A DNA stretch of 64,000 nt. Source: Martelella lutilitoris (GTDB lineage Bacteria; Pseudomonadota; Alphaproteobacteria; Rhizobiales; Rhizobiaceae). Shown here one piece after another: positions 1 to 64,000 of this stretch. The position numbers and the translations under genes are program-made. A model generated the notes under the pieces. That model was given only the letters and a program-made list of their open reading frames with translations. It made no database searches and was not told the origin of the DNA. Location of the stretch: positions 496,001-560,000 of the forward strand of contig NZ_VCLB01000001.1 in NCBI RefSeq assembly GCF_005924265.1, given 5' to 3'. The number at the start of each line of letters is the position of its first letter. Positions within the stretch are counted from its first letter, which is position 1.

Positions 1-567
1 GGCAATGATGCGACCGACCGCCGTCCGCGCCTTGTCAATGCCGTGTCCCGTGTCGACAATATAGTCGGCCCGCGCGCGTTTTTCGCCATCGGGAAGCTGA
101 CGTTTGAGCACGGTTTCGAACTTTTCCACTGTCATATCCGGTCGCGCCAGCACGCGTTCGCGCTGGATTGCCGGATCGCAGGTGACGACCAGAACATAAT
201 CGACGGCACGATCGGCCCCGGTCTCGAACAGGAGCGGAATGTCGAGCACGGCGATCGGCGCTTCGTCGGCGCGAGCCTTTTCCAGGAAGCGATCGCGTTC
301 CTCGCGCACCAGCGGATGAACGATTGCCTCAAGCTTCTCGAAATTCTCCGCCTTGCCGGCAAGCGCCTTGCTGAGGCGCGCACGATTGATCACGCCATCT
401 TCGGCAACGCCCGGAAAGGCAGCCTCGACCGGGGCCACGGCCCGGCCGCGATAAAGCGCATGCACCACCTCGTCGGCATTTTGCACCGGTATGCCGGCCT
501 CGGTGAAAAAGCCCGCCGTGGTGGACTTTCCCATGCCGATCGATCCGGTGAGGCCGAGAATGATCAT
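1..567 (-). CDS. coaE: Dephospho-CoA kinase, 3' end cut by window edge
   Basis: Last step of coenzyme A synthesis: ATP-dependent phosphorylation of the 3'-hydroxyl of dephospho-CoA, cytoplasmic. The reading frame opens at an ATG (567-565) and stays open to base 1, giving 189 codons. The N-terminus reads [17 protein letters not shown], with the P-loop GSIGMGKST at about residues 8-16, followed by the [10 protein letters not shown] segment typical of CoaE. The last visible residues ([19 protein letters not shown]) match the usual C-terminal region, so only a few codons are missing. The start overlaps the aroE stop (ATGA at 567-564), so the two are translationally coupled in a minus-strand operon with maf and ppsR, a common rhizobial order. 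Confidence 0.93.
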
Positions 568-1424
568 CCGTTTGCCACAAGATCGGCGATGATCTCGTCC
601 CTGAGCGCGGCGTCCACCTCGGGCGTCCTGCCAAACCATTTCTCGAAACCCGGCACGGCCTGGTGCAGCAGCATGCCGAGCCCGTCCGCCGTCTTCAGCC
701 CGTGCGCCTTCGCCTGTTTCAGGATCGGCGTTTCGAGCGGTACATAGACAATATCGGCAACAATGGCATTTTCGGACAGCAGGCCGAAGTCAAAGTCCGG
801 CACGGCGCCGCCCTTCATACCGAGCGAGGTCGTGTTGACGAAAAGGCCGGCGCCCTTCATCACCTCGGCGAGCCGGTCCATGTCATGGGCGTCGACCCGC
901 TCGCCAAGCCGTGCGGCAAGTTCGGAGGCCCGCGCCAGCGTGCGGTTGACGATGTGGATGTGGGAAATGCCGCGCTGTTTCAACGCCATGGCGATCGAGC
1001 GCGCGCTGCCGCCTGCGCCCAGCACCACGGCCTTTTCCGCATAATCCCATCCGGGATGCGCCGCATCCAGATTGCCGGTGAAGCCGAGACCGTCCGTATT
1101 GGCGGCATGAACGCGTCCGTTTTCGACCCACAGCGTGTTGGCCGCGCCCAGAAGCGTGGCATTTTCATCGGCTTCATCGGCAAGTTCGAAAGCGGCCATC
1201 TTGTGGGGGATGGTGACATTGCAGCCGACGAAGCCGGCTTCACCGGAGCGCAGCCGGTCGACAAAGCCCGCAATCTCTCCCGGGGCCACGTCTTCGCGCA
1301 CATAATCCCCGGAAATTCCGTATTTCTTCAGCCAGTAGCCATGAACCAGCGGCGAGCGGGACTGGGAAACGGGATGGCCGATGACACAGGCCCGCCGCAG
1401 ATGGGTTTCACGTGAATCAGTCAT
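564..1424 (-). CDS. aroE: Shikimate dehydrogenase (NADP+)
   Basis: Reduces 3-dehydroshikimate to shikimate in chorismate synthesis. The 286-residue product from ATG 1424 begins [25 protein letters not shown]; the [11 protein letters not shown] motif is the shikimate-binding site. GCNVTIPHK (catalytic Lys), a GAGGSARSI nucleotide loop and a C-terminal GLGMLLHQA segment follow, all standard for AroE. The frame is open about 80 codons further upstream, but that stretch lies inside maf and carries no family sequence. The start overlaps the maf end by 8 bases. A parS-like sequence (TTTCACGTGAA core) lies within its first codons and encodes part of DSRETH. Confidence 0.95.
1404..1419. other. parS-like ParB binding site (14/16)
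   Basis: The sequence contains GTTTCACGTGAA, matching the bacterial parS consensus TGTTTCACGTGAAACA at 14 of 16 positions (mismatches at positions 1 and 14). It lies across the aroE start and maf end, about 1.5 kb from the putative oriC. ParB is encoded at 11.3 kb. Occupancy is inferred from sequence only. Confidence 0.6.
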
Positions 1425-2022
1425 GCAGTGCTCCGAGTTTGCGCAGGGCCGCCAGAAGTTGCAGCATCGGCATGCCCAATATCGTGAAGAAATCGCCGTC
1501 GATCCGCTCGAACAGTCGCACGCCCAGGCCTTCCAGCTGGTAAACGCCCGAGGAAAACAGCGCCTCGTCGGAAAGGCGCGCCAGATAGCGATCGATCTCC
1601 GCCTCGTCGAGCCGGCGCATGTGCAAGGCCGCCGTCTCGCAGGCCTCGAACAGGATCGCGCCATCACGGGCTATCGCGAAGGCGCTCATCAGGTAGTGCG
1701 TCTTGCCGGAAAGGTGCTTCAGATGCGCGCGCGCTTCCTCCCGGTTTTCCGGCTTGGAATAGGGGCGACCCTCAAACGCCATCACCTGATCGCCGCCGAT
1801 GACGAAGGCGCCCGGCGTGCGGCCCGCGACATCGAGGGCCTTTGCCCGCGACAGCAGGCCGGCAAGGAAATCAGGCGTCGCGCCGGTCTTGAGGAAGGGC
1901 GCTTCCGTTGCCCGTTCGTCCACATGCGGGCGCATGCTGGAAAAGGCGATCCCTGCATTGGCGAGCAGCGCCCGCCGTGACGGACTGGTGGAGGCCAGGA
2001 TGATCGCTTCGTTCTTCGGCAT
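1417..2022 (-). CDS. maf: Maf family nucleoside triphosphate pyrophosphatase
   Basis: Maf/YhdE-type house-cleaning pyrophosphatase that hydrolyses non-canonical or methylated NTPs to NMPs, cytoplasmic. At 201 aa it is close to family length. It starts MPKNEAIILASTSPSRRALL, with the Maf hallmark S-x-S-x-R-R at the N-terminus, then HVDERA and a GGDQVM motif (D as general base), and the characteristic Y-Q-L-E-G-L-G segment near residues 160-170. It lies between ppsR (30-base gap) and aroE (8-base overlap) in the origin-flanking minus-strand operon. The exact nucleotide specificity cannot be read from the sequence. Confidence 0.92.
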   Translation of the reverse strand: MPKNEAIILASTSPSRRALLANAGIAFSSMRPHVDERATEAPFLKTGATPDFLAGLLSRAKALDVAGRTPGAFVIGGDQVMAFEGRPYSKPENREEARAHLKHLSGKTHYLMSAFAIARDGAILFEACETAALHMRRLDEAEIDRYLARLSDEALFSSGVYQLEGLGVRLFERIDGDFFTILGMPMLQLLAALRKLGALHD

Positions 2023-2052
2023 CGGCGCTTTCCTCTCGCAGCTCCAGCGTTG

Positions 2053-2874
2053 CTATTTCAGCTCGTATTTCAGGGCAAGAATAGCCGCCGCCGTCTCCTC
2101 GATCGAGCGGCGGGAGACGTCGATGATCGGCCAGTTGTTCTGGGCTGCAAGGCTGCGGGCATATTTCAGCTCTTCTGCAATCACCGCGCGATCGGTATAT
2201 TCGCTCTTGCCCTCGTCCGCGCCGCTGCCGAATTCGCGGAATTCGCGCACCTGGGAGATCCGCCCCGGTGATGCGATCAGGCAGACGATCAGCGGCCGCT
2301 TCGCCCGGTAGAGGCTTTCGGGCAGTTTCATGCCCGGCACGATCGGAATATTGGCGGCCTTCACGCCGCGATTGGCGAGATAGACGCTTGTCGGCGTCTT
2401 CGACGTGCGGGAAATGCCGAGAATGACAACGTCCGCCTCGTCATAGGTCTCCGGCATCTGCCCGTCATCGTGATCCATGGCGAAGTTCAGCGCCTCGATC
2501 CGGGCAAAATAGTCCTCGTCCAGACTGTGCTGGGCGCCGGACCGCCTCCGCGAGGCCGTGCCGAGATAGGACTGGAACACCCTGGCGACCGGATCGAGAA
2601 CATTGACGCAGGGCACATTCATGTCCCGGCACATTTCTTCCAGAAGCGCCCCCAGTTCCTCGTTGACCACCGTATAGAGAACGATGCCCGGCGCCTCGTC
2701 GATCGCCCTGAGCACGGCGAGCACCTGCTTGCGACTGCGCACAAGTGGATAGACATGTTCGATCGGCTCGTAGCCGCCGAACTGGGCGGAGACCGCGCGC
2801 CCGGTCGAAATCAGCGTTTCGCCCGTCGAATCGGAAATCAGATGGAGGTGAAAGAAGTTTTTGCGGTTTTCCAC
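2053..2874 (-). CDS. Pyruvate, phosphate dikinase regulatory protein (PPSR family)
   Basis: Bifunctional ADP-dependent kinase and Pi-dependent phosphorylase (DUF299/PSRP family) that switches pyruvate phosphate dikinase or PEP synthase off and on. I place the start at GTG 2874, giving 273 aa beginning [20 protein letters not shown], the family N-terminus; the frame extends upstream to 3126, but that part lacks family similarity and crosses the oriC-like gap. AGGAGG and AAGGA lie just upstream of the [11 protein letters not shown] and the later [12 protein letters not shown]-loop-like motif are the two diagnostic signatures. It is the first gene left of the putative origin and heads the ppsR-maf-aroE-coaE operon. 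Confidence 0.92.
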
Positions 2875-3284
2875 GATGTCCTTCGCCTCCTGTTCATAAC
2901 GCTGGACAAAACGGGACGAATGCGAAGCGCCGATTTTGGCCTGTGGGTTGTCTTGCGATTTATCCACATAACGCCTTTTGTCAAAAAGGTTCAAACGCCG
3001 CTGTTGAAAACGGGGAAAAGAACGGCTTTTGCGGCAAAATTCCAGTGGTTTTGCACAGGCCGGAAGACACCGGCGCAAAGCGCCAAGAATTTGAATCCAT
3101 GAACTATTCCGTGTTCGTCCCCACAATTGCCATCAAGGCGGAATTTTCAGCCTGCGCGAGACAGTCGAATGCGTGGAAAAGACTCATAGTCGCGGAAAAC
3201 CCTTTAATCCTTGATCCTCACAGACTCTAAGAAATAAAAGGAATCCGAAGATAAACAGATTCATTATTTGCAAGGGCTGGGGAT
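2875..3284. other. Putative chromosomal replication origin (oriC)
   Basis: A 410-base non-coding gap between divergently transcribed ppsR and hemE. It holds one perfect DnaA box, TTATCCACA (2960-2968), a two-mismatch inverted box at 3172-3180 (CGTGGAAAA), and five GANTC sites (3093, 3181, 3223, 3241, 3258) within 170 bases, far above the one per 256 expected by chance. The hemE-proximal half is AT-rich. In Caulobacter and Sinorhizobium the origin is next to hemE, and parAB and parS sites lie within 9 kb here. Placement rests on synteny plus motifs; strand asymmetry was not computed. Confidence 0.75.
2960..2968 (+). promoter_or_regulatory. Perfect DnaA box
   Basis: TTATCCACA, identical to the strong E. 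coli R1-type DnaA box. It is the only perfect copy noticed in the ppsR-hemE gap and is the main direct support for oriC. Confidence 0.7.
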
Positions 3285-4310
3285 ATGACAGAACGGACGC
3301 TGGAACGCGTGCTTGAAGGCGAAACCGTCAACCCGCCGCCGATCTGGCTGATGCGGCAGGCAGGCCGCTACCTTCCGGAATACAGAGCCTTGAGGGAAAA
3401 GGCGGGCGGCTTCCTCAACCTTTGCTACAATCCCGATTTCGCGACGGAAGTAACCCTGCAGCCAATCAGGCGGTACGGCTTTGACGCCGCCATCCTGTTT
3501 TCCGACATTCTCGTGATTCCGGATGCATTGAAATGCGGGGTTCGCTTTGAAAAGGGCGAGGGACCGCGTCTTGATCCGATCGAGGCCGACGACATTGGGC
3601 GTCTGGAAGCGCGATATGCAGCGGAAACGCTTGATCCTGTGATCGAGGCGGTGGGACGCATCCGCGAGCGCCTGCCAGGTGAGACGAGCCTTCTCGGCTT
3701 CTGCGGCGCGCCGTGGACCGTGGCGACCTACATGATTGCCGGGAAGGGAACGAGCGACCAGGCCCCGGCCAGGCTTTTCGCCTATCGCCACCGGTCGGAA
3801 TTCCTGAAGCTTCTCGATCTGATCGCCGATCTTTCCGCCAACTATCTGATCCGCCAATTGAAGGCGGGCGCCGACGCGGTGCAGATTTTCGACAGCTGGG
3901 CAGGCGTGCTTGGCGAAGAGGATTTTGCCGATTTTGCCGCAGGCCCCGCAGCCCGTATCGTCAAAACGGTACGGCAGGCCGTGCCTGGCGCGAAGATCAT
4001 TGCCTTTGCCAAGGGCGCCGGCCCCAATCTTTCGACCTATCGGCAGAAAACCGATGCCAATGCGATCGGCCTCGACTGGACCGTGCCGCTCGCCATTGCC
4101 AAGGAGCTGCAGAAGGACGGACCTGTGCAGGGCAATCTCGATCCGCTGTCACTGGTTGCTGGCGGCGATCTGATGAAAGCGCGTGCGAGGGCTATTGTTG
4201 AGGCCTTGTCGGACGGTCCGATGATCTTCAATCTTGGCCACGGGATCACCCCGGAAGTGGATCCCGAAACCGTCGCGGCACTCGTCAAGCTGGTGCGCGG
4301 CGAAAAATAG
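3285..4310 (+). CDS. hemE: Uroporphyrinogen decarboxylase
   Basis: Decarboxylates the four acetate side chains of uroporphyrinogen III to give coproporphyrinogen III in haem synthesis, cytoplasmic. The product is 341 aa, as expected. Signature 1 ([16 protein letters not shown]) spans residues 19-34, the FSDIL motif with the catalytic Asp is at about residue 74, and [13 protein letters not shown] is signature 2. The C-terminus carries [17 protein letters not shown] 3285 follows a weak purine-rich site. It is the first plus-strand gene right of the putative origin and is followed by hemJ. Confidence 0.97.
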
Positions 4311-4341
4311 TCATATAAAACATATATTTGTGGAGGAAATG

Positions 4342-4884
4342 ATGCCGGACCAGGGCGAAACCGGAAAAGTCGCGGGCAAGAAATCGGCAAGCCGGGCAAT
4401 GACGGCGCTGCTTTTGTTCCTGTTTGTCTGTCTGGGACTGTTTATATTCCAGCGCGACAGCTTCTATCTCTGGGCGACGGCCATTCACGTGATCGCGGTG
4501 ATTTCCTGGATGGCGGGCATGTTCTACATGCCGCGGCTCTTCGTCTATCACGCCGACAGTGCGCCGGGTTCGGAAAAATCGGAAACCTTCAAAGTCATGG
4601 AACACCGCCTGATGAAGGTGATCATGAACCCGGCCATGATCCTCACCTGGATCTTCGGCCTGTATCTCGCCTGGGACGGCGGATGGCTGAGCGATGGCTG
4701 GCTGCATGTGAAGCTTCTTGCCGTTTTCCTGATGTCCGGCGTCCATGGCTATTACAGCAAGGCGATCAAGGATTTTGCCGCCGACAAGCGTTCGACGAGC
4801 GCGCGTCACTGGCGGATTGTCAACGAAGCGCCGACGGTGCTGATGATCATTGCCGTGATTATGGTGATCGTTAAGCCCTTTTAA
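4342..4884 (+). CDS. hemJ: Protoporphyrinogen IX oxidase, HemJ type
   Basis: Membrane protein oxidising protoporphyrinogen IX to protoporphyrin IX, used by most alphaproteobacteria in place of HemG/HemY. About 180 aa from ATG 4342, which has GGAGG five bases upstream; an ATG one codon earlier is too close to it. After a short polar N-terminus there are four or five hydrophobic segments. The first conserved His lies in the segment ATAIHVIAVISWMAGMFYMP, followed by RLFVYH and GVHGYYSK. Adjacency to hemE supports the haem role. Older databases list the family as a hypothetical integral membrane protein. Confidence 0.9.
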   Translation: MPDQGETGKVAGKKSASRAMTALLLFLFVCLGLFIFQRDSFYLWATAIHVIAVISWMAGMFYMPRLFVYHADSAPGSEKSETFKVMEHRLMKVIMNPAMILTWIFGLYLAWDGGWLSDGWLHVKLLAVFLMSGVHGYYSKAIKDFAADKRSTSARHWRIVNEAPTVLMIIAVIMVIVKPF

Positions 4885-5081
4885 TCGTTTGATAAATGGT
4901 TTGGCGCGTTTTCCGGGATAAAAACGTGCATTTGCTCTTGTAACGACACGGGCAAATCAGTATCTTCCAGCCAACCCATCCAAAAAGGCTGTGCAAGACT
5001 ACCCCTGCGCCAATCCAAATTGGCACTGCTCCATCAGTGCAACCGGCCTTTCGATCATCACAACAATTCACGGTTTACTTC
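4885..5081 (+). promoter_or_regulatory. Long rho leader region with small hairpin
   Basis: A 197-base untranslated gap before rho. It includes a C-rich stretch and a perfect 6-bp stem GCCAAT-ccaa-ATTGGC (5009-5024). Rho genes are often autoregulated through their leaders by premature termination; that role here is inference. Confidence 0.35.
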
Positions 5082-6347
5082 ATGTCTCAAATGAAGCTTC
5101 AGGAACTGAAGAGCAAGACACCAACCGACCTCCTGGCCTTTGCCGAATCACTCGAGGTCGAAGGCGCCAGCACGATGCGCAAGCAGGAGCTGATGTTCGC
5201 CATTCTGAAAGTGCTGGCCACGCAGGATGTCGAGATCATCGGCGAAGGCGTTGTCGAGGTTCTTCAGGACGGTTTCGGCTTCCTGCGTTCGGCCAATGCC
5301 AACTATCTGCCGGGTCCGGACGACATTTATATTTCGCCCTCCCAGATCCGCCGCTTCGCGCTGAAGACCGGCGATACGGTCGAGGGCCCGATCCGCGGGC
5401 CAAAGGAAGGCGAGCGGTATTTCGCCCTTCTGAAGGTCAACACGATAAATTCCGATGATCCGGAAAAGATCCGCCATAAGGTCCATTTCGATAATCTGAC
5501 GCCGCTCTATCCCGACGAGCGGTTCAACATGGAACTTGAAAACCCGACGTCGAAAGACCTGTCGGCGCGCGTTATCGATCTGGTGGCGCCGCTCGGCAAG
5601 GGCCAGCGCGGCCTGATCGTCGCGCCGCCACGCACGGGTAAGACGGTTTTGCTGCAGAACATTGCCCATTCCATCACGGCCAATCATCCCGAATGCTTCC
5701 TGATCGTGCTTCTGATCGATGAGCGCCCGGAAGAAGTGACAGACATGCAGCGCTCGGTGAAAGGCGAGGTCGTGTCTTCGACCTTCGACGAGCCGGCCGT
5801 GCGCCACGTTCAGGTTGCCGAAATGGTGATCGAGAAGGCGAAGCGCCTGGTCGAACATGGCCGCGACGTCGTCATCCTGCTCGATTCCATCACCCGTCTC
5901 GGCCGCGCCTACAACACCGTCGTGCCGTCTTCCGGCAAGGTGCTGACCGGCGGCGTTGACGCCAATGCCCTGCAGCGGCCGAAGCGCTTCTTCGGCGCCG
6001 CCCGCAATATCGAGGAGGGCGGCTCGCTGACCATCATCGCGACCGCGCTGATCGATACCGGCAGCCGCATGGACGAAGTGATCTTCGAGGAATTCAAGGG
6101 TACCGGCAACTCGGAAATCGTGCTGGATCGCAAGGTCGCCGACAAGCGCATCTTCCCGGCGATCGATATCCTCAAGTCCGGCACCCGCAAGGAGGACCTT
6201 CTGGTCCCGCGTCAGGATCTGCAGAAGGTCTTCGTGCTGCGTCGCATCCTTGCCCCGATGGGCACGACAGACGGTATCGAGTTCCTCATCGACAAGCTGA
6301 AGCAGACGAAGAGCAATGCCGAGTTCTTCGAATCGATGAACACCTGA
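5082..6347 (+). CDS. rho: Transcription termination factor Rho
   Basis: Hexameric RNA-dependent ATPase/helicase that ends transcription. The product is 421 aa from ATG 5082 ([12 protein letters not shown]), matching the alphaproteobacterial size; an in-frame ATG at 5037 would add 15 unconserved residues. The N-terminal Rho_N segment is followed by a cold-shock-like RNA-binding domain (GFGFLRS at about 64-70). Walker [13 protein letters not shown] is at about 177-188, [13 protein letters not shown] follows, and the Walker B region [11 protein letters not shown] is near 263-273. The Q-loop/R-loop region is intact, so it should be active. Confidence 0.97.
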
Positions 6348-6535
6348 GGACAATCCAGGCCGGCTCGGGAGGACAGACATCCGAACAGGCCTGGCCTCGC
6401 GTGTCATCCGCAGAACGCGGAGCTCTTGATAGCCGTCCGATATTCGGGTCTTCAGTTTCGGCATGCGGCCGGATTCTGATTAAGCTATTGAATTATAAAA
6501 TTATTTTCGATTTCGATCCGTCATAGGCGCGTCTC

Positions 6536-7846
6536 ATGCGATCGACCGACACCATTTTCGCCCTTTCAAGCGGCGCTTTGCCCTCGGGCGTTGCGGTGAT
6601 CCGTCTGTCCGGCGCAACAGCGTTTGATATCTGTGCCGGAATTGCCGGACGAGTTCCGCCGACGCGGCAGGCGCAGTTGATGACGCTGCGGGATGCGGAA
6701 GGCGTCGCCATCGATCAGGCACTGGTGCTGGCCTTTGCCGGGCCCGCATCCTTTACCGGCGAGGATTGCGTCGAATTTCATCTTCATGGTGGCCGCGCCG
6801 TCGTCAGGGCGATGTTGGATCGGCTCGCCGGTTTTCCCGAGACGCGTCATGCCGAAGCCGGCGAATTCAGCCGCCGGGCCTTCGAGAACGGCAAGCTCGA
6901 TCTTGTGGAGGCCGAGGGCCTCTCCGACATCATTGTTGCAGAGACGGAAATGCAGCGCCGGCTTGCGATGGAACAGACCAGCGGCAGGCTCTCCGGGCTC
7001 TATGAGCGGTGGGCCGGCGCGTTGACGCATGCGCGCGCCATGATCGAGGCCGAGCTCGATTTCTCCGACGAGGAGGACGTTCCGGGGTCGGTTTCCACCA
7101 GCATCTGGCAAAGCGTTGACGGCGTGGCGGGCGAGATCCGCGCGCATTTGGCGGGACTTCACACGGGCGAGATTATCCGCGACGGCTACCAGGTGGTGAT
7201 TGCCGGCGCCCCCAATGCCGGCAAGTCGAGCCTTCTGAACGCGCTCGCCAAGCGGGATATTGCCATTGTCACCGACATCGCCGGCACCACCCGGGATATT
7301 CTGGAGGTTCATCTCGATATCGGCGGCTATGCCGTTCGCCTCTATGACACGGCTGGCCTGCGCGAGACAGAGGACAAGGTCGAAGCAGAGGGCGTGCGGC
7401 GCGCCCGCGCCCTGGTGGAAACCGCTGATCTCGTCCTGTCGCTTGCCGATATGACCGGCGGTGACGCGCCTGAGGCCTTTCCGGATCGCGACTGCCTGCT
7501 GGTGGGGTCCAAGTCGGATCTTTCATCCGGCGGTGACGGCTTTGATCTGGTGCTCTCGTCTGAAAGCGGGGAAGGGATCGATCGGCTGATTGCAGCGATT
7601 TCCGATCGGCTTTCGGCGCGGGTCGCGGGTTCGTCTCTGAGCCTTCCGGTGCGCGCACGCCAGGCGGATTATCTTCGGCAGGCTCTTGCTGCGCTGGACG
7701 AGGCGATGGCGGCCCGCGCATTGTCGCCGGAATTGCCGTCAGAGTCGCTGCGTCGCGCCGCCGTGGCTCTCGGTCGGATCACGGGCCGGGTTGATGTCGA
7801 GGATCTGCTCGACGTCATCTTTTCGTCTTTCTGCGTTGGCAAGTAG
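6536..7846 (+). CDS. mnmE: tRNA modification GTPase MnmE
   Basis: Works with MnmG to install carboxymethylaminomethyl or aminomethyl at U34 of certain tRNAs, using methylene-THF, glycine or ammonium, and GTP. At 436 aa it shows the N-terminal TrmE domain, then the G domain with G1 GAPNAGKSS (about 224-232), G2 IAGTTRD, G3 DTAGL (271-275) and G4 SKSD. It ends in the invariant FCVGK (C-x-G-K) that carries the catalytic Cys. The start at ATG 6536 is preceded by an AT-rich stretch likely to hold the promoter. A perfect parS lies 5 bases after its stop. Confidence 0.97.
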
Positions 7847-7850
7847 ACCG

Positions 7851-7866
7851 TGTTTCACGTGAAACA
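7851..7866. other. parS: parS centromere-like site, perfect 16/16
   Basis: TGTTTCACGTGAAACA, identical to the consensus ParB binding palindrome. It lies in the mnmE-mnmG gap, 2.6 kb upstream of parA and about 4.6 kb from the putative oriC. ParB is expected to load here and spread, seeding origin segregation. Confidence 0.92.
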
Positions 7867-7953
7867 ATCTTGACTTGCCCGAGGCGAGACGGCACAAACA
7901 TCGCCAAAACAGGGGTTCCGGCCAGTGGTCGTCGAGCCCAAACGGAGCTTTTC

Positions 7954-9816
7954 ATGAGCGATCAATATGATGTCATCGTCATTGGCGGTGGCCATGCAGG
8001 ATGCGAAGCCGCTTCGGCTGCCGCACGCGGCGGCGCCCGGACAGCGCTGATCACCCACAAACGCGAGACCATCGGCGTGATGTCCTGCAATCCGGCCATA
8101 GGCGGGTTGGGGAAGGGACATCTCGTGCGGGAGATCGATGCGCTTGACGGGTTGATGGGTCGCGTCGCCGATGCCGCCGCGATCCAGTACCGCATGCTGA
8201 ACAGACGCAAGGGTCCGGCCGTACGGGGTCCACGTAGCCAGGCGGACCGCCGGCTTTATCGCGAGGCGATGCAGGCTGCGCTGGCGGAGATCGACAATCT
8301 CGAGATCATCGAAGGTGATGTCTTTGATATCGAGACCGACAATGGGCAGGTCGTTGCCGTGACGACACGCGATGGTCAGCGATATGGATGCGGCGCGGCG
8401 GTGTTGACAACGGGCACATTCCTGCGCGGGCTGATCCATATCGGTAAGCGTAAAATCCCGGCGGGCCGCGTCGGGGAGGCGCCGTCTCTCGGTCTTTCCG
8501 AGACGCTGGGGAGGCTGGGGCTTTCACTCGGAAGGTTGAAGACGGGCACGCCGGCGCGGCTTGACGGACGCACGATCGACTGGGCGTCGCTGGATCGGCA
8601 GAAGGCGGATGATGACCCCGTGCCGTTTTCCTTCATGACGGACGGCGTCAGAAACCCTCAAATTGATTGCGGCATTACTCGCACGACGCCGGACGTGCAT
8701 GCGATCATTCGCGACAATATCGGGCTTTCGGCCATGTATTCGGGGCAGATAGAAGGCGTCGGGCCGCGCTATTGTCCGTCGATCGAAGACAAGATCATGC
8801 GCTTCGGCGACCGTGACGGCCATCAGATCTTTCTCGAGCCGGAAGGCCTGGATGATCATACCGTCTACCCCAATGGCATTTCGACCTCTTTGCCTGAAGA
8901 GGTCCAGCATGCCTTCATCCGAGCGATCCCGGGGCTGGAAAGGGTCTCGATCCTGCAGCCCGGCTATGCGATCGAATATGATCATGTCGATCCGCGCGAG
9001 CTGAAGGCGTCGCTGGAACTGAAGAAAATGCCCGGCCTGTTTCTGGCCGGGCAGATCAACGGCACGACCGGTTATGAAGAGGCGGGCGCGCAGGGTCTGG
9101 TCGCTGGATTGAATGCGGCGCGGCTTGCCGGCGATGGCGACGCCGTAGTCTTTTCGCGCACCGATTCCTATATCGGCGTCATGGTCGATGACCTGACGAC
9201 ACGCGGCGTTGCAGAGCCCTATCGCATGTTTACCTCGCGGGCGGAATATCGACTGACGTTGCGGGCGGACAATGCGGATGAGCGCCTCACGCCGCTTGCC
9301 ATCGCACTCGGCATTGCCTCATCCGCGCGTCGTTTGCGGTTTGAAGCCTTTTCCACAGCGTTGGAGCAGGCACGGACGGCGCTGAAAGCGCGGTCTCTGA
9401 CGCCGAATGAAGCCGCGAACCACGGGCTCAAGCTCAATCAGGATGGTCAACGCCGCACGGCCTATGACCTTCTTGCTTATCCGGATCGGGATTTTTCAGA
9501 TCTTGTCTCTATCTGGCCGGAACTTGGCGAAACGGAAGCAAAGGTCCGCTCGGCCATCGAGATCGAGGCGGCCTATGCTGTCTATCTCGACCGGCAGGCC
9601 TCGGATATTGCCCAGGTGCGCAAGGATGAGGGAAGGGCGATCCCGGATGATTTCGACTATGCGGCCCTGCCGGGTCTTTCCAACGAACTCAAGGGGAAGC
9701 TTGCAAAGGCGCGTCCGGCGACGATTGCGCAGGCGAGCCGTATCGACGGTATGACGCCTGCAGCGCTTTCTCTGCTGCTGGTACGGCTGAAGACCGGACG
9801 CTCTGTCGCGGCGTGA
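7954..9816 (+). CDS. mnmG: tRNA uridine-5-carboxymethylaminomethyl modification enzyme MnmG (GidA)
   Basis: FAD-dependent partner of MnmE in wobble-uridine modification. From ATG 7954 the product is 620 aa and opens with [16 protein letters not shown], the Rossmann FAD loop; an upstream in-frame ATG (7870) would add 28 unconserved residues, and AACGGAGC precedes 7954. GCNPAIGG-type ([13 protein letters not shown]), [15 protein letters not shown] and [12 protein letters not shown] motifs are all present, as is the FTSRAEYRL region and a helical C-terminal domain. It sits between two perfect parS sites in the mnmE-mnmG-rsmG-parAB order. Confidence 0.97.
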
Positions 9817-9825
9817 GGATGACTG

Positions 9826-10449
9826 ATGAAACTGAACGGCCAGATTGTTTCACGTGAAACACAGGCGCGCCTTGAGGCATTTGCGGCCCATTTCGAAAAG
9901 TGGGCCAAATCGATCAATTTGGTGGCGCCGTCGACGCGGCAGCAGTTTTGGGACCGCCATGTCGCCGACAGCGCTCAAGTCTATCAGCTCTCGCCAGAGC
10001 CGAAGACATGGATCGATATAGGCAGCGGCGGCGGCTTTCCGGGCTTGATCACGGCCATCCTTCTGGCGGAAAGAGGCGAGGGCTGGGTTCATCTGGTCGA
10101 AAGCAACAACAAGAAGGCGTCGTTTCTGCGCACCGCCATCCGCGAAACCGGGGCCCGGGCCAGCGTACACGCGGTCCGGGCCGAGACGGCGCCGGATGAA
10201 ATCGAAACCTGTGATGCCATCTCCGCGCGCGCGCTTGCCGACCTCTCGCTTCTGTTCGAATATGCTGCGCCCTGGTTTGCCGCAAAGACCGGATTCCGTG
10301 CCTTTTTCCACAAAGGGCGGTATTATCAGCGCGAGATCGACAAAGCGCGTGACCACTGGGACTTCGATCTGGTAAAACATGAAAGCAAGGTTGAACCCGG
10401 CTCCGTGATCCTGGAGATATCGCGCCTTGCGTCGTCCTCGGCCTCTTGA
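9826..10449 (+). CDS. rsmG: 16S rRNA (guanine-527-N7)-methyltransferase
   Basis: SAM-dependent methylation of G527 of 16S rRNA; loss gives low-level streptomycin resistance in other bacteria. The product is 207 aa and starts [19 protein letters not shown]. The SAM-binding motif [10 protein letters not shown] is at about residues 63-72, preceded by DRHVADSAQ, with [13 protein letters not shown] after it. A perfect parS is embedded in codons for IVSRETQ, so the peptide motif and the DNA site are constrained together. It ends 18 bases before parA, so the genes are probably co-transcribed. Confidence 0.95.
9846..9861. other. parS: parS site inside rsmG, perfect 16/16
   Basis: TGTTTCACGTGAAACA lies within the 5' coding region of rsmG, about 600 bases upstream of parA. 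It is the second perfect copy in 2 kb. A parS inside gidB is a recurring arrangement in alphaproteobacteria. Confidence 0.92.
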
Positions 10450-10467
10450 AAACTGGCGGTATGGTCA

Positions 10468-11259
10468 ATGAATCGTAAAACGCGTGTCATCACGGTCGCC
10501 AACCAGAAGGGTGGCGTCGGAAAAACCACCACTGCCATCAATCTGGCGACAGCGCTTGCCGCGATCGGCGAAAAGGTTCTGGTTCTCGATCTTGATCCGC
10601 AGGGCAATGCCAGCACCGGGCTGGGCATCGAGCGCGACCAGCGCGAATTCTCGGCCTACGATGTACTGGTCGGCGACAAGACCATCATCGAGGCTGCTAT
10701 CCCCACGGCTGTCCCGAACCTAGATCTGGTTCCCTCGACCCTCGATCTTCTCGGCTTTGAGCTTGAGATCGCGTCCGATCCGCGCCGGGTGTTCAAGCTC
10801 CGCGATGCGCTGTCCCAGTCGGATGTCAGCCGGTATCGCTATGTCTTCTGTGACTGCCCGCCGTCTTTCAACCTGCTGACGATGAACGCCATGGGCGCCG
10901 CCCAGGCCATTCTGGTGCCGCTGCAGTGCGAGTTTTTTGCTCTGGAAGGGTTGAGCCAACTGCTCGACACCGTTTCCGAAGTGCGCAGCACCATCAATCC
11001 GGGGCTGGAAATTCAGGGCGTGGTGCTGACCATGTTCGACTCTCGCAACAATCTGGCGCAGCAGGTGGTTTCCGATGTGCGCGAATATATGGGCGACAAG
11101 GTCTACAAGACGCTTATCCCGCGCAATGTGCGTGTTTCCGAGGCACCGTCCTTCGGTAAGCCGGTTATCCTTTATGACCTCAAGTGCCAGGGAAGCCAGG
11201 CCTATATCCAGCTGGCCTCGGAGATCATTCAGCGCGAGCGAGCGATGGCCGCGGCCTGA
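10468..11259 (+). CDS. parA: Chromosome partitioning ATPase ParA
   Basis: Deviant Walker ATPase that binds DNA non-specifically and moves ParB-parS complexes apart. It has 263 aa. The P-loop KGGVGKTT is at residues 14-21, with the signature Lys at the start of the motif, then DLDPQGNAS and the Walker B-like CDCPPSFNLL. There is no N-terminal helix-turn-helix, which marks it as the chromosomal rather than the plasmid type. It is followed by parB after 26 bases and preceded closely by rsmG. Confidence 0.96.
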   Translation: MNRKTRVITVANQKGGVGKTTTAINLATALAAIGEKVLVLDLDPQGNASTGLGIERDQREFSAYDVLVGDKTIIEAAIPTAVPNLDLVPSTLDLLGFELEIASDPRRVFKLRDALSQSDVSRYRYVFCDCPPSFNLLTMNAMGAAQAILVPLQCEFFALEGLSQLLDTVSEVRSTINPGLEIQGVVLTMFDSRNNLAQQVVSDVREYMGDKVYKTLIPRNVRVSEAPSFGKPVILYDLKCQGSQAYIQLASEIIQRERAMAAA

Positions 11260-11285
11260 GCAGTTAGCATTCGAAGGTGAATAGC

Positions 11286-12167
11286 ATGAGCGAAGACAAT
11301 TCCAAACGGCGGCTCGGACGCGGGCTTGCGGCGCTGATCGGAGACATCGAGAAGGCCGAGCCGAGCGAACCGGCGACGGTCCAGGTGACGGCTGATCGGC
11401 GGATCCCGGTCGAGTTCATTTCCCGTAACCCGCGCAATCCGCGTCGTCATTTCGAGGAAGAGGATCTTCGCGATCTCGCGGCGTCTGTTCGCCAGCACGG
11501 TATCGTCCAACCGGTGGTCGTTCGCACCATCGGCGAGCAGCGCTTCGAAATCATCGCCGGCGAACGCCGCTGGCGGGCCGCCCAGCTTGCCGGCCTCTCG
11601 GAAGTCCCGGCATTGATCCGTGACGTCGACGACCGTACGGCGCTCGAGATCGCCATTGTCGAGAACGTCCAGCGCGCGGACCTCAACCCTCTGGAAGAGG
11701 CCAACGGCTATGAGCTGCTGATGGCCGAACATGGCTACACGCAGAATGATCTCGGCGAGATCATCGGCAAAAGCCGCAGCCATGTGGCCAACAGCCTGCG
11801 TCTGCTGAAGCTGCCCGAAGGCGTGCGCGGCATGCTGGCCGATGGCATCCTCTCCGCCGGCCATGCCCGCGCGCTGATTTCGACGCCGGACCCGCTCGCC
11901 CTTGCCCAGACGGTCGTGCAAAAGGGCCTTTCCGTTCGAGAAGCGGAGAAACTTGCGCAAAAGGCAATCGATGGCGGTGGTTCTCGGGCGTCGCGGCCTG
12001 CTCGGCAGAAGGACGCCGATACGCTGGCTCTGGAACGCTCTCTTTCCGACCGGCTCGGACTGGCGATCACCATTGATCACAAGAGCGATGGCGGGCAGAT
12101 CAAGATCGCCTACAGCTCGCTTGATCAGCTCGACGACATCTGCCGGCGGCTCGAGCGCAATCCCTGA
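11286..12167 (+). CDS. parB: Chromosome partitioning protein ParB (CTPase)
   Basis: Binds parS and forms CTP-dependent sliding clamps. I choose ATG 11286 (293 aa) because AAGGTG lies six bases upstream; an in-frame GTG at 11277 would overlap that site. The N-terminus LGRGLAALIG is the ParA-stimulating peptide. NPRNPRRHF (48-56) and GERRWRAAQ (92-100) form the CTP-binding domain, and a helix-turn-helix (YTQNDLGEIIGKSRSHVANS) follows at about 151-170. A short C-terminal dimerisation domain ends the protein. Its cognate parS sites are nearby. Confidence 0.96.
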   Translation: MSEDNSKRRLGRGLAALIGDIEKAEPSEPATVQVTADRRIPVEFISRNPRNPRRHFEEEDLRDLAASVRQHGIVQPVVVRTIGEQRFEIIAGERRWRAAQLAGLSEVPALIRDVDDRTALEIAIVENVQRADLNPLEEANGYELLMAEHGYTQNDLGEIIGKSRSHVANSLRLLKLPEGVRGMLADGILSAGHARALISTPDPLALAQTVVQKGLSVREAEKLAQKAIDGGGSRASRPARQKDADTLALERSLSDRLGLAITIDHKSDGGQIKIAYSSLDQLDDICRRLERNP

Positions 12168-12202
12168 AAATTGTATCATGTCAATTTGAGTTGATACAAT
12201 TT
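12168..12202. repeat. AT-rich inverted repeat after parB
   Basis: Perfect 11-base arms, AAATTGTATCA and TGATACAATTT, separated by 13 bases, beginning directly after the parB stop. The stem is AT-rich and lacks a T-run, so it is a poor intrinsic terminator. It could be a weak transcript end or an operator; I do not recognise its binder. Confidence 0.5.
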
Positions 12203-12292
12203 ACCTTATTCTTTACAGATGGTTATCTGGGCTAGGAAGGACTGCGCTGCAGTATGGCCTTGGCGATATAATGCAAGCTGAGGATGCGCTGG

Positions 12293-13333
12293 TCAGCCGG
12301 CGCGGCGGTTCGAACGCAGCGTCAGCGCCAAAAGCGTCTGCGTCGCGATGCTCTCCTCAAGGGCGGGATAACGCCTGGTGTTGAGCACGGCTTCGGAAAG
12401 CATTCTGAGCGCGCGTTCCGTCGCATTGCCGTTCCAGGCTGAAAGCGCCTTTTCGAAGATCGGCTTGCGGCGGAAGAAGATCTGGCGGCCATGGCTCTGC
12501 ATCACCTGGCTTGCCGGGGTGCGCTTGCTTTCCATCTCGGCCCGCATCTGGTCGAGCAGATGGAACTGGCGGATACAGCCGTTGAGGATCATGAAGATCG
12601 GCGTTTTCGATTGCGAGACCTTGGCCATGGCGTGGCGAAGCGCGGCGACGTCGCCGGAAAGAACGGCATCCACCGCATCATCGGCCGAAATTGCGCTGGC
12701 ATCGCCGATCACGGCGGCGACGTCTTCTTCCGTGATCATCTCCAGCCCGCGCCCGTAAAGCGCCAGCTTTTCAATCTCGTTGCGCGTGGCAAGGCGGTCG
12801 CCGCCGATCATAGAGACGAGCAACTGCCGCGCTTGCGGCGTGATCCTCAGTGCCGCCTCGCCAAGCGTCTCATCGATGAGCGCATTGAGCGCGCGGGCGT
12901 CATCGGCATAACAGGGAATGGCGGCGATCTGCCGCGCGCTTTCCGCGGCCTTGCGCATGGCCGTTCCCTTGCGCAGATCCCCGGCTTCGATGATCAGATA
13001 GGCGCTTTCGGGCGGGTTTTCTGAAAGTGTGTTGAGCACGCTGGTCAGCGCCTTGTCATTACCGCCGGCCCGCACCCACACAAGCCGTGACCCGCCGAAA
13101 AGCCCGATCGCGTTCACCTCGTCGACGATGCGTCCGGAATCGCCATCAACATCGCCGATATCGAGCTTCATCACGGAGAAAGGATCGTCCAGCGGCACGC
13201 CCGAGCCCTTGGCGATCAGTCCCGCACGCTCGCTGACGAGCCCGCGGTCCGGTCCGTAGACGAGAAACAGACGATAGCGTCCCGCGTCCCGCCGCAGAAA
13301 CTCGTCGAATTTGTAGGACTTGATTTCCGTCAT
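12293..13333 (-). CDS. holA: DNA polymerase III delta subunit
   Basis: Clamp-loader subunit that opens the beta clamp. The product is 346 aa. It starts MTEIKSYKFDEFL and has the LVYGPDRGLVSERAGLI region, the non-catalytic AAA+ fold of HolA that lacks a true P-loop, then YADDARALNALI and RNEIEKLALY, both family-typical. It runs convergently to parB and follows lptE and leuS in the usual rhizobial order leuS-lptE-holA, with an 88-base gap from lptE, so it is probably the last gene of that operon. Confidence 0.9.
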   Translation of the reverse strand: MTEIKSYKFDEFLRRDAGRYRLFLVYGPDRGLVSERAGLIAKGSGVPLDDPFSVMKLDIGDVDGDSGRIVDEVNAIGLFGGSRLVWVRAGGNDKALTSVLNTLSENPPESAYLIIEAGDLRKGTAMRKAAESARQIAAIPCYADDARALNALIDETLGEAALRITPQARQLLVSMIGGDRLATRNEIEKLALYGRGLEMITEEDVAAVIGDASAISADDAVDAVLSGDVAALRHAMAKVSQSKTPIFMILNGCIRQFHLLDQMRAEMESKRTPASQVMQSHGRQIFFRRKPIFEKALSAWNGNATERALRMLSEAVLNTRRYPALEESIATQTLLALTLRSNRRAG

Positions 13334-13421
13334 TCTTCCGCCGGTTCAGATCGCTCGCGCTGGGCCCCTCGGTCAATCGCTAAGGCCGCCCGGCCATGAT
13401 AGCCATTTCGGACGGGTTCGC

Positions 13422-13973
13422 CTATTCGGCAGGCGGCTTGGGCAGGTCCAGCGGCGGTTCCTTGTTGAGGGCGATCGCGAGATCGGCATTGATGATCGCG
13501 GCCACTTCCTTGGAGGCGCGCTGTTCGGCGTCGCGAATGGCCCTCAGCTTGGCAAATTCCTGCGAGGGAAAATCGAGAAGCGCGGTCGCCCGACGCCGGC
13601 CGGTCGCCAGAAGCTTGTTGTCCTCGCGGCGCCTCAGGGCGAAGTCTGCCGTCACGATGGTGCGCCCGGCGCTCGCCGTGTCGGAACTGTCGTCCTGCAG
13701 GAGTTCGGACGTCACGGCGAAGGCCGAGAGGTCGACGTCATATTTGGCATTGGTGCTTTCGCCCGCACCGCCGCTTGTGAGGAAGATCAGCTCGTTGCGG
13801 ACATACTGCGCAACCGGCGTCGTCGAAACGGAAAAGGCAAGCTCGTGCATCTTCGCGTTCAGGGCGGTGCCCTCTGCACCGCCATAAAGCGGCCGCACCT
13901 GGCACGAGGCAAGCGTTGCGACAGCGGCAAGCGAAAGGGCGAGCGCTCTCAGGCGTGATCTAGACAACAACAT
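13422..13973 (-). CDS. lptE: LPS-assembly lipoprotein LptE
   Basis: Outer-membrane lipoprotein partner of LptD in lipopolysaccharide insertion. The product is 183 aa. A signal peptide (residues 1-23) ends in the lipobox LASC, so Cys24 should be lipidated; the mature part begins CQVRPLYGG, the typical rhizobial LptE start. Repeated beta-strand-like segments follow, with a C-terminal tail LDLPKPPAE. The ATG (13973) overlaps the end of leuS by 14 bases, the conserved leuS-lptE-holA arrangement. The identification relies on this context, since LptE sequences diverge. Confidence 0.85.
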
Positions 13974-16590
13974 TCACGATCCTCTGCGGCACGACGATGA
14001 TCTTGCGCGGTTCCTTGCCGTCCAGCGCGCGGACAACGGCTTCCAGCGCCAGCACCGCCTGTTTGATGCTGTCCTGATCGGCATCACGCGCAACCGTCAG
14101 TTCGGCTCGTTTCTTGCCATTGACCTGGACCGGCAGCATCACCTCGTTGTCGGCGGTCAGGGCCTCGTCATGCTTCGGCCAGGCCGCCATGGCGATCATA
14201 CCCTTCGCGCCGAGCGCCTGCCAGCATTCTTCGGCCAGATGCGGCATCATCGGTGCAAAACAATGGGTGAGGAACAGGCTTGCCTGTTTCAGCGCGCCCT
14301 TCAGTTCATCATCGGCCTTGTCGACCTCCGAGAGCGGCTGCGCCAGAACGTTCACAAGCTCATAGATCCGGGCAATCGCCTTGTTGAAGGCGAGACCGTC
14401 AAGATCGGCGGCAACGGCCTTCAGCGTCTTGTGGGCGGCGCGCGAGATTTCCAGCGCCTTGCCGTCGCTGCCGGCCTTCGCCTCAATTTCGGCAAGGGCA
14501 GGGGCCGCCTCCGAGACCAGACGCCAGATCCGCTGGACAAAGCGGAACGTGCCCTGGACGCCCGCCTCGGTCCAGACCACGTCGCGGTCGGGCGGCGAAT
14601 CCGAGAGCACGAAGAAACGGGCCGTATCAGCGCCATAGGTCGCCAGAATATCATCGGGGTCGATGACGTTCTTCTTCGACTTCGACATCTTCTCGATCGA
14701 GCCGATGGTCACTTCCTCGCCGGTTTCCAGCAGGAATGCCCTGCGGCCCCCGTCAGCCTCCTCGATGCGGATGTCGGTCGGCGAAACCCAGTAACCATGA
14801 GCGCCGCTACCGCCGAGGCGGTAGGTCTCGTGCACCACCATGCCCTGGGTGAACAGGCCCTTGAACGGTTCGTCATGGTTCACATGGCCGGTCGCCTTCA
14901 TGGCGCGCGTGAAGAAGCGCGAATAGAGCAGGTGCAGGATCGCGTGCTCGATGCCGCCGATATACTGGTCGACCGGCAGCCAGCGATCGGCAATGGCAGG
15001 GTCCGTCGGCGCGTCCTCGTGGGGCGCGGTAAAGCGGGTGTAATACCAGCTCGAATCCACGAACGTGTCCATTGTATCGGTTTCGCGCCGCGCATCCTTG
15101 CCACATTGCGGACAGGCGACATGGCGCCATGTGGCGTGACGGTCGAGCGGATTGCCAGGCTTTTCGAAATCGATGTCGTCGGGCAGTTTCACCGGCAGAT
15201 CGGACTTCGGCACCGGCACCACGCCGCAATCATCGCAATGGATGACCGGGATCGGGCAACCCCAGTAGCGCTGGCGGGAAATGCCCCAGTCGCGCAGACG
15301 GAAATTGACCTTGCGTTCGCCGCGCGGCGCGCCGCGCACGACATCGGCCTCGAGCTTCAGCGCGATCGCCTCGAAGGCTTCGTCCGTGCTCATGCCGTCG
15401 AGGAAGCGCGAATTGATCATCACGCCGTCATCGGTATAGGCCTCGTCGCCGATTTCGAAGGTGGCGGCATCGCCATCCTTCGGCATCACCACGGCGGTCA
15501 CCGGCAGGCCGTATTTGCGGGCAAAGTCCAGGTCGCGCTGGTCGCCGGAGGGGCAGCCGAAGATCGCGCCCGTGCCGTAATCCATCAGCACGAAATTGGC
15601 GACGTAGACGGGCAGTTCCCAGTTCTCGTCAAAGGGATGGCGCACGCGGATGCCGGTATCGACGCCTTTCTTTTCCGCCGTCTCCAGCGCTGCCAGAGAG
15701 GTGCCGGCCCGGCGCGTCTCCTCGCAGAAGGCGGCGACCTTGTCGTCGTGCTTCGCGGCTTCCTTCGCCAGCGGATGATCGGCGGAAATCGCCATGAAGG
15801 ACGCGCCGAAGATCGTGTCCGGACGGGTGGTGTAGACCGTCAGTTCCTCGTGGTTGCCGGCCTTCTCAGCGCCATCGGAGATGTCCCAGCGCACCATCAT
15901 GCCCTCGGACCGGCCGATCCAGTTCTTCTGCATCAGCCGCACTTTTTCGGGCCAACCGTCCAGCGTGTCGAGCGCGTCGAGCAGGTCCTGGGCAAAATCG
16001 GTGATCTTGAAGAACCACTGCGTCAGCTCGCGCTGTTCCACAAGCGCGCCGGAGCGCCAGCCGCGCCCCTCGATCACCTGCTCATTGGCCAGAACGGTCA
16101 TGTCGACCGGGTCCCAGTTCACCTTGGACTGCTTGCGGTAGACAAGGCCCTTTTCCAGCATGTCGATGAAGAGGTGTTGCTGGCGCTGATAGTATTCCAC
16201 GTCGCAGGTGGCGAATTCGCGGGTCCAGTCAAGCGACAGGCCCATGGATTTCAACTGGTTGCGCATCGTGGCGATGTTGTCATAGGTCCAGTCCTTGGGG
16301 TGGACCTTGTTCTGCATCGCCGCATTTTCCGCCGGCATGCCGAAAGCGTCCCAGCCCATGGGGTGGAGAACATTGTAGCCGCGGGCGCGCTTGTAGCGCG
16401 CCACAACATCGCCCATGGCGTAGTTGCGAACATGGCCGATGTGAATGCGTCCCGAAGGATAGGGAAACATTTCAAGCACGTAGTAGGTCTCGCGCGGGTC
16501 GGCATTGTCGGTGACGAAGACATTGCCTTCGTTCCACTTCTTCTGCCAGTTCGGTTCGACTTTGCGCGGGTTGTAACGTTCAGAGGCCAT
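13960..16590 (-). CDS. leuS: Leucyl-tRNA synthetase
   Basis: Class I aminoacyl-tRNA synthetase charging tRNA-Leu, with an editing domain. The product is 876 aa, full length. [17 protein letters not shown] carries the HIGH motif (written HIGH at about residues 51-54), the connective editing domain includes the [12 protein letters not shown] region, and the [12 protein letters not shown] segment is the KMSKS motif. The C-terminal anticodon-binding and leucine-specific domains are complete. It starts at ATG 16590, divergent from the PLP-homeostasis gene across a 174-base gap. A very long open frame on the opposite strand is a GC-bias shadow. Confidence 0.98.
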
Positions 16591-16764
16591 ATCGGTGCTA
16601 CTCGGTCATTTTCTTGGTCATTTTGGCGGTGAGCTTCATCATGAAAGCGCCCCAGCGTCAAGTTAAACGGGCCGAATTGGCGGTATGGGAAAGCGGCATG
16701 GACCCGTTGCGGCGGGCCCTGCGTTTGCCATAAGGTGCGGCGGCGGAAAAAGGAGTTGAAACCG

Positions 16765-17436
16765 ATGGGTGTTGCCGAAAATCTTGAGCACGTGCGCGCA
16801 AGGATCCTCGCTGCTGAACATGAGGCCGAACGGGCCGAGGCTGCAGTGACGCTGGTGGCCGTTTCCAAGACCCATGACGCCGATGTGATCTGTGAGGCGA
16901 TTGCGGCGGGGCAGCGTGTTTTCGGCGAGAACCGTGTCCAGGAAGCGCAGAGAAAGTTTCCGGCGCTGAAGGAAGAGACGCCGGACCTGGAACTGCGCCT
17001 CATCGGGCCGCTGCAGTCCAACAAGGCGGAAGACGCCGTGAAGCTCTTCGATGTGATCGAAAGCGTCGATCGCGAGAAGATCGCCCGCGCGCTTGCCAAG
17101 GAAATCAAGAAGCAGGGCAGGGCGCCGAGGCTTTATGTGCAGGTCAATACCGGCAACGAGCCGCAGAAGGCCGGCATCGATCCGCGCGAGACCGGCTCCT
17201 TTCTGAACCTTTGTCGCGAGGAACTGGGTCTTTCGATCGAGGGGCTGATGTGCATCCCGCCGGCGGGCGAAAATCCGGGCCCGCATTTTGCCCTGCTTGC
17301 CGATCTCGCCAAGGAAAACAACGTTCCGAAGCTCTCCATGGGCATGTCGGGGGATTACGAGATCGCGGTCGCCTTCGGCGCCACCAGCGTGCGCGTGGGC
17401 TCGGCAATCTTCGGCGAACGGGATTATCCGGCCTGA
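16765..17436 (+). CDS. YggS-type pyridoxal phosphate homeostasis protein
   Basis: PLP-binding TIM-barrel protein without known catalysis that buffers free PLP and amino-acid balance. The product is 223 aa from ATG 16765, nine bases after AAAGGAG; an earlier in-frame GTG/ATG-like start would include that site. VAVSKTHDADVI carries the PLP lysine, FGENRVQEAQ follows, and LIGPLQSNKAEDAV, LMCIPP and LSMGMSGDYEIAV are family hallmarks. The usual position is divergent from leuS in rhizobia. Confidence 0.92.
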   Translation: MGVAENLEHVRARILAAEHEAERAEAAVTLVAVSKTHDADVICEAIAAGQRVFGENRVQEAQRKFPALKEETPDLELRLIGPLQSNKAEDAVKLFDVIESVDREKIARALAKEIKKQGRAPRLYVQVNTGNEPQKAGIDPRETGSFLNLCREELGLSIEGLMCIPPAGENPGPHFALLADLAKENNVPKLSMGMSGDYEIAVAFGATSVRVGSAIFGERDYPA

Positions 17437-17479
17437 GCGCCTTTCTCGAAATCCCTGCGCCGTCCGCCCAACCGACGGA

Positions 17480-17495
17480 TGTTTCACGTGAAAAC
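17480..17495. other. parS-like site (14/16)
   Basis: TGTTTCACGTGAAAAC matches the consensus except at the last two bases. It lies in the 70-base gap between the YggS gene and the SDR gene, about 14 kb from the putative origin. It may be a weaker ParB loading site. Confidence 0.65.
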
Positions 17496-17506
17496 CAGAC
17501 TTGTCC

Positions 17507-18265
17507 TCACTTCGGCGTCAGCCGGTTTGCCCCGTCGAGGCGGATCACCTCGCCGTTGAGGTAGTCGTTTTCGACCGCAAAGACGACAGCATGGGCGAAT
17601 TCCGCCGGATCACCGAGCCGGACCGGGAAGGGGATCGTCGCGGCGATCGATTTCTGCGCTTCTTCCGGCAGGTTGTAGAGCAGCGGGGTCAGGAACACGC
17701 CGGGCGCCAGCGTGTTGACCCGAACGCCGAAACGGGCGAATTCGCGCGCCAGCGGCAAGGTCATCGAGACGATGCCGCCCTTGGAGGCGGCATAGGCCGC
17801 CTGGCCGATCTGACCCTCGAAGGCAGCGATCGAAGCCGTGTTGACGATCACGCCGCGGCTCTCGCCAATCGGCTCTGCAAGCGACATGCGGTGGGCCGAA
17901 AGCCTGACCACATTGAACGTGCCCATCAGGTTGACCCTCAGCGTGCGCTCGAAATCGGCCATCGGCATCGGCCCGTCGCGCCCGACCGCGCGGCCCGCCG
18001 TGCCGATTCCGGCGCAGCTCACAGCAATCCTGACCGTGCCATGGGCCGCCTCGGCCGCATCAAGCGCTGCCGTGACGTCGACTTCGCTGGACACATCGCC
18101 GACGGCCGCAATCCCGCCGATTTCGGCGGCGATCTCCTCGGCCGCATCGCCGTTCATGTCCAGCACCGTTACCCTGGCGCCTTTTTCCGCAAGCGCGCGC
18201 GCGGTTGCCGCGCCGAGCCCCGAACCCGCACCGGTCACCAGTGCGGCCATGCCTTCAACCTTCAT
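17507..18265 (-). CDS. Short-chain dehydrogenase, likely aryl-3-hydroxypropionyl-CoA dehydrogenase
   Basis: Classical SDR of 252 aa. TGAGSGLG near residue 11 is the NAD(P) loop, an acidic residue after the second strand (LDMNGD) favours NAD+, NTASIA holds the catalytic Ser region and YAASKGG the Tyr-x-x-x-Lys pair. It most resembles type II 3-hydroxyacyl-CoA dehydrogenases. It follows the feruloyl-CoA synthetase gene by 2 bases, so I infer oxidation of the 3-hydroxy-3-arylpropionyl-CoA made by the divergent hydratase to the beta-keto ester. The same gene set occurs in the Agrobacterium fabrum hydroxycinnamate region (from memory). Substrate unproven. Confidence 0.8.
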   Translation of the reverse strand: MKVEGMAALVTGAGSGLGAATARALAEKGARVTVLDMNGDAAEEIAAEIGGIAAVGDVSSEVDVTAALDAAEAAHGTVRIAVSCAGIGTAGRAVGRDGPMPMADFERTLRVNLMGTFNVVRLSAHRMSLAEPIGESRGVIVNTASIAAFEGQIGQAAYAASKGGIVSMTLPLAREFARFGVRVNTLAPGVFLTPLLYNLPEEAQKSIAATIPFPVRLGDPAEFAHAVVFAVENDYLNGEVIRLDGANRLTPK

Positions 18266-18267
18266 TC

Positions 18268-20133
18268 TCAGCCCGCCTTTCTGCCTTGCGGTTTGCCCGC
18301 AATGATCACCTCAGGGCCGCCCGCATAAAGCGCCTCGACCAGGTCTGCCCGGTTGGCGAGCACCGCCCGCTGGTTAACCGAGCCCTTGTCGGTCACCTCG
18401 CCCGCATCCATGCGAAGCGGCGCGGTCAAAAGCATGGCGCGGGCGATGCGGTTTGAGGAGCCGGTGGCGTGACCGGCGAAATCCGTCAGAAGATTGCCGA
18501 GGCTCGCAAGCACTGTCGGATGGGCATAAAGCGCCGCGTCATCCATTTCGGCCCCCCCTTCGACAAGGCGTTCGATTTTCGGGCGGAAGGGCACGAGTAG
18601 GGCGCCGAGCTCGAACTGGCCCTCGCCGGCAATCACCGCATCACGGATCAGACCACCCATGGCGTCGACCAGCTTTGCCCGCATCGCGCCGACGGCAACC
18701 CAGGTGCCGGTCTGGAGCTTGAAGTTCTCCGCCGTGCGGCCGTCGAAGAGATAGCCGCGCGCCGGATCGCCGGGAACGGCGGGGCGCAGTGCGTCGCCCA
18801 TATTGTAGAAGCCTTCCTCGTCGAAGGCCTTTTCGGTCAGGTCCGGCCGCCGCCAGTAGCCGGGCGTCACATTGGGACCCTTGAAGCGCACTTCCATCTT
18901 GCCGCCGGTGGGCACCAGTTTCATGGTGACGCCGCGTGCCGGAACGCCGCAATTGCCCGGCTCGTTCTGCGGTTCGGTCGAGAACATGGCAAACGGGCCG
19001 GTCTCGGTGGAGCCGAGCCCCGAACCCATCAGCGTAAAGAAGCCGGTGGAGCGTTCGGAAAGCGTATTGAGGTGATGCCAGGTGTGGCTCGCCATGCCTG
19101 CGCCCGCATACATGATCATCTTCAGTTTCTTGAAAAAGGTGTCGCGCAGGACCGGGTCCTTCTCCATCGCCTCGCACAGCACTTCATAGCCTGCCGGCAC
19201 GTTGAAATACCAGGTCGGCGAGATCTCGCGCAGATTGCGGATCGTCTCGGCCATGCCCTTCGGCGTCGGCTTGCCGGCGTCGATGTAATAGGTGCCGCCG
19301 TTATAGAGGGCGATATTGAACACCTTGTTGCCGCTGGCGACATGGTTCCACGGCGCCCAGTCGACGAGAACGGGCGGCTCGTCGCCGAGAAAGCGGTAGC
19401 AATCGAGCACCTGGGCCATGTTGGCGCACATCATCCTTTGCGTCTGGATCACCGCCTTTGGCGTGCCGGTGGTGCCGGAGGTGAACAGGAATTTCGCGAT
19501 CGTGTCCGGCCCCGTGGCGGCAAAGGCCTCGTCGGCCGCCGATGAAGGCTCTGTCGCAATCACCTCATCCCAGGCGAAATGATTGTGGCCGGGAACAGTG
19601 CCGCCCGCCAGAATGAGCGGCACGGCAGGGTCAATAACCTCGGTGATCGCGTCGGCAAAGCGGTTCGCGTCCTTCGCGAAGATCGCGCCGGGCGTCACCG
19701 CGCCCGCAATATCCTTCAGTTTTGCGCGTCCCTCGGGGATCAAGGAATAGGCCGGCGCCACGGCCGCCGAGGGGATGCCGACATATTGTGCGGAAAGCGC
19801 GATGACGGCATGTTCGAGCGAGTTTTCCGACAGGATCATCAGCGGTCTCTCGGGCGAGAGATCATGGGCAAGCAGGAAGGTGCCGACGCGGCGCATCAGG
19901 TCGCGTAGCCGGCCGAAGGTGATCGTCTGCCAGGCGCCACTCTCGTCGCGCTCGGCCATCCACACGCGCTCGGGCGCAGTCTCGGCCCAATGCAGGATGC
20001 GGTCGCCGAGGCGGGCGGGATAGGGGCCCAGCTTGTCCTCCTGCCAGATGATCTGGCTGCCATCCGCGCGTTCCTCCACCTTGATGCGCGGCTCCCATAC
20101 CCGCACCGGACGTATTTTCTCCATGTCTGCCAT
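18268..20133 (-). CDS. fcs: Feruloyl-CoA synthetase-like acyl-CoA ligase
   Basis: Adenylating enzyme (ANL superfamily) expected to activate ferulate, p-coumarate or caffeate to CoA thioesters. I start at ATG 20133, seven bases after GGAGG, giving 621 aa; the frame continues to 20502, but that part crosses the promoter and the divergent gene. The AMP-binding P-loop FTSGTTGTPKA is at about 217-227, GSGLGSTETGPF is the A5-type motif, and YLFDGRTAEN replaces the usual hinge region, as in other feruloyl-CoA synthetases. It is coupled to the SDR gene and divergent from the crotonase. Confidence 0.85.
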   Translation of the reverse strand: MADMEKIRPVRVWEPRIKVEERADGSQIIWQEDKLGPYPARLGDRILHWAETAPERVWMAERDESGAWQTITFGRLRDLMRRVGTFLLAHDLSPERPLMILSENSLEHAVIALSAQYVGIPSAAVAPAYSLIPEGRAKLKDIAGAVTPGAIFAKDANRFADAITEVIDPAVPLILAGGTVPGHNHFAWDEVIATEPSSAADEAFAATGPDTIAKFLFTSGTTGTPKAVIQTQRMMCANMAQVLDCYRFLGDEPPVLVDWAPWNHVASGNKVFNIALYNGGTYYIDAGKPTPKGMAETIRNLREISPTWYFNVPAGYEVLCEAMEKDPVLRDTFFKKLKMIMYAGAGMASHTWHHLNTLSERSTGFFTLMGSGLGSTETGPFAMFSTEPQNEPGNCGVPARGVTMKLVPTGGKMEVRFKGPNVTPGYWRRPDLTEKAFDEEGFYNMGDALRPAVPGDPARGYLFDGRTAENFKLQTGTWVAVGAMRAKLVDAMGGLIRDAVIAGEGQFELGALLVPFRPKIERLVEGGAEMDDAALYAHPTVLASLGNLLTDFAGHATGSSNRIARAMLLTAPLRMDAGEVTDKGSVNQRAVLANRADLVEALYAGGPEVIIAGKPQGRKAG

Positions 20134-20316
20134 GGAATCTCCTCCAACATTCGAGCGTCCCGGTTGGTGCGGGCCGCGAAATCCTTTCCGGTCGACCTTT
20201 CCCGACCGCTCCCTTCGGTCGGACAAGTTCCGCATATACAGTTTTATAGTGTATTGTTTACAAGGAAAATATTTTCTCGTATAGAGAAAACTTGGGTGCG
20301 CGAAAGGAAGTAAGCA
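20134..20316. promoter_or_regulatory. Divergent fcs/ech promoter with candidate MarR operator
   Basis: A 183-base AT-rich gap between divergent catabolic units. It holds the inverted repeat TTTTCTC-gtata-GAGAAAA (20272-20290), 27 bases before the ech start, and a smaller ATACA...TGTAT pair (20236-20254). The MarR gene two genes downstream is the likely binder, with aryl-CoA as probable effector by analogy to CouR and HcaR. Confidence 0.5.
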
Positions 20317-21111
20317 GTGACAACAGGGCAAGAGGCCGAGCTTGTAACCTATGAAATGCGCGGAAACGTCGCGCTTGTCGGGCTCAATCGTCCGGAAAAA
20401 CGCAATGCGATCAGCGACCGTTTCGTCGAAGCTCTGGCCGATGCGGTCGAGCGGGCGCGTCGCGAGGCAAAAGCCGGCGTGATCTTCGGCAATGGCAGGC
20501 ATTTCTGCGCCGGCCTCGATCTATCCGAACATGTCAAGAAGTCGGCCTTTGAGGGCGTCGAGGGTTCGCGGCGCTGGCATGAAGTCTTCGGCCGGATTGA
20601 ATTTGGCCCCATTCCCTGGTTTTGCGCGCTGCACGGCGCCGTTGTCGGCGGCGGGCTGGAGTTGGCATCGTCCGCACAGGTGCGCGTTGCCGACGAGACC
20701 ACGTTTTTCGCCCTGCCGGAAGGCCAGCGCGGCATTTTCGTTGGCGGCGGCGGATCGGTGCGCACCGCGCGGCTGATGGGCGTGGCGCGGATGACGGACA
20801 TGATGCTGACGGGCCGCTCGATCGATGCCGATACCGGCGAGCGCTGGAACCTCGCGCAATATGTGGTTCCCGCCGGCAAATCGGTTGAAAAGGCGCTGGA
20901 GCTTGCCGCGCGGGCGGCGACCAATGCTGAACTTTCCAACTACGCCGTCATCAACGTCCTGCCGCGCATGCCCGAGATGAGCCGCGACGACGGGCTTTTG
21001 ATGGAAAGCTTCATCTCGTCTTTTACCGCCACCTCGCCCGAGGCCGAGGAACGGCTGATCGCCTTCCTGGAAAAACGCGTCGCCAAGGTGGCCGCGCCCG
21101 GTGGAGGTTGA
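20317..21111 (+). CDS. ech: Crotonase-family hydroxycinnamoyl-CoA hydratase
   Basis: Enoyl-CoA hydratase/isomerase family, 264 aa, GTG start with AAGGAAG upstream. NRPEKRNAIS, HFCAGLDLSE (first oxyanion-hole strand, about 62-71) and HGAVVGGGLELA (about 106-117) are conserved. The first catalytic Glu is in LPEGQRG; the position of the second crotonase Glu appears to be Asp161 (MTDMMLTG), a shift worth noting for hydratase versus lyase chemistry. In this context it should hydrate feruloyl-CoA. With an SDR present and no vanillin dehydrogenase seen, hydration without C-C cleavage to vanillin is favoured, but this is inference. Confidence 0.82.
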   Translation: MTTGQEAELVTYEMRGNVALVGLNRPEKRNAISDRFVEALADAVERARREAKAGVIFGNGRHFCAGLDLSEHVKKSAFEGVEGSRRWHEVFGRIEFGPIPWFCALHGAVVGGGLELASSAQVRVADETTFFALPEGQRGIFVGGGGSVRTARLMGVARMTDMMLTGRSIDADTGERWNLAQYVVPAGKSVEKALELAARAATNAELSNYAVINVLPRMPEMSRDDGLLMESFISSFTATSPEAEERLIAFLEKRVAKVAAPGGG

Positions 21112-21112
21112 C

Positions 21113-21595
21113 ATGGGCCAGGAGCCGCGCCTTTCCCCGCAAATGACCGAAGATGTCGAGCTTGGCGAGCTCAACAATTCGCTCGGCTTTCTGGTACGCG
21201 TCGCGCAGGTGCGGGTCTATGATCAGTTCTACGAGCGTTTCGGCGCGGACGACCTGCGCCCGGGCGAGTTTTCCATGCTCTGGGTCATGCATCTCAATCC
21301 CGGCATCAAACAGGGCATTCTGGCGCAGACGCTGAGGATCAAGCCGGCCCACATGACCAAGACGGTCCGCCGTTTCGAGGATCAGGGCCTGATCGAGCGG
21401 GAAATCCCCGATCACGACCGCCGCTCCGTGCTGTTAAAGCTGACCGAAAAGGGCGAGGCCTTTGTCGCCGCCAACAAGCGCAATTTCTTCGGAGAGAACG
21501 CCTATAACACGCATGGCCTGAGCGCGGAGGAGGCGGAAACGCTTGCGCATCTGCTCAAGCGTTATGTCGGGCTGGAGACGGGGGAGCGCATATGA
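21113..21595 (+). CDS. MarR-family regulator, HcaR/CouR-like
   Basis: Dimeric winged-helix repressor of 160 aa. ATG 21113 has GGAGG five bases upstream, directly after the ech stop. The winged helix includes LAQTLRIKPAHMTKTVRRFE and the wing IEREIPDHDRRSVLLKLT with the conserved D-x-R. It lies inside the hydroxycinnamate operon and its end overlaps the amidohydrolase start (ATGA), so it is co-expressed with its probable targets. By analogy with characterised MarR regulators of this pathway it should be released by hydroxycinnamoyl-CoA. Not confirmed here. Confidence 0.85.
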   Translation: MGQEPRLSPQMTEDVELGELNNSLGFLVRVAQVRVYDQFYERFGADDLRPGEFSMLWVMHLNPGIKQGILAQTLRIKPAHMTKTVRRFEDQGLIEREIPDHDRRSVLLKLTEKGEAFVAANKRNFFGENAYNTHGLSAEEAETLAHLLKRYVGLETGERI

Positions 21596-22467
21596 ATTTC
21601 GATGAACTGATCGCCTTTGACGTCCATGTTCACGCCGAGGAGCCCTGCTGCACCCATCGCGATGACGGCTATATGGAATTCCAGGCCGGCATGGCGAAAT
21701 ATTTCAGGAACCCGGCCGGCCGGGACGGCATGCTGCCGACTGTGGAGGAGACCGCCGCCTATTTTCGCGAACGCAGGATCGGTTGCATCATCTTTCCCGT
21801 CGATGCCGAGCGCGAGACCGGTTTTCGCCGCTATTCCAACCATGAAGTGGCGGAGATTGCGGCGAAGAACAGCGATATCATGGTGCCGTTTGCTTCCATC
21901 GACCCGGCCAAGGGCAAGCTCGGAGTCCGCGAGGCGAAGAGCCTGATGCGCGACCACGGCGTGCGCGGCTTCAAGTTCCACCCGACCTATCAGGGCTTTT
22001 ATCCGAATGACCGGTCGGCCTACGGTCTCTACGAGGTGATCGAGGAAGAGGGCGGCATCGCGCTGTTTCACACCGGCCAGACCGGCGTCGGGTCCGGCAT
22101 GCATGGCGGCATGGGCATGCGGCTGAAATATTCCAACCCGATGTATCTCGACGACGTGGCGGTGGATTTTCCCGACCTGAAGATCATCGCCGCGCATCCG
22201 TCCTTTCCCTGGCAGGAAGAGGCGCTTGCCGTCGCTCAGCACAAGCCCAATGTCTATATTGACCTGTCCGGCTGGAGCCCGAAATACTTTCCCCCGATCC
22301 TGGTCAAATACGCCAATTCGCTGCTGAAGCACAAATTGCTGTTCGGCTCCGACTGGCCCGCCATCACGCCGGATCGCTGGCTCGCCGATTTCGAGAACAT
22401 AGACATCAAGGACGAGGTTCGCCCGCTGCTTCTGAAGGAGAATGCGAGGAAGCTTCTGGCAATGTAA
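21592..22467 (+). CDS. Amidohydrolase-2 family protein, candidate aryl beta-ketoacyl-CoA hydrolase
   Basis: TIM-barrel metal-dependent hydrolase of 291 aa. The metal ligands are visible in FDVHVH (His12 and His14), a GFKFHPTYQ strand, ALFHTGQT, IIAAHPSFPW and FGSDWP (Asp). It resembles the amidohydrolase/decarboxylase group (PF04909) rather than a thiolase. It is coupled to marR by an ATGA overlap in the hydroxycinnamate operon, and no thiolase gene is near. I infer that it releases vanillate or 4-hydroxybenzoate from the aryl-3-ketopropionyl-CoA, the step assigned to a gene of the A. fabrum cluster; alternatives are decarboxylation or lactone hydrolysis. Confidence 0.78.
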   Translation: MNFDELIAFDVHVHAEEPCCTHRDDGYMEFQAGMAKYFRNPAGRDGMLPTVEETAAYFRERRIGCIIFPVDAERETGFRRYSNHEVAEIAAKNSDIMVPFASIDPAKGKLGVREAKSLMRDHGVRGFKFHPTYQGFYPNDRSAYGLYEVIEEEGGIALFHTGQTGVGSGMHGGMGMRLKYSNPMYLDDVAVDFPDLKIIAAHPSFPWQEEALAVAQHKPNVYIDLSGWSPKYFPPILVKYANSLLKHKLLFGSDWPAITPDRWLADFENIDIKDEVRPLLLKENARKLLAM

Positions 22468-22512
22468 CGACCTGACGAAACACAGCATTCGGATTTTTTG
22501 GGAGGAGAATTC

Positions 22513-23607
22513 ATGAATCGCATCGAGAAATTCGCCGCATTGGCCGCCGTCGTGTTGATGGCCGCCGGAACCGCCGCTTCGGCGCGCGAACTGCGCCTTG
22601 CGCCTGGAGGGCCACCGGCTCACCCGGCCTATTACATGTATGAGCATTTCGCCGAAAACATCGCCGAAAACTCCGGCGGCGCCATGACCGGGCTGATCCT
22701 CGGTCCGGAAGTCGTGTCGCTGCCGCAGATGAAGGATGCGCTGCAGACCGGGCTGGTGGACGCCGGCAATGTCCTGCCGCTTTATTTCCCGGCCGACATG
22801 GAGGTCACCGGCATTGCCGGCGACCTGGCGCTGATTGGCCGCAACCCGCACGCCATGGCCATGGCCATGACCGAGTACGGCATGACCTGCGAGCCCTGCC
22901 AGGAGGAGTTCAAGAAGCTCGGCATGGTTTTCCTCGGCGCCGGTTCGTCCAATGTCTACAACCTGATCACGACCAGGCCCGTGCGCACCGCCGATGACCT
23001 GAAGGGCATGCGGCTGCGCACCGGCGGCGCGCCCTATTCGCGCTGGGCCGAGCATTTCGGTGCAACACCGGTCAATATCGGAGTCGGCGATACCTTCGAG
23101 GCGATGAGCCAGGGCACGATCGACGGCACCATGGCATCGACCGTTGACCTCTTGTCGTTCCGGCTGATCGATATTGCCAAGGACGTCACCATCGTCCCGA
23201 TCGGCACCTATCACGTGACCTCGAACTTCACGGCGGGTCTCAACACCTGGCGTTCGCTTTCCACCAAGGAGCGCGAAGAGATCGGCATGGCCGCCGCACG
23301 CGCCAATTTCGACCTGACCGACCGTTGGGCCTTCCAGCTGCCGTCGGCGGCGAAGGAGGCCCTGGCGAAAACCGATATCGAGGTGATTGAGCCGGATCCG
23401 GCCTTCCTTGAAGCCTCGGAAGCCTTTGCCGCTCAGGACGTGAAGGATCGCACCGCGCTTTCGGGCGAGGAGGCCGTCTACTTCACCGAACTGGTGGAAA
23501 AATGGACCGCGGTCGTCGATGAAGTCGGCAATGATCCAGACGCTCTGGCCAAGCGCATGATCGACGATGTCTGGAGCAAGATCGACTTTTCGACCTACGG
23601 CATGTGA
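22513..23607 (+). CDS. TRAP transporter substrate-binding protein (DctP type)
   Basis: Periplasmic binding protein of a tripartite ATP-independent transporter, 364 aa from ATG 22513, with GGGAGGAG upstream. A Sec signal peptide (residues 1-24, ending TAASA-RE) precedes the mature protein. GMRLRTGGAPYSRW holds the conserved Arg expected to bind the ligand carboxylate. Two closely spaced Cys (CEPC) are unusual. It follows the amidohydrolase by 45 bases, and the membrane subunits follow. A hydroxycinnamate or other aromatic acid ligand is inferred from context. Confidence 0.85.
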   Translation: MNRIEKFAALAAVVLMAAGTAASARELRLAPGGPPAHPAYYMYEHFAENIAENSGGAMTGLILGPEVVSLPQMKDALQTGLVDAGNVLPLYFPADMEVTGIAGDLALIGRNPHAMAMAMTEYGMTCEPCQEEFKKLGMVFLGAGSSNVYNLITTRPVRTADDLKGMRLRTGGAPYSRWAEHFGATPVNIGVGDTFEAMSQGTIDGTMASTVDLLSFRLIDIAKDVTIVPIGTYHVTSNFTAGLNTWRSLSTKEREEIGMAAARANFDLTDRWAFQLPSAAKEALAKTDIEVIEPDPAFLEASEAFAAQDVKDRTALSGEEAVYFTELVEKWTAVVDEVGNDPDALAKRMIDDVWSKIDFSTYGM

Positions 23608-23701
23608 TGCCTGAACTGGAGCGCGGCGGCCGGAATGGCCGTCGCGCTTCGTGGACGATGACGTTCGTCGTCGACCTCCTTACCCGCTCTGGAGCCCTTT
23701 G

Positions 23702-24208
23702 ATGACCGCACTCGTCCGGCTCGCCGCCGTGGTCGCGCGTATCCTGGCCTTCATCGGCGCCGCAGGCGTCGTCTTGATGATGGTCCATATCAGCCTCGAT
23801 GTCGCGCTGCGTAACCTGTTCCGCATCTCGGTCCCCGTTACCACGGAAATGGTTGCGCGCTACTACATGGTCGCCACCGCCTTCCTGCCGCTGTCCTGGC
23901 TCGAACTGCGTCGCGAGATGGTGTCCGTCGAACTCTTCGATTTCGCGCTCACCCGTCCCGTCCGCCGCGTCTCCGATGCACTGGTCTGCCTTCTCTCGGC
24001 GATCGTCTATGCAAGCCTTGCCTGGACCACGTGGAATTCGGCGCTCTCCAATTTCCGCTCCGGCACCTATGTGGAACTGGCCTCAATGAAGATGCCAGTC
24101 TGGCACAGCTACTTCCTGCCATCGGTCGGTTTTGGCATCGCGGCGCTGACCTGCCTGCTTCTGACCTTCCAGGACCTTCATCCCGCCGCATCGGAGGAAA
24201 CCGCATGA
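23702..24208 (+). CDS. TRAP transporter small membrane subunit (DctQ type)
   Basis: Four-helix membrane subunit of 168 aa from ATG 23702. Hydrophobic segments are at about residues 8-35, 50-70, 88-110 and 130-155. The W-x-x-x-R-R-E-M-V-S-V-E-L-F-D signature of DctQ proteins is present (WLELRREMVSVELFD). It ends in an ATGA overlap with the large subunit. A 94-base gap separates it from dctP, with no recognisable terminator. Confidence 0.85.
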   Translation: MTALVRLAAVVARILAFIGAAGVVLMMVHISLDVALRNLFRISVPVTTEMVARYYMVATAFLPLSWLELRREMVSVELFDFALTRPVRRVSDALVCLLSAIVYASLAWTTWNSALSNFRSGTYVELASMKMPVWHSYFLPSVGFGIAALTCLLLTFQDLHPAASEETA

Positions 24209-25509
24209 ACCCCGAGGTCGGATTTGTCGGCATTGGCGTCCTGATCGTCCTGCTTCTTCTGCGCGTGCCGGTGGCCATGGCGCTGATCGCCGTTTCCTTT
24301 GGCGGCATCACCGCGCTTCTCGGGGTCACGCCGGCCTTCGGCATCCTGTCGAACACGCCCTATTCCTTCGTCGCCAGCTGGACCATGTCGGCGGTGCCGA
24401 TGTTCCTGCTGATGGGCTTCGTCGCCTTTCATTCCGGGCTCACCGGCGGGCTCTTCGCCGCCGCCAAGGTGGTGTTGCGCCGCCTGCCGGGCGGGCTTGC
24501 GGTCTCGTCCATCTTTGCCTGTTCAGGCTTTGCCGCCGTTTCCGGCTCGTCGCTCGCCTGCGCCGCGGCCATGGGCCGGATCGCCATTCCGGAAATGGTC
24601 GCCGCCGGCTATCGTCCCTCGATTGCGGCCGGATCGATTGCCGCCGGCGGCACGATCGGCGCGCTGATCCCGCCCTCGATCCTGATGATCATCTACGGCG
24701 TCTTCGCCGAGACTTCGGTCACCCAGGTCTTCATCGGCGGCATCGGCATCGGCGTTGTCACCGCCATCGGCTATTGCCTCGTCATCATCGGCATCAGCCT
24801 CGTGCGGCCCGACCTCGTGCCGTCCCGTGACACGTCGCCGGTCAGCGCGGAAGGCCGCGCCGCCATTTTGCAGGTGATCCCGATCACGGTTCTTGTGCTC
24901 CTGATCTTCGGCGGCATGTTCTCAGGGCTCTTCACGGCAACGGAGGCCGGCGCGGTCGGCGCGCTCGGCACGATCTTGCTCGCGGCCGTCACCGGTCGGC
25001 TGACCAGGTGGAACATCACCCATTCGCTGATCGATACCGTCACCTCGACCGGCGCGCTGTTCATCATCGGCGTCGGCGCTGCGATGTTCACCCGCTTTCT
25101 CGGCATATCCGGCCTGTCGCATTTCCTCTCGTCCTTCGTCGCCGGCGCCGATCTCGGCTATTTCAAGCTGATGCTGATCATCGTGCTGATCTACCTGGCG
25201 CTCGGCACCTTCATGGAGCCCTTCGGCGCCATGCTGACGACGCTGCCGATCTTCCTGCCGATCCTGCGCGCGGAAGGCATCAGCCTCGTCTGGTTCGGCG
25301 TCGTCGTGGTGAAGATGCTGGAAATCGGCATGATCACGCCGCCGGTCGGCATGAACGTCTTCGTCATCAAGAACGTTGCCGGCAAATATGTTTCGATCGC
25401 GCAGGTCTTTGCCGGCGTCCTGCCCTTCATCATCATGGATCTCTTCGTGATTGCGCTGGTGATCGCCGTGCCTTCGGTGGTGATGTTCTTGCCGGATCTT
25501 TTGAAGTGA
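24205..25509 (+). CDS. TRAP transporter large permease (DctM type)
   Basis: Sodium- or proton-coupled channel subunit of 434 aa, about 12-13 hydrophobic segments. GGTIGALIPPSILMIIYG is the DctM family hallmark; ATEAGAVGALG and GMITPPVGMNVFVIKNV are conserved elevator-domain motifs. The start ATG 24205 overlaps the dctQ stop by four bases (ATGA). It is the last plus-strand gene of the hydroxycinnamate unit and converges on pcaQ 8 bases later, so the two transcripts meet with almost no spacer. Confidence 0.87.
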   Translation: MNPEVGFVGIGVLIVLLLLRVPVAMALIAVSFGGITALLGVTPAFGILSNTPYSFVASWTMSAVPMFLLMGFVAFHSGLTGGLFAAAKVVLRRLPGGLAVSSIFACSGFAAVSGSSLACAAAMGRIAIPEMVAAGYRPSIAAGSIAAGGTIGALIPPSILMIIYGVFAETSVTQVFIGGIGIGVVTAIGYCLVIIGISLVRPDLVPSRDTSPVSAEGRAAILQVIPITVLVLLIFGGMFSGLFTATEAGAVGALGTILLAAVTGRLTRWNITHSLIDTVTSTGALFIIGVGAAMFTRFLGISGLSHFLSSFVAGADLGYFKLMLIIVLIYLALGTFMEPFGAMLTTLPIFLPILRAEGISLVWFGVVVVKMLEIGMITPPVGMNVFVIKNVAGKYVSIAQVFAGVLPFIIMDLFVIALVIAVPSVVMFLPDLLK

Positions 25510-25517
25510 GTGACCTG

Positions 25518-26450
25518 CTATGCCGGGCTGGACGGGCGGAAAAGGCCGTTTCCGGCGGCCTGCTCCAGCGCGGCGACGAAAAGCCGCTGCTCGGCCGTCG
25601 GCGTCACATTGGTGCGCATGGAAACCCCGACGGGGCCGCCGAGCAGGTCGTCATCAATGGCCAGCGTCGCCAGCGTTCCGTTTTCAAGCTCGTCGCGCAC
25701 CACACCCTCGGAAATGAACCAGATCGTGTCGGAATCGAGCACGACCCGGCGCCCGAAGGCGAGCGCCACGCTCTCGAAGGCAGGTTCCGGCTGGGCAAGC
25801 CCAAGTGCATGAAGATAGGCGGTGACCAGCGGCGCGATCACCGCGCCCGGCGGCGGCAGCATCAGCGGGTGGCTCCGCAGGGCTTCGGCATCCGGGGCAA
25901 GGCCGTCGAGCGGATGGCCGCGACGCACGACGGCAACGATCCGTTCCGAATAGAGCTGGCGGAAGGAGAGCCCCTCCATCAGCGTTGCCGAGGCCATGCG
26001 GCCGACGACCATGTCGAGCGCGCCCTCTCTCAACTGGGAAAGCAGCAGCCAGTTGGGGCCGGTGGTCACCCGCAGCATGCATTGCGGCGCACTGTGGCGA
26101 AGATGAAGCGCTGCACGCGGGACGAGCGCGGTGGAGGCCGTTGGCAGCGCGCCGACGACGAGGCGGGTGCGCGGCGGCCGGCCCTCGCGCACAAGGTCCT
26201 GGGCGCGAACGAGGTCCACCAGCGCCTGGCCGCCATATTGCTGGAAGGTCTTGCCCGCCTGCGTCAGCGTCAGCCGGCGGCCGGAGCGGTCAAACAGTTC
26301 GACCTGCAGGATCTCCTCCAGTTCGCGGATGGTTTTCGAGACGGCGGGTTGGCTGACATGAAGCGCGCTCGCGGCCCCGCTCAGCGAGCCGCGTCGCGCG
26401 GTTTCGAGAAAAGAGCGCAGATGACGCATGCGCAGGCGAGGATCGAGCAA
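25518..26450 (-). CDS. pcaQ: LysR-type pca operon activator PcaQ
   Basis: LysR-family activator of protocatechuate genes, beta-carboxy-cis,cis-muconate or a similar intermediate as likely co-inducer. TTG 26450 gives 310 aa beginning LDPRLRMRHLRSFLETA, matching PcaQ N-termini; ATG 26429 would give 303 aa and clip conserved residues. The helix-turn-helix is SLSGAASALHVSQPAVSKTIRELE. The effector domain carries VGALPTAS and MVVGRM, PcaQ-typical. It is divergent from pcaDC, and its box abuts the TTG start, suggesting autoregulation. Confidence 0.88.
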   Translation of the reverse strand: MLDPRLRMRHLRSFLETARRGSLSGAASALHVSQPAVSKTIRELEEILQVELFDRSGRRLTLTQAGKTFQQYGGQALVDLVRAQDLVREGRPPRTRLVVGALPTASTALVPRAALHLRHSAPQCMLRVTTGPNWLLLSQLREGALDMVVGRMASATLMEGLSFRQLYSERIVAVVRRGHPLDGLAPDAEALRSHPLMLPPPGAVIAPLVTAYLHALGLAQPEPAFESVALAFGRRVVLDSDTIWFISEGVVRDELENGTLATLAIDDDLLGGPVGVSMRTNVTPTAEQRLFVAALEQAAGNGLFRPSSPA

Positions 26451-26452
26451 GG

Positions 26453-26468
26453 TTAACCTATAGGTTAT
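26453..26468 (-). promoter_or_regulatory. PcaQ binding box
   Basis: On the minus strand the sequence reads ATAACC-TATA-GGTTAA, an exact match to the ATAAC-N4-GGTTAA type PcaQ box known from Sinorhizobium meliloti. It lies 3 bases from the proposed pcaQ start and 67 bases before the pcaDC start, in the position expected for activation of pcaDC. Confidence 0.8.
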
Positions 26469-26534
26469 GATACTTTCCCTTAAATATAATTTTTTGTGCG
26501 TCCTGGCTATGGCAAAACAGACTGGGAGGAACGC

Positions 26535-27710
26535 ATGATCATTCAAGCGAACGGTACTGCACTGCATGTGCGCCAGGACGGGCCTGAAAACGGCCGCGCG
26601 GTCCTATTCATCAATTCGCTGGGCACCGATCTCAGGGTCTGGGACCGGCTCCTGCCGCTCCTGCCGAAAGGACTTCGGCTCGTCCGTTATGATAAGCGCG
26701 GCCATGGTCTCTCCGGCCTTGGTCCCGCCGATACCGGTCTTTCCATCGAAACCCTTGCCGATGACGCGATCGCCCTTTGCGAGGCTCTGAAGCTTGAGGA
26801 CGTGACGCTGGTCGGGCTTTCGATCGGTGGTCTGATCGCCCAGGCCGTCACGCTGAAGCGTCCCGACCTTGCGCGCGCCATGGTGCTGATGGATACGGCA
26901 ATGCGCATCGGCACAGCCGAAATGTGGGGCGATCGCATCGCAGCGCTTGAGGCCGGCGGCATTGCCGCGATCTCGGAGGCGGTTCTGGCCCGTTGGTTCG
27001 CACCGGAATTCCTTGCGTCATCCGATGCCGCCATGTGGCGGGCCATGCTGGAACGCACCCCGCTCGAAGGCTACATCGCCTGCTGCAGGGCGCTGGCCGG
27101 CGCGGATTACACCTACCGCGCGGCGGACGTGAAATGTCCGGTGCTGGCGCTTTGCGGCGCGCTTGATGGTTCGACGCCGCCCGATCTGGTGCGCGCGACA
27201 GCCGAAGCCTACGGCGCGCCGTTCCATCTGATTGACAACGCCGGGCACCTGCCGCCCGTGGAACAGCCCGACGCCGTCGCGAAGCTTCTGGCAAGTTTCC
27301 TGAGCGGGACGGCTGACAGTGTTGCCGGCGGCCGCCATGGAATCGGCATGCGGGTCCGTCGCTCGGTTCTGGGCGATGCCCATATCGATCGGGCCGAGGC
27401 CGCCAAGACGACGCTCGACGAGGCCTTCCAGACGCTGATCACCGAAAGCGCCTGGGGCACGGTCTGGGCCTCGGACGCGATCAGCCGGCGGGAGCGCTCG
27501 ATGCTGACGCTGGCGCTGCTCGCCGCAACCGGCAATTTCGAGGAAATCCCGATGCATATCCGCGCGACGGCCCGTACCGGGGCCAGCCGGCAGGACGTGG
27601 TGGAGGCTTTCCAGCATGTTGCCATCTATGCCGGCGTGCCACGCGCCAATCATGCCTTGAAACTGGCAAAGGCTGCCTTTGCCGAAATGGAGGAAAATGA
27701 CGATGACTGA
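26535..27710 (+). CDS. pcaDC: Fused 3-oxoadipate enol-lactonase / 4-carboxymuconolactone decarboxylase
   Basis: Single 391-aa product carrying two consecutive steps of the protocatechuate branch. Residues about 1-258 are an alpha/beta hydrolase (oxyanion region FINSLGTDLRVWD, nucleophile elbow GLSIGG, catalytic His in DNAGHLPPVEQP). Residues about 270-391 form a carboxymuconolactone decarboxylase domain (TLALLAATGNFEEIPMHIRA). GGGAGGA precedes ATG 26535. In rhizobia pcaD and pcaC are usually separate; this layout resembles PcaL of actinobacteria. The domain order is enol-lactonase first, the order of the usual pcaD-pcaC gene pair. Confidence 0.9.
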   Translation: MIIQANGTALHVRQDGPENGRAVLFINSLGTDLRVWDRLLPLLPKGLRLVRYDKRGHGLSGLGPADTGLSIETLADDAIALCEALKLEDVTLVGLSIGGLIAQAVTLKRPDLARAMVLMDTAMRIGTAEMWGDRIAALEAGGIAAISEAVLARWFAPEFLASSDAAMWRAMLERTPLEGYIACCRALAGADYTYRAADVKCPVLALCGALDGSTPPDLVRATAEAYGAPFHLIDNAGHLPPVEQPDAVAKLLASFLSGTADSVAGGRHGIGMRVRRSVLGDAHIDRAEAAKTTLDEAFQTLITESAWGTVWASDAISRRERSMLTLALLAATGNFEEIPMHIRATARTGASRQDVVEAFQHVAIYAGVPRANHALKLAKAAFAEMEENDDD

Positions 27711-28431
27711 TCTGGGACCACTGATCCCGCGAAACCGGATGGTTCATCCCCCGGCCTATACGCCGGGCTACAAGACCTCGGTTGCCCGCTCGCCGAGCCT
27801 GCCGCTCCTGTCACTGGAAAGCGGCCCCTCGGAGGAGACCGGGCCGATGTTCGGCCACAACCAGCTCGGCGCGCTGGACAACAACCTGATCCTCAACTGG
27901 ACGAAGGGCGAGGCGCCCGCCGTCGGCGAGCGGATCCTGGTCTATGGCCGCATCATGGACGAGCGCGGCAAGCCGGTGCCCGAAACGCTGATCGAGATCT
28001 GGCAAGCCAATGCCGGCGGTCGCTACCGCCACAAGAAGGATACGTATTTTGCCCCGCTCGACCCGAATTTCGGCGGTTGCGGGCGCACGATCACCGATGC
28101 TGAGGGCAATTACCAGTTCCTTACCATCCGGCCCGGCGCCTATCCCTGGCCCAATGGCGGCAATGACTGGCGGCCGATGCATATCCACGTCTCGGTCTAC
28201 GGCCACAGCTTCGGCCAGCGCCTGATTACCCAGATGTATTTCGAGGGCGATCCGCTGATCCCGCTCTGTCCGATTGCCAACACCGTGCGCCAGCGCGGCG
28301 ATCTCGACGGCCTTGTCGCGCCGCTCGACATGAACATGTCGCGCCCGCATGACTTCCTGGCCTACAAGTTCGACATCGTGCTGCGCGGCCGTCGCCAGAC
28401 CATGTTCGAGAACAAGATGGAGGGGATGTGA
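27703..28431 (+). CDS. pcaH: Protocatechuate 3,4-dioxygenase beta subunit
   Basis: Iron-binding subunit of the intradiol dioxygenase that opens protocatechuate to 3-carboxy-cis,cis-muconate. The product is 242 aa from ATG 27703, nine bases after GGAGG; an ATG two codons earlier is too close to that site. The Fe(III) ligands are visible: Tyr in GGRYRHKKDTY, Tyr in GAYPWPNGG, and the two His of MHIHVSV. The GQRLITQMYFEGDPL segment is conserved. The start overlaps the pcaDC stop, and pcaG follows after one base. Confidence 0.95.
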   Translation: MTDLGPLIPRNRMVHPPAYTPGYKTSVARSPSLPLLSLESGPSEETGPMFGHNQLGALDNNLILNWTKGEAPAVGERILVYGRIMDERGKPVPETLIEIWQANAGGRYRHKKDTYFAPLDPNFGGCGRTITDAEGNYQFLTIRPGAYPWPNGGNDWRPMHIHVSVYGHSFGQRLITQMYFEGDPLIPLCPIANTVRQRGDLDGLVAPLDMNMSRPHDFLAYKFDIVLRGRRQTMFENKMEGM

Positions 28432-28432
28432 T

Positions 28433-29032
28433 ATGGTCCAGAAACTCGAAAATCTGCAGGAAACCGCATCCCAGACCGCCGGTCCCTACGTCCATATCGG
28501 ACTGATGCCGACCTATGCCGGCAATCCGGGTTCCTACGAGCAGGAAATCGGCGTCAGCCCCATTTCGGAAGGGGCGAAGGGCGAGATCATCGAAATCCGC
28601 GGTCAGGTGATCGACGGCACAGGCGGAGCGATCCGCGACGCCATGCTGGAAAGCTGGCAGCCGGACGCCGCCGGCATCTTTCCCGGCCAACCGGGCGCGG
28701 ATCCGGCGGTTTCCGGTCTCTGCCGTTTCGCAGCCGACGCCGACAGTGGCGAGTTTGTGCTGAAAACGGTCAAGCCCGGCGCCTTCAAGGGCAGGGGCGG
28801 CTCGCACAACGCGCCGCATATCTCGCTGTGGATCGCCGCGCGCGGCATCAATATCGGGCTCAACACCCGCATCTATTTCGAGGACGAGGATAATGCCAAT
28901 GACCGCATCCTCAATGCCGTCGAACTGAAGCACCGGGTGCCGACGCTGATCGCCAAGAAGACCGGAGACGGGCAATACCGTTTCGACGTTCGCCTGCAGG
29001 GCGATGCCGAGACGGTGTTTCTGGATATCTGA
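28433..29032 (+). CDS. pcaG: Protocatechuate 3,4-dioxygenase alpha subunit
   Basis: Non-iron partner of PcaH; the two form a hetero-oligomer. The product is 199 aa. It starts MVQKLENLQETASQTAGPYVHIGL, the typical PcaG opening, and keeps the dioxygenase fold segments IEIRGQVIDGTGGAI and NAPHISLWIAARG but not the Tyr/His iron set. The ATG lies one base after the pcaH stop, so the subunits are translationally coupled. Confidence 0.94.
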   Translation: MVQKLENLQETASQTAGPYVHIGLMPTYAGNPGSYEQEIGVSPISEGAKGEIIEIRGQVIDGTGGAIRDAMLESWQPDAAGIFPGQPGADPAVSGLCRFAADADSGEFVLKTVKPGAFKGRGGSHNAPHISLWIAARGINIGLNTRIYFEDEDNANDRILNAVELKHRVPTLIAKKTGDGQYRFDVRLQGDAETVFLDI

Positions 29033-29331
29033 GATCGGTTGCCGGCAGGAGCTCTGGCCATGCGTCCCTGGGGCCTTGCCGGCCACCCCGCGCCCGTTGC
29101 CTTCTATGCAGGAACAAGTCCGGCATAATGGCTAAGTGAACGCAAGGCCTCTCGGCGGCAGGACCGCCCTCCCACGTGCGTCATCTTCGGGTGTGACCCG
29201 AGGATCCAGTCATCTGTGTCACGGAGCGTGTTGGCGGACCTTGCATCCGGTATCGAAGCGGTTGAAGACAGGGGCCGGTTCCAGGCGCCCACCGGGGACT
29301 CGGCCGCTTGCAAACGAGAGGAGCACCACGC
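29033..29331. other. pcaG-pcaB gap carrying a REP-like palindrome
   Basis: About 300 bases without a credible gene, unusual inside a pca operon. Around 29180-29208 there is a CTTCGGGTGTGACCCGAGGAT palindrome variant related to the repeats at 53.3 kb. The rest shows no motif I recognise. Confidence 0.5.
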
Positions 29332-30384
29332 TTGACCATATCGGCATTCGAACATCCCTGGCTCGGCGGCTATTTCGGCGACCGGGAAACCGTCGCGATC
29401 TGGTCGCCGGAGCGGCAGTTGGGCCACATGCTGGCCTTCGAGGCGGCCTGGAGCCGGGCGATGGGCGCATGCGGGCTCTGTGATGCCGCAGAGGCCGAAA
29501 GGGCGGCCAAAGCAATCGAGGCGGCAGAAATTCCGCCCGAAGCGCTGAGGGCAGGCATGGCCGCAGACGGCGTGCCGGTGCCGGCGCTTCTTGCCATCTC
29601 ACGCAAGAGCGCGCCCGATGCCGCCCTGCACAAGGGCGCGACGTCGCAGGATGTGGTCGACAGCGCGCTTGCCATGACCTTGCGGGAGACGACGGCGCTG
29701 TTTCTCGACCGTCTGGCAGAGCTTGACGCAGCCCTGCAGGCGCTCGAGCGCCTGTTCGGCGATGCGAAGCTCATGGGCCGCACGCGCATGCAGGCGGCGG
29801 CCGATATCAAGGCGCGCGAGCGGATCGTCACATGGCGGCTGCCGCTCGCGGACCATGCCGATCGGCTGAGAGCCCTTGGGCCGCGCGTCGAAAAGGTGCA
29901 GATCGGCGGCGCTGCCGGCGACCGTGCGTCGCTTGGCGAAAAGGCGGAGGCGATGGTCGCCGCCGTTGCCGCGGAACTTGGACTTCGCCCCACCGGTAAA
30001 GCCTGGCACGCCATGCGCGAGGGCATTGCCGATTATGCCTCGGTGCTGTCGCTGATTTCCGGAACGCTCGGCAAGATGGGGCAGGACGTGGCGTTGATGG
30101 CCCAGCAGGGCATTGACGAGATCGTCCTTTCCGGCGGCGGCGGGTCGTCCGCCATGCCGCACAAGAACAATCCGGTCCTGGCCGAACTCCTGGTCACGCT
30201 TGCGCGCTTCAACGCCGTGCAGGTCTCCGGCCTGCATCATGCGCTCATCCATGAGCAGGAGCGTTCGGGCGCGGCCTGGAACCTTGAATGGATGATCCTG
30301 CCGCAGATGGCGCTTGCAACCGGGCGGTCTCTTTCGGCGGCGCTTGAGCTTTGCGGAAAGGTCAGGCGGATCGGCAAGGGCTGA
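29332..30384 (+). CDS. pcaB: 3-carboxy-cis,cis-muconate cycloisomerase
   Basis: Fumarase/aspartase-superfamily enzyme cyclising 3-carboxymuconate to 4-carboxymuconolactone. TTG 29332 gives 350 aa (MTISAFEHPWLGGYFGD); AGAGGAG lies eight bases upstream. The superfamily signature GGSSAMPHKNNPVL is present (about residues 270-283), as are the KGATSQDVVDSALA and RTRMQAA regions. Many PcaB proteins are slightly longer at the C-terminus. It completes the operon pcaDC-H-G-B; pcaIJ and pcaF for the later steps are not in the window. Confidence 0.92.
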   Translation: MTISAFEHPWLGGYFGDRETVAIWSPERQLGHMLAFEAAWSRAMGACGLCDAAEAERAAKAIEAAEIPPEALRAGMAADGVPVPALLAISRKSAPDAALHKGATSQDVVDSALAMTLRETTALFLDRLAELDAALQALERLFGDAKLMGRTRMQAAADIKARERIVTWRLPLADHADRLRALGPRVEKVQIGGAAGDRASLGEKAEAMVAAVAAELGLRPTGKAWHAMREGIADYASVLSLISGTLGKMGQDVALMAQQGIDEIVLSGGGGSSAMPHKNNPVLAELLVTLARFNAVQVSGLHHALIHEQERSGAAWNLEWMILPQMALATGRSLSAALELCGKVRRIGKG

Positions 30385-30404
30385 GGCCCCGGCTCGCCGC
30401 CACC

Positions 30405-30902
30405 TCAAAAGGTCACGCCTTCCGCCTCCAGCCGCTCCAGCACCAGTTCTGCCGATGTCAGCCGCTCGGCGGCATTGCGGGCAAAGGCGAGGGTCAGAAG
30501 CTTGCGCCGCGCCGGCGCCAGCCTGTGCTCGGGTGCGGGCCGGATGACTTCGGCGCCGTAGCGATCGGCAAGCAGCAGGCCGCAATCTTCCGGAAAGATG
30601 TCGAGCGGCACGCCTGCATGCGTGGCAAAGAACAGCCGGTCGCAATAATCCCGATAGTCCGGCCACTTGCTGTCGACGCGAAAATCCTCGATCGATGACT
30701 TGATCTCGATGATCCAGATCTCGCCTTTCTCGGTGAGGCAGATGAGGTCGGCGCGACGGCCGTTCCTGAGCGTCATCTCGCTGATGGAGGCGTTGCGCAT
30801 ATGTTTCATCAGCTGCTGGACGCCGCGGCGGATCATGAGCGCCCGCTCGGACTGGCGGCCGTCGGCCGTCGGGTTCTTGGCGTGAAGATCGACGATCGCC
30901 AT
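30405..30902 (-). CDS. mmcB: MmcB family DNA repair protein
   Basis: Alphaproteobacterial PF06319 protein linked to mitomycin C tolerance in Caulobacter, with a PD-(D/E)XK nuclease-like core. From ATG 30902 (AAGGGAAG upstream) it has 165 aa; the core segment RADLICLTEKGEIWIIEIKSS gives the D...E-x-K triad. A conserved DRLFFATHAGVP follows. It converges with pcaB 20 bases away. I looked for a LexA GTTC-N7-GTTC box upstream and did not see a clear one. Confidence 0.85.
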   Translation of the reverse strand: MAIVDLHAKNPTADGRQSERALMIRRGVQQLMKHMRNASISEMTLRNGRRADLICLTEKGEIWIIEIKSSIEDFRVDSKWPDYRDYCDRLFFATHAGVPLDIFPEDCGLLLADRYGAEVIRPAPEHRLAPARRKLLTLAFARNAAERLTSAELVLERLEAEGVTF

Positions 30903-31069
30903 GGAACTTCCCTTCAATCGATGCATTTTCACAACAGCGCGATGCCGGCATGCGGTGATTTACATGGCCGCTCACGACTTGCGCTTGTCACGCAATGAAA
31001 TGTTAACCATAAGCTTTTATCAGCTAACTATTATCACTTTTCGCCCCAAACGTCGCCACGAGTCAGCCC

Positions 31070-31714
31070 ATGCACATCAGAACGCTTCTTCTTGCACTCT
31101 CATTCACCGGTCTGCTTGCGGCCGCCGGCTGTACCACGACCGACAGCATGTCCTCGGGCAAAATGGCGCCGATTTCGGCCTATGCCGCCGTCAACGACGA
31201 GGGTATCGACCTGCCGCGCGTGCCGATCACGGAAGTCGACGACAAGTACAGACGCCAGATCGTGGACTACGAGACCGATGAAGCGCCGGGCACGATCGTC
31301 GTCGATACAAAGGAGCGCCTGCTTTATTACGTCGAGGAAGACGGCAAGGCCGTGCGTTACGGCATCGGCGTTGGCCGCGACGGTTTTCGCTGGTCGGGCG
31401 ATGCCTATATCGGCCGCCGCGCCGAATGGCCCACCTGGTATCCGCCGTCAGCCATGGTCAAGCGCCAGCCCGAACTGAAGGAATATGCCGGCGGCATGGA
31501 GCCCGGCATCATGAACCCGCTCGGCGCCCGCGCGCTTTATCTGTACCGCAACGGCAACGACACCATGTTCCGCATTCACGGCAATCCCAACTGGACCTCG
31601 ATCGGCCAGGCGGTGTCCTCCGGCTGCATCCGCATGATCAACCAGGACATTATCGACCTTTATGCCCGCGTCGATCCCGACAAGCGCACCAAGGTTGTCG
31701 TGCTGCCGGGCTGA
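31070..31714 (+). CDS. L,D-transpeptidase (YkuD) lipoprotein
   Basis: Periplasmic peptidoglycan cross-linking or lipoprotein-attaching enzyme, 214 aa. A signal peptide ends in the lipobox LAAAGC, so Cys21 should be lipidated. The YkuD domain starts at about residue 73 (GTIVVDTKERLLYYV) and holds the catalytic motif HGNPNWTSIGQAVSSGCIRM near residues 175-194 with His and Cys intact. ErfK/YbiS-type rhizobial proteins share this layout. A strong terminator follows, so it is probably monocistronic. Confidence 0.92.
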   Translation: MHIRTLLLALSFTGLLAAAGCTTTDSMSSGKMAPISAYAAVNDEGIDLPRVPITEVDDKYRRQIVDYETDEAPGTIVVDTKERLLYYVEEDGKAVRYGIGVGRDGFRWSGDAYIGRRAEWPTWYPPSAMVKRQPELKEYAGGMEPGIMNPLGARALYLYRNGNDTMFRIHGNPNWTSIGQAVSSGCIRMINQDIIDLYARVDPDKRTKVVVLPG

Positions 31715-31737
31715 GTTTGGTTCCGGAATGTGATGAC

Positions 31738-31765
31738 AAAGGCGGTCCCGGGGGCCGCCTTTTTC
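31738..31765 (+). terminator. Rho-independent terminator after L,D-transpeptidase
   Basis: Stem AAAGGCGG (31738-31745) pairs with CCGCCTTT (31755-31762), with further C/G pairing in the loop, followed by T residues to 31764. Confidence 0.85.
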
Positions 31766-31879
31766 GTTTCCCGTTTGCGAATTCAGCCTGCCGCGCTTGA
31801 TTTTGGCGAATGCTTCGATAGATAGAGCCGAAACACTTCAAGCGGCATGACCTTTCGCCGCAACCCGAAAGGCCCGGCT

Positions 31880-32974
31880 ATGCAGACCCCCTATTATCTC
31901 ATCGACAGGTCAAGGCTTCAGCAAAACCTCGACAAGATCGCCTGGCTGCGCCAGGCTTCCGGCGCCAGGGCGCTTCTGGCGCTCAAATGCTTTGCCACAT
32001 GGTCGGTCTTCGATCAGATGAGCCGCCATATGGACGGCACGACATCCTCCTCGCTTTTCGAGGTCAAGCTTGGCCACGAGAAATTCGGCGGCGAGACCCA
32101 TGCCTATTCGGTCGCCTATGCCGAGGACGAGATCGACGAGGTGCTGGCGAATTGCGACAAGATCATCTTCAATTCGACCGGCCAGCTTTCGCGTTTTGAA
32201 GCACAGTCGGAAGGCAAGATCCGGGGCTTACGCGTCAACCCGCAAGTCTCGACCTCGGATTTCGACCTTGCCGACCCAGCGCGGCCGTTTTCGCGGCTGG
32301 GCGAGCATGATCCGGCGGTGATCGAAGCCGTGCTGGACCAGGTTTCCGGCTTCATGTTTCACAACAATTGCGAGAACGAGGATTTCGATCGCTTCGATGA
32401 AATGCTCACCGTCATCGAGCAGCGCTTCGGTCATTTGATCGAGCGCCTCGACTGGGTGAGCCTCGGCGGCGGCATCCATTTCACCGGCGAGAACTATCCG
32501 CTGGAAAAGCTCGCCGCGCGGCTCAAGGCCTTTGCCGAGAAATACAGCGTTCAGGTCTATCTGGAGCCCGGCGAGGCGGCGATCACGGGTGCCGCGACGC
32601 TGGAAGTGACCGTGCTCGACACGCTGAACAACGGCAAGGACCTTGCGATTGTCGATTCATCGATCGAGGCGCATATGCTGGACCTTCTGATCTATCGCGA
32701 AAGCGCGAAGATTTCGCCCGATACCGGGCCGCACAAGGTGATGATCTGCGGAAAATCCTGCCTTGCCGGCGATATTTTCGGGGAGTTTTCCTTTGAAGCC
32801 CCCGTAAAGGTCGGCGACCGGCTGTCGATCGAAAATGCCGCCGGTTACACTATGGTCAAGAAGAACTGGTTCAATGGCGTGAAGATGCCGGCGATCGCGA
32901 TCCGCGAGGAGAACGGCGAGATCCGTACCGTTCGCGAATTCGGCTATGAAGATTTCAGATCCGCCCTGTCGTAA
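31880..32974 (+). CDS. nspC: Carboxynorspermidine/carboxyspermidine decarboxylase
   Basis: PLP-dependent alanine-racemase-fold decarboxylase making spermidine or norspermidine in the S-adenosylmethionine-independent polyamine route. ATG 31880 gives 364 aa beginning MQTPYYLIDRSRL; an ATG 11 codons upstream adds unconserved residues. ALLALKCF contains the PLP Lys, and CGKSCLAGDIFGE has the catalytic Cys region. The NspC-typical GGGIHFTGENYP is present. The gene pairs with a carboxynorspermidine synthase downstream after 86 bases. Whether the product is spermidine or norspermidine cannot be told. Confidence 0.9.
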   Translation: MQTPYYLIDRSRLQQNLDKIAWLRQASGARALLALKCFATWSVFDQMSRHMDGTTSSSLFEVKLGHEKFGGETHAYSVAYAEDEIDEVLANCDKIIFNSTGQLSRFEAQSEGKIRGLRVNPQVSTSDFDLADPARPFSRLGEHDPAVIEAVLDQVSGFMFHNNCENEDFDRFDEMLTVIEQRFGHLIERLDWVSLGGGIHFTGENYPLEKLAARLKAFAEKYSVQVYLEPGEAAITGAATLEVTVLDTLNNGKDLAIVDSSIEAHMLDLLIYRESAKISPDTGPHKVMICGKSCLAGDIFGEFSFEAPVKVGDRLSIENAAGYTMVKKNWFNGVKMPAIAIREENGEIRTVREFGYEDFRSALS

Positions 32975-33060
32975 GACCGGGCTGACCCGCGGAGCGCTCC
33001 GCCGCTCCAACCCTTGATTTCGGGCAGGCAAAGCTGCCTAAAACCGGAGGCGTTGTTCCG

Positions 33061-34305
33061 ATGAAGAAAAATGTGCTGATTATCGGCGCGGGCGGCGTGG
33101 CCCAGGTGGTCGCCCATAAATGTGCCCAGAACAATGATGTGCTCGGCGATATCCATATCGCCTCGCGCACCAAGTCCAAATGCGATGCGATCATCGAAAG
33201 CGTTCTGGAAAAGAAGGCGATGAAACAGGATGGCGTCCTGCTCGCCCATCAGCTTGATGCGCTCGACATTCCCTCGACGGTCGCGCTGATCAACCAGACC
33301 GGCGTCGAGATCGTCATCAATGTCGGCACGGCCTTCCTCAACATGTCGGTTCTCGAAGCCTGCCTCGAAACGGGCGCGGCCTATATCGACACGGCCATCC
33401 ACGAAGAGCCGGACAAGATCTGCGAAACCCCGCCGTGGTATGCAAACTACGAGTGGAAGCGCAAGGATCGCTGCGCTGAAAAGGGCGTCACCGCCATTCT
33501 CGGCGCCGGTTTCGATCCGGGCGTCGTCAATGCCTATGCGCGGCTCGCCAAGGACGATTATGTCGACGACATCACCGACATCGACATTGTCGACATCAAT
33601 GCCGGCAGCCACGGCAAGTATTTCGCCACGAATTTCGACCCGGAAATCAATTTCCGCGAGTTTACCGGCACGGTCTATGCCTGGCAGAACAATGAATGGA
33701 CGACGAACAGGATGTTCGAGGTCGGCCATGAATTCGATCTGCCGGTCGTCGGCAAGCAGAAGGCCTATATGTCGGGCCATGACGAGATTCACTCACTGTC
33801 GAAGAATATGGGTTCGCCCAATGTCCGCTTCTGGATGGGTTTCGGCGACCACTACATCAATGTCTTCACCGTGCTGAAAAGCCTCGGCCTCTTGTCCGAA
33901 CAGCCGGTGATGACGGCGGAAGGCCAGGAAGTGGTGCCGCTGAAGGTGGTCAAGGCCGTACTGCCCGACCCGTCCTCGCTCGCGCCGAACTATACCGGCA
34001 AGACCTGCATCGGCGATTTCGTCAAGGGCACCAAGGAGGGCAAGCCGGCGGAAGTCTTCATCTACAATGTCTCCGACCACAAGGAGGCTTACAACGAAGT
34101 CGGCTCGCAAGGCATTTCCTTTACCGCCGGCGTTCCCCCGGTCGCAGCCGCCATTCTGGTGGCGTCGGGCGAATGGGATGTGAAGACCATGGCCAATGTC
34201 GAGGAATTGCCGCCCAAGCCCTTCCTGCATGTGTTGAACCACATCGGGCTGCCAACCCGGATCAAGGACGAAAACGGCGACCGCGCGCTCGATTTTTCGA
34301 AATAG
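33061..34305 (+). CDS. Carboxynorspermidine/carboxyspermidine synthase (saccharopine dehydrogenase family)
   Basis: Reductive condensation of aspartate semialdehyde with putrescine or diaminopropane, the step before NspC. The product is 414 aa, MKKNVLIIGAGGVAQVVAHK, with a Rossmann loop at residues 9-14. The protein keeps the TGAAYIDTAIHEEP and LGAGFDPGVVNAYAR segments typical of CASDH. ATG 33061 follows a GGAGG-like site (CCGGAGGCG). Being next to nspC, it defines a two-gene polyamine module common in rhizobia. Confidence 0.9.
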   Translation: MKKNVLIIGAGGVAQVVAHKCAQNNDVLGDIHIASRTKSKCDAIIESVLEKKAMKQDGVLLAHQLDALDIPSTVALINQTGVEIVINVGTAFLNMSVLEACLETGAAYIDTAIHEEPDKICETPPWYANYEWKRKDRCAEKGVTAILGAGFDPGVVNAYARLAKDDYVDDITDIDIVDINAGSHGKYFATNFDPEINFREFTGTVYAWQNNEWTTNRMFEVGHEFDLPVVGKQKAYMSGHDEIHSLSKNMGSPNVRFWMGFGDHYINVFTVLKSLGLLSEQPVMTAEGQEVVPLKVVKAVLPDPSSLAPNYTGKTCIGDFVKGTKEGKPAEVFIYNVSDHKEAYNEVGSQGISFTAGVPPVAAAILVASGEWDVKTMANVEELPPKPFLHVLNHIGLPTRIKDENGDRALDFSK

Positions 34306-34366
34306 GTTTAGCTTTTCGAAACAAGACAGGGGCTGGCGCGGGGCGTCTTAAACCGCCGCGCCGGCT

Positions 34367-34831
34367 TCAGCGTGCAAGGCCGAACTGGATTTCGATCCTG
34401 TGATAGCCGGCTTTGGTGCCGTTCCATTTGTGATAGATTTCTCGGCTTTCGCCCGAAAAATCGTGGCGCGAGAACCGGATTTCCTCCACCAGCGGCGCAT
34501 AGCCCTGCGTGAACAGACCCCGCATCGTGCCCTGATAGGTCCGCGTTGCCACCACGATTGGCTCGAAGCGGCTGAGCTCAAAACGGCCTGCATGGTTATA
34601 GTCTTCGGGCTTTCGGACCGGATAGCAAATCGTCCAGTCAAAACGCGTCTTTCCATCCTGCGGCAGGTTCCGCGCGACGAAAACCCAAGGTCCCGCCATG
34701 GCGAGCCCGTATTCCGCCGCCTCGCTTTCGATCTCGGGGGATAAGGTCGCCGCCGCCGCCTTAACGTCACGGATGGCGAGAAATCGCCTCCCGGTTAGCG
34801 CCCAGAATGCATCAGTCTCAACGATTTTCAT
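34367..34831 (-). CDS. GyrI-like small-molecule-binding domain protein (hypothetical)
   Basis: Product of 154 aa from ATG 34831 with GAGG nine bases upstream. The pattern (MKIVETDAFWALTGRR, a mid-length core with WTICYPV, and a C-terminal EIQFGLAR) suggests a GyrI-like/effector-binding fold without a DNA-binding domain. No catalytic motif is visible. The frame stays open far upstream through the antisense of coaBC; only this part is believable because of the ribosome site and protein-like composition. It is divergent from coaBC. Function unknown. Confidence 0.6.
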   Translation of the reverse strand: MKIVETDAFWALTGRRFLAIRDVKAAAATLSPEIESEAAEYGLAMAGPWVFVARNLPQDGKTRFDWTICYPVRKPEDYNHAGRFELSRFEPIVVATRTYQGTMRGLFTQGYAPLVEEIRFSRHDFSGESREIYHKWNGTKAGYHRIEIQFGLAR

Positions 34832-34907
34832 CAGGACCGGCCTCTTTTGACATGCATGATGGAACGCATTAACTGGACAATCGTCCGGAGCCAACGAATA
34901 TTCTAGA

Positions 34908-34926
34908 ATGAACTTGCCAAGTTCAT
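34908..34926. promoter_or_regulatory. 19-bp perfect palindrome upstream of coaBC
   Basis: ATGAACTTGCCAAGTTCAT has 9-base perfect arms around one central base. It lies in the 213-base gap between the divergent GyrI-like gene and coaBC, 118 bases before the coaBC start. It contains GAAC-N7-GTTC, inverted and so not the alphaproteobacterial LexA direct repeat. Binder unknown. Confidence 0.55.
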
Positions 34927-35044
34927 CGGAAAAGCCGCACCCTTTAGAAAAATATTTCTCACAAGGCAAAGTGCGCTCCGGAACCTTTTCCGCCCGGCTA
35001 TTCATGATAATGATGTTGGCAAAACGCTGAAAAGAACGAAGCCC

Positions 35045-36244
35045 ATGTCGCTGAAAGACAAACGCATTCTCCTGATCATCGCCGGCGGGATCGCGGCCTA
35101 TAAGAGCCTCGATCTGATCCGCAGGCTGAAGGAACGCGGCGCGCGGGTGACGCCGGTGATGACGGCGGCGGCGCAGCAATTCATTACCCCGCTGGCCGTC
35201 GGCGCGCTGTCCGGCGGGCATGTGTTTACCGATCTTTTCTCCCGCACGGAGGAACAGGATGTCGGCCATATCCGCCTTGCGCGCGAGAACGATCTGATCG
35301 TGGTCGCGCCCGCCACCGCCGATCTGATGGCCAAGATGGCGACGGGACTGGCGAATGATCTGGCGAGCGCCGTGCTTCTGGCGCGCGATTGCCCGGTTCT
35401 GCTGGCGCCGGCAATGAACCCGAAAATGTGGTCGGCAGCCCCGACGCGGCGCAATCTGGCGACGCTTCTTGCGGATGGCGCGAAGACGATCGGGCCGATG
35501 GCCGGCGAAATGGCTGAAAGCGGCGAGGCGGGGACCGGGCGGATGGCCGAGCCGATGGAGATCATTGGCGCGATCGAGGCCTTTTTCGATGAAACGCCGA
35601 AGCCGCTTCAGGGAAAACGCGCGATCGTCACCTCCGGACCGACCCATGAGCCAATCGACCCGGTGCGCTATATCGCCAACCGCTCCTCCGGCCGCCAAGG
35701 CCATGCGATCGCCGCGGCCCTTGCTGAACTTGGCGCGGCTGTCACGCTCGTCTCCGGCCCGGTGACGATTGCCGATCCCGAAGGCGTGACCACGGTTCAT
35801 GTGGAGAGCGCCCGCGACATGCTGGCCGCCGTGGAAAAGGCGCTGCCCGCCGATATCGCGGTCATGGTCGCCGCCGTCGCCGACTGGCGGGCGGCCGAAA
35901 ACGCAACGCAGAAGATGAAGAAGACGCCGGGGGAGGCTCCGCCGCCGCTCGCGCTTGCGGAAAACCCCGACATCCTGAAGACCATCGGCCATCACCAGAG
36001 CCGTCCGGCGCTCGTCGTCGGCTTTGCCGCCGAGACCAGCGATGTTGTCGCTTATGCCCGCGACAAGCTTTCCCGCAAGGGCGCCGACTTGATCGTCGCC
36101 AATGACGTATCGAAGGCGGGCGTCATGGGCGGCGCCCGCAACACGGTGACGCTGGTGACCGAGGATGGCGCCGAGACTTGGCCGGACCTCGACAAGACCG
36201 AGGTGGCGGCAAGGCTTGCGACGTGGATCGCGGGCAGGCTCTGA
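35045..36244 (+). CDS. coaBC: Bifunctional phosphopantothenoylcysteine decarboxylase/phosphopantothenate-cysteine ligase
   Basis: Two successive steps of coenzyme A synthesis in one 399-aa protein. The N-terminal CoaC flavoprotein domain (to about residue 185) has GGIAAYKSLDLIRRL, the APAMNPKMW motif and a conserved His in the VGHIRLAREND segment. The C-terminal CoaB domain begins near GKRAIVTSGPTHEPIDPVRYIANRSSG, with the NPDILKTIG and DLIVANDVS segments typical of ligases. Its stop is immediately followed by a dispersed repeat. coaE, the last step, lies at the left edge of the window. Confidence 0.95.
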   Translation: MSLKDKRILLIIAGGIAAYKSLDLIRRLKERGARVTPVMTAAAQQFITPLAVGALSGGHVFTDLFSRTEEQDVGHIRLARENDLIVVAPATADLMAKMATGLANDLASAVLLARDCPVLLAPAMNPKMWSAAPTRRNLATLLADGAKTIGPMAGEMAESGEAGTGRMAEPMEIIGAIEAFFDETPKPLQGKRAIVTSGPTHEPIDPVRYIANRSSGRQGHAIAAALAELGAAVTLVSGPVTIADPEGVTTVHVESARDMLAAVEKALPADIAVMVAAVADWRAAENATQKMKKTPGEAPPPLALAENPDILKTIGHHQSRPALVVGFAAETSDVVAYARDKLSRKGADLIVANDVSKAGVMGGARNTVTLVTEDGAETWPDLDKTEVAARLATWIAGRL

Positions 36245-36278
36245 TCTAGAGCGCCGTGCATCCATTCGGATGCACAAA
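36245..36278. repeat. Dispersed 34-bp palindromic repeat, copy 1
   Basis: This 34-base stretch is identical, in inverted orientation, to 53711-53744. Its core TGCATCCATTCGGATGCA is palindromic, and it starts with TCTAGAGCG. It lies directly after the coaBC stop and is followed by AAAGCACGATGC, also seen near the other copy. Confidence 0.8.
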
Positions 36279-36294
36279 GCACGATGCTGTAGTC

Positions 36295-36624
36295 TCAGCG
36301 GCGCTCCTGCAGCCGTTTGATCACCGCGGCGCGGACATCCTCGCCTTCGGCGTTCAGCGCCCGGTCCAGGGCCTTCATCCGTCGGCGCAGCGTGTTGAGT
36401 TCGTCCATCAGGCCGAGGACCACCGGAACGGCCTCGTCATTGACCTCGAGATCCTCCGTCAGCTCGACAATGAGCTGCAGGCGGGCAATGTCGGTCTCGT
36501 CGAAGGCCGGGCCGCGCTCGCCCTGGCGGGGTTTCACCCATGAGCGGGTGACACAGATTTCCAGACGTTCGGCGCTCAGCCGACCGACCCGCTCCAGCAC
36601 CTCCGTTTTTGTCATGATGATCAT
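36295..36624 (-). CDS. cbpM: Chaperone modulator CbpM
   Basis: Small MerR-like helical protein that inhibits the J-domain of CbpA. Product of 109 aa; ATG 36624 has AGGGAGG six bases upstream. The segment TEVLERVGRLSAERLEICVTRSWVKP followed by FDETDIARLQLI is the CbpM signature. It overlaps the cbpA end by four bases, and co-expression of the two is the rule for this pair. Confidence 0.85.
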   Translation of the reverse strand: MIIMTKTEVLERVGRLSAERLEICVTRSWVKPRQGERGPAFDETDIARLQLIVELTEDLEVNDEAVPVVLGLMDELNTLRRRMKALDRALNAEGEDVRAAVIKRLQERR

Positions 36625-37559
36625 CGCCGGCCTCCCTTCCAGCCCGCGCGCGGATCGTGCGGATGGTTCTCGCGCCAGGCCTTGAGCGCTTCCTCAAGGG
36701 CGGGATCCGCCTTTGGCGGCAGCACGATCTTCAGCGTCACCAGCATGTCGCCGGCGCCGCCGCCTGTTTTCGGCGCGCCCTTGCCCTTCAGCCGCATGAC
36801 CCGTCCCGAACTCGAATTCGGGGGCACCTTCAGGTTGACCCGGCCGTCAATCGTCGGCACGGAAACCGTCGCGCCCAGCACCGCCTCGTCGATGCCGACG
36901 GGCAGGTCGATCTTGATGTCGTCGCCGTCGCGGGCGAAGACGGGATCGGGCAGGACCTCGACGCGCACATAGGCATCGCCCGGCGGCCCGCCATTGAGGC
37001 CCGGCTCACCCTTTCCGGCCAGCCGCATCGTCTTGCCGTCCTCGATCCCGGCGGGAATGGTGAGCGCGATCTTGCCGCCCTCGGGCAGGCCGACCGTCTT
37101 CTTCGCGCCGGTGAGCGCTTCAATAAGGCTGACCTGGAGGTGAAAGTGGCGATCCTGCCCGCGCATGCGCATCGAACCGCGCTCCCCGAATGAACCGCCG
37201 GATGCCCTGCCGCCGAAGGCGCGGGCGAAGAACTCGCCGAGATCGTCGAACCCGCCCTCGAATTCGTAGCGCGCGCTCGGGTCGGCCTCGGCATGGGCGC
37301 GGTAATATTGCCGCTCCGGCCGTTCCTGCTGGTTGATGTCGATCTCGCCGGCATCGAAACGGCGGCGTTTCTCCGGGTCGCTCAAAAGGTCATAGGCCGC
37401 CGTCACCTGGCCGAACTGTTCGGCCTTGGCGGCATCGCCGGGGTTGAGGTCCGGGTGCAGTTTCTTGGCAAGCTGCCGGTAGGCCTTCTTGATTTCGTCC
37501 TGAGAGGCCGTCTTGGCAACGCCGAGCAATTGATAGGGGTCGTGTTGTTGTTGCGCCAT
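36621..37559 (-). CDS. cbpA: Curved DNA-binding protein CbpA (DnaJ family)
   Basis: J-domain co-chaperone of DnaK that also binds curved DNA. The product is 312 aa from ATG 37559 (AAGG eight bases upstream). The J domain (residues 7-72) has HPDLNPGD where the HPD triad is intact. A Gly/Phe-rich linker follows, then two type C-terminal substrate-binding domains (KKTVGLPEGGKIALTIPAG, GRVNLKVPPNSSSG). There is no zinc-finger domain, which separates it from DnaJ. Its partner cbpM follows directly. Confidence 0.92.
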   Translation of the reverse strand: MAQQQHDPYQLLGVAKTASQDEIKKAYRQLAKKLHPDLNPGDAAKAEQFGQVTAAYDLLSDPEKRRRFDAGEIDINQQERPERQYYRAHAEADPSARYEFEGGFDDLGEFFARAFGGRASGGSFGERGSMRMRGQDRHFHLQVSLIEALTGAKKTVGLPEGGKIALTIPAGIEDGKTMRLAGKGEPGLNGGPPGDAYVRVEVLPDPVFARDGDDIKIDLPVGIDEAVLGATVSVPTIDGRVNLKVPPNSSSGRVMRLKGKGAPKTGGGAGDMLVTLKIVLPPKADPALEEALKAWRENHPHDPRAGWKGGRR

Positions 37560-37729
37560 GATTGTGACCTTGATCAATCGGCGGTTGGGCCGCCTTGCCT
37601 TATGATATGGGAATGGCCGTTCCGGCTTTCCAGACGCCGCGTTGCCCGGACGGAGAGCAGAACGGCACTTGCAAAACCGTTATAATAACGTATATACGAA
37701 AGTACGTATCTTTTAGCGAGGAGTTTGCA

Positions 37730-37930
37730 ATGTCTCTCGATCGTGCCGTTCTGGCCTTTGCCGGTGTCATGGTTCTTCTGTCGGTGGTTCTGACGGTTTT
37801 CGTCAGCATCTACTGGCTGTGGTTCACCGCCTTCATCGGCCTCAACATGCTGCAATCGGCCTTCACCGGTTTCTGCCCGGCGGCCATGATTTTCAAGAAG
37901 CTCGGCCTCAAGCCCGGCACCGCATTCTGA
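37730..37930 (+). CDS. DUF2892 (YgaP-type) small membrane protein
   Basis: Product of 66 aa from ATG 37730, six bases after GCGAGGAG. Two hydrophobic segments (about residues 7-27 and 29-47) precede FTGFCPAAMIFKKLG, the conserved DUF2892 end with one Cys. The gene sits 8 bases before the efflux periplasmic subunit, a pairing often seen with ArsR-type regulators and sulfur-stress genes, though no rhodanese domain or ArsR gene is here. The upstream AT-rich stretch contains ATACG-N6-CGTAT (37696-37711 region). Confidence 0.8.
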   Translation: MSLDRAVLAFAGVMVLLSVVLTVFVSIYWLWFTAFIGLNMLQSAFTGFCPAAMIFKKLGLKPGTAF

Positions 37931-37938
37931 AAGGCGAG

Positions 37939-38933
37939 ATGATGATGCCCAGAGCGCTTGCATGGCGCGGCACGGCCGCGCTTCTTGCCGCCTTCCTCAC
38001 GGCCGTTTCAGCCTCCGCCGCGTCGCTGAAGGTCGAGCCGATGACCGTGCCGGAATGGAAGGCCGTCTATGGCGAGGTCAAGGCCCGCGACACCGTGCCG
38101 GCGCGCGCCCGCATCGGCGGCACGCTCGAGCAGCTGAAGCTGACGGAAGGCGACACGGTCAGCGAAGGCGATGTGATCGGCACCGTCCGGGACGACAAGC
38201 TGGACTACCAGATCGCCGCCTATGAGGCGCAGCTGAAGGGGCTCAACGCCTCGCTGGAAAACGCCCGTTCGGAACTGGAGCGCGGCGAGAACCTCAATCA
38301 GCGCGGGGTGATGAGCAACCAGCAACTGGATACGCTGAGGACCCAGGTCGATGTCGTCGTCAACAACATCGCCTCGGTCAACGCCAATATGGAAGTGGTG
38401 CGCCAGCAATTGCGCGAGGGCGATATTCTGGCGCCGGCTTCCGGTCGCGTGCTGCAGGTTCCGGTTGTCGAGGGATCCGTAATCCTTCCGGGCGAGACCG
38501 TCGCCACGATCGGCTCCGGCGGCTTTTTCCTGAGGCTTGCGATCCCCGCCCGCCACGCAAACCTTCTGGAGGAGGGGGCATCCATCGAGATCAGCCGTCC
38601 CGGCGCCGAGGGCGAGGCCACCGGCAAGCTGGTCAAGCTTTATCCGGAACTCGACAACAACCGGGTGATCGCCGATGTGGAGGTCGACGGGCTGAAGACC
38701 GGCTACGTCAATCAGCGCTTCCTGGTGCGCGTGCCGATCGGCGAGCGCGAGGCTTTCTTCGTGCCCGAAAACGCCGTGACCACCCGCCACGGGCTCGATT
38801 TCGTGACCGTTGCCCTTGGCGGCGGGGAAACGCGCGAGAAGACCGTGATGACCGGCGGCAACGCCAACATCAACGGTCAGACCATGACCGAGATACTGAC
38901 CGGGCTTTCCCCCGGCGATGAGGTAATCGTCCC

Positions 38934-38937
<4 letters not shown>
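37939..38937 (+). CDS. RND efflux periplasmic adaptor (membrane fusion protein)
   Basis: HlyD/AcrA-family adaptor linking the inner-membrane pump to an outer-membrane channel, about 332 aa. Three successive ATG codons (37939, 37942, 37945) follow AAGG; the exact one is uncertain. A signal peptide ends at about VSASA-AS. Lipoyl half-motifs (GGTLEQLKLTEGDTVSEGDVIG and LAPASGRVLQVPVVEG) flank a coiled coil rich in Glu, Gln and Asn. The stop overlaps the pump start (ATGA). No outer-membrane factor gene is present nearby. Confidence 0.88.
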
Positions 38938-42128
<3,191 letters not shown>

Positions 42129-42139
42129 CCCGGAACCCT

Positions 42140-42167
42140 GCGGCCGCCGGGCAAAAACGGCGGCCGC
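42140..42167 (+). terminator. GC-rich hairpin after RND pump gene
   Basis: Stem GCGGCCGCC (42140-42148) pairs with GGCGGCCGC (42159-42167), loop of 10 bases with five A. There is no T-run, so termination may be weak or Rho-assisted. Confidence 0.55.
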
Positions 42168-42211
42168 AATATCCTCGATGTCTTGATTTTGCGCGGCTTC
42201 CGCCATGGGCT

Positions 42212-42238
42212 TTTTCCACTTTCGCGATCAGTGGAAAA
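42212..42238. repeat. Inverted repeat upstream of LuxR-type gene
   Basis: Arms TTTTCCACT and AGTGGAAAA around a 9-base centre (ttcgcgatc). It lies in a 276-base gap between the RND gene and the regulator. It could be an operator; no T-run follows. Confidence 0.45.
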
Positions 42239-42404
42239 GGATAGCGGCACTAATCCCATGGTTGCCATTGCCCTTGATACGTGTAAAAACTATGCGTTGT
42301 ATTCACATGTCGCTTGCGCCCTTAAATGCAGGTGATTCATAGCGAAATCCGTCGCAGGCCGGAGCAAAGGAGCCACGCCAGCGCGCCCGAAAGACACAAT
42401 TCCC

Positions 42405-43151
42405 TTGAAGAAATATCATGATCTGCTGGAGTATCTCGTTCTGATTCACGAGATTGACAGCCTGACGAGCCTTCGCGCGGCCATCGACAGGGTCGCCCGG
42501 CGCTATGATCTCGCCCGGACCGGATTGTTTCGGCGGTCGCTGACGCCCTCGCGCGACGCGGTCGCATGGCGTTGTCTCGTCGAGAGTGATCCCGATGCGG
42601 AGCGCGCCATACTCTTTGATGGTGCGGTTGATGGCGCCTTGCTGGCCACTGGCGCCTGTGGCGGCGCCTATTTCTGGGATTCGGCGATCGAAGCCACGGG
42701 CCTCAATCCCGCACTCTTCCGCGCTTTGCGCTTGCGCTGTGCCCAGGCGGCACAGCAGGGGCTGACCCACGGTGTCACTTTTCCGGTCTTCGGGCGGGAG
42801 GGGCTGGCCGGTGCGTTTGCGATGGGGCGCGGCGGCCGGATCGAGCTCTCGCCGCTGGAAATCAGCCTTTTCAGCGCTCTTGCCCGCGAGACGCTGAACC
42901 GCTGTCTTGTTATTCTGCAATGCGGCGAAGGGAATATGCCCGCCCGTGGCGCCGTCCCGGCACTGTCGCTGCGCGAGCTGACCATTCTCAAAAACCTGGC
43001 GGACGGCATGACCTCGGTCGAGACCGGGAAGACCATCGGCCTTACCAATCATACCGTCAACTGGTATGTCAGCGGGCTGCAGCGGAAGCTCGGTGCCCGC
43101 AACCGGCAAAACCTTGTCGCTCTTGCATTTCGGCTCGGTCTCGTTTCCTGA
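42405..43151 (+). CDS. LuxR-family regulator (possible quorum-sensing solo)
   Basis: Product of about 248 aa. The C-terminal helix-turn-helix is clear: LSLRELTILKNLADGMTSVETGKTIGLTNHTVNWYVSGLQRKLG, with the GerE spacing. The N-terminal 165 residues look like an autoinducer-binding fold, including HGVTFPVFGREGLAGAFAMG. No luxI-type synthase is in the window, so it would be an orphan. The start is uncertain: TTG 42405 lacks a good ribosome site, and the frame upstream is open to 42336 without an ATG. Confidence 0.75.
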   Translation: MKKYHDLLEYLVLIHEIDSLTSLRAAIDRVARRYDLARTGLFRRSLTPSRDAVAWRCLVESDPDAERAILFDGAVDGALLATGACGGAYFWDSAIEATGLNPALFRALRLRCAQAAQQGLTHGVTFPVFGREGLAGAFAMGRGGRIELSPLEISLFSALARETLNRCLVILQCGEGNMPARGAVPALSLRELTILKNLADGMTSVETGKTIGLTNHTVNWYVSGLQRKLGARNRQNLVALAFRLGLVS

Positions 43152-43257
43152 TTGCGGCAAATCGATTAAGGCCGAAAGCCGGATTTGCGCTTGCCTCAGA
43201 GTTTGGCTATGACTTTAAAATTGCGATTGTCACGCTTTTTTCCTGAGGAGGCTTTCC

Positions 43258-46200
43258 TTGCCGATTTCAAAGATTCTCGTCGCCAACCGTTCCGAGATTG
43301 CCATCCGTGTTTTTCGCGCTGCAAACGAACTCGACATAAAAACGGTCGCGATCTGGGCGGAAGAGGACAAGCTGGCGCTCCATCGGTTCAAGGCGGATGA
43401 GAGCTACCAGGTCGGACGCGGCCCGCATCTTGATCACGACATGGGTCCGATCGAAAGCTACCTCTCCATCGAGGAAGTGATCCGTGTCGCCAAGCTTTCC
43501 GGCGCGGATGCCATTCACCCGGGTTACGGCCTTCTGTCCGAAAGTCCGGAATTCGTCGACGCCTGCGCGGAAGCCGGCATCACCTTCATCGGCCCGAAGG
43601 CCGATACCATGCGCCGGCTTGGAAACAAGGTCGCAGCCCGCAACCTTGCCATCGAGGTCGGGGTCCCGGTCGTGCCGGCAACCGATCCGCTGCCCGATGA
43701 CATGGCGGAAGTCGAGCGGATGGCCGAGGAGATCGGCTTTCCGGTGATGCTGAAAGCCTCCTGGGGCGGGGGCGGACGCGGCATGCGCGTTATCCGTTCC
43801 AAGGCCGATCTCGCCCGCGAGGTGACGGAAGCCAAGCGCGAGGCCAAGGCCGCCTTCGGCAAGGACGAGGTCTATCTCGAAAAGCTGGTGGAGCGCGCCC
43901 GCCACGTGGAGAGCCAGATTCTCGGCGATACTCACGGCAATGTGGTGCATCTGTTCGAGCGCGACTGTTCGATCCAGCGCCGCAACCAGAAGGTCGTCGA
44001 ACGCGCGCCGGCGCCCTATCTGACCGAGGAGCAACGCGCCGAACTCGCCGAATATTCGCTGAAGATCGGCCGGGCCACCGATTATATCGGCGCGGGCACG
44101 GTCGAGTATCTGATGGATGCCGATACCGGCAAGTTCTACTTCATCGAAGTCAATCCGCGCATCCAGGTCGAGCACACCGTTACCGAGACCGTAACCGGCA
44201 TCGATATCGTCAAGGCGCAGATCCATATTCTCGACGGGGCCGCGATCGGCACCGAGGAATCCGGTGTTCCGCCGCAGGAGGAGATCTATCTGCGCGGCCA
44301 CGCGCTGCAGTGCCGCATCACCACGGAAGACCCGGAGCACAATTTCATCCCGGATTACGGCCGCATCACCGCCTATCGCGGCGCCACCGGCTTCGGCATT
44401 CGTCTGGACGGCGGGACGGCCTATTCCGGCGCCGTCATCACCCGCTTCTACGATCCGCTTCTGGAAAAGGTCACCGCCTGGGCGCCGTCCCCACAGGAGG
44501 CCGCGCGCCGTATGGACCGGGCGCTCAGGGAATTCCGCATTCGCGGCGTTGCCACCAACCTGACCTTCCTTGAAGCGATCATCACCCATCCGCAATTCAT
44601 GGACTACAGCTACACCACGCGTTTCATCGACGAGACGCCGGAGCTGTTCTCCCAGGTCAAGCGTCAGGACCGCGCGACCAAACTCCTGACCTATCTCGCC
44701 GATGTCACCGTCAACGGCCATCCGGAGGTCAAGGGTCGTCCGCGTCCCTCCGATGAGATTGCCGCGCCGGTCGTGCCCTTCATCGAAGGCGATCCGAAGC
44801 CCGGTACCAAGCAGCTTCTCGACAAGATGGGGCCTGAGAAATTCGCCAAATGGATGCGCAATGAAAAGCGCGTCCTGATGACCGACACCACCATGCGCGA
44901 CGGCCACCAGTCGCTGCTGGCAACCCGCATGCGCACCCATAACATCGCCACGATTGCCGGAACCTACGCAAAGGCGCTGCCGGAGCTTCTGTCACTCGAA
45001 TGCTGGGGCGGGGCGACCTTCGACGTGTCGATGCGCTTCCTGACGGAAGACCCGTGGGAACGGCTGGCGAAGGTCCGCCAGAACGCGCCGAACCTTCTGC
45101 TGCAGATGCTGCTCAGGGGCGCCAACGGCGTCGGCTACAAGAACTACCCCGACAATGTGGTCAAGTATTTCGTCCGCCAGGCCGCCGCGGGCGGGATCGA
45201 TCTCTTCCGCGTGTTCGACTGCCTCAACTGGGTGGAGAACATGCGCGTTTCGATGGATGCCGTGGCCGAGGAAGGCAAGCTCTGCGAGGCGGCGATCTGC
45301 TATACGGGCGACATCCTGAACGCGCGCCGTCCGCAATATGACCTGAAATACTACACCGACCTTGCCAAGGAGCTGGAAGCCGCCGGCGCCCATATCATCG
45401 CGGTCAAGGACATGGCCGGCCTGTTGAAGCCGGCAGCCGCCAAGATGCTGTTCACCGCCCTGCGCGATGCGACCGAGCTGCCGATCCATTTCCACACCCA
45501 CGACACGTCGGGCATCTCGGCCGCCACCGTGCTGTCGGCGATCGACGCCGGCGTCGATGCCGTTGACGCGGCAATGGACGCGTTCTCCGGCAACACCTCG
45601 CAGCCCTGCCTTGGCTCGATCGTCGAGGCGCTGAAGGGACACGAGCGCGATCCGGGCCTCGATACCGGCTATATCCGCCGCATTTCCTTCTACTGGGAAG
45701 CCGTGCGCCACCAGTATGCCGCCTTTGAAAGCGACCTGAAGGGGCCCGCATCGGAAGTCTATCTCCATGAAATGCCGGGCGGCCAGTTCACCAATCTGAA
45801 GGAGCAGGCCCGCTCGCTCGGTCTCGAGACCCGCTGGCACGAAGTGGCGCAGGCCTATGCCGACGCCAATCAGATGTTCGGCGATATCGTCAAGGTGACG
45901 CCGTCCTCCAAGGTTGTCGGCGACATGGCGCTGATGATGGTGAGCCAGGATCTCTCCGTCGCCGATGTCGAAAGCCCGGCCAAGGACATGTCTTTCCCCG
46001 ATTCGGTCATCTCCATGCTGAAGGGCGATCTCGGCCAGCCGCCGGCCGGATGGCCGGAAGGCCTGCAGAAGAAGGCGCTGAAGGGCGACAAGCCCTACAC
46101 GGTGCGCCCCGGCTCGCTTCTGGAAGATGCAGACCTGGAAGCCGAACGCAAGGAAGCCGAGGAGAAGGTTGGCCGCGAGATCAATGATTTCGAACTCGCC

Positions 46201-46716
46201 TCCTATCTGATGTATCCGAAGGTTTTCGTCGACTATGCACTGGCGAGCGATACCTACGGCCCCGTCTCGGTCCTGCCGACGCCTGCCTATTTCTATGGTC
46301 TCGACGAGGGTAACGAGCTCTTCGCCGATCTCGAAGTGGGCAAGACCATCGTGGTGCAGAACCAGGCGATCACCAGCCCGGACGAGAAGGGCATGGTCAC
46401 CGTGTTCTTCGAACTGAACGGCGCGCCGCGCTCGATCAAGGTGCCGGACCGCGCCCATGGCGCAACCGGCGGCGCCAACCAGAAGGTGGATCCGGCCAAC
46501 CAGAACCAGATCGGCGCGCCGATGCCGGGCGTGATTTCCACCGTTGCCGTTTCGGCCGGCCAGCAGGTCTCCTCCGGCGACGTGCTCGTCTCCATCGAAG
46601 CGATGAAGATGGAAACCGCGCTCCACGCCGACCGCGACGGCGTCATCAAGGAAGTCCACGTCAAGGCCGGCGACCAGATCGACGCCAAGGACCTCCTGGT
46701 GGTGTTTGAGGACTGA
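43258..46716 (+). CDS. pyc: Pyruvate carboxylase
   Basis: Biotin enzyme forming oxaloacetate from pyruvate, HCO3- and ATP. Product of 1152 aa, the usual length. TTG 43258 is the start, with TGAGGAGG six bases upstream. Biotin carboxylase (about 1-450) shows KASWGGGGRGMRV and EVNPRIQVEHTVTE; the carboxyltransferase (about 530-810) shows DTTMRDGHQSL and LRGANGVGY; the C-terminal biotinyl domain has EAMKMET with the biotinylated Lys at about 1117. All domains are on one chain, as in Rhizobium etli. Confidence 0.97.
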   Translation: MPISKILVANRSEIAIRVFRAANELDIKTVAIWAEEDKLALHRFKADESYQVGRGPHLDHDMGPIESYLSIEEVIRVAKLSGADAIHPGYGLLSESPEFVDACAEAGITFIGPKADTMRRLGNKVAARNLAIEVGVPVVPATDPLPDDMAEVERMAEEIGFPVMLKASWGGGGRGMRVIRSKADLAREVTEAKREAKAAFGKDEVYLEKLVERARHVESQILGDTHGNVVHLFERDCSIQRRNQKVVERAPAPYLTEEQRAELAEYSLKIGRATDYIGAGTVEYLMDADTGKFYFIEVNPRIQVEHTVTETVTGIDIVKAQIHILDGAAIGTEESGVPPQEEIYLRGHALQCRITTEDPEHNFIPDYGRITAYRGATGFGIRLDGGTAYSGAVITRFYDPLLEKVTAWAPSPQEAARRMDRALREFRIRGVATNLTFLEAIITHPQFMDYSYTTRFIDETPELFSQVKRQDRATKLLTYLADVTVNGHPEVKGRPRPSDEIAAPVVPFIEGDPKPGTKQLLDKMGPEKFAKWMRNEKRVLMTDTTMRDGHQSLLATRMRTHNIATIAGTYAKALPELLSLECWGGATFDVSMRFLTEDPWERLAKVRQNAPNLLLQMLLRGANGVGYKNYPDNVVKYFVRQAAAGGIDLFRVFDCLNWVENMRVSMDAVAEEGKLCEAAICYTGDILNARRPQYDLKYYTDLAKELEAAGAHIIAVKDMAGLLKPAAAKMLFTALRDATELPIHFHTHDTSGISAATVLSAIDAGVDAVDAAMDAFSGNTSQPCLGSIVEALKGHERDPGLDTGYIRRISFYWEAVRHQYAAFESDLKGPASEVYLHEMPGGQFTNLKEQARSLGLETRWHEVAQAYADANQMFGDIVKVTPSSKVVGDMALMMVSQDLSVADVESPAKDMSFPDSVISMLKGDLGQPPAGWPEGLQKKALKGDKPYTVRPGSLLEDADLEAERKEAEEKVGREINDFELASYLMYPKVFVDYALASDTYGPVSVLPTPAYFYGLDEGNELFADLEVGKTIVVQNQAITSPDEKGMVTVFFELNGAPRSIKVPDRAHGATGGANQKVDPANQNQIGAPMPGVISTVAVSAGQQVSSGDVLVSIEAMKMETALHADRDGVIKEVHVKAGDQIDAKDLLVVFED

Positions 46717-46745
46717 GATCAGCCCTCGTCAACCTGATATGTTCG

Positions 46746-46769
46746 AAAACCCCGGTCATTCGGCCGGGG
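46746..46769 (-). terminator. Terminator-like hairpin on the minus strand after the EamA gene
   Basis: CCCCGG (46750-46755) pairs with CCGGGG (46764-46769). Read on the minus strand the stem is followed by TTTTCG, fitting a terminator for the EamA transcript. The same hairpin core occurs inside the EamA 3' end at 46978-46997. Confidence 0.5.
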
Positions 46770-46825
46770 CCAGACTGCGGACAAAGTCTTTTGGAGATGC
46801 AGGAAGCCTGCCTCCCATTCTCCGT

Positions 46826-46945
46826 CACCCCGGCCTTGAGCCGGGGTCCAGGGCCGCAAAGACACCCTTCGCCACAGTGCATTAATAAGTTCGACAGTCT
46901 TGGCTATTTGGCCCTGGATGCCGGCTCAAGGCCGGCATGACGGAT
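46826..46945. repeat. Pair of REP-like palindromes (pyc-EamA gap)
   Basis: Two facing palindromic units: GTCACCCCGGCCTTGAGCCG (46830-46849) and, further right, GGATGCCGGCTCAAGGCCGG with ATGACGG after it (46917-46943). They are the common alphaproteobacterial intergenic type GTCAT-x-CCGG-CTTGA-CCGG. They fill most of the 266-base gap between pyc and the EamA gene. Confidence 0.7.
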
Positions 46946-46982
46946 GAGGGTGAGGCGTCGTTTGTCAACAAGCTGAGCCCGG

Positions 46983-47879
46983 TCATTCGGCCGGGGTTTT
47001 TGCATGTGAAGGCGTAGCAACGGCCGAGGGGGCGGGGCCGCCTGTCACGCGGCCGAGCCAGAGGCTCGCCAGCACCAGAACGGCGCCTGCGACCTGTAGT
47101 GGCGTCAAAGCTTGCCCGAGCAGAACCCAGCCAAGCAGGACCGCGCTCAAGGGGCTCAGGAAGCCGAGGAGGGCGGCGCGCGAGGGGCCGATCCTGGCAA
47201 TGCCGCGGAACCAGAAGAAATAGGTGAGCGCCGCGCCGACAAGGCCGAGCCAGGCAAGGCCGACCAGGTTTTCGGCCGTCGGAAACGGGAAGGCGGGTTC
47301 GAGGAAGAGAGCGAGCGGCAGGAGCAGCAGGCCGCCGGTGGTCAGTTGCCAGGCGGTCAGCGTCAGAGGCGGCACGGGAAACTGCCATTTGCGGGTCAGC
47401 ACCGTGCCGGCGGCCATCGACAGCGCCCCGCCGAAGGCAGCGGCGATGCCGAGCGGATCGAGCACGGCGTTCGGCGACAGCACGAGAAAGGCAACACCTG
47501 CAAGCCCGCCGAGCGCTGCGAGAACGCCGAGCGGCCGGATCGCCGTGCCAAGCGCTGCGCGCGACAGAAACAGCACGATCAACGGCTGAGTCGCGCCAAG
47601 CGTTGCGGCAACGCCGCCGGGCAGGCGATAGGCGGCGACAAACAGCAGGCTCCAGAACAGAGTGAAATTCAGGAAACCGAGCGCAAACAGGCGCGGCAGC
47701 ATGGCGAGGGACGGCAACTGCCGGACTGCGACAAGCAGGATCAGACCCGCTGGCAGCGCGCGCAAGAGGCCAAGCGTCAGCGGCATTCCGGGCGGCAGAA
47801 GCTCGGTGGTGACGATATAGGTGCTGCCCCAGATGGCGGGCGCCAGCGCGGTCAGCAGGACATCGGATGTTTTCGGCAT
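46983..47879 (-). CDS. EamA/DMT-family transporter
   Basis: Drug/metabolite transporter of 298 aa with ten hydrophobic segments arranged as two EamA repeats (about residues 10-135 and 150-280). WGSTYIVTTELLPPGMPL opens the first repeat. ATG 47879 has GGAGG five bases upstream; an ATG four codons earlier sits on top of it. It is divergent from a MarR gene with twin TTGACGTCAA operators between, so regulation by that protein is likely. Substrate unknown; metabolite export is the family norm. Confidence 0.86.
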   Translation of the reverse strand: MPKTSDVLLTALAPAIWGSTYIVTTELLPPGMPLTLGLLRALPAGLILLVAVRQLPSLAMLPRLFALGFLNFTLFWSLLFVAAYRLPGGVAATLGATQPLIVLFLSRAALGTAIRPLGVLAALGGLAGVAFLVLSPNAVLDPLGIAAAFGGALSMAAGTVLTRKWQFPVPPLTLTAWQLTTGGLLLLPLALFLEPAFPFPTAENLVGLAWLGLVGAALTYFFWFRGIARIGPSRAALLGFLSPLSAVLLGWVLLGQALTPLQVAGAVLVLASLWLGRVTGGPAPSAVATPSHAKTPAE

Positions 47880-47890
47880 GGCTGCCTCCA

Positions 47891-47938
47891 TTTATCTTGA
47901 CGTCAAACTATATGGATATAACTTGACGTCAAGATAAA
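47891..47938. promoter_or_regulatory. Twin palindromic operators in the EamA/MarR divergon
   Basis: Two identical palindromes TTGACGTCAA (47897-47906 and 47923-47932) are flanked by TTTATC and GATAAA, so the whole 48 bases form an inverted repeat with 16-base arms. The centres are 26 bases apart. The gap between is AT-rich (possible -10 region). MarR autoregulation and control of the transporter are inferred. Confidence 0.75.
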
Positions 47939-47957
47939 TTTTCAGCATGGTCGATCC

Positions 47958-48440
47958 ATGGATCATGTCGACAGTATTCTTGCCGAGTGGCAGTCAGAGC
48001 GTCCGGACCTCGACGCCATGCCGATGGGCGTCATGGGGCGCCTCAAACGGCTGCAGCAGCATCTTGCGCGCAATCTGGAGACGGTGTTTTCCCGCTACGG
48101 GCTGAACGCCGCGAGCTTCGACGTGCTGGCGACGCTGAGGCGTTCCGGCCCGCCCTATGCGCTCTCGCCCTCGGCGCTGATGGAGCGGACGATGGTTTCC
48201 TCCGGCACCATGACAAACCGGCTCGACCGGCTGGAGGCGGCAGGCTTCATCTCGCGAAAGCGCAATCCGGAAGACGGGCGCGGTTTCGTCATCGCGCTGT
48301 CAGACAAGGGGTTCGCCCTGATCGACGAAGCGGTGAGCGCCCATGTGGAAAACCAGCACAGACTGATCGCCTCGCTGCCGATGGAAGACCGCGCGGCGCT
48401 TGACCGGCTCTTGGCAAAATGGCTGGCGGCGTTTGAATGA
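47958..48440 (+). CDS. MarR-family regulator
   Basis: Winged-helix repressor of 160 aa. The recognition helix region is LSPSALMERTMVSSGTMTNRLDRLE, and the wing contains KRNPEDGRGFVIALSDKG with the D-x-R pattern. N- and C-terminal helices form the dimer interface. ATG 47958 lies 26 bases after the second TTGACGTCAA. Effector unknown. Confidence 0.9.
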   Translation: MDHVDSILAEWQSERPDLDAMPMGVMGRLKRLQQHLARNLETVFSRYGLNAASFDVLATLRRSGPPYALSPSALMERTMVSSGTMTNRLDRLEAAGFISRKRNPEDGRGFVIALSDKGFALIDEAVSAHVENQHRLIASLPMEDRAALDRLLAKWLAAFE

Positions 48441-48460
48441 GCGCCGCCGCGCGGGAAGAC

Positions 48461-48487
48461 AAAGGCCGGACGCGCCTGGCATCCGGC
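48461..48487. terminator. Shared terminator between convergent MarR and OYE genes
   Basis: AGGCCGGA (48461-48468) and TCCGGCCT (48480-48487) pair around an 11-base loop, preceded by AA and followed by CCTTT. It sits between convergent genes and could act both ways. Confidence 0.6.
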
Positions 48488-48501
48488 CTCCTTTGCAAAA
48501 C

Positions 48502-49632
48502 TCAGACAAGCTCGGCGAGCGTTTCACGTGAAAAGGCCTGAAGCTTGTCGATCTCGCCGGCTTCGACCTTCTTCACCCATTCGGGATCCTTGATCAGCGC
48601 GCGGCCGACGGCGATCAAATCGAACTCGTCCTTTTCCATGCGGCTGACCAGTTTCTCAAGGCCGGAGGCCGAGGCGGAGGTCTCAGCGCCGCCGAAGGAG
48701 CCGAGGAAGTCCGCGCCGTCAAGGCCGACAGAGCCCACCGAAATCGTCGGCACGCCGGTGATCTTCTTCGCCCAGCCGGCGAAGTTGAGGCCATTTTCGC
48801 CGTCAATCTCCGGGAATTCCGGTTCCCAGAAGCGGCGCTGCGAACAGTGGAGCATATCGGCGCCGGCATCCACCAGCGGTTCAAGCCATTCGGCCATCTC
48901 CTCCGGCGTGGTGGCGATCTTCGCATTGTAGTCCTGCTGCTTCCACTGGCTGAGGCGAATGATCACCGGCATGGCGTCGGAAACGGCCTCGCGCACTTCC
49001 TTGATCACCTCGGCGGCAAAGCGCGCGCGCTCGCCAATCGCCGGACCGCCCCAGCGGTCCTCGCGCATGTTGAGCTCCGGCCAGAAGAACTGGTCGATCA
49101 GATAGCCATGGGCGCCGTGCAGTTCCACCACATCGAAGCCGAGACGCTCGGCATCCGCCGCGGCCCTGGCAAAAGCGGCGATTGTGTCGGCAATGTCTTC
49201 CTCGCTCATCGCGCGACCGCGCTTCTCACCCGGCTTGACGAAACCGGAAGGGCTTTCGGTCTCATCGGGGTTCGGCGGATAATCGGCGCTGGCAATGGTG
49301 TTGGCCACATGCCAGATCTGCGGCCCCATCCTGCCGCCGGCCGCATGAACCGTGTCGATCACGTTTTTCCAGCCTGCGAGCGCTCTGTCGCCGTGGAAAT
49401 CCGGAATGCCGGGAAGGTTCTTCGAGTTCGGGCGGTCGATGACGGTGCCCTCGGAGAGGATCAGGCCGACATCGCTCTCGGCGCGGCGGCGATAGTAATC
49501 GGCGACATTCTGACCGGGCACGCCTTCCGGCGAAAAGCCGCGCGTCATCGGCGCCATCACGATCCGGTTCTTCAGTTCAAGCGATTTGAGTTTGAAGGGC
49601 CGGAACAGGGCCTCATTGGCGGAGTTTGACAT
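48502..49632 (-). CDS. Old yellow enzyme-type NADH:flavin oxidoreductase
   Basis: FMN-dependent TIM-barrel ene-reductase, 376 aa. It opens ALFRPFKLKSLELKNRIVMAPMTRG, the OYE N-terminus, and has HGAHGYLIDQFFWPELNMREDRWGG, with the conserved pair at the HGAHGYL position, then ISVGSVGLDG for phosphate binding. Cyclohexenone-type substrates are possible but unproven. A divergent HxlR-type regulator lies upstream, a usual pairing for reductases of reactive electrophiles. The 3' end contains a parS-like core. Confidence 0.9.
   Translation of the reverse strand: MSNSANEALFRPFKLKSLELKNRIVMAPMTRGFSPEGVPGQNVADYYRRRAESDVGLILSEGTVIDRPNSKNLPGIPDFHGDRALAGWKNVIDTVHAAGGRMGPQIWHVANTIASADYPPNPDETESPSGFVKPGEKRGRAMSEEDIADTIAAFARAAADAERLGFDVVELHGAHGYLIDQFFWPELNMREDRWGGPAIGERARFAAEVIKEVREAVSDAMPVIIRLSQWKQQDYNAKIATTPEEMAEWLEPLVDAGADMLHCSQRRFWEPEFPEIDGENGLNFAGWAKKITGVPTISVGSVGLDGADFLGSFGGAETSASASGLEKLVSRMEKDEFDLIAVGRALIKDPEWVKKVEAGEIDKLQAFSRETLAELV
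48520..48535. other. parS-like site (13/16) in OYE gene
   Basis: CGTTTCACGTGAAAAG keeps the full GTTTCACGTGAA core but mismatches the consensus at positions 1, 15 and 16. It encodes FSRET near the protein C-terminus. At about 45 kb from the putative origin it is an outlier to the main parS cluster. Confidence 0.4.
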
Positions 49633-49740
49633 TTCGGTTTCCTTTACAGCCTTGGGAGGACTTCTGGCGGCATAGGTATAAATTATGGACTTAGTGTCAA
49701 TAAGGCATTATGAGTTGCCTAGGTATAGATGAGGTGACCT

Positions 49741-50139
49741 ATGGCGCATGATCCATCCCGATGCCCCAAATTCCAGGTGGATTGCATCAATCGCAAGATT
49801 CTCGATCAGATTTCCGGCAAATGGTCGATCATGGTTCTGACCATGCTTGGCTTCGGCCCGCACCGTTTCAACGCGATCAAGAGGCAACTCGAGGGCATCA
49901 GCCAGAAAGCGCTGACCGACACGCTGCGCAAGCTCGAGCGCAATGGCGTCGTCAATCGCAAGGTGCTGCCGACGTCGCCCGTCGGCGTGGAGTATGAGCT
50001 GACGGCGCTCGGTCAGTCGCTGCGCGCCCATGTCATCGCGCTCTACACCTGGACCGAGGAAAACGGCGACGAGATTTCCCGCGCCCGCGCCGCCTTCGAT
50101 GCGCGCGGCCTGAACGATCAGTCCTCGACAGCCGCCTGA
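49741..50139 (+). CDS. HxlR-family regulator
   Basis: Small winged-helix regulator of 132 aa with the HxlR layout: CINRKILDQISGKWSIMVLTML, then RFNAIKRQLEGISQKALTDTLRKLERNGVVNRKV, and wing residues VEYELTALGQSL. CPKFQVDC provides two Cys near the N-terminus, a possible redox or electrophile sensor. It is divergent from the OYE gene. The 108-base gap carries a repeated AGGTATA motif (49673 and 49719) and AGGCA...TGCCT, possible operators. Confidence 0.88.
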   Translation: MAHDPSRCPKFQVDCINRKILDQISGKWSIMVLTMLGFGPHRFNAIKRQLEGISQKALTDTLRKLERNGVVNRKVLPTSPVGVEYELTALGQSLRAHVIALYTWTEENGDEISRARAAFDARGLNDQSSTAA

Positions 50140-50194
50140 AAAAAAAGGGGCGCGCGGCCCCCTTCGATCCTCAGACGGACACGAATGCCGCTGA

Positions 50195-50902
50195 TCAGCG
50201 GTTGTCGTCATCCTCGTCTTCGTCGCTTTCATTCTTCAGCGAGGCAAAGCGCGAGAACACCTCGTCGGCGGACATTCCCTTGTCGTCGTCCCGCCCGGTG
50301 ACGCTGTCGCCGAGGCTTTCCATTTCCGCAGCCGAGGCGAGGCGGGCATTGTCGAGTTCCTCGGCAGACGGAAGGGGACGATCCTTGGCGGATTTCTCGA
50401 CTTCGAGATCAAGGTCGATCTGGCTGCAGAGGCCGAGCGTCACCGGATCCATCGGCGTCAGGTTTGCCGAGTTCCAGTGGGTGCGATCACGGATCTGCTC
50501 GATCGTCGACTTGGTGGTGCCGACGAGGCGCGAAATCTGCGCGTCCTTCAGTTCCGGATGATTGCGCACCAGCCACAAAATGGCATTGGGGCGGTCCTGG
50601 CGTTTGGAGACGGGCGTGTAACGCGGGCCCTTGCGCTTGGATTCCGGCACCCGCACCTTCGGCTCGGAGAGCTTCAGCTTGTGGTTCGGATTGTTCTCCG
50701 CGCGCGCAATCTCGTCACGCGAGAGCTGGCCGGTCGAGATCGGGTCGAGGCCCTTGATGCCCTGCGCGCTCTCGCCGTCGGCAATGGCCTTGACTTCCAG
50801 CGGGTGGAGTTTGCAGAGTTCGGCGATCTGATCGAACGACAAGGCCGTGTTGTCCACGAGCCATACGGCTGTCGCCTTGGGCATAAGCAGCTTTTGTGCC
50901 AT
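50195..50902 (-). CDS. trcR: TrcR (DUF1013) cell-cycle transcription regulator
   Basis: Conserved alphaproteobacterial protein of 235 aa. In Caulobacter, DUF1013 protein TrcR associates with RNA polymerase and helps expression of cell-cycle genes (from memory). It begins MAQKLLMPKATAVWLVDNTALSFDQIAELC, and the mid-region GPRYTPVSKRQDRPNAILWLVRNHPELKDAQISRLVGTTKSTIEQIRDR is a helix-turn-helix-like segment. The acidic tail (DEDEDDDNR) is typical. It converges with hxlR 55 bases away. Confidence 0.88.
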   Translation of the reverse strand: MAQKLLMPKATAVWLVDNTALSFDQIAELCKLHPLEVKAIADGESAQGIKGLDPISTGQLSRDEIARAENNPNHKLKLSEPKVRVPESKRKGPRYTPVSKRQDRPNAILWLVRNHPELKDAQISRLVGTTKSTIEQIRDRTHWNSANLTPMDPVTLGLCSQIDLDLEVEKSAKDRPLPSAEELDNARLASAAEMESLGDSVTGRDDDKGMSADEVFSRFASLKNESDEDEDDDNR

Positions 50903-51100
50903 TGGATAAAGTCCTTCTGTCGTCCGCGCCGGTGTCGCGGTCCGTGGGTGTTTGCCACAATTTCCGGGAATAGTTGGGCCTCATATAATCCCTTAGCGCT
51001 TCGAATGCAATCACGTCGAAACAATTGACGAATGTCTTATTGAAGACATCGCGTGAGCCTGTATGAATGGGGCAACGGAGGAATTTCTGAGGAGGAAAGT

Positions 51101-53059
51101 ATGTCAGGCAAGACATATCCGGTTTTGAAGCCGGCAAAGACGCGCGCTCTGATCGACGCCAACAAATACGAGAAATGGTACAAGGAAAGTGTCGAGGAGC
51201 CGGAAATCTTCTGGGACCGGCACGGCCGGCGGATCGACTGGTTCAAGCCCTATACCAAGATCAAGAACACCTCGTTTACCGGCCGGGTCTCGATCAAGTG
51301 GTTCGAGGACGGACAGACCAATGTCTCCTATAACTGCATCGACCGGCACCTGAAGACGCACGGGGAACAGACCGCCATCATCTGGGAAGGCGACAACCCC
51401 TATATCGACAAGAAGATCACCTATAACCAGCTTTACGATCAGGTCTGCCGCATGGCGAACGTGATGAAGAAGCACGGCGTCAAGAAGGGCGACCGGGTGA
51501 CGATCTACATGCCGATGGTGCCGGAGGCGGCCTTCGCCATGCTCGCCTGCGCGCGCATCGGCGCCATTCATTCGGTGGTCTTTGCCGGCTTCTCGCCGGA
51601 GGCGCTCGCCGGCCGCATCGTCGATTGCGAATCGACCTTCGTCATCACCTGCGATCAGGGCGTGCGCGGCGGCAAGCCGATCCAGCTGAAGGAAAATGTC
51701 GACCTCGCCATCGATATCGCCGCCAAACAGTATGTCATGGTCAACCATGTGCTCTGCGTGCGCCGTACCGGCGGTCATGTCGGCTGGGCGCGCGGGCGCG
51801 ACCTCTGGTATCACGAGGAAATCAAGACGGTGAAGGGCGATTGCCCGCCGGTGAAGATGCGCGCGGAAGATCCGCTGTTCATCCTCTATACGTCCGGTTC
51901 CACCGGCAAGCCGAAGGGCGTGCTGCACACCACCGGCGGCTATCTCGTCTGGGCCTCGATGACCCATGAATATGTCTTCGACTACAAGGAGGGCGAGATT
52001 TTCTGGTGCGCGGCCGATGTCGGCTGGGTCACCGGCCACTCCTATATCGTCTACGGACCGCTCGCCAATTGCGCCACGACGGTGATGTTCGAGGGCGTGC
52101 CGACCTTCCCGGATTCCGGACGGTTCTGGGAGGTGGTCGACAAGCACAAGGTCAACATCCTCTACACGGCGCCGACCGCGATCCGCGCGTTGATGGGGGC
52201 GGGCGACGATCTGGTGAAGAAATCCTCGCGCGAAAGCCTGCGCCTGCTCGGCTCGGTTGGCGAACCCATCAATCCGGAAGCCTGGGAATGGTACTACCGC
52301 GTCGTCGGCGAGGAGCGCTGCCCGATCGTCGATACCTGGTGGCAGACGGAGACCGGCGGCATGATGATCACGCCGCTGCCGGGCGTCACCGATCTGAAGC
52401 CCGGTTCGGCGACAAAACCCTTCTTCGGGGTGCAGCCGCAGCTGGTCGACAATGAGGGCAATGTGCTGGAAGGGGCGGCCGACGGCAATCTCTGCATCAC
52501 TGACAGCTGGCCGGGACAGGCGCGCTCGGTCTATGGCGACCATCACCGTTTCGTCCAGACCTATTTCTCCACCTACAAGGGGAAATATTTCACCGGCGAC
52601 GGCTGCCGGCGCGACGAGGACGGCTATTACTGGATCACCGGCCGCGTCGATGATGTGCTCAATGTTTCCGGCCACCGGCTCGGCACGGCGGAAATCGAGA
52701 GCGCGCTGGTCTCGCATCACTTCGTGTCCGAGGCCGCCGTTGTCGGCTATCCGCATCCGGTCAAGGGGCAGGGCATCTATTGCTATGTCACGCTGATGAG
52801 CGAGCACGAGCCCGACGAGGCGCTCAGGCAGGAGCTGATCAAGTGGGTGCGTGCCGAAATCGGCCCGATCGCCACGCCCGACAAGATCCAGTTCGCCCCC
52901 GGCCTGCCGAAGACGCGTTCCGGCAAGATCATGCGACGTATCCTCAGAAAGATCGCCGAGGACGATTTCGGTGCGCTGGGCGATACATCGACGCTCGCCG
53001 ACCCCGGCGTCGTCGACGACCTCATCGAGAACCGCCAGAACAAGTCCAAGGCGGCGTGA
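51101..53059 (+). CDS. acs: Acetyl-CoA synthetase
   Basis: AMP-forming acetate:CoA ligase, 652 aa, standard length. ATG 51101 has AGGAGG upstream; the frame is open for 16 more codons, but the product would lack family residues. [12 protein letters not shown] is the AMP-binding loop; WWQTETGG and [18 protein letters not shown] are conserved; [15 protein letters not shown] carries the C-terminal Lys that lysine acetylases modify. It is likely monocistronic, divergent from trcR across about 200 bases. Confidence 0.96.
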
Positions 53060-53293
53060 CATGAGATCGGCGAGCCGTCGTCAAGGCGGCTCGCACCCGA
53101 CTGACATTGTCTGTTGCTGGCAAGCGCTGTTGTCCACCGTTAGCCGGCCCTTGGGCCAAAGCGGGCGGGTTTCAGGTTTCGAGAACGTCGAAGAGGTTTG
53201 AAATCGCCGGATTTTGCGCAACTTCCTAGATTTCAGAACATCGCCTTTTCTCTGCCTATCCGATTGAACAAGATCCTATCCACCCCATTCAGC

Positions 53294-53573
53294 GTCATCC
53301 TCGGGCTTGACCCGAGGATCCTGGCTACACGACAAATGACCGCACGATTCTTATCCGAACTCGATGGCCAGCATCGCCTGGATGCTCGGGTCAAGCCCGA
53401 GCATGACGCTGGCGGAAGGGGAAATGCCCATCAAGGAAGCGGCTGACGGCCAAATCGGTCTCCAGTGGACTTGATCCGGTGTCCGGGGCGGACGACGCTC
53501 TCGGTGTCGAGGCCCCAAACAAGATGATCTTGCCGATTTGGCCCTGGACGCCAGCACAAGACCGACATGACGG
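53294..53573. repeat. REP-like palindrome cluster
   Basis: TCATCCTCGGGCTTGACCCG type unit at 53294-53325, its inverted form GCTCGGGTCAAGCCCGAGCA at 53375-53394, and a degenerate unit ending ATGACGG near 53573. Related units occur at 29.18 kb and 46.8 kb. Confidence 0.65.
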
Positions 53574-53710
53574 TGGTGCGTGTTGGTGAGGGCCCTTTTT
53601 GACATGGCGCCGCAAGAGTGGCTGTCTTACCAAACGCTAGCGCATCGGCTCGAAAATCGGAATCGATTTTCGGAAAGCACGATGCGTAGATTCAATAAGT
53701 TAGAGCGTCC

Positions 53711-53744
53711 TTTGTGCATCCGAATGGATGCACGGCGCTCTAGA
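53711..53744. repeat. Dispersed 34-bp palindromic repeat, copy 2
   Basis: The reverse complement equals 36245-36278 with no mismatch. It is preceded by a GGAAAGCACGATGCG motif (about 53675) also partly present beside copy 1, so the element is composite. Confidence 0.8.
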
Positions 53745-53898
53745 GCGGCTCCGGCTTTTCATGGAAGTGCAGAATCGCTCTATCTGTCTGTCTTGTCGCA
53801 TATTCGCGGGTGCAAGATGTTTCCGCCTGAATGCGAAATTTCCTTGCACGCACGCTTAAACCGGATTATGCACGATTGTGCACGATTTGGGCGAGGCC

Positions 53899-54669
53899 AT
53901 GCATCTGATCCGCGAAAGACAGGACATCATTCTGAAACGGCTGAACACCGGCAACCGGGTTCTGGCTGCTGATCTGGCGACTGAATTCGCCGTTTCCGAA
54001 GACACGATCCGCCGCGACCTGAGAGAGCTGGCCGCGCGCGGCCTGTGCGAGCGGGTCTATGGCGGGGCGTTGCCCGTCGCCCCGGCTTCGGGTCCGCTGA
54101 AGGCCCGCGACAACAAGGATGACGCGGAGAAGCAGGCGCTCGGTCGCCTGCTTGCCAGTGAAATCCGCGATGGCATGAGCGTATTTCTCGATGCCTCCAG
54201 CACGAACATCGCCGCCGCCCGCGCTTTGCCGGAAACCCTCGGTGGTGTGATTGTCACCAATGCGCCGGCAATTGCCGCTGCCCTTGATGGTCACCAGACG
54301 CTCGATTTGATCATGATCGGCGGCCGCATCCACCGCGAGGTCGGCGGGGCCATCGGCGCGGGCGCGATCGAAGACCTTCAGGCTTTCCATTTCGATCTCT
54401 GTCTGCTCGGCGCCTGCGGGATCGACGTCGAGGCGGGACTGACCTGTTTTCACTACGAGGACGCCCTGTTCAAGCGCGAGGCAGCGGCCTGCGCCCGCCG
54501 CGTGGTCACCGCCATGACGGCGGCAAAATTTGCCACGCGCGCCCCCTGCAGCGTCATCGCGCTTGATGCGCTCGACGCGCTGGCTGTTCCGGAAACGCTC
54601 GACGCCGCGGCGCGGGCAGCGCTCGAGGAGACCGGCCTGGAGCTGATCGGGAAGGGAGCGGAACGATGA
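53899..54669 (+). CDS. DeoR-family regulator
   Basis: Sugar-phosphate-responsive repressor of 256 aa. ATG 53899 is chosen because MHLIRERQDIILKRL is the family N-terminus; a GTG seven codons earlier is possible. The helix-turn-helix is VLAADLATEFAVSEDTIRRDLRELAARG, and the C-terminal sensor domain keeps the GGRIHREVGGAIG and FDLCLLGACGID motifs. It overlaps the next gene by an ATGA, so it is co-translated with the VOC and MFS genes it may control. Effector unknown. Confidence 0.88.
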   Translation: MHLIRERQDIILKRLNTGNRVLAADLATEFAVSEDTIRRDLRELAARGLCERVYGGALPVAPASGPLKARDNKDDAEKQALGRLLASEIRDGMSVFLDASSTNIAAARALPETLGGVIVTNAPAIAAALDGHQTLDLIMIGGRIHREVGGAIGAGAIEDLQAFHFDLCLLGACGIDVEAGLTCFHYEDALFKREAAACARRVVTAMTAAKFATRAPCSVIALDALDALAVPETLDAAARAALEETGLELIGKGAER

Positions 54670-55061
54670 CTGTCACCCGCATTGCCCACGTGGCGCTCTG
54701 GACCGCCGATCTCGACCGGCTTGCGGCTTTTTATGAACGCGTCTTCGCCGCGCATGCCGGCGCGCGTTACGAAAGCCGCCGCCGCCCCGGCTTCGTCTCG
54801 CGCTTCATCACGCTGACAGACGGGCCTGCTATCGAGATCATGCAGGCGCCCTGGCTCGGCCCGGCGGGTGACCCGTCCGCCGAACGCCCGGGCTATGCCC
54901 ACATCGCCATCGGCTTCGGCAGTATCGGTGCCGTCGACCGGCTGGCGGCCGATGCGGAGCGGGAGGGCTTTCTGGCGAGCGCGCCGCGCCGGACCGGCGA
55001 CGGCTTCTACGAGGCCGTCCTGACGGACCCGGACGGCAACCTGATTGAAATCACCGCATGA
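54666..55061 (+). CDS. VOC family (glyoxalase-like) protein
   Basis: Small metal-dependent vicinal-oxygen-chelate protein of 131 aa. Two beta-alpha-beta-beta-beta modules are visible: ITRIAHVALWTADLDRLAAFYERVF and GYAHIAIGFGSIGAVDRLAADAEREGF; the C-terminal EAVLTDPDGNLIEIT is typical. His8 and Glu128 positions could bind metal. It is flanked by ATGA overlaps on both sides. Glyoxalase-type detoxification or sugar-derivative isomerisation is possible; no specific function can be claimed. Confidence 0.85.
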   Translation: MTVTRIAHVALWTADLDRLAAFYERVFAAHAGARYESRRRPGFVSRFITLTDGPAIEIMQAPWLGPAGDPSAERPGYAHIAIGFGSIGAVDRLAADAEREGFLASAPRRTGDGFYEAVLTDPDGNLIEITA

Positions 55062-56260
55062 CGAGAAAACCAATGATCGACACCCTGCTTGAAGAGACAG
55101 GCCGCCCGCGACGCTACATGTCGCCCCATCGCCTCGGCGTCTCGCTGCTCTTTCTCATGAACGGCTTCTACATGGGCTCCTGGGCGCCCAAGATCCCGGT
55201 GTTTGCAGAAAAGCTCGGCCTTTCGGAGGGCGAACTCGGTCTGATGATCCTCGTCTTCGGCGTGGGCTCGATCCTGGCCATGCCGCTGACGGGCGTCTTC
55301 AACGCCCGCTTCGGCTCGACAAAGGTCGGCAAGGTCTCGGCGCTGATGTTCCTGCCGATGCTGATCCTGCTTACGCTCTCAAACGCGATCTGGCTGGCGG
55401 CGATTGTGCTTTTTCTGTTCGGCGGGCTGATGGCATCGATGGACGTGTCGATGAACGCCAATACGGTCGCCGTCGAAAAGGTCGAGCATCGGGCGATCAT
55501 GTCCTCCTGCCACGCCTTCTGGAGCCTGGGCGGACTTCTTGGCGCCGCGATGGGCGGCTTTCTGATCGAAATGACGGGGCCGCTCGGCCACGCAATTGCG
55601 GCTACCGCTCTGGCGGGCCTGTTTCTGGCGATCGGCTTTCCGCGCCTTGTCGAAGATACGCCCTCCGGGGAGGAGCGGCAGCAGAAAATCCGTCTGCCGA
55701 TGACGCCGCTGCCCTGGCTGATCGGCATCGTCGCGCTGTTCTCCATGATCCCCGAAGGCGCGATCATGGACTGGAGCGCGCTTTATCTGCGCAATGAACG
55801 CGGCGTCGATATCGCCCTTGCCGGTTTCGGCTTCGCCGCCTTCCAGCTTTCCATGACGACGATGCGCTTCGCCGGCGACCATGTGCGCGACCGCCTCGGC
55901 GGCGTCAAAACCATGCGGATCTGCGCCGTGCTTTCGGTCACCGGCCTTTTGCTCGCGGGCCTCGCGCCCTCCACGCCGCTGATTATCCTCGGCTTTGCCA
56001 TTGCCGGGCTCGGCATTTCCAACATGGTGCCAATCGCCTTTTCGGCCGCGGGCAACCTGCCGGGCATGGCCCCGGGCATCGGCCTTTCGGTGACGACCAC
56101 GCTCGGCTATTCCGGCATTCTCGTCGCTCCGTCGCTGATCGGCTTTCTGGCGGAGCACACCGGCTTCTCGCCGATCTTCACCGGATTGTCGCTTCTTCAT
56201 GTCATCGTCTTCCTGCTGGCGCCGCTGATGCGCTACGCCGATCGCGACCGGGTGGGCTGA
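55058..56260 (+). CDS. MFS transporter, FucP/YbjJ-like
   Basis: Major facilitator protein of 400 aa with about 12 hydrophobic segments. The loop FNARFGSTKVGKV fits the conserved 2-3 loop, and MNANTVAVEKVEHRAIMSSCHAFWSLGGLLGA is characteristic of the YbjJ/sugar-like MFS group. ATG 55058 overlaps the VOC stop by four bases; an ATG five codons later is also possible. Co-translation with a DeoR regulator suggests carbohydrate-related transport. Confidence 0.85.
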   Translation: MTRKPMIDTLLEETGRPRRYMSPHRLGVSLLFLMNGFYMGSWAPKIPVFAEKLGLSEGELGLMILVFGVGSILAMPLTGVFNARFGSTKVGKVSALMFLPMLILLTLSNAIWLAAIVLFLFGGLMASMDVSMNANTVAVEKVEHRAIMSSCHAFWSLGGLLGAAMGGFLIEMTGPLGHAIAATALAGLFLAIGFPRLVEDTPSGEERQQKIRLPMTPLPWLIGIVALFSMIPEGAIMDWSALYLRNERGVDIALAGFGFAAFQLSMTTMRFAGDHVRDRLGGVKTMRICAVLSVTGLLLAGLAPSTPLIILGFAIAGLGISNMVPIAFSAAGNLPGMAPGIGLSVTTTLGYSGILVAPSLIGFLAEHTGFSPIFTGLSLLHVIVFLLAPLMRYADRDRVG

Positions 56261-56331
56261 CAGTTGACAAGACCGCGCCGTTGTACCACCTGAAGGGTTG
56301 ATCCTTGGCATAAGCCGTTCCGGAGAAAATC

Positions 56332-57591
<1,260 letters not shown>

Positions 57592-57596
57592 GAAGC

Positions 57597-57815
57597 TCAG
57601 TTCTTCACATAAAGCCTGCCGCCGCCCTTCTTGCGGCCGGTGTCCTCCACGCCGGGAAAGCGGCCCTTGCGCACGGCGTTGAGGAATTCGCGGCCGATCT
57701 TCACCTTGTCGCCGATATAGAGGCGGTTCCAGCCTTCGCCGTAGAGCTCCGGGAAATGAAATTCGCCCGGTTCCAGAGCGAGGAGCCGGTTTGCGATCTG
57801 GTCTTCGTCGAGCAT
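57597..57815 (-). CDS. DUF1413 domain protein
   Basis: Small soluble protein of 72 aa (MLDEDQIANRLLALEPGEFHFPELYGEGWNRL in pattern, shown in part only by position) with the conserved F-x-L-P/Y-x-x-x-W core of DUF1413. It lies one base after the LysE-type gene stop, so it is probably the last gene of a three-gene minus-strand operon with the ProC-like gene. Function unknown. Confidence 0.75.
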   Translation of the reverse strand: MLDEDQIANRLLALEPGEFHFPELYGEGWNRLYIGDKVKIGREFLNAVRKGRFPGVEDTGRKKGGGRLYVKN

Positions 57816-57816
57816 G

Positions 57817-58458
57817 TCAGAACCTTGTCGTCAGAAGTTTCAGGCCGGCAAGCGTGAAGAGCGCGGCCATCGTCCCCTCGATGGCGCGGCGGCCCTTGCG
57901 GTAGCCGCGCACGACAACGTCGGACGAGAACATCAGCGCCAGCGCGTTGAAGGTCAGGAAGCCGATGATATTGGCGCCGGCGATGAACAGGATGATGGTG
58001 CCGTGGTCGGCATCCTTCGGCAGGCCGATGGACACGAGCGAAACCCAGGCAAAGATCGCCTTCGGATTGGTGAGGTGGATATAGAGGCCGCGCCGGTAGA
58101 AGGCGCCGAGGCTGAGACGCCCGGCAATCTTCGGCGCCATGTCGGCGGCATCCGCGCGCATCGCGGCGCGAAAGCTCTTGTAGGCCAGATAAAGCAGATA
58201 GCACCCGCCGATGATTTTCAGCGCTATCAGCCCATAGGCAAGCTTCGTCACCACGGCGGCCATGCCGGCGCCGGCGAGCACGGCCCAGAAGAAGGAGCCG
58301 GTCAGAACGCCGTTGGCAAGGGCCACAGCCTGTCGCCTGCCCTGGCCCATGGCGGTGCCGGCAATGGCAAGCGTTGCCGGACCGGGACTGACGACAGCGA
58401 TGAAATAGGCGGTCCAGGCAAGCGCCAGCGATCCCAGAAGCTGCGGCGTATCCATCAT
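57817..58458 (-). CDS. LysE/RhtB-family amino-acid exporter
   Basis: Inner-membrane exporter of 213 aa with about six hydrophobic segments. VVSPGPATLAIAGTAMGQGRRQA is the LysE signature; LYIHLTNPKAIFAW is the second conserved block. It lies 9 bases after the ProC-like gene. Export of proline or a related amino acid would suit that neighbour, but the substrate is inferred. Confidence 0.88.
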   Translation of the reverse strand: MMDTPQLLGSLALAWTAYFIAVVSPGPATLAIAGTAMGQGRRQAVALANGVLTGSFFWAVLAGAGMAAVVTKLAYGLIALKIIGGCYLLYLAYKSFRAAMRADAADMAPKIAGRLSLGAFYRRGLYIHLTNPKAIFAWVSLVSIGLPKDADHGTIILFIAGANIIGFLTFNALALMFSSDVVVRGYRKGRRAIEGTMAALFTLAGLKLLTTRF

Positions 58459-58467
58459 CTTGTCCAG

Positions 58468-59253
58468 TCAGTCGGAAGAGGGTTTCGCATTTTCGAACCG
58501 ATCCCAGATGCCGTCAAGCGCCTTTGAAAACGCGGTATAGACGTTGTTGTCCTTCAGGTGCTTGAGCACCTGCTCATTGGTGCCGCCGCGCGTTGCCGAT
58601 TCATGCGTCAGTTCGGAAAACGACATATCAGGCGCGTTGCGGGCCGTTGCGGCAAGCGCGTAGAACACCGCGCCGGAAAAGGCCCGTGCCTTGTCGGCCG
58701 GCAGGTTCTTTGCCTGAAGCCAGTCGGCAATCGTCTCGTAATAGGCAAAGGCGCCGGCGAGCGAGGCGGTCGCCACGCACATCGCCTGGTATTCGTCATC
58801 CGTCTCGGCGGCGACCACGGTGCCGAGCGGCTCGAACATCGCGATTGCGTCCTCATCCGGTGGAAAGACCGGCGTCGGGCCGCCGTGAAAGGCGACCGCC
58901 GGCAGCGGCGTCACCAGCGTGATCCGCGTTGCCGGGGCGACGATCCGTGCAAGCCGCGCCTGGCTGAAGGTCGGCATGAAGCTGATCACGTGGTGGGACG
59001 GGCCGAATTTCAGCGTCTTGACGATCTCTTCGGCATCGCCCGGCCTCAGCGCCAGACAAACCGTCTCCGCGCCGTCGATCACGTCCTGATTGCTCGCCGC
59101 GATCTCGACATTCTCGAAGCGGTCGGCCAGTCCGGCAGCGATCTCCTCATTGCGCGGCGAGACAAGAATGGTCGGCTTCTCGCCGTCCGCCGTGCTCATG
59201 CCGGTCACCACGGCCTTGGTGATCTCGCCCGTTCCGATAAATCCGATTGTCAT
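58468..59253 (-). CDS. Pyrroline-5-carboxylate reductase-like NADP-binding protein
   Basis: ProC-family protein of 261 aa from ATG 59253 with GGAAGGA upstream; further upstream codons are open but cross a non-coding gap. TIGFIGTGEITKAVVTGM is the N-terminal Rossmann loop. The C-terminal dimerisation domain matches ProC in outline, including GGTNEQVLKHL in place of the canonical GGTT-type motif. It may not be the main proline enzyme. It is followed by lysE and DUF1413. Confidence 0.8.
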   Translation of the reverse strand: MTIGFIGTGEITKAVVTGMSTADGEKPTILVSPRNEEIAAGLADRFENVEIAASNQDVIDGAETVCLALRPGDAEEIVKTLKFGPSHHVISFMPTFSQARLARIVAPATRITLVTPLPAVAFHGGPTPVFPPDEDAIAMFEPLGTVVAAETDDEYQAMCVATASLAGAFAYYETIADWLQAKNLPADKARAFSGAVFYALAATARNAPDMSFSELTHESATRGGTNEQVLKHLKDNNVYTAFSKALDGIWDRFENAKPSSD

Positions 59254-59401
59254 GACATTCCTTCCTGAATTGCTGACCCAGCATAGGAAGCCATGCCCGG
59301 TTTGAAAACGGGGGTCGCCCAGAAAGGCGGGTCCAGGGCGGCGCGCGGCGTTGCCGCCGGAGGAGACTTGCGCCGCTCTGGACCAACGTCGCACAGCGCC
59401 A

Positions 59402-60304
59402 TCAGGCGGTCAGGTTTGTCGGCTCGGCAAGCCCGCGACGGCGACAGGCAGCCGTCAGCGTGTTGGCCAGCAGGCAGGCGATCGTCATCGGGCCGACGCC
59501 GCCCGGCACCGGGGTAATGGCGCCGGCGACCGTACTTGCCGCAGCAAAATCCACATCGCCCGTCAGCCGCGTCTTGCCCGGTCCGCGCTCCGGCGCGTCG
59601 ATGCGGTTGATGCCGACATCGATCACGCTCGCGCCGGGCTTGATCCAGTCGCCCTTTATCATCTCGGGCCTGCCGACGGCGGCGACCACGATATCGGCCC
59701 GGCTGACGACGGCCTTCAGGTGGCGGGTCTGGGAATGAGCGATGGTGACCGTGGCGTTGGCGGCAAGCAGCAATTGCGCCATCGGCTTGCCGACAATGTT
59801 GGAGCGGCCGATGACGACGGCTTCAAGGCCGGAGAGGTCGCCGTGTTCGGCCTGCAGCATCATCAGGCAGCCGAGCGGGGTGCACGGCACCATCGCCTTC
59901 TGTCCGGTCGCCAGAAGGCCGACATTCTCGATGTGAAAACCGTCGACATCCTTCGCCGGGTCGATCGCCGCCAGAACCTCGGCTTCGGCTATATGACCGG
60001 GCAGCGGCAATTGCACGAGAATGCCGTCGACCGCGTCATCGGCGTTCAGCCGGTCGACGAGGGCGAGAAGATCGGCGGCGGCGATCTCTTCGGGCAGGCG
60101 GTGTTCGAAGGAGTTCATGCCCGCCTCGACGGTCTGTCTGTGCTTGGCGCGGACATAGACTTCGGATGCGGGGTCATCGCCAACCAGAACCACGGCAAGG
60201 CCCGGCGTCACGCCATGTTCGGCCTTCATCCGTGAGACGTGGCAGGCCACCGCGCCGCGAATGCGGGCGGCAAAGGTCTTTCCGTCAATGATCTTCGCCG
60301 TCAT
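59402..60304 (-). CDS. folD: Bifunctional methylenetetrahydrofolate dehydrogenase/cyclohydrolase
   Basis: NADP-linked interconversion of 5,10-methylene-, 5,10-methenyl- and 10-formyl-THF, cytoplasmic. The product is 300 aa. [15 protein letters not shown] has the catalytic Lys (K-x-K variant, K-H-R here), [21 protein letters not shown] and [15 protein letters not shown] are conserved, and [10 protein letters not shown] is the C-terminal block. It lies 36 bases after yciI and in the same direction, so it looks like the last gene of the ligAB operon. That would supply C1-folate turnover to a THF-dependent O-demethylase. Confidence 0.93.
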
Positions 60305-60340
60305 CTCGTCCTCCCGTCGGCGTTTCCCGTGCGAGCCGGT

Positions 60341-60673
60341 TCAGTTTGCCGGAAGGCGCGGGCTCATCGGCTCGCTGATCCGCCCGGCCTGGAACGTATC
60401 GGGCAGGGGGGTCAGTTCGGTGGTCGCGACGATGCCTGCCTTGCGAAAGGGGTCGCCTTCGGCAAAGGCTTCGGCATCGGCGCGGTTTTTTGCTTCCAAT
60501 ATGCCGAAATTGCCGCAGGAGCGGCCCTCGTCATCGACAAGCGCCGAGCCGATCAGCACCGAGACCAGTCCCTTGCCGCCGGAAGCGACCCATTCGCGGT
60601 GCTGCGGGCGGATTTTTTCGCGCAACTCATCGACGTCCGGATTGTTCAGGCAGCGCATCAGGAAAAACGCCAT
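60341..60673 (-). CDS. YciI-family protein
   Basis: Muconolactone isomerase-like ferredoxin fold, 110 aa from ATG 60673, coupled to the ligB stop by an ATGA overlap. MAFFLMRCLNNPDVDELREKIRPQH opens the domain; the conserved His is followed by a DEGRSCGNFGILEA strand and FAEGDPF. Possible roles are lactone or ring-fission product handling in the meta-cleavage route. No precise reaction can be assigned. Confidence 0.8.
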   Translation of the reverse strand: MAFFLMRCLNNPDVDELREKIRPQHREWVASGGKGLVSVLIGSALVDDEGRSCGNFGILEAKNRADAEAFAEGDPFRKAGIVATTELTPLPDTFQAGRISEPMSPRLPAN

Positions 60674-61512
60674 CACGCATTCTCCAGCACGACCATGCCG
60701 GCGCCGGTGAGCGAAGCGGGGGCAAAATAATGCCTGTGCTTCATCTCCACATGCGGGTTCATCGCCGCCCGCATCACCAGCCACATGATCAGTTCCGCGC
60801 CCTCCGAGCCAAACTGGTCGACATAGTCCTTGCGGCTCATGTTCCGGTATTTCTCGTAGTCATTGGCGATGCCATCAAGCCAGGCCTCGTCGGCCTCGCG
60901 GTTGATGAAGCCGGCGCGGCTGCCCTGAAGCTGGTGCGAAAGCCCGCCCGTGCCCATGATCACCACGCGCTCATCGCCGGGGAAGCTTTCGATCGCCTTG
61001 CGCAGCACCTTGCCCATTTCCCAGCAGCGCTGCGGGGTGGGGATCGGGTACTGGATGGTGTTGACCCAGATCGGCACCACCTTGACCGGCCAGTGTTCGG
61101 GACGGCCGAAGAACAGTTCCAGCGGCACCTGAAGGCCGTGGTCAACCTCGATCTCGCGGCAGACCAGCGGGTCGAAATGGTTTTCCACCATCGTGTCGAC
61201 GATATGCCATGAGAGATCGGCGGCGCCCTCGAAATCGGGCACGGCGCGCGGCCCCCAGCCCTCGTCCACCGGCTTGTAGCTGTCGGCGACGCCGATGGCG
61301 AAGGTCGGCACGCGGTCGAGGAAGAATGTGTTGCCATGGTCGTTGAAGATGACGACGGCGACATCGGGCTTCTTCTCCGCCATCCACTTCTTGCCCGGGA
61401 TATAGCCGTCGAAGAAGGGCTTCCAGTCGGGCGTTTCGGCAAGTCCCTTGTCGAGCGCCACGCCGATGGAGGGCACGTGGCTGGTGCCCACGCCGCCAAT
61501 GATTTCGGCCAT
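60673..61512 (-). CDS. ligB: Protocatechuate 4,5-dioxygenase-type extradiol dioxygenase, beta (catalytic) subunit
   Basis: Class III Fe(II) ring-opening dioxygenase of 279 aa, close in pattern to LigB of Sphingobium SYK-6. SHVPS gives His12; NDHGN gives the second His (about residue 59); DEGWGPRAVPD and MGTGGLSHQLQGSRAGF are the conserved blocks; GSEGAELIMWLVMR carries the Glu ligand. The start (ATG 61512) overlaps the ligA stop (TAATG). Gallate or 3-O-methylgallate are alternative substrates. Confidence 0.88.
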   Translation of the reverse strand: MAEIIGGVGTSHVPSIGVALDKGLAETPDWKPFFDGYIPGKKWMAEKKPDVAVVIFNDHGNTFFLDRVPTFAIGVADSYKPVDEGWGPRAVPDFEGAADLSWHIVDTMVENHFDPLVCREIEVDHGLQVPLELFFGRPEHWPVKVVPIWVNTIQYPIPTPQRCWEMGKVLRKAIESFPGDERVVIMGTGGLSHQLQGSRAGFINREADEAWLDGIANDYEKYRNMSRKDYVDQFGSEGAELIMWLVMRAAMNPHVEMKHRHYFAPASLTGAGMVVLENA

Positions 61513-61853
61513 TACGCCTTCCCCAGTCTTGTCTTGAGAAATTCCTCCTGGCTCATGCCGGCCTGCGCCGCGCCGATCTCGGCCATGCTGGCCGGGTCGA
61601 TCGCCGCGATCTTCAGGATGAAGAAGAGATTGCCGCCAAGGGAGATCATCTTGTGCCAGTCGCGGCTCATGACCGCCTGTTTCTCCGCCGCGCCGAGGCC
61701 GAAACTGTCGAGAAAGGCCGCCTCGTCGGCGATGAAGGCCGCGCGGTTTTCCGGCTTGCCGAGCGACATCGCCATCTTGTTCATCCGATAGCCGTTTTTC
61801 GAACGTTCGCGTTCGAAGAGCGGGGTTTCGGGAATTTCGAGCACGTCAGACAT
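61512..61853 (-). CDS. ligA: Protocatechuate 4,5-dioxygenase-type alpha subunit
   Basis: Small helical subunit of the extradiol dioxygenase, 113 aa from ATG 61853 with AAGGAGG upstream. The GYRMNKMAMSLGKPENRAAFIADEAAFLDSFGL region is the LigA-domain pattern, and the C-terminal EEFLKTRLGKA is usual. It is shorter than SYK-6 LigA. It overlaps the alpha/beta hydrolase by 8 bases and ligB by one, so all three are co-translated. Confidence 0.86.
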   Translation of the reverse strand: MSDVLEIPETPLFERERSKNGYRMNKMAMSLGKPENRAAFIADEAAFLDSFGLGAAEKQAVMSRDWHKMISLGGNLFFILKIAAIDPASMAEIGAAQAGMSQEEFLKTRLGKA

Positions 61854-62556
61854 TGAGCTCCTCCTTATGCTGATCGAGCCAGCCGGTAATGGCGGCAACC
61901 GTTTCCGCCGGGCGCTCCACGGGCATGAAATGCCCGGCGCCGTCGATCACTTGAACCTCGGCCTTGTCGAGTTGCTCTGCGATCTCGCGATGCTGCTTTT
62001 CCGGTGACCAGCCGTCCTGCGCGCCGGTCAGCAACAGCACCGGACAGGTGATGGCGGGAATGTAGTCCATCGCGTTCGGGCGCTCCATGATGGCGCGGAT
62101 CTGGCGGGCATGAACGTCAGGCCCGGCCTTGAGCACCATGTCCGTCAGGTCGTCGACAAGCGCCGGGTCCGGCGTGATCCCCTGCGCGAGCATCGGCGGC
62201 AGCCATTCGGCGGCAAGGGCGGCCATGTCCTCGTAGCCGCGGGCGATCTTGGCGAGCCGCTTGGGCGCCTCGTTCTCTCCCACGCCGTCATGTCCGGTAT
62301 TGGCCAGAATGAGGCCGCGCATGCGCTCCGGCGCCTGGTGCGCCATTTCCATGGCAACCCGCCCGCCCAGGGAATGGCCGATGGGGATCAGCGGCCCGTC
62401 ATTCTCGCGCAGGAGACAGGCCGCCATGCTCTCGATGGTCGGTTCGCGGGTGATGTCGGCATTGGCCACGGCGAGCCATTCCGGCGCGGCCTGGGCAACA
62501 GCGCGCCACACGCGGGCATCCGACACCAGGCCGGGGATGAGAAGCAATGTGGTCAT
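61846..62556 (-). CDS. Alpha/beta hydrolase, first gene of the lig operon
   Basis: Product of 236 aa from ATG 62556 (GGGAGGG upstream). LLLIPGLVSDARVW has the oxyanion region, IGHSLGGRVAMEMA the nucleophile Ser, and DGAGHFMPVERP the catalytic His. It heads the operon hydrolase-ligA-ligB-yciI-folD. Role could be hydrolysis of a ring-fission product, a lactone or an aromatic ester such as a gallate ester; the sequence does not decide. Confidence 0.85.
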   Translation of the reverse strand: MTTLLLIPGLVSDARVWRAVAQAAPEWLAVANADITREPTIESMAACLLRENDGPLIPIGHSLGGRVAMEMAHQAPERMRGLILANTGHDGVGENEAPKRLAKIARGYEDMAALAAEWLPPMLAQGITPDPALVDDLTDMVLKAGPDVHARQIRAIMERPNAMDYIPAITCPVLLLTGAQDGWSPEKQHREIAEQLDKAEVQVIDGAGHFMPVERPAETVAAITGWLDQHKEELNV

Positions 62557-62640
62557 GATCGGCCCTCCCAACGCCATCGTGAATACATTTTTGGAGGATT
62601 AGCGAAAAATTGGGGGGAAATCAACCAAGAATCGCCTATA

Positions 62641-62650
62641 ATGTATACAT
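62641..62650. promoter_or_regulatory. GntR operator copy 1 (ATGTATACAT)
   Basis: Perfect 10-base palindrome, 84 bases upstream of the hydrolase start on the minus strand. It lies in a 16-base arm (62641-62656) that is repeated inverted at 62709-62724. Confidence 0.7.
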
Positions 62651-62714
62651 AGATCGATCGAAAGACGCTTGAGGCCTTGCTGACGAGCCGGATGATCTTG
62701 CCCTGATCCGATCT

Positions 62715-62724
62715 ATGTATACAT
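62715..62724. promoter_or_regulatory. GntR operator copy 2 (ATGTATACAT)
   Basis: Same palindrome, 50 bases before the gntR start. Its centre is 74 bases from copy 1, close to seven helical turns. Confidence 0.7.
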
Positions 62725-62774
62725 TAGGCGTTCACGGCCCGGTCCATCGGGTCGCATCAGGTCCGGAGGTTGGA

Positions 62775-63530
62775 ATGGACAGGCAAACGACGGCGAAGAC
62801 CCACACGATGAGGGCGCTGGTGGAGCTGCGCAAGCGGATCCTCGACGGCGCCATTCCGGGCGGTACGCGCCTGTTCGAGGTGGCGTTGGCCGACGACCTT
62901 CAGATCTCGCGCACGCCGGTGCGCGAGGCGATGTCGCGGCTGGCGGAGGAGGGGCTTTTGGAGCGCGCCCGCAGCGGCGGCTTTCTGGTGCGCAGCTTTG
63001 CCTATGCCGATGTGCTGGACACGATCGAGCTGCGCGGCGTGCTGGAGGGCACGGCGGCGCGGCTGGCGGCCGAACGCGGGGCGAGCGAGAAGGCGCTGAA
63101 GGAGATTTCCGCCATTGTCCGCGCGCTTGACGGCTGTGTCGGCGTTCATCCCGACGAGGTGGACTTCGAGACCTATTCGGAACTCAACAGCGAGTTTCAC
63201 GATGCGCTTGCCGCCCTGCCGCGCTCGGCCACGCTGGAGCGCGAGCTGGCCCGCGCCAAGCAATTGCCCTTTGCCTCGCCCTCTGCCTTCCTGCCGGACA
63301 AGACCAAGCTTTCCGACTTCCGCCGCTCGCTGCAGGTGGCCCAGGAGCAGCACCGCGAGATCGTCACCGCGATTGCCCAGCGGCAGGGATCGCGAGCGGA
63401 GGCTCTGGCGCGCGAACATGCCTGCGCGGCGCGGCGGAACCTCGAATATATCTTCTCCAAGGACCGTAACCTCGTCAGCGCGGTGCCCGGCCTTGCGCTC
63501 GTGGCGCCGAACGACCAAGCGCTGACCTGA
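62775..63530 (+). CDS. GntR-family (FCD) regulator of the lig/ligM module
   Basis: Repressor of 251 aa from ATG 62775, five bases after GGAGG. The N-terminal winged helix has IPGGTRLFEVALADDLQISRTPVREAMSRLAEEGLLER, the GntR signature; the C-terminal FCD domain carries metal/ligand residues such as ELNSEFHDAL and EQHREIVTAI. It lies between the lig operon and the ligM-like gene, with operators in front of all three transcription units, so it should control them and itself. Confidence 0.87.
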   Translation: MDRQTTAKTHTMRALVELRKRILDGAIPGGTRLFEVALADDLQISRTPVREAMSRLAEEGLLERARSGGFLVRSFAYADVLDTIELRGVLEGTAARLAAERGASEKALKEISAIVRALDGCVGVHPDEVDFETYSELNSEFHDALAALPRSATLERELARAKQLPFASPSAFLPDKTKLSDFRRSLQVAQEQHREIVTAIAQRQGSRAEALAREHACAARRNLEYIFSKDRNLVSAVPGLALVAPNDQALT

Positions 63531-63605
63531 GCGCGTGCCAGTATCGCGAGAATTTGCAGGCGGGGTGTTTTTCCGCTTGCATTCTTGAGGCCGAATTGCA
63601 AATGT

Positions 63606-63615
63606 ATGTATACAT
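63606..63615. promoter_or_regulatory. GntR operator copy 3 (ATGTATACAT)
   Basis: The palindrome is exact, and it extends into an 18-base palindrome AAATGTAT-GT-ATACATTT (63600-63617). It is 28 bases before the ligM-like start. A related ATGTATACCC lies inside that gene at 63725-63734. Confidence 0.7.
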
Positions 63616-63642
63616 TTCTTACGAGCTGGGAGGAGCGAGAAA

Positions 63643-64000
63643 GTGTCGGGTCAAAGCCTATCGACTGTAATGAAGGGGTTTTCAAACCCTGTAGAGCTTT
63701 TGAGGAATTCGCGTTCGGGGATTTATGTATACCCCGTCGTGGCGCCGGAATTTTCCAACTGGCGCAGTGAGCAGATGGCATGGCGCCACACCGCCGTGCT
63801 GTTCGACCAGACCCATCACATGGACGAACTGATCGTCGAGGGTCCGGATGCCGAGGCGTTTCTCGCCTATGTCGGGATCAATGCGTTTTCGAATTTCGAT
63901 CTCAACCGCGCCAAGCATTTCGTGCCGGTCACGCCCGCGGGCCATGTCGTGGGCGACATGATCATCTTTCGCGAGCGTGAGGACAAGTTCGTGCTCGTCG
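63643..64000 (+). CDS. LigM/DesA-like tetrahydrofolate-dependent aromatic O-demethylase, 3' end cut by window edge
   Basis: GcvT-like enzyme expected to move a methoxy methyl group from vanillate, syringate or 3-O-methylgallate to tetrahydrofolate. GTG 63643 lies seven bases after GGGAGGAG. The visible 119 residues include NPVELLRNSRSG, VVAPEFSNWRSEQMAW, AVLFDQTHHMDEL and GINAFSN, all close to LigM and DesA of Sphingobium (family knowledge). The methyl-accepting partner folate would be processed by FolD or MetF-type enzymes; folD is in the facing operon. Substrate specificity cannot be told from this part. Confidence 0.85.
   Translation, partial: MSGQSLSTVMKGFSNPVELLRNSRSGIYVYPVVAPEFSNWRSEQMAWRHTAVLFDQTHHMDELIVEGPDAEAFLAYVGINAFSNFDLNRAKHFVPVTPAGHVVGDMIIFREREDKFVLV

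Follow-up and report, generated by a model that had tools for sequence, protein, structure and literature searches.

Three described systems come close to the locus analyzed here, which lies at the end of a 64,000-nucleotide stretch of the Martelella lutilitoris genome (the window). In Agrobacterium fabrum, Atu1418-Atu1419-Atu1420 encode MetF, a GntR repressor and a LigM-type demethylase (PMC7797058). Martelella shares with it an orthologous repressor with identical residues at the contact positions checked, the identical 10-bp operator before metF, gntR and ligM, and a degenerate site inside ligM, a comparable internal site being also described for atu1420; protocatechuate (PCA) is passed to the pca genes in A. 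fabrum, and the part of the source consulted mentions neither LigAB nor a hydrolase, YciI or FolD as regulon members, whereas in Martelella a ring-cleavage operon with folD also bears the operator (PMC7797058). The mga/gal syringate pathway of Pseudomonas NGC7, likened here by gene type only, combines a GntR repressor, separate LigA-like and LigB-like subunits, a CHMOD alpha/beta hydrolase and galB/C/D, and provides, in the portion of the report available, a precedent for a LigAB-type enzyme and a hydrolase acting on 3-O-methylgallate (3MGA); its demethylase is however of the VanAB type, releasing formaldehyde, instead of a folate-linked LigM, and its MgaD is SnoaL-like, in contrast to the YciI-family protein of the Martelella operon (PMC12314914). 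A search of L200 for an NGC7-like mga locus gave no result. The ligM-metF-ligH operon of Sphingobium SYK-6 likewise ties LigM to C1-folate genes, but, as far as the accessible text goes, it has a MarR-type DesR and ligH, while in Martelella the repressor is a GntR protein, folD and a purU-like gene are present, and LigB belongs to a different clade (PMC6888825). A literature search covering titles and abstract openings yielded no recognised description of the cassette under an Atu1419-type regulator, nor of abH-LigA fusions. The individual parts are already known; their combination looks new.

The features of the window are listed in Table 1. All gene families between 59402 and 64000 were confirmed with Pfam and NCBIfam, in agreement with the gene content given in an earlier note on this DNA. 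Genes of the minus-strand set overlap (8 nt for abH/ligA, 1 nt for ligA/ligB and 1 nt for ligB/yciI) or adjoin closely (36 nt from the yciI stop to the folD start), so that abH-ligA-ligB-yciI-folD likely forms one operon. The demethylase, clipped to 119 aa at the window end and 470 aa long in the full genome (locus L004), scored 624 bits against the NCBIfam LigM equivalog NF047885 (cut-off 580) and 555 bits against the DesA model (cut-off 800), and matched PDB 5x1i and 5tl4 with E about 5e-160. These scores support a LigM-type rather than a DesA-type assignment, narrowing the ligM/desA-like identity first proposed. It was the single LigM/DesA-type match at E <= 1e-60 in the genome, with 5 of 8 first-look candidates scored. 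The LigM alignment (A1) retained 8 rows from 17 matches, leaving out L010, L012 and L013 (internal stop) and paralogues below 46% identity.

Table 1. Position, strand and basis of the features in the window.
Feature	Position	Strand	Basis or remark
SDR, acyl-CoA synthetase (-); enoyl-CoA hydratase, MarR (+); amidohydrolase-like, TRAP-type transporter (+)	17507..25509	-/+	
pcaQ (-); pcaDC, pcaH, pcaG, pcaB (+): protocatechuate 3,4-cleavage route	25518..30384	-/+	
Locus: folD, yciI, ligB, ligA, abH (-); gntR, ligM (+)	59402-64000	-/+	
folD, methylene-THF dehydrogenase/cyclohydrolase, last gene of abH operon	59402..60304	-	Pfam, NF010785
yciI, YciI-family protein, 110 aa, proposed isomerase of ring-cleavage product	60341..60673	-	Pfam YCII
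ligB, class III extradiol dioxygenase catalytic subunit	60673..61512	-	separate abH-linked clade
ligA, dioxygenase small subunit	61512..61853	-	sole PF07746 match in genome
abH, alpha/beta hydrolase, proposed methylesterase of ring-cleavage product	61846..62577	-	GHSLGG ... QD.WSP ... GAGHF pattern
Operator ATGTATACAT, exact	62641..62650		64 bp before abH ORF start
Operator ATGTATACAT, exact	62715..62724		ends about 50 bp before likely gntR start
gntR, GntR/FCD regulator	62775..63530	+	Atu1419 orthologue
Operator ATGTATACAT, exact	63606..63615		37 bp before ligM
ligM, THF-dependent vanillate/3-O-methylgallate O-demethylase	63643..64000	+	NF047885; PDB 5x1i, 5tl4
Degenerate operator inside ligM	63725..63734		8/10 match; 119 bp from exact copy

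The regulator matched Atu1419 (PDB 6z74) with E 8.7e-87 and 147 of 243 identical residues (60.5%), and all 17 of the DNA-contact, effector-pocket and zinc-site residues checked were identical. The Atu1419 operator ATGTATACAT occurs in four exact copies in the 4.45 Mb genome, preceding abH, gntR, ligM and metF; since all four fall at this locus, control by a single GntR regulator, as the earlier note had it, is well supported. No exact operator was found upstream of purU. Among relatives, 27 of the 33 loci whose GntR reached 55% identity or more had an exact operator in the 200 bp preceding ligM, against 4 of the 32 below that value, and operator matches in 82 loci amounted to 77, versus a mean of 0.2 for 29 control palindromes of equal composition. 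In nine relatives the cassette diverged from gntR; the abH-gntR interval held an exact operator in only five of them and copies with 1-2 mismatches in the other four. Methylene-THF is described as releasing Atu1419 from its operator (PMC7797058, consulted in part), and by analogy it is probably also the effector of the Martelella regulator.

The nature of the ring cleavage was examined through both dioxygenase subunits. They are encoded by separate genes, without the fused B-A architecture of DesB/GalA. If LigAB were a protocatechuate 4,5-dioxygenase, the locus would be an ordinary vanillate-to-PCA meta-cleavage pathway, as the homology of LigB to SYK-6 LigB (E 1.2e-86), the resemblance of LigA to PCA LigA and the conversion of vanillate to PCA by LigM-type enzymes (PMC8091115, in the portion available) would suggest. 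LigA, however, reached 95.4 bits against a PCA_ligA cut-off of 108.6, and LigB fell outside the tree groups neighbouring ligC/ligI. Moreover, neither gene had a close match in the genome: the single ligI match showed 25% identity and 35.6 bits, using a reference that matches PDB 4d8l (E 4.7e-104), and nine ligC matches showed 23-36% identity to a reference identified by its neighbours only. Because the window carries pcaQ-DC-H-G-B and the genome has no close ligC/ligI match, PCA meta-cleavage is unsupported; it was rejected as the main reading and is considered quite improbable. The meta-cleavage part of the earlier note calls for correction. The pca cluster is the likely fate of vanillate-derived PCA, and the genes at 17507..25509 are likely a hydroxycinnamate side-chain set, the first four having been named with NCBIfam and the amidohydrolase-like protein (no NCBIfam model matched) and the transporter by eye. 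A LigJ-like identity for the amidohydrolases beyond the window was discarded, the best PDB matches of the first being named only 'Amidohydrolase'.

In the LigB tree, built on loci from class and phylum samples with duplicates removed, the Martelella sequence fell in a 16-row clade (support 100/100) distinct from SYK-6 LigB and DesB, all rows of which had abH or yciI within 4.5 kb. Outside this clade, abH also accompanied L126/L208 and the second LigAB of L197. Labels were given by neighbours, leaving 12 of 68 rows unlabelled and 2 with both labels, and the program flagged long branches, among them L126, DesB and L148. The genome also encodes PIG-L (galB-like), RraA (galC-like) and PrpF (galD-like) proteins 20 kb from the locus (L005), so that genes for a LigAB-type enzyme of two subunits, for an alpha/beta hydrolase and for galB/C/D-like enzymes are all present, which is a statement of presence only; in the genomes G082 and G423 the LigAB-hydrolase cassette adjoins galC-galB-galD homologues, and the stretches of these two examined held neither a ligI nor a ligC match. 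A VOC dioxygenase neighbours the galB/galC-like genes in Martelella; it could be the enzyme supplying them, which counts against a route from LigAB to the gal-like enzymes.

With these gal-like genes and no close ligI match, LigAB might instead be a gallate dioxygenase, producing 4-oxalomesaconate from gallate that LigM would form from 3MGA, a conversion reported for LigM-type enzymes (PMC8091115, as far as consulted), with abH and YciI as auxiliaries. We consider this unlikely: LigB scored 308 against the gallate dioxygenase equivalog NF009904 (cut-off 412), and gallate cleavage gives no methyl ester, leaving unaccounted for both the presence of abH in 13 of 13 ligA-bearing loci of relatives and the encoding of abH and LigA in one frame (four complete ORFs and one contig-cut, in five related metagenome-assembled genomes). 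abH was found without ligA or ligB in 7 of the 80 LigM loci listed, two of which had yciI. Such a fusion would suit any ring-fission-product hydrolase, and the fold family of abH includes C-C meta-cleavage-product hydrolases (1c4x, E 2.3e-4), one of which would split a small acid off the ring-opened product; the best PDB matches of abH nevertheless bear esterase names (4uhc, E 4.5e-22), and known pathways use the galB/galC/galD-like set found linked with the cassette on an uncleaved C7 tricarboxylate, which makes a C-C hydrolase very improbable. For the YciI protein, whose start was chosen from a comparison of 15 sequences, the predicted structure (pLDDT 96) had HI0828 and TftG as closest folds.

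Regarding the one-carbon genes, FolD scored 499 bits against NF010785 (cut-off 396). The genome holds two folD copies above the Pfam cut-off, plus one weak match below it; the second, whose existence the earlier note had left to be searched for, lies on contig C12 and is 57% identical to the locus copy, so that the objection named in that note, a sole folD kept here in strains without ligAB, does not hold. Beyond the end of ligM, where the note had proposed to look for further genes, a purU-like gene was found at 3.4 kb and a metF-like gene at 4.5 kb, and the C1 set is therefore fuller than the earlier note said. No Pfam family was hit by the metF-like protein, which gave 21.9 bits with NCBIfam MetF, far under the cut-off of 293.7, but matched the 5,10-methylenetetrahydrofolate reductase PDB 7xg9 with E 6.8e-50. 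This entry we take to be the SYK-6 enzyme. The SYK-6 reductase is described as favouring methyl-THF oxidation, in a source whose consulted part gives no 7xg9 entry name (PMC13001107). Among the 80 LigM loci listed, metF occurred in 29, purU in 16 and folD in 2, in both cases alongside the ligAB cassette; of the 13 ligA-bearing related loci, three (L063, L071 and L081) end too near to judge folD, which was present in 2 of the other 10. The presence of C1-folate genes at the locus is supported, with metF-like and purU-like genes in addition to folD, but folD itself was rejected as the hallmark or defining link. The layout had also been thought unusual outside sphingomonads, which was not confirmed: the cassette stands beside ligM in records titled Martelella, Pseudooceanicola, Actibacterium, Rhizobium, Pseudorhodobacter, Rhodobacter and Rhodobacteraceae, and no record title among the 80 LigM loci listed, some of them without genus, was that of a sphingomonad.

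Altogether, we lean towards reading the locus as a one-carbon-responsive regulon for demethylation and ring opening, in which LigAB would act on a methoxylated ring, followed by abH, YciI and the gal-like enzymes. LigM would pass the methyl group from a methoxylated aromatic acid on to tetrahydrofolate; the direction of flux that we infer from there leads from methyl-THF to methylene-THF through the MetF-like enzyme and to formyl-THF through FolD, from which the PurU-like enzyme would free formate. Methylene-THF would probably lift the repressor, jointly derepressing ligM, metF, gntR and the divergent abH operon. Protocatechuate from vanillate would exit through the pca cluster, and LigAB would open a ring with its methoxyl retained, most likely 3-O-methylgallate; abH would cleave the resulting methyl ester (CHMOD), the acid would yield 4-oxalomesaconate with YciI as isomerase, and the galB/galC/galD-like genes would provide the last steps. 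The source of 3-O-methylgallate is left unexplained, which speaks against this proposal, because the genome has one LigM/DesA-type match and no VanA_C match, and Novosphingobium LigM did not demethylate syringate according to the part of the report available (PMC8091115). LigM itself may convert 3MGA to gallate, which also counts against it. So do the loci with abH but neither ligA nor ligB, the abH-accompanied LigAB cases outside the LigB clade, the mismatched operators of some relatives, the effector being known for Atu1419 alone, and the finding of no exact operator before purU.

Tentatively, the ring-opening operon might be placed under one-carbon load, its repressor reading methylene-THF derived from the detached methyl and not an aromatic, with a hydrolase coupled to the dioxygenase small subunit (fused in some relatives) and a YciI isomerase as a further means of handling the unstable 3-O-methylgallate ring-fission ester. 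If so, the state of the folate pool would switch lignin-ring opening, coupling methoxyl removal to disposal of the carbon so released, and the hydrolase-LigA fusions would predict direct hand-over of the ring-fission ester, which otherwise cyclises to PDC. The YciI protein would then have a role in an aromatic pathway, besides TftG, and the cassette would represent an enzyme family for 3-O-methylgallate (syringyl lignin) beyond sphingomonads.

The genes that the earlier note had placed at this locus are real, and they are listed below with neighbouring features of the genome (4.45 Mb, 18 contigs). Within the abH-ligA-ligB-yciI cassette, coordinates overlap by 8 nt (abH/ligA), 1 nt (ligA/ligB) and 1 nt (ligB/yciI), and folD starts 36 nt past yciI.

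Features of the ligM locus and of linked stretches (L004, extended locus around ligM, whose coordinates plus 58999 give window coordinates; L005, stretch about 20 kb away)
Feature	Position	Strand	Remark
abH	window 61846-62577	-	alpha/beta hydrolase
ligA	window 61512-61853	-	
ligB	window 60673-61512	-	
yciI	window 60341-60673	-	
folD	window 59402-60304	-	
gntR	start about window 62775	+	
ligM	start window 63643	+	
TRAP-type transporter	L004, past window end		named by eye
purU-like gene	L004 9470-10318, past window end		Pfam
metF-like gene	L004 10531-11451, past window end		match to PDB 7xg9
PIG-L protein, galB-like	L005, ~20 kb away		gal name from family and order
VOC dioxygenase	L005:3423-4394, past window		between galB-like and galC-like genes
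RraA protein, galC-like	L005		gal name from family and order
PrpF protein, galD-like	L005		gal name from family and order
ATGTATACAT exact copy	window 62641		before abH
ATGTATACAT exact copy	window 62715		before gntR
ATGTATACAT exact copy	window 63606		before ligM
ATGTATACAT exact copy	L004 10487		before metF

The proposed link between demethylation and folate was correct and stronger than claimed, since one folate-type repressor with four sites is joined there by metF-like and purU-like genes. The closest solved structure to the GntR protein in a PDB search was 6z74 (E 8.7e-87; 147 of 243 residues identical in the printed alignment), which is Atu1419 according to PMC7797058. All 17 residues checked from that paper were identical to those of Atu1419: seven that contact DNA (9, 31, 34, 44, 45, 46 and 49) and ten lining the citrate/effector pocket or zinc site (86, 133, 137, 141, 169, 175, 183, 192, 214 and 221). 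The same paper gives ATGTATACAT as the operator bound by Atu1419 and methylene-THF as the ligand that releases it. The whole genome contained four exact copies of this operator, every one at this locus, and none of its reversed control pattern; allowing up to two mismatches, 12 sites were found in L004 vs. 1.35 expected. Contig C12 carries another purU-like gene (52% identical), some 5 kb away from the second folD (L006:3529-4413 and 9754-10653). Past the window end, L004:12143-19852 encodes TctC, TctA, two Amidohydro_2 proteins and a Rieske protein, followed by GFA and ferredoxin-reductase-like proteins; TctC, TctA and the last two were named by eye. The first Amidohydro_2 protein matches PDB 6m2i/8ful (E about 8e-62), and a resemblance to AibH1H2-type oxygenases is presumed.

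The relatives compared were the best 80 of 558 confirmed LigM loci from a contig scan, and the counts describe near relatives; contigs often stopped early, with 5 kb on both sides in 56 of the 80. Exact operators numbered 77 in 82 loci (these 80, L004 and L153), while 29 palindromes of the same composition averaged 0.2. Among the best 80, an exact copy lay within 200 bp upstream of ligM in 36 loci: 27 of the 33 whose GntR shares 55% identity or more, 4 of the 32 at 44%-55%, and 5 of the 15 with no GntR over threshold. The cassette was divergent from gntR in nine of these relatives (L027, L028, L030-L034, L063 and L077), five with an exact operator between abH and gntR and four (L028, L032, L033 and L034) with copies bearing 1-2 mismatches only; in L055, L071, L078 and L081 it lay downstream of ligM on the same strand. 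In two Pseudooceanicola (L032:868 and 2865; L033:1053 and 3039), exact copies also stood ahead of two further genes, one TRAP-type and one for the enoyl-CoA hydratase of the hydroxycinnamate cluster, so the regulon may be wider in those two.

As the key link, folD, which the earlier note had stressed, was not supported: it was the least conserved part, found in 2 of the best 80 loci (L027 from Martelella and L028 from Pseudooceanicola nanhaiensis, each of which also carries the cassette). At the thresholds applied, GntR occurred in 65, the TRAP large subunit in 42, metF in 29, abH in 20, purU in 16, ligA and yciI in 13 each, and ligB in 12. The closest named LigM relative, among the matches listed, was from Martelella radicis (97% identity). 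A second LigM paralogue (41-45% identity), possibly a syringate-type demethylase, was seen near ligM in L047, L085, L088 and L104. The LigM of L096, 76% identical to that of the window, came from a metagenome-assembled genome titled Klebsiella pneumoniae, probably by mislabelling or contamination.

All 13 ligA-bearing loci among the best 80 carried abH, and 11 also yciI, the remaining two (L063 and L081) stopping inside the cassette. In L055, L077, L078 and L081 the hydrolase and LigA domains shared a single reading frame of 345-350 aa, with E-values of 3e-29 to 7e-26 for Pfam LigA and of 1e-15 to 5e-14 for the best alpha/beta-hydrolase model. L063 showed the same fusion as far as its contig end; in L071 the two were not fused. 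All five fusion loci were from metagenome-assembled genomes. Fusions of this kind usually involve proteins that act together. Seven of the best 80 loci (L048, L057, L059, L066, L074, L088 and L099) had abH without ligA or ligB, with yciI alongside in L088 and L099, which speaks against abH being strictly dependent on LigAB.

The ring-cleavage branch, read as meta-cleavage in the earlier note, is probably not a protocatechuate meta-cleavage route. The LigB tree comprised 68 proteins after duplicate removal, labelled by neighbours within 4.5 kb (ligC or ligI, 37; abH or yciI, 17; neither, 12; both, 2), plus SYK-6 LigB and DesB. One clade (support 100/100, branch 0.9) held 16 of the 17 abH/yciI rows, including the LigB of the window, and no ligC/ligI rows; the 17th, L126, was placed towards DesB. 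The branch uniting ligC/ligI rows had support of 89/58. The second LigAB of L197 had abH nearby (33% identity), yet it was placed among ligC/ligI rows, and a protein beside L129, a member of the clade (extended as L209), weakly and partially matched LigC (28% identity, 40% covered). The M. lutilitoris genome gave one LigA and three LigB-family matches, one distant match to a checked ligI reference (25%, 35.6 bits) and nine distant ligC matches (23-36%).

In the proposed mechanism, a methoxylated catechol ring would be opened and the resulting methyl ester then hydrolysed. The hydrolase step of MgaC in Pseudomonas NGC7 is a precedent: according to PMC12314914, mgaC deletion abolished growth on syringate and PDC was formed. 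The YciI model (pLDDT 96; nearest folds HI0828 and TftG) is compatible with an isomerase role, though no proof of it. The mechanism is weakest on where 3-O-methylgallate comes from, since the genome encodes a single LigM/DesA-type protein (E <= 1e-60), a genome-wide VanA_C search gave no match, and, according to PMC8091115, Novosphingobium LigM did not act on syringate. Two possible sources are syringate, if the LigM of the window accepts it, and 3-O-methylgallate imported by the cell.

Another candidate for ring opening is the VOC dioxygenase encoded alongside the gal-like genes (top PDB match 9wgj, E 6.7e-103), possibly a class I enzyme acting on gallate or 3-O-methylgallate. Homologues occurred in 28 of the best 80 LigM loci, 23 of them without ligB there, and 12 of the 16 galB-bearing loci had one within 300 bp of galB. 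A DUF1932 6-phosphogluconate-dehydrogenase-like protein recurs in ligAB/4-oxalomesaconate clusters (L005:1489-2460; L139, L141, L142, L145, L146, L153, L201, L208, L210 and others).

The window also holds pcaQ, pcaDC, pcaH, pcaG and pcaB, adjoined by genes whose products (CoA synthetase, enoyl-CoA hydratase, MarR regulator) would fit hydroxycinnamate breakdown. In another genome, G423, galC-galB-galD adjoin abH-ligA-ligB, and in G082 the order is vanA-gntR-vanB, transport genes (by eye) and yciI-ligB-ligA-abH-galC-galB-galD-DUF1932; the cassette thus also pairs with a VanAB-type demethylase, as does its functional counterpart in NGC7. The M. lutilitoris locus looks like a new combination of already known parts.

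Follow-up and report, generated by a model that had tools for sequence, protein, structure and literature searches.

The last part of the 64,000 nucleotides of Martelella lutilitoris DNA analysed here (the window, C1:496001-560000), together with the DNA that follows it, quite probably carries a regulon for methoxylated aromatic acids, in which a folate-oxidation route to formate and a ring-cleavage branch are governed by a GntR-type repressor that methylene-tetrahydrofolate (methylene-THF) releases. Its substrates would be vanillate and, probably, 3-O-methylgallate. A preliminary description of the sequence had placed a ligM gene opposite a hydrolase-ligA-ligB-yciI-folD array, and this layout held in both coordinates and strands, with folD, yciI, ligB, ligA and the alpha/beta hydrolase gene on the minus strand and gntR and ligM on the plus strand (Table 1). 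The minus-strand genes are tightly coupled: hydrolase and ligA overlap, the ligA/ligB and ligB/yciI junctions read TAATG and TGATG, and the gap from yciI to folD is 36 bp. Extension to the right, which had been proposed as a check, brought in a TRAP transporter, purU and a metF-like gene (metF2) beyond the window.

Table 1. Features of the locus. Positions count from the first nucleotide of the window; beyond it, they are coordinates of contig C1.
Feature	Position	Strand	Remarks
folD2	59402..60304	-	bifunctional methylene-THF dehydrogenase/cyclohydrolase; second copy, Rhodobacterales type
yciI-like gene	60341..60673	-	PF03795
ligB	60673..61512	-	catalytic beta subunit, LigAB-type extradiol dioxygenase
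ligA	61512..61853	-	alpha subunit; PF07746
alpha/beta hydrolase	61846..62577	-	PF12697/PF00561
operator ATGTATACAT	62641..62650	.	exact match; 63 bp ahead of the hydrolase-ligAB-yciI-folD operon
operator ATGTATACAT	62715..62724	.	exact match; 50 bp ahead of gntR; 74 bp from the first operator
gntR	62775 (likely ATG)..63530	+	Atu1419-type FCD/VanR-group repressor
operator ATGTATACAT	63606..63615	.	exact match; 27 bp ahead of ligM
ligM	GTG 63643..64000, on to C1:561055	+	119 of its 470 codons lie in the window
dctP	C1:561373-562359		TRAP transporter; dctM next
purU	C1: about 564469-565317	as ligM	downstream of ligM
fourth operator ATGTATACAT	C1:565486-565495		ahead of metF2
metF-like gene (metF2)	C1:565530-566450		SYK-6-kind MetF
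galB, catechol-2,3-dioxygenase-like gene, RraA-family gene, galD	C1:577576-581158		

The operator and its repressor

The palindrome ATGTATACAT is the operator of the Agrobacterium fabrum repressor Atu1419, whose binding to it is documented in passages of PMC7797058. Three copies lie in the window, against none in 100 shuffles of it, and the grouping of these genes is not due to chance. The whole 4.45-Mb assembly holds four copies, all at this locus, where they precede the hydrolase operon, gntR, ligM and metF2. According to the same passages, Atu1419 represses atu1418 (metF-like), its own gene and atu1420 (the ligM counterpart, a THF-dependent vanillate O-demethylase), and methylene-THF relieves this repression.

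The Martelella regulator is homologous to 6z74_A over its length (phmmer E 1.2e-86, covering residues 2-244 of a chain of 250, the query being the longer ORF that starts at 62715). The ligand contacts of Atu1419 (Arg86, Tyr133, Asn137, His141, His214, Asn221) and its DNA contacts (Glu34, Arg45, Thr46, Arg49) are identical in all 25 aligned sequences, that of our locus among them; Lys175 and Arg183, which take part in one pose of the ligand, are variable in this GntR alignment, and the wing-tip Gly66 of Atu1419 is Ser in Martelella, a point against the proposed regulon. A single GntR regulator, as first suggested for the locus, is supported: it is an Atu1419-type protein with four operators all at the locus. 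We infer that the effector in Martelella is also methylene-THF: GntR would repress four transcription units through ATGTATACAT until methylene-THF releases it, and the methoxyl carbon itself would therefore serve as the substrate signal.

The palindrome occurs in 5 of 13 Martelella genomes, all five of which hold the cluster, with 18 of the 21 sites at the cluster. M. radicis and Martelella sp. AD-3 are examples of Martelella that bear it. For a wider comparison we used 84 loci, namely our own, three from other Martelella and the best 80 of at least 541 confirmed candidates, a choice that favours near relatives. L014 was dropped from the counts as a duplicate of L017 (the same 56,676-base contig); 71 loci exceed 19 kb, and an absence from one of the 13 shorter loci carries less weight; by title nearly all are Rhizobiales or Rhodobacterales, and three that are not Alphaproteobacteria (L093, L095, L096) were kept. 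These 84 loci (1.64 Mb, own locus included, best 80 of at least 541) contain 139 copies of ATGTATACAT across 71 loci, while none of 29 control palindromes matched in composition has more than two. Within 280 bases upstream of each gene match in this best-80 set of at least 541 candidates, the exact operator stands ahead of LigM in 54 of 70 loci (and is missing from 16), MetF2 in 33 of 51, GntR in 29 of 84, the hydrolase in 13 of 27, C23O in 4 of 29 and PurU in 2 of 24; none was found there ahead of DctP (37 loci), FolD2 (6), GalB (26), GalD (27), YciI (25) or LigB (23). Spacing is also kept among these relatives (best 80 of at least 541): 41 of 55 LigM-linked operators sit 26-30 bp ahead of the LigM match, while GntR occurs with no LigM match in 14 of the 84 loci. 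The four Martelella with folD2 all have the exact operator ahead of the hydrolase operon, and galB and galD, 11 kb past metF2, have none here. So conserved an operator could be an easy genomic marker of the genes of this regulon, possible new ones too, across Rhizobiales and Rhodobacterales.

A probable route from methoxyl group to formate

The THF-dependent O-demethylase of the preliminary description is supported: the ligM product scores 624.1 bits with the NCBIfam equivalog NF047885 (vanillate/3-O-methylgallate O-demethylase; cut-off 580) and matches LigM structures 5x1i/5tl4 at E about 5e-160. An identity as DesA syringate O-demethylase is not supported (NF047633, 554.9 bits, below the cut-off of 800). 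FolD2 reaches 499.3 bits with NF010785 (cut-off 396) and has both PF02882 and PF00763, and PurU reaches 320.4 bits with TIGR00655 (cut-off 285.95). MetF2 came to light through a solved-structure search after Pfam had missed its gene (PF02219, 11.9 bits, under the cut-off of 24; no match in a Pfam scan at 1e-3), and is related over its full length to 7xg9 (E 6.8e-50), which we take to be the SYK-6 MTHFR protein, rather than to canonical MetF. As judged from these families, the locus would encode each step from methoxyl group to formate. Elsewhere the genome holds a canonical metF, copies of PurU and FolD on C12, and formate dehydrogenase alpha on C2 (962 bits against 666); no FTHFS of the ligH kind was found in it. 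The suggestion of a link like metF/ligH with a different folate gene was accordingly rejected, a SYK-6-kind metF and purU both being present and no FTHFS having been found.

In the order and direction of flux that we infer, LigM would transfer the methyl group to THF, MetF2 would oxidise 5-methyl-THF to methylene-THF, FolD2 would oxidise this to 10-formyl-THF, and PurU would hydrolyse 10-formyl-THF to formate and free THF, an irreversible step that would pull the chain, with the formate dehydrogenase encoded elsewhere finishing the formate.

The locus looks like a fuller version of the systems of Sphingobium and Agrobacterium. The ligM-metF-ligH set of Sphingobium SYK-6 has the same LigM and an MTHFR running in reverse (PMC6888825, PMC12585457), oxidising 5-methyl-THF (PMC12585457), and FolD and LigH, a 10-formyl-THF synthetase, are thought to take the C1 unit further (PMC6888825, PMC12585457); its regulator is DesR, a MarR-type protein for which vanillate and syringate act as inducers, whereas the Martelella locus has GntR, purU and folD2 instead. 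In A. fabrum SpG8-1b, atu1418-atu1419-atu1420 shares the GntR type, the exact 10-bp operator and the LigM and MetF families, and the published system for degrading hydroxycinnamates comprises eight genes and six enzymes; folD, purU, ligAB, TRAP and gal genes go unmentioned in the passages of PMC7797058 on A. fabrum. At locus L076 of Agrobacterium salinitolerans, relatives of MetF2 (58%), GntR (59%) and LigM (76%) are arranged in agreement with the published gene order. The same THF oxidation set of MetF2, FolD and PurU is found in the cmu/metF2/folD/purU genes of Methylobacterium extorquens CM4, plasmid-borne and partly redundant with chromosomal genes (PMC3621897), but there the methyl donor is chloromethane via CmuA/CmuB, and here a methoxyaromatic via LigM.

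SYK-6 uses LigM and MTHFR for C1 units (PMC12585457), and in Martelella too the branch might mainly supply methylene-THF for biosynthesis, formate release being an overflow valve. We consider this unlikely, given that the genome has a canonical metF and that the position of purU, behind ligM and on its strand, speaks for oxidation to formate. The locus might even form a catabolic circuit that is self-contained and limits itself: GntR would ignore the aromatic compound and sense the methoxyl carbon bound to folate, while FolD2 and PurU, as acquired enzymes, would both complete the route and use up the inducer. Such a drain may operate because methylene-THF, the effector of Atu1419, should be the product of MetF2 and the substrate of FolD2. 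We offer this circuit tentatively, leaning slightly against it ourselves; if it were true, any substrate that loads methylene-THF could induce ring cleavage. Folate O-demethylation is a bottleneck in the use of lignin-derived aromatics, and growth of Pseudomonas putida on vanillate, with LigM replacing VanAB, also required MetF, LigH and a host mutation (passages of PMC12997858); the Martelella locus would offer a natural set in which a single switch governs the four C1 steps.

The arrangement had been thought unusual outside sphingomonads. This did not hold: LigM and MetF2 occur together in 46 of the 84 loci (best 80 of at least 541), mostly Rhizobiales and Rhodobacterales, and only folD is rare. 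In the same best-80 set LigM is found in 70 loci, LigM with LigAB in 21, LigM with MetF2 and PurU in 20, and these with FolD2 in 6. Of 385 genomes sampled from the class, seven had a LigM match at E<=1e-120, our own included. The other six gave 11 loci. In two of these, L136 and L137 (family f15), a LigM/DesA relative, which NCBIfam classes as desA in L137, has folD and a metF-like gene (31%) as neighbours, a separate case of the demethylase-folD-metF link. Three more (L138-L140) have a 32% PurU match, and one (L130) an adjoining 51% GntR; the exact operator is absent from all 11, including the 15.9 kb of L130. The names metF, folD and purU do not occur in PMC9404685.

The origin of folD2

A second folD, another of the proposed checks, was found: a housekeeping copy lies at C12:85262-86149 (58% to FolD2), and the possibility that folD2 is the only copy was rejected. 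Housekeeping copies (56-60%) are present in all 13 Martelella genomes, FolD2-like copies (93-94%) in four, our own included, each inside the cluster. Strains in which folD is the sole copy at this locus and ligAB is lacking were not seen among the genomes examined.

It may nevertheless be that folD2 is a passenger: a Pseudooceanicola-like donor would have had its housekeeping folD beside the lig genes by chance, and the gene would have moved with them into Martelella, adding nothing specific. In Maritimibacter alkaliphilus SY-2-18 (L018) and Pseudooceanicola nanhaiensis (L019), the two non-Martelella folD loci, the folD beside ligAB, 220-310 bp from yciI, is the only one found in the genome, so that hitchhiking is possible, and no exact operator lies ahead of the hydrolase operon; in P. 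marinus, folD is 6 kb past the lig locus examined. A 28-row tree places FolD2 among Rhodobacterales FolDs, split from 7 of 8 Rhizobiales copies (support 100/99) and next to the L018 and L019 copies (94/85); L111, L109 and L002 have long branches in it, and one Rhizobiales copy, L111, groups with those of Rhodobacterales. This tree leaves out the duplicates L098 and L099 and four long paralogues (L115, L116, L118, L119), which had distorted a 34-row tree that we set aside. FolD2 is missing from 78 of the 84 loci (best 80 of at least 541) and from one cluster-bearing Martelella (G012), and the route therefore needs no folD of its own. Against a passenger, four Martelella retain folD2 alongside their own folD and under purifying selection (dN/dS 0.10-0.17 in four computed pairs of six possible), the gap to yciI in Martelella, measured from one aligned end to the next, is no more than 40-46 bases and lies within the operon, and metF2 and purU belong to the same regulon. 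We find the passenger origin doubtful, if well worth considering, and favour a part for folD2 in the formate route. The dedicated folate recycling that was first proposed stands as far as the C1 logic and the second folD copy go, but not where L018 and L019 have a sole folD and G012 has no folD2.

Paralogue pairs of folD in other Martelella and Pseudooceanicola were set aside, the one scanned (L143) having creatininase-like, ABC transporter and IclR-type genes, and a comparison of neighbours of folD loci was dropped as evidence, antisense ORFs having blurred it.

A probable ring-cleavage branch

LigB (PF02900, 197 bits; NF009901, 377.6 against 290) aligns over its full length with LigAB 1b4u_B (E 1.2e-86) and with gallate dioxygenase 3wku (E 1.8e-72). 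LigA (PF07746, 106.9 bits) stays under the protocatechuate-specific cut-offs (TIGR02792, 94.8 against 108.6; NF009918, 95.9 against 161), and both subunits stay under the 412 bits of gallate dioxygenase NF009904 (LigB 308.3, LigA 63.9), a model that spans both parts and is harsh on a split enzyme. The genes pcaDC-H-G-B for 3,4-cleavage are inside the same window and galBCD-like genes are nearby, so 3-O-methylgallate or gallate would be a more likely substrate of LigAB than protocatechuate. A classical 4,5-cleavage in the manner of SYK-6, with LigM producing protocatechuate for LigAB to cleave, is rather unlikely. The best alignment of LigB, to 1b4u, and the family of LigM, a vanillate demethylase, speak for it, as do two PF04909 amidohydrolases beyond metF2, which may include a LigI, a member of that superfamily; neither matches an NCBIfam family at 1e-20, and family scans of chosen ORFs right of the window named no ligC. 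The scores of LigA, the pca genes and the linked galB and galD, genes for steps after gallate-type cleavage, speak against it.

On the preferred reading, the hydrolase, LigA, LigB and YciI would turn 3-O-methylgallate (or gallate) into 4-oxalomesaconate by ring opening. GalD, GalB and a GalC-like aldolase, possibly the RraA-family product, would convert this to pyruvate and oxaloacetate, and protocatechuate from vanillate could enter the pca route. Pseudomonas sp. NGC7 has a similar pathway, for syringate, with vanA1B1-mgaABCD and galDBC, and with LigAB-like MgaAB, the alpha/beta hydrolase MgaC and an isomerase leading to GalD, GalB and GalC (PMC12314914). The MgaABC-GalDBC parts, a LigAB-like pair, an alpha/beta hydrolase and the galBCD kinds, are all present in Martelella, with candidate roles from gene families. 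In NGC7, however, the Rieske-type VanAB demethylates and releases formaldehyde, the isomerase MgaD is SnoaL-like and not YciI, and VanR2 responds to syringate or 3MGA (PMC12314914).

Hydrolase, LigA, LigB and YciI stand in this order in 19 of the 23 loci with LigA and LigB (best 80 of at least 541). YciI (PF03795, 40.2 bits against 24; best solved relative TftG 4lbh, E 3.8e-4) is a candidate isomerase of the ring-cleavage product, and would then be a third, unrelated kind beside DesD and MgaD. The hydrolase, which reaches only 79 bits with the PcaD model against 256, is a candidate CHMOD methyl-ester hydrolase with a DesC/MgaC-like role; homologues of it (38-39%) lie beside desA in L137 and beside the LigM/DesA relative in L136.

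The GntR switch and the folate genes

We consider it likely that the genes of this locus form a methoxyaromatic regulon with a folate-oxidation branch under one GntR regulator. The preliminary description had placed a tetrahydrofolate (THF)-dependent O-demethylase opposite hydrolase, ligA, ligB, yciI and folD genes under a single GntR gene, and profile scans recovered every one of them, by family and by strand. The hydrolase, ligA, ligB and yciI genes overlap or touch, and a 36 bp gap separates them from folD2, the locus copy of folD. The GntR protein matches Atu1419 of Agrobacterium fabrum (structure 6z74, E 1.2e-86), which binds ATGTATACAT and represses its own gene, the metF-like atu1418 and the ligM-like atu1420; N5,N10-methylene-THF releases it, while THF and methyl-THF do not (PMC7797058). 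Exact copies of this operator precede the hydrolase gene (by 63 bp), gntR (50 bp), ligM (27 bp) and metF2 (34 bp), and an exact-match search found no others in the genome. The Atu1419 residues contacting the ligand mimic or DNA are identical in all 25 aligned sequences, except for the variable Gly66, Lys175 and Arg183. By analogy, methylene-THF is presumed to be the inducer in this species as well.

Downstream of ligM come TRAP transporter genes dctP and dctM (an ORF occupies the dctQ position), then purU, and then metF2 with its own operator; the metF sought by extending the sequence rightwards thus has a counterpart beyond ligM and purU. With 306 codons, metF2 has no Pfam match at 1e-3, and its product is 95% identical to the M. 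radicis counterpart. The protein aligns over residues 13-294 with a solved methylenetetrahydrofolate reductase (MTHFR), 7xg9 (E 6.8e-50), whereas canonical MTHFR structures reach only about 1e-3. We take 7xg9 to be the SYK-6 enzyme; the canonical metF is located on another contig (C17). MTHFR usually works toward methyl-THF. The SYK-6 MTHFR oxidises methyl-THF (PMC12585457), and such oxidation would be pulled by FolD removing methylene-THF and PurU hydrolysing formyl-THF; because methylene-THF is also the presumed inducer, FolD and PurU would dampen induction as well. In Methylobacterium CM4, the same trio of MetF2, FolD and PurU has a different purpose, chloromethane use (PMC3621897).

Published work already describes each component: LigM together with a reversed MTHFR, the regulator along with the operator and effector, and the set of MetF2, FolD and PurU. 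In the accessible portions of the open-access literature searched, we found no report joining ligM, folD and purU in one regulon. PMC12585457 credits Yu et al. 2025 with finding comparable gene sets in many bacteria.

Features with coordinates or strand (window positions unless a contig or locus is named; the window spans C1:496001-560000)
Location	Strand	Feature
24031-25509		TRAP dctM gene, upstream of pca genes
26496-30384		pcaDC, pcaH, pcaG, pcaB (protocatechuate 3,4-cleavage)
31847-34305		Beside pca genes: carboxynorspermidine decarboxylase gene; carboxynorspermidine-synthase-like gene (below cut-off)
	minus	alpha/beta hydrolase, ligA, ligB, yciI-like, folD2 (one run)
	plus	gntR, ligM
C1:567.1-575.2 kb (L004:12142-19851 and L006:1877-2200)		Between metF2 and galB: TctA-type transporter genes, two amidohydrolases, flavin reductase; by eye, Rieske ferredoxin and 2Fe-2S ferredoxin genes
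L093:1974-3678		Bin titled Chloroflexi: 45% GntR relative; a single exact operator, 110 bp ahead of pcaH
L083:10496-11668		Rhizobiaceae bin: selD (selenide, water dikinase) with two exact operators in front of it, 75 bp apart
L136:6498-10691		Alphaproteobacterial family f15: LigM/DesA relative and hydrolase, divergent from metF-like gene and folD
L137:9224-14272		Family f15: desA and hydrolase, divergent from metF-like gene and two tandem folD genes

The operator across related loci

We compared 84 loci carrying this GntR, namely our own, three from other Martelella and the best 80 of at least 541 genome-scan candidates. Within this selection LigM is present in 70, MetF2 in 51, PurU in 24, LigA with LigB in 23 and FolD2 in 6. 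The 84 loci add up to 1.64 Mb and contain 139 copies of the operator, distributed over 71 of them; the commonest of 29 control palindromes similar in composition was present twice in the same loci. Thirteen operator sites lie more than 220 bp from any known regulon gene. When ten ORFs beside ten of these were scanned at E 1e-25, five had no family match; L021 yielded an acyl-CoA synthetase together with an enoyl-CoA hydratase, L030 a substrate-binding protein, weakly UrtA-like, L093 the pcaH and L083 the selD listed in the table. The selD of L083, some 3.3 kb away from the GntR gene, would be an odd member for this regulon. If L093 is not contamination, the switch extends past Proteobacteria.

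The ring-cleavage substrate

LigB is LigAB-like, LigA falls below protocatechuate-specific cut-offs in profile scans, and the pca genes stand to the left of the lig genes, some 30 kb away. The linked lower pathway belongs to the gallate type and lies 11 kb past metF2. It comprises galB (4-oxalomesaconate hydratase; 5cgz, E 5.5e-95) and galD (oxalomesaconate tautomerase; NF033377, 499 bits against a cut-off of 440), together with an RraA-family gene and one resembling catechol-2,3-dioxygenase genes. Relatives of all four sit between dctM and purU in Pseudooceanicola nanhaiensis (L019) and Maritimibacter alkaliphilus SY-2-18 (L018), and run co-directionally with hydrolase-ligAB-yciI in P. marinus (L020), which ties the gal genes to the ring-cleavage pathway. 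In Pseudomonas sp. NGC7, the 3-O-methylgallate route runs through the LigAB-like MgaAB, MgaC (an alpha/beta hydrolase), an isomerase and GalDBC (PMC12314914); our locus has candidate genes for a LigAB-like pair, an alpha/beta hydrolase and the gal steps. The hydrolase-ligA-ligB-yciI order is unbroken in 19 of the 23 loci with LigA and LigB (from the best 80 of at least 541 plus the four Martelella), and a related hydrolase gene is the neighbour of desA in L137, as it is of the LigM/DesA relative in L136. Taken together, these features favour 3-O-methylgallate or gallate as the LigAB substrate, with YciI as the putative isomerase. Protocatechuate 4,5-cleavage in the classical sense seems unlikely given the LigA scores, the pca genes and the gallate-type lower pathway, and it keeps some weight because the two PF04909 amidohydrolases past metF2 could include a LigI-like enzyme. 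The stretch holding those amidohydrolases, from which the exact operator is absent, is possibly a separate aromatic-acid pathway.

Origin and retention of folD2

A second folD, which the preliminary description had proposed looking for, is indeed present: a housekeeping copy on contig C12, 58% identical to folD2, 5 kb from a second purU and, as read by eye, near ATP synthase genes. Among 13 Martelella genomes, all have the housekeeping folD, four have folD2 and five have the operator, the fifth (G012) having the cluster without folD2. In the FolD tree, folD2 falls among Rhodobacterales FolDs, next to the folDs that L018 and L019 carry in their clusters (support 94/85), each the sole folD found in its genome. 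From this position and this sole-copy status, we infer that folD2 probably served as the housekeeping copy in a Pseudooceanicola-like donor and arrived together with the cluster, and that Martelella probably retained it as a second copy inside the operon. Across the four pairs computed, the dN/dS of folD2 ranges from 0.10 to 0.17.

Sequence fits either a dedicated copy or a passenger with no specific role. The four Martelella that carry folD2 have the exact operator before the hydrolase gene, L018 and L019 lack it there, and L130, a LigM locus with a 51% GntR, has no exact copy at all; for these reasons we regard the passenger explanation as a tentative possibility, and hold the regulon with its folate-oxidation branch at likely rather than firmer.

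Divergent folD paralogue pairs (37-44% to folD2), 8-9.5 kb apart, occur in L143, L144, G001:C53, G003:C38, G011:C44, G016:C16 and G017:C1. One G003 paralogue has an in-frame TGA, and in L143 the paralogues lie on either side of creatininase-like, cytosine-deaminase-like and ABC transporter genes.
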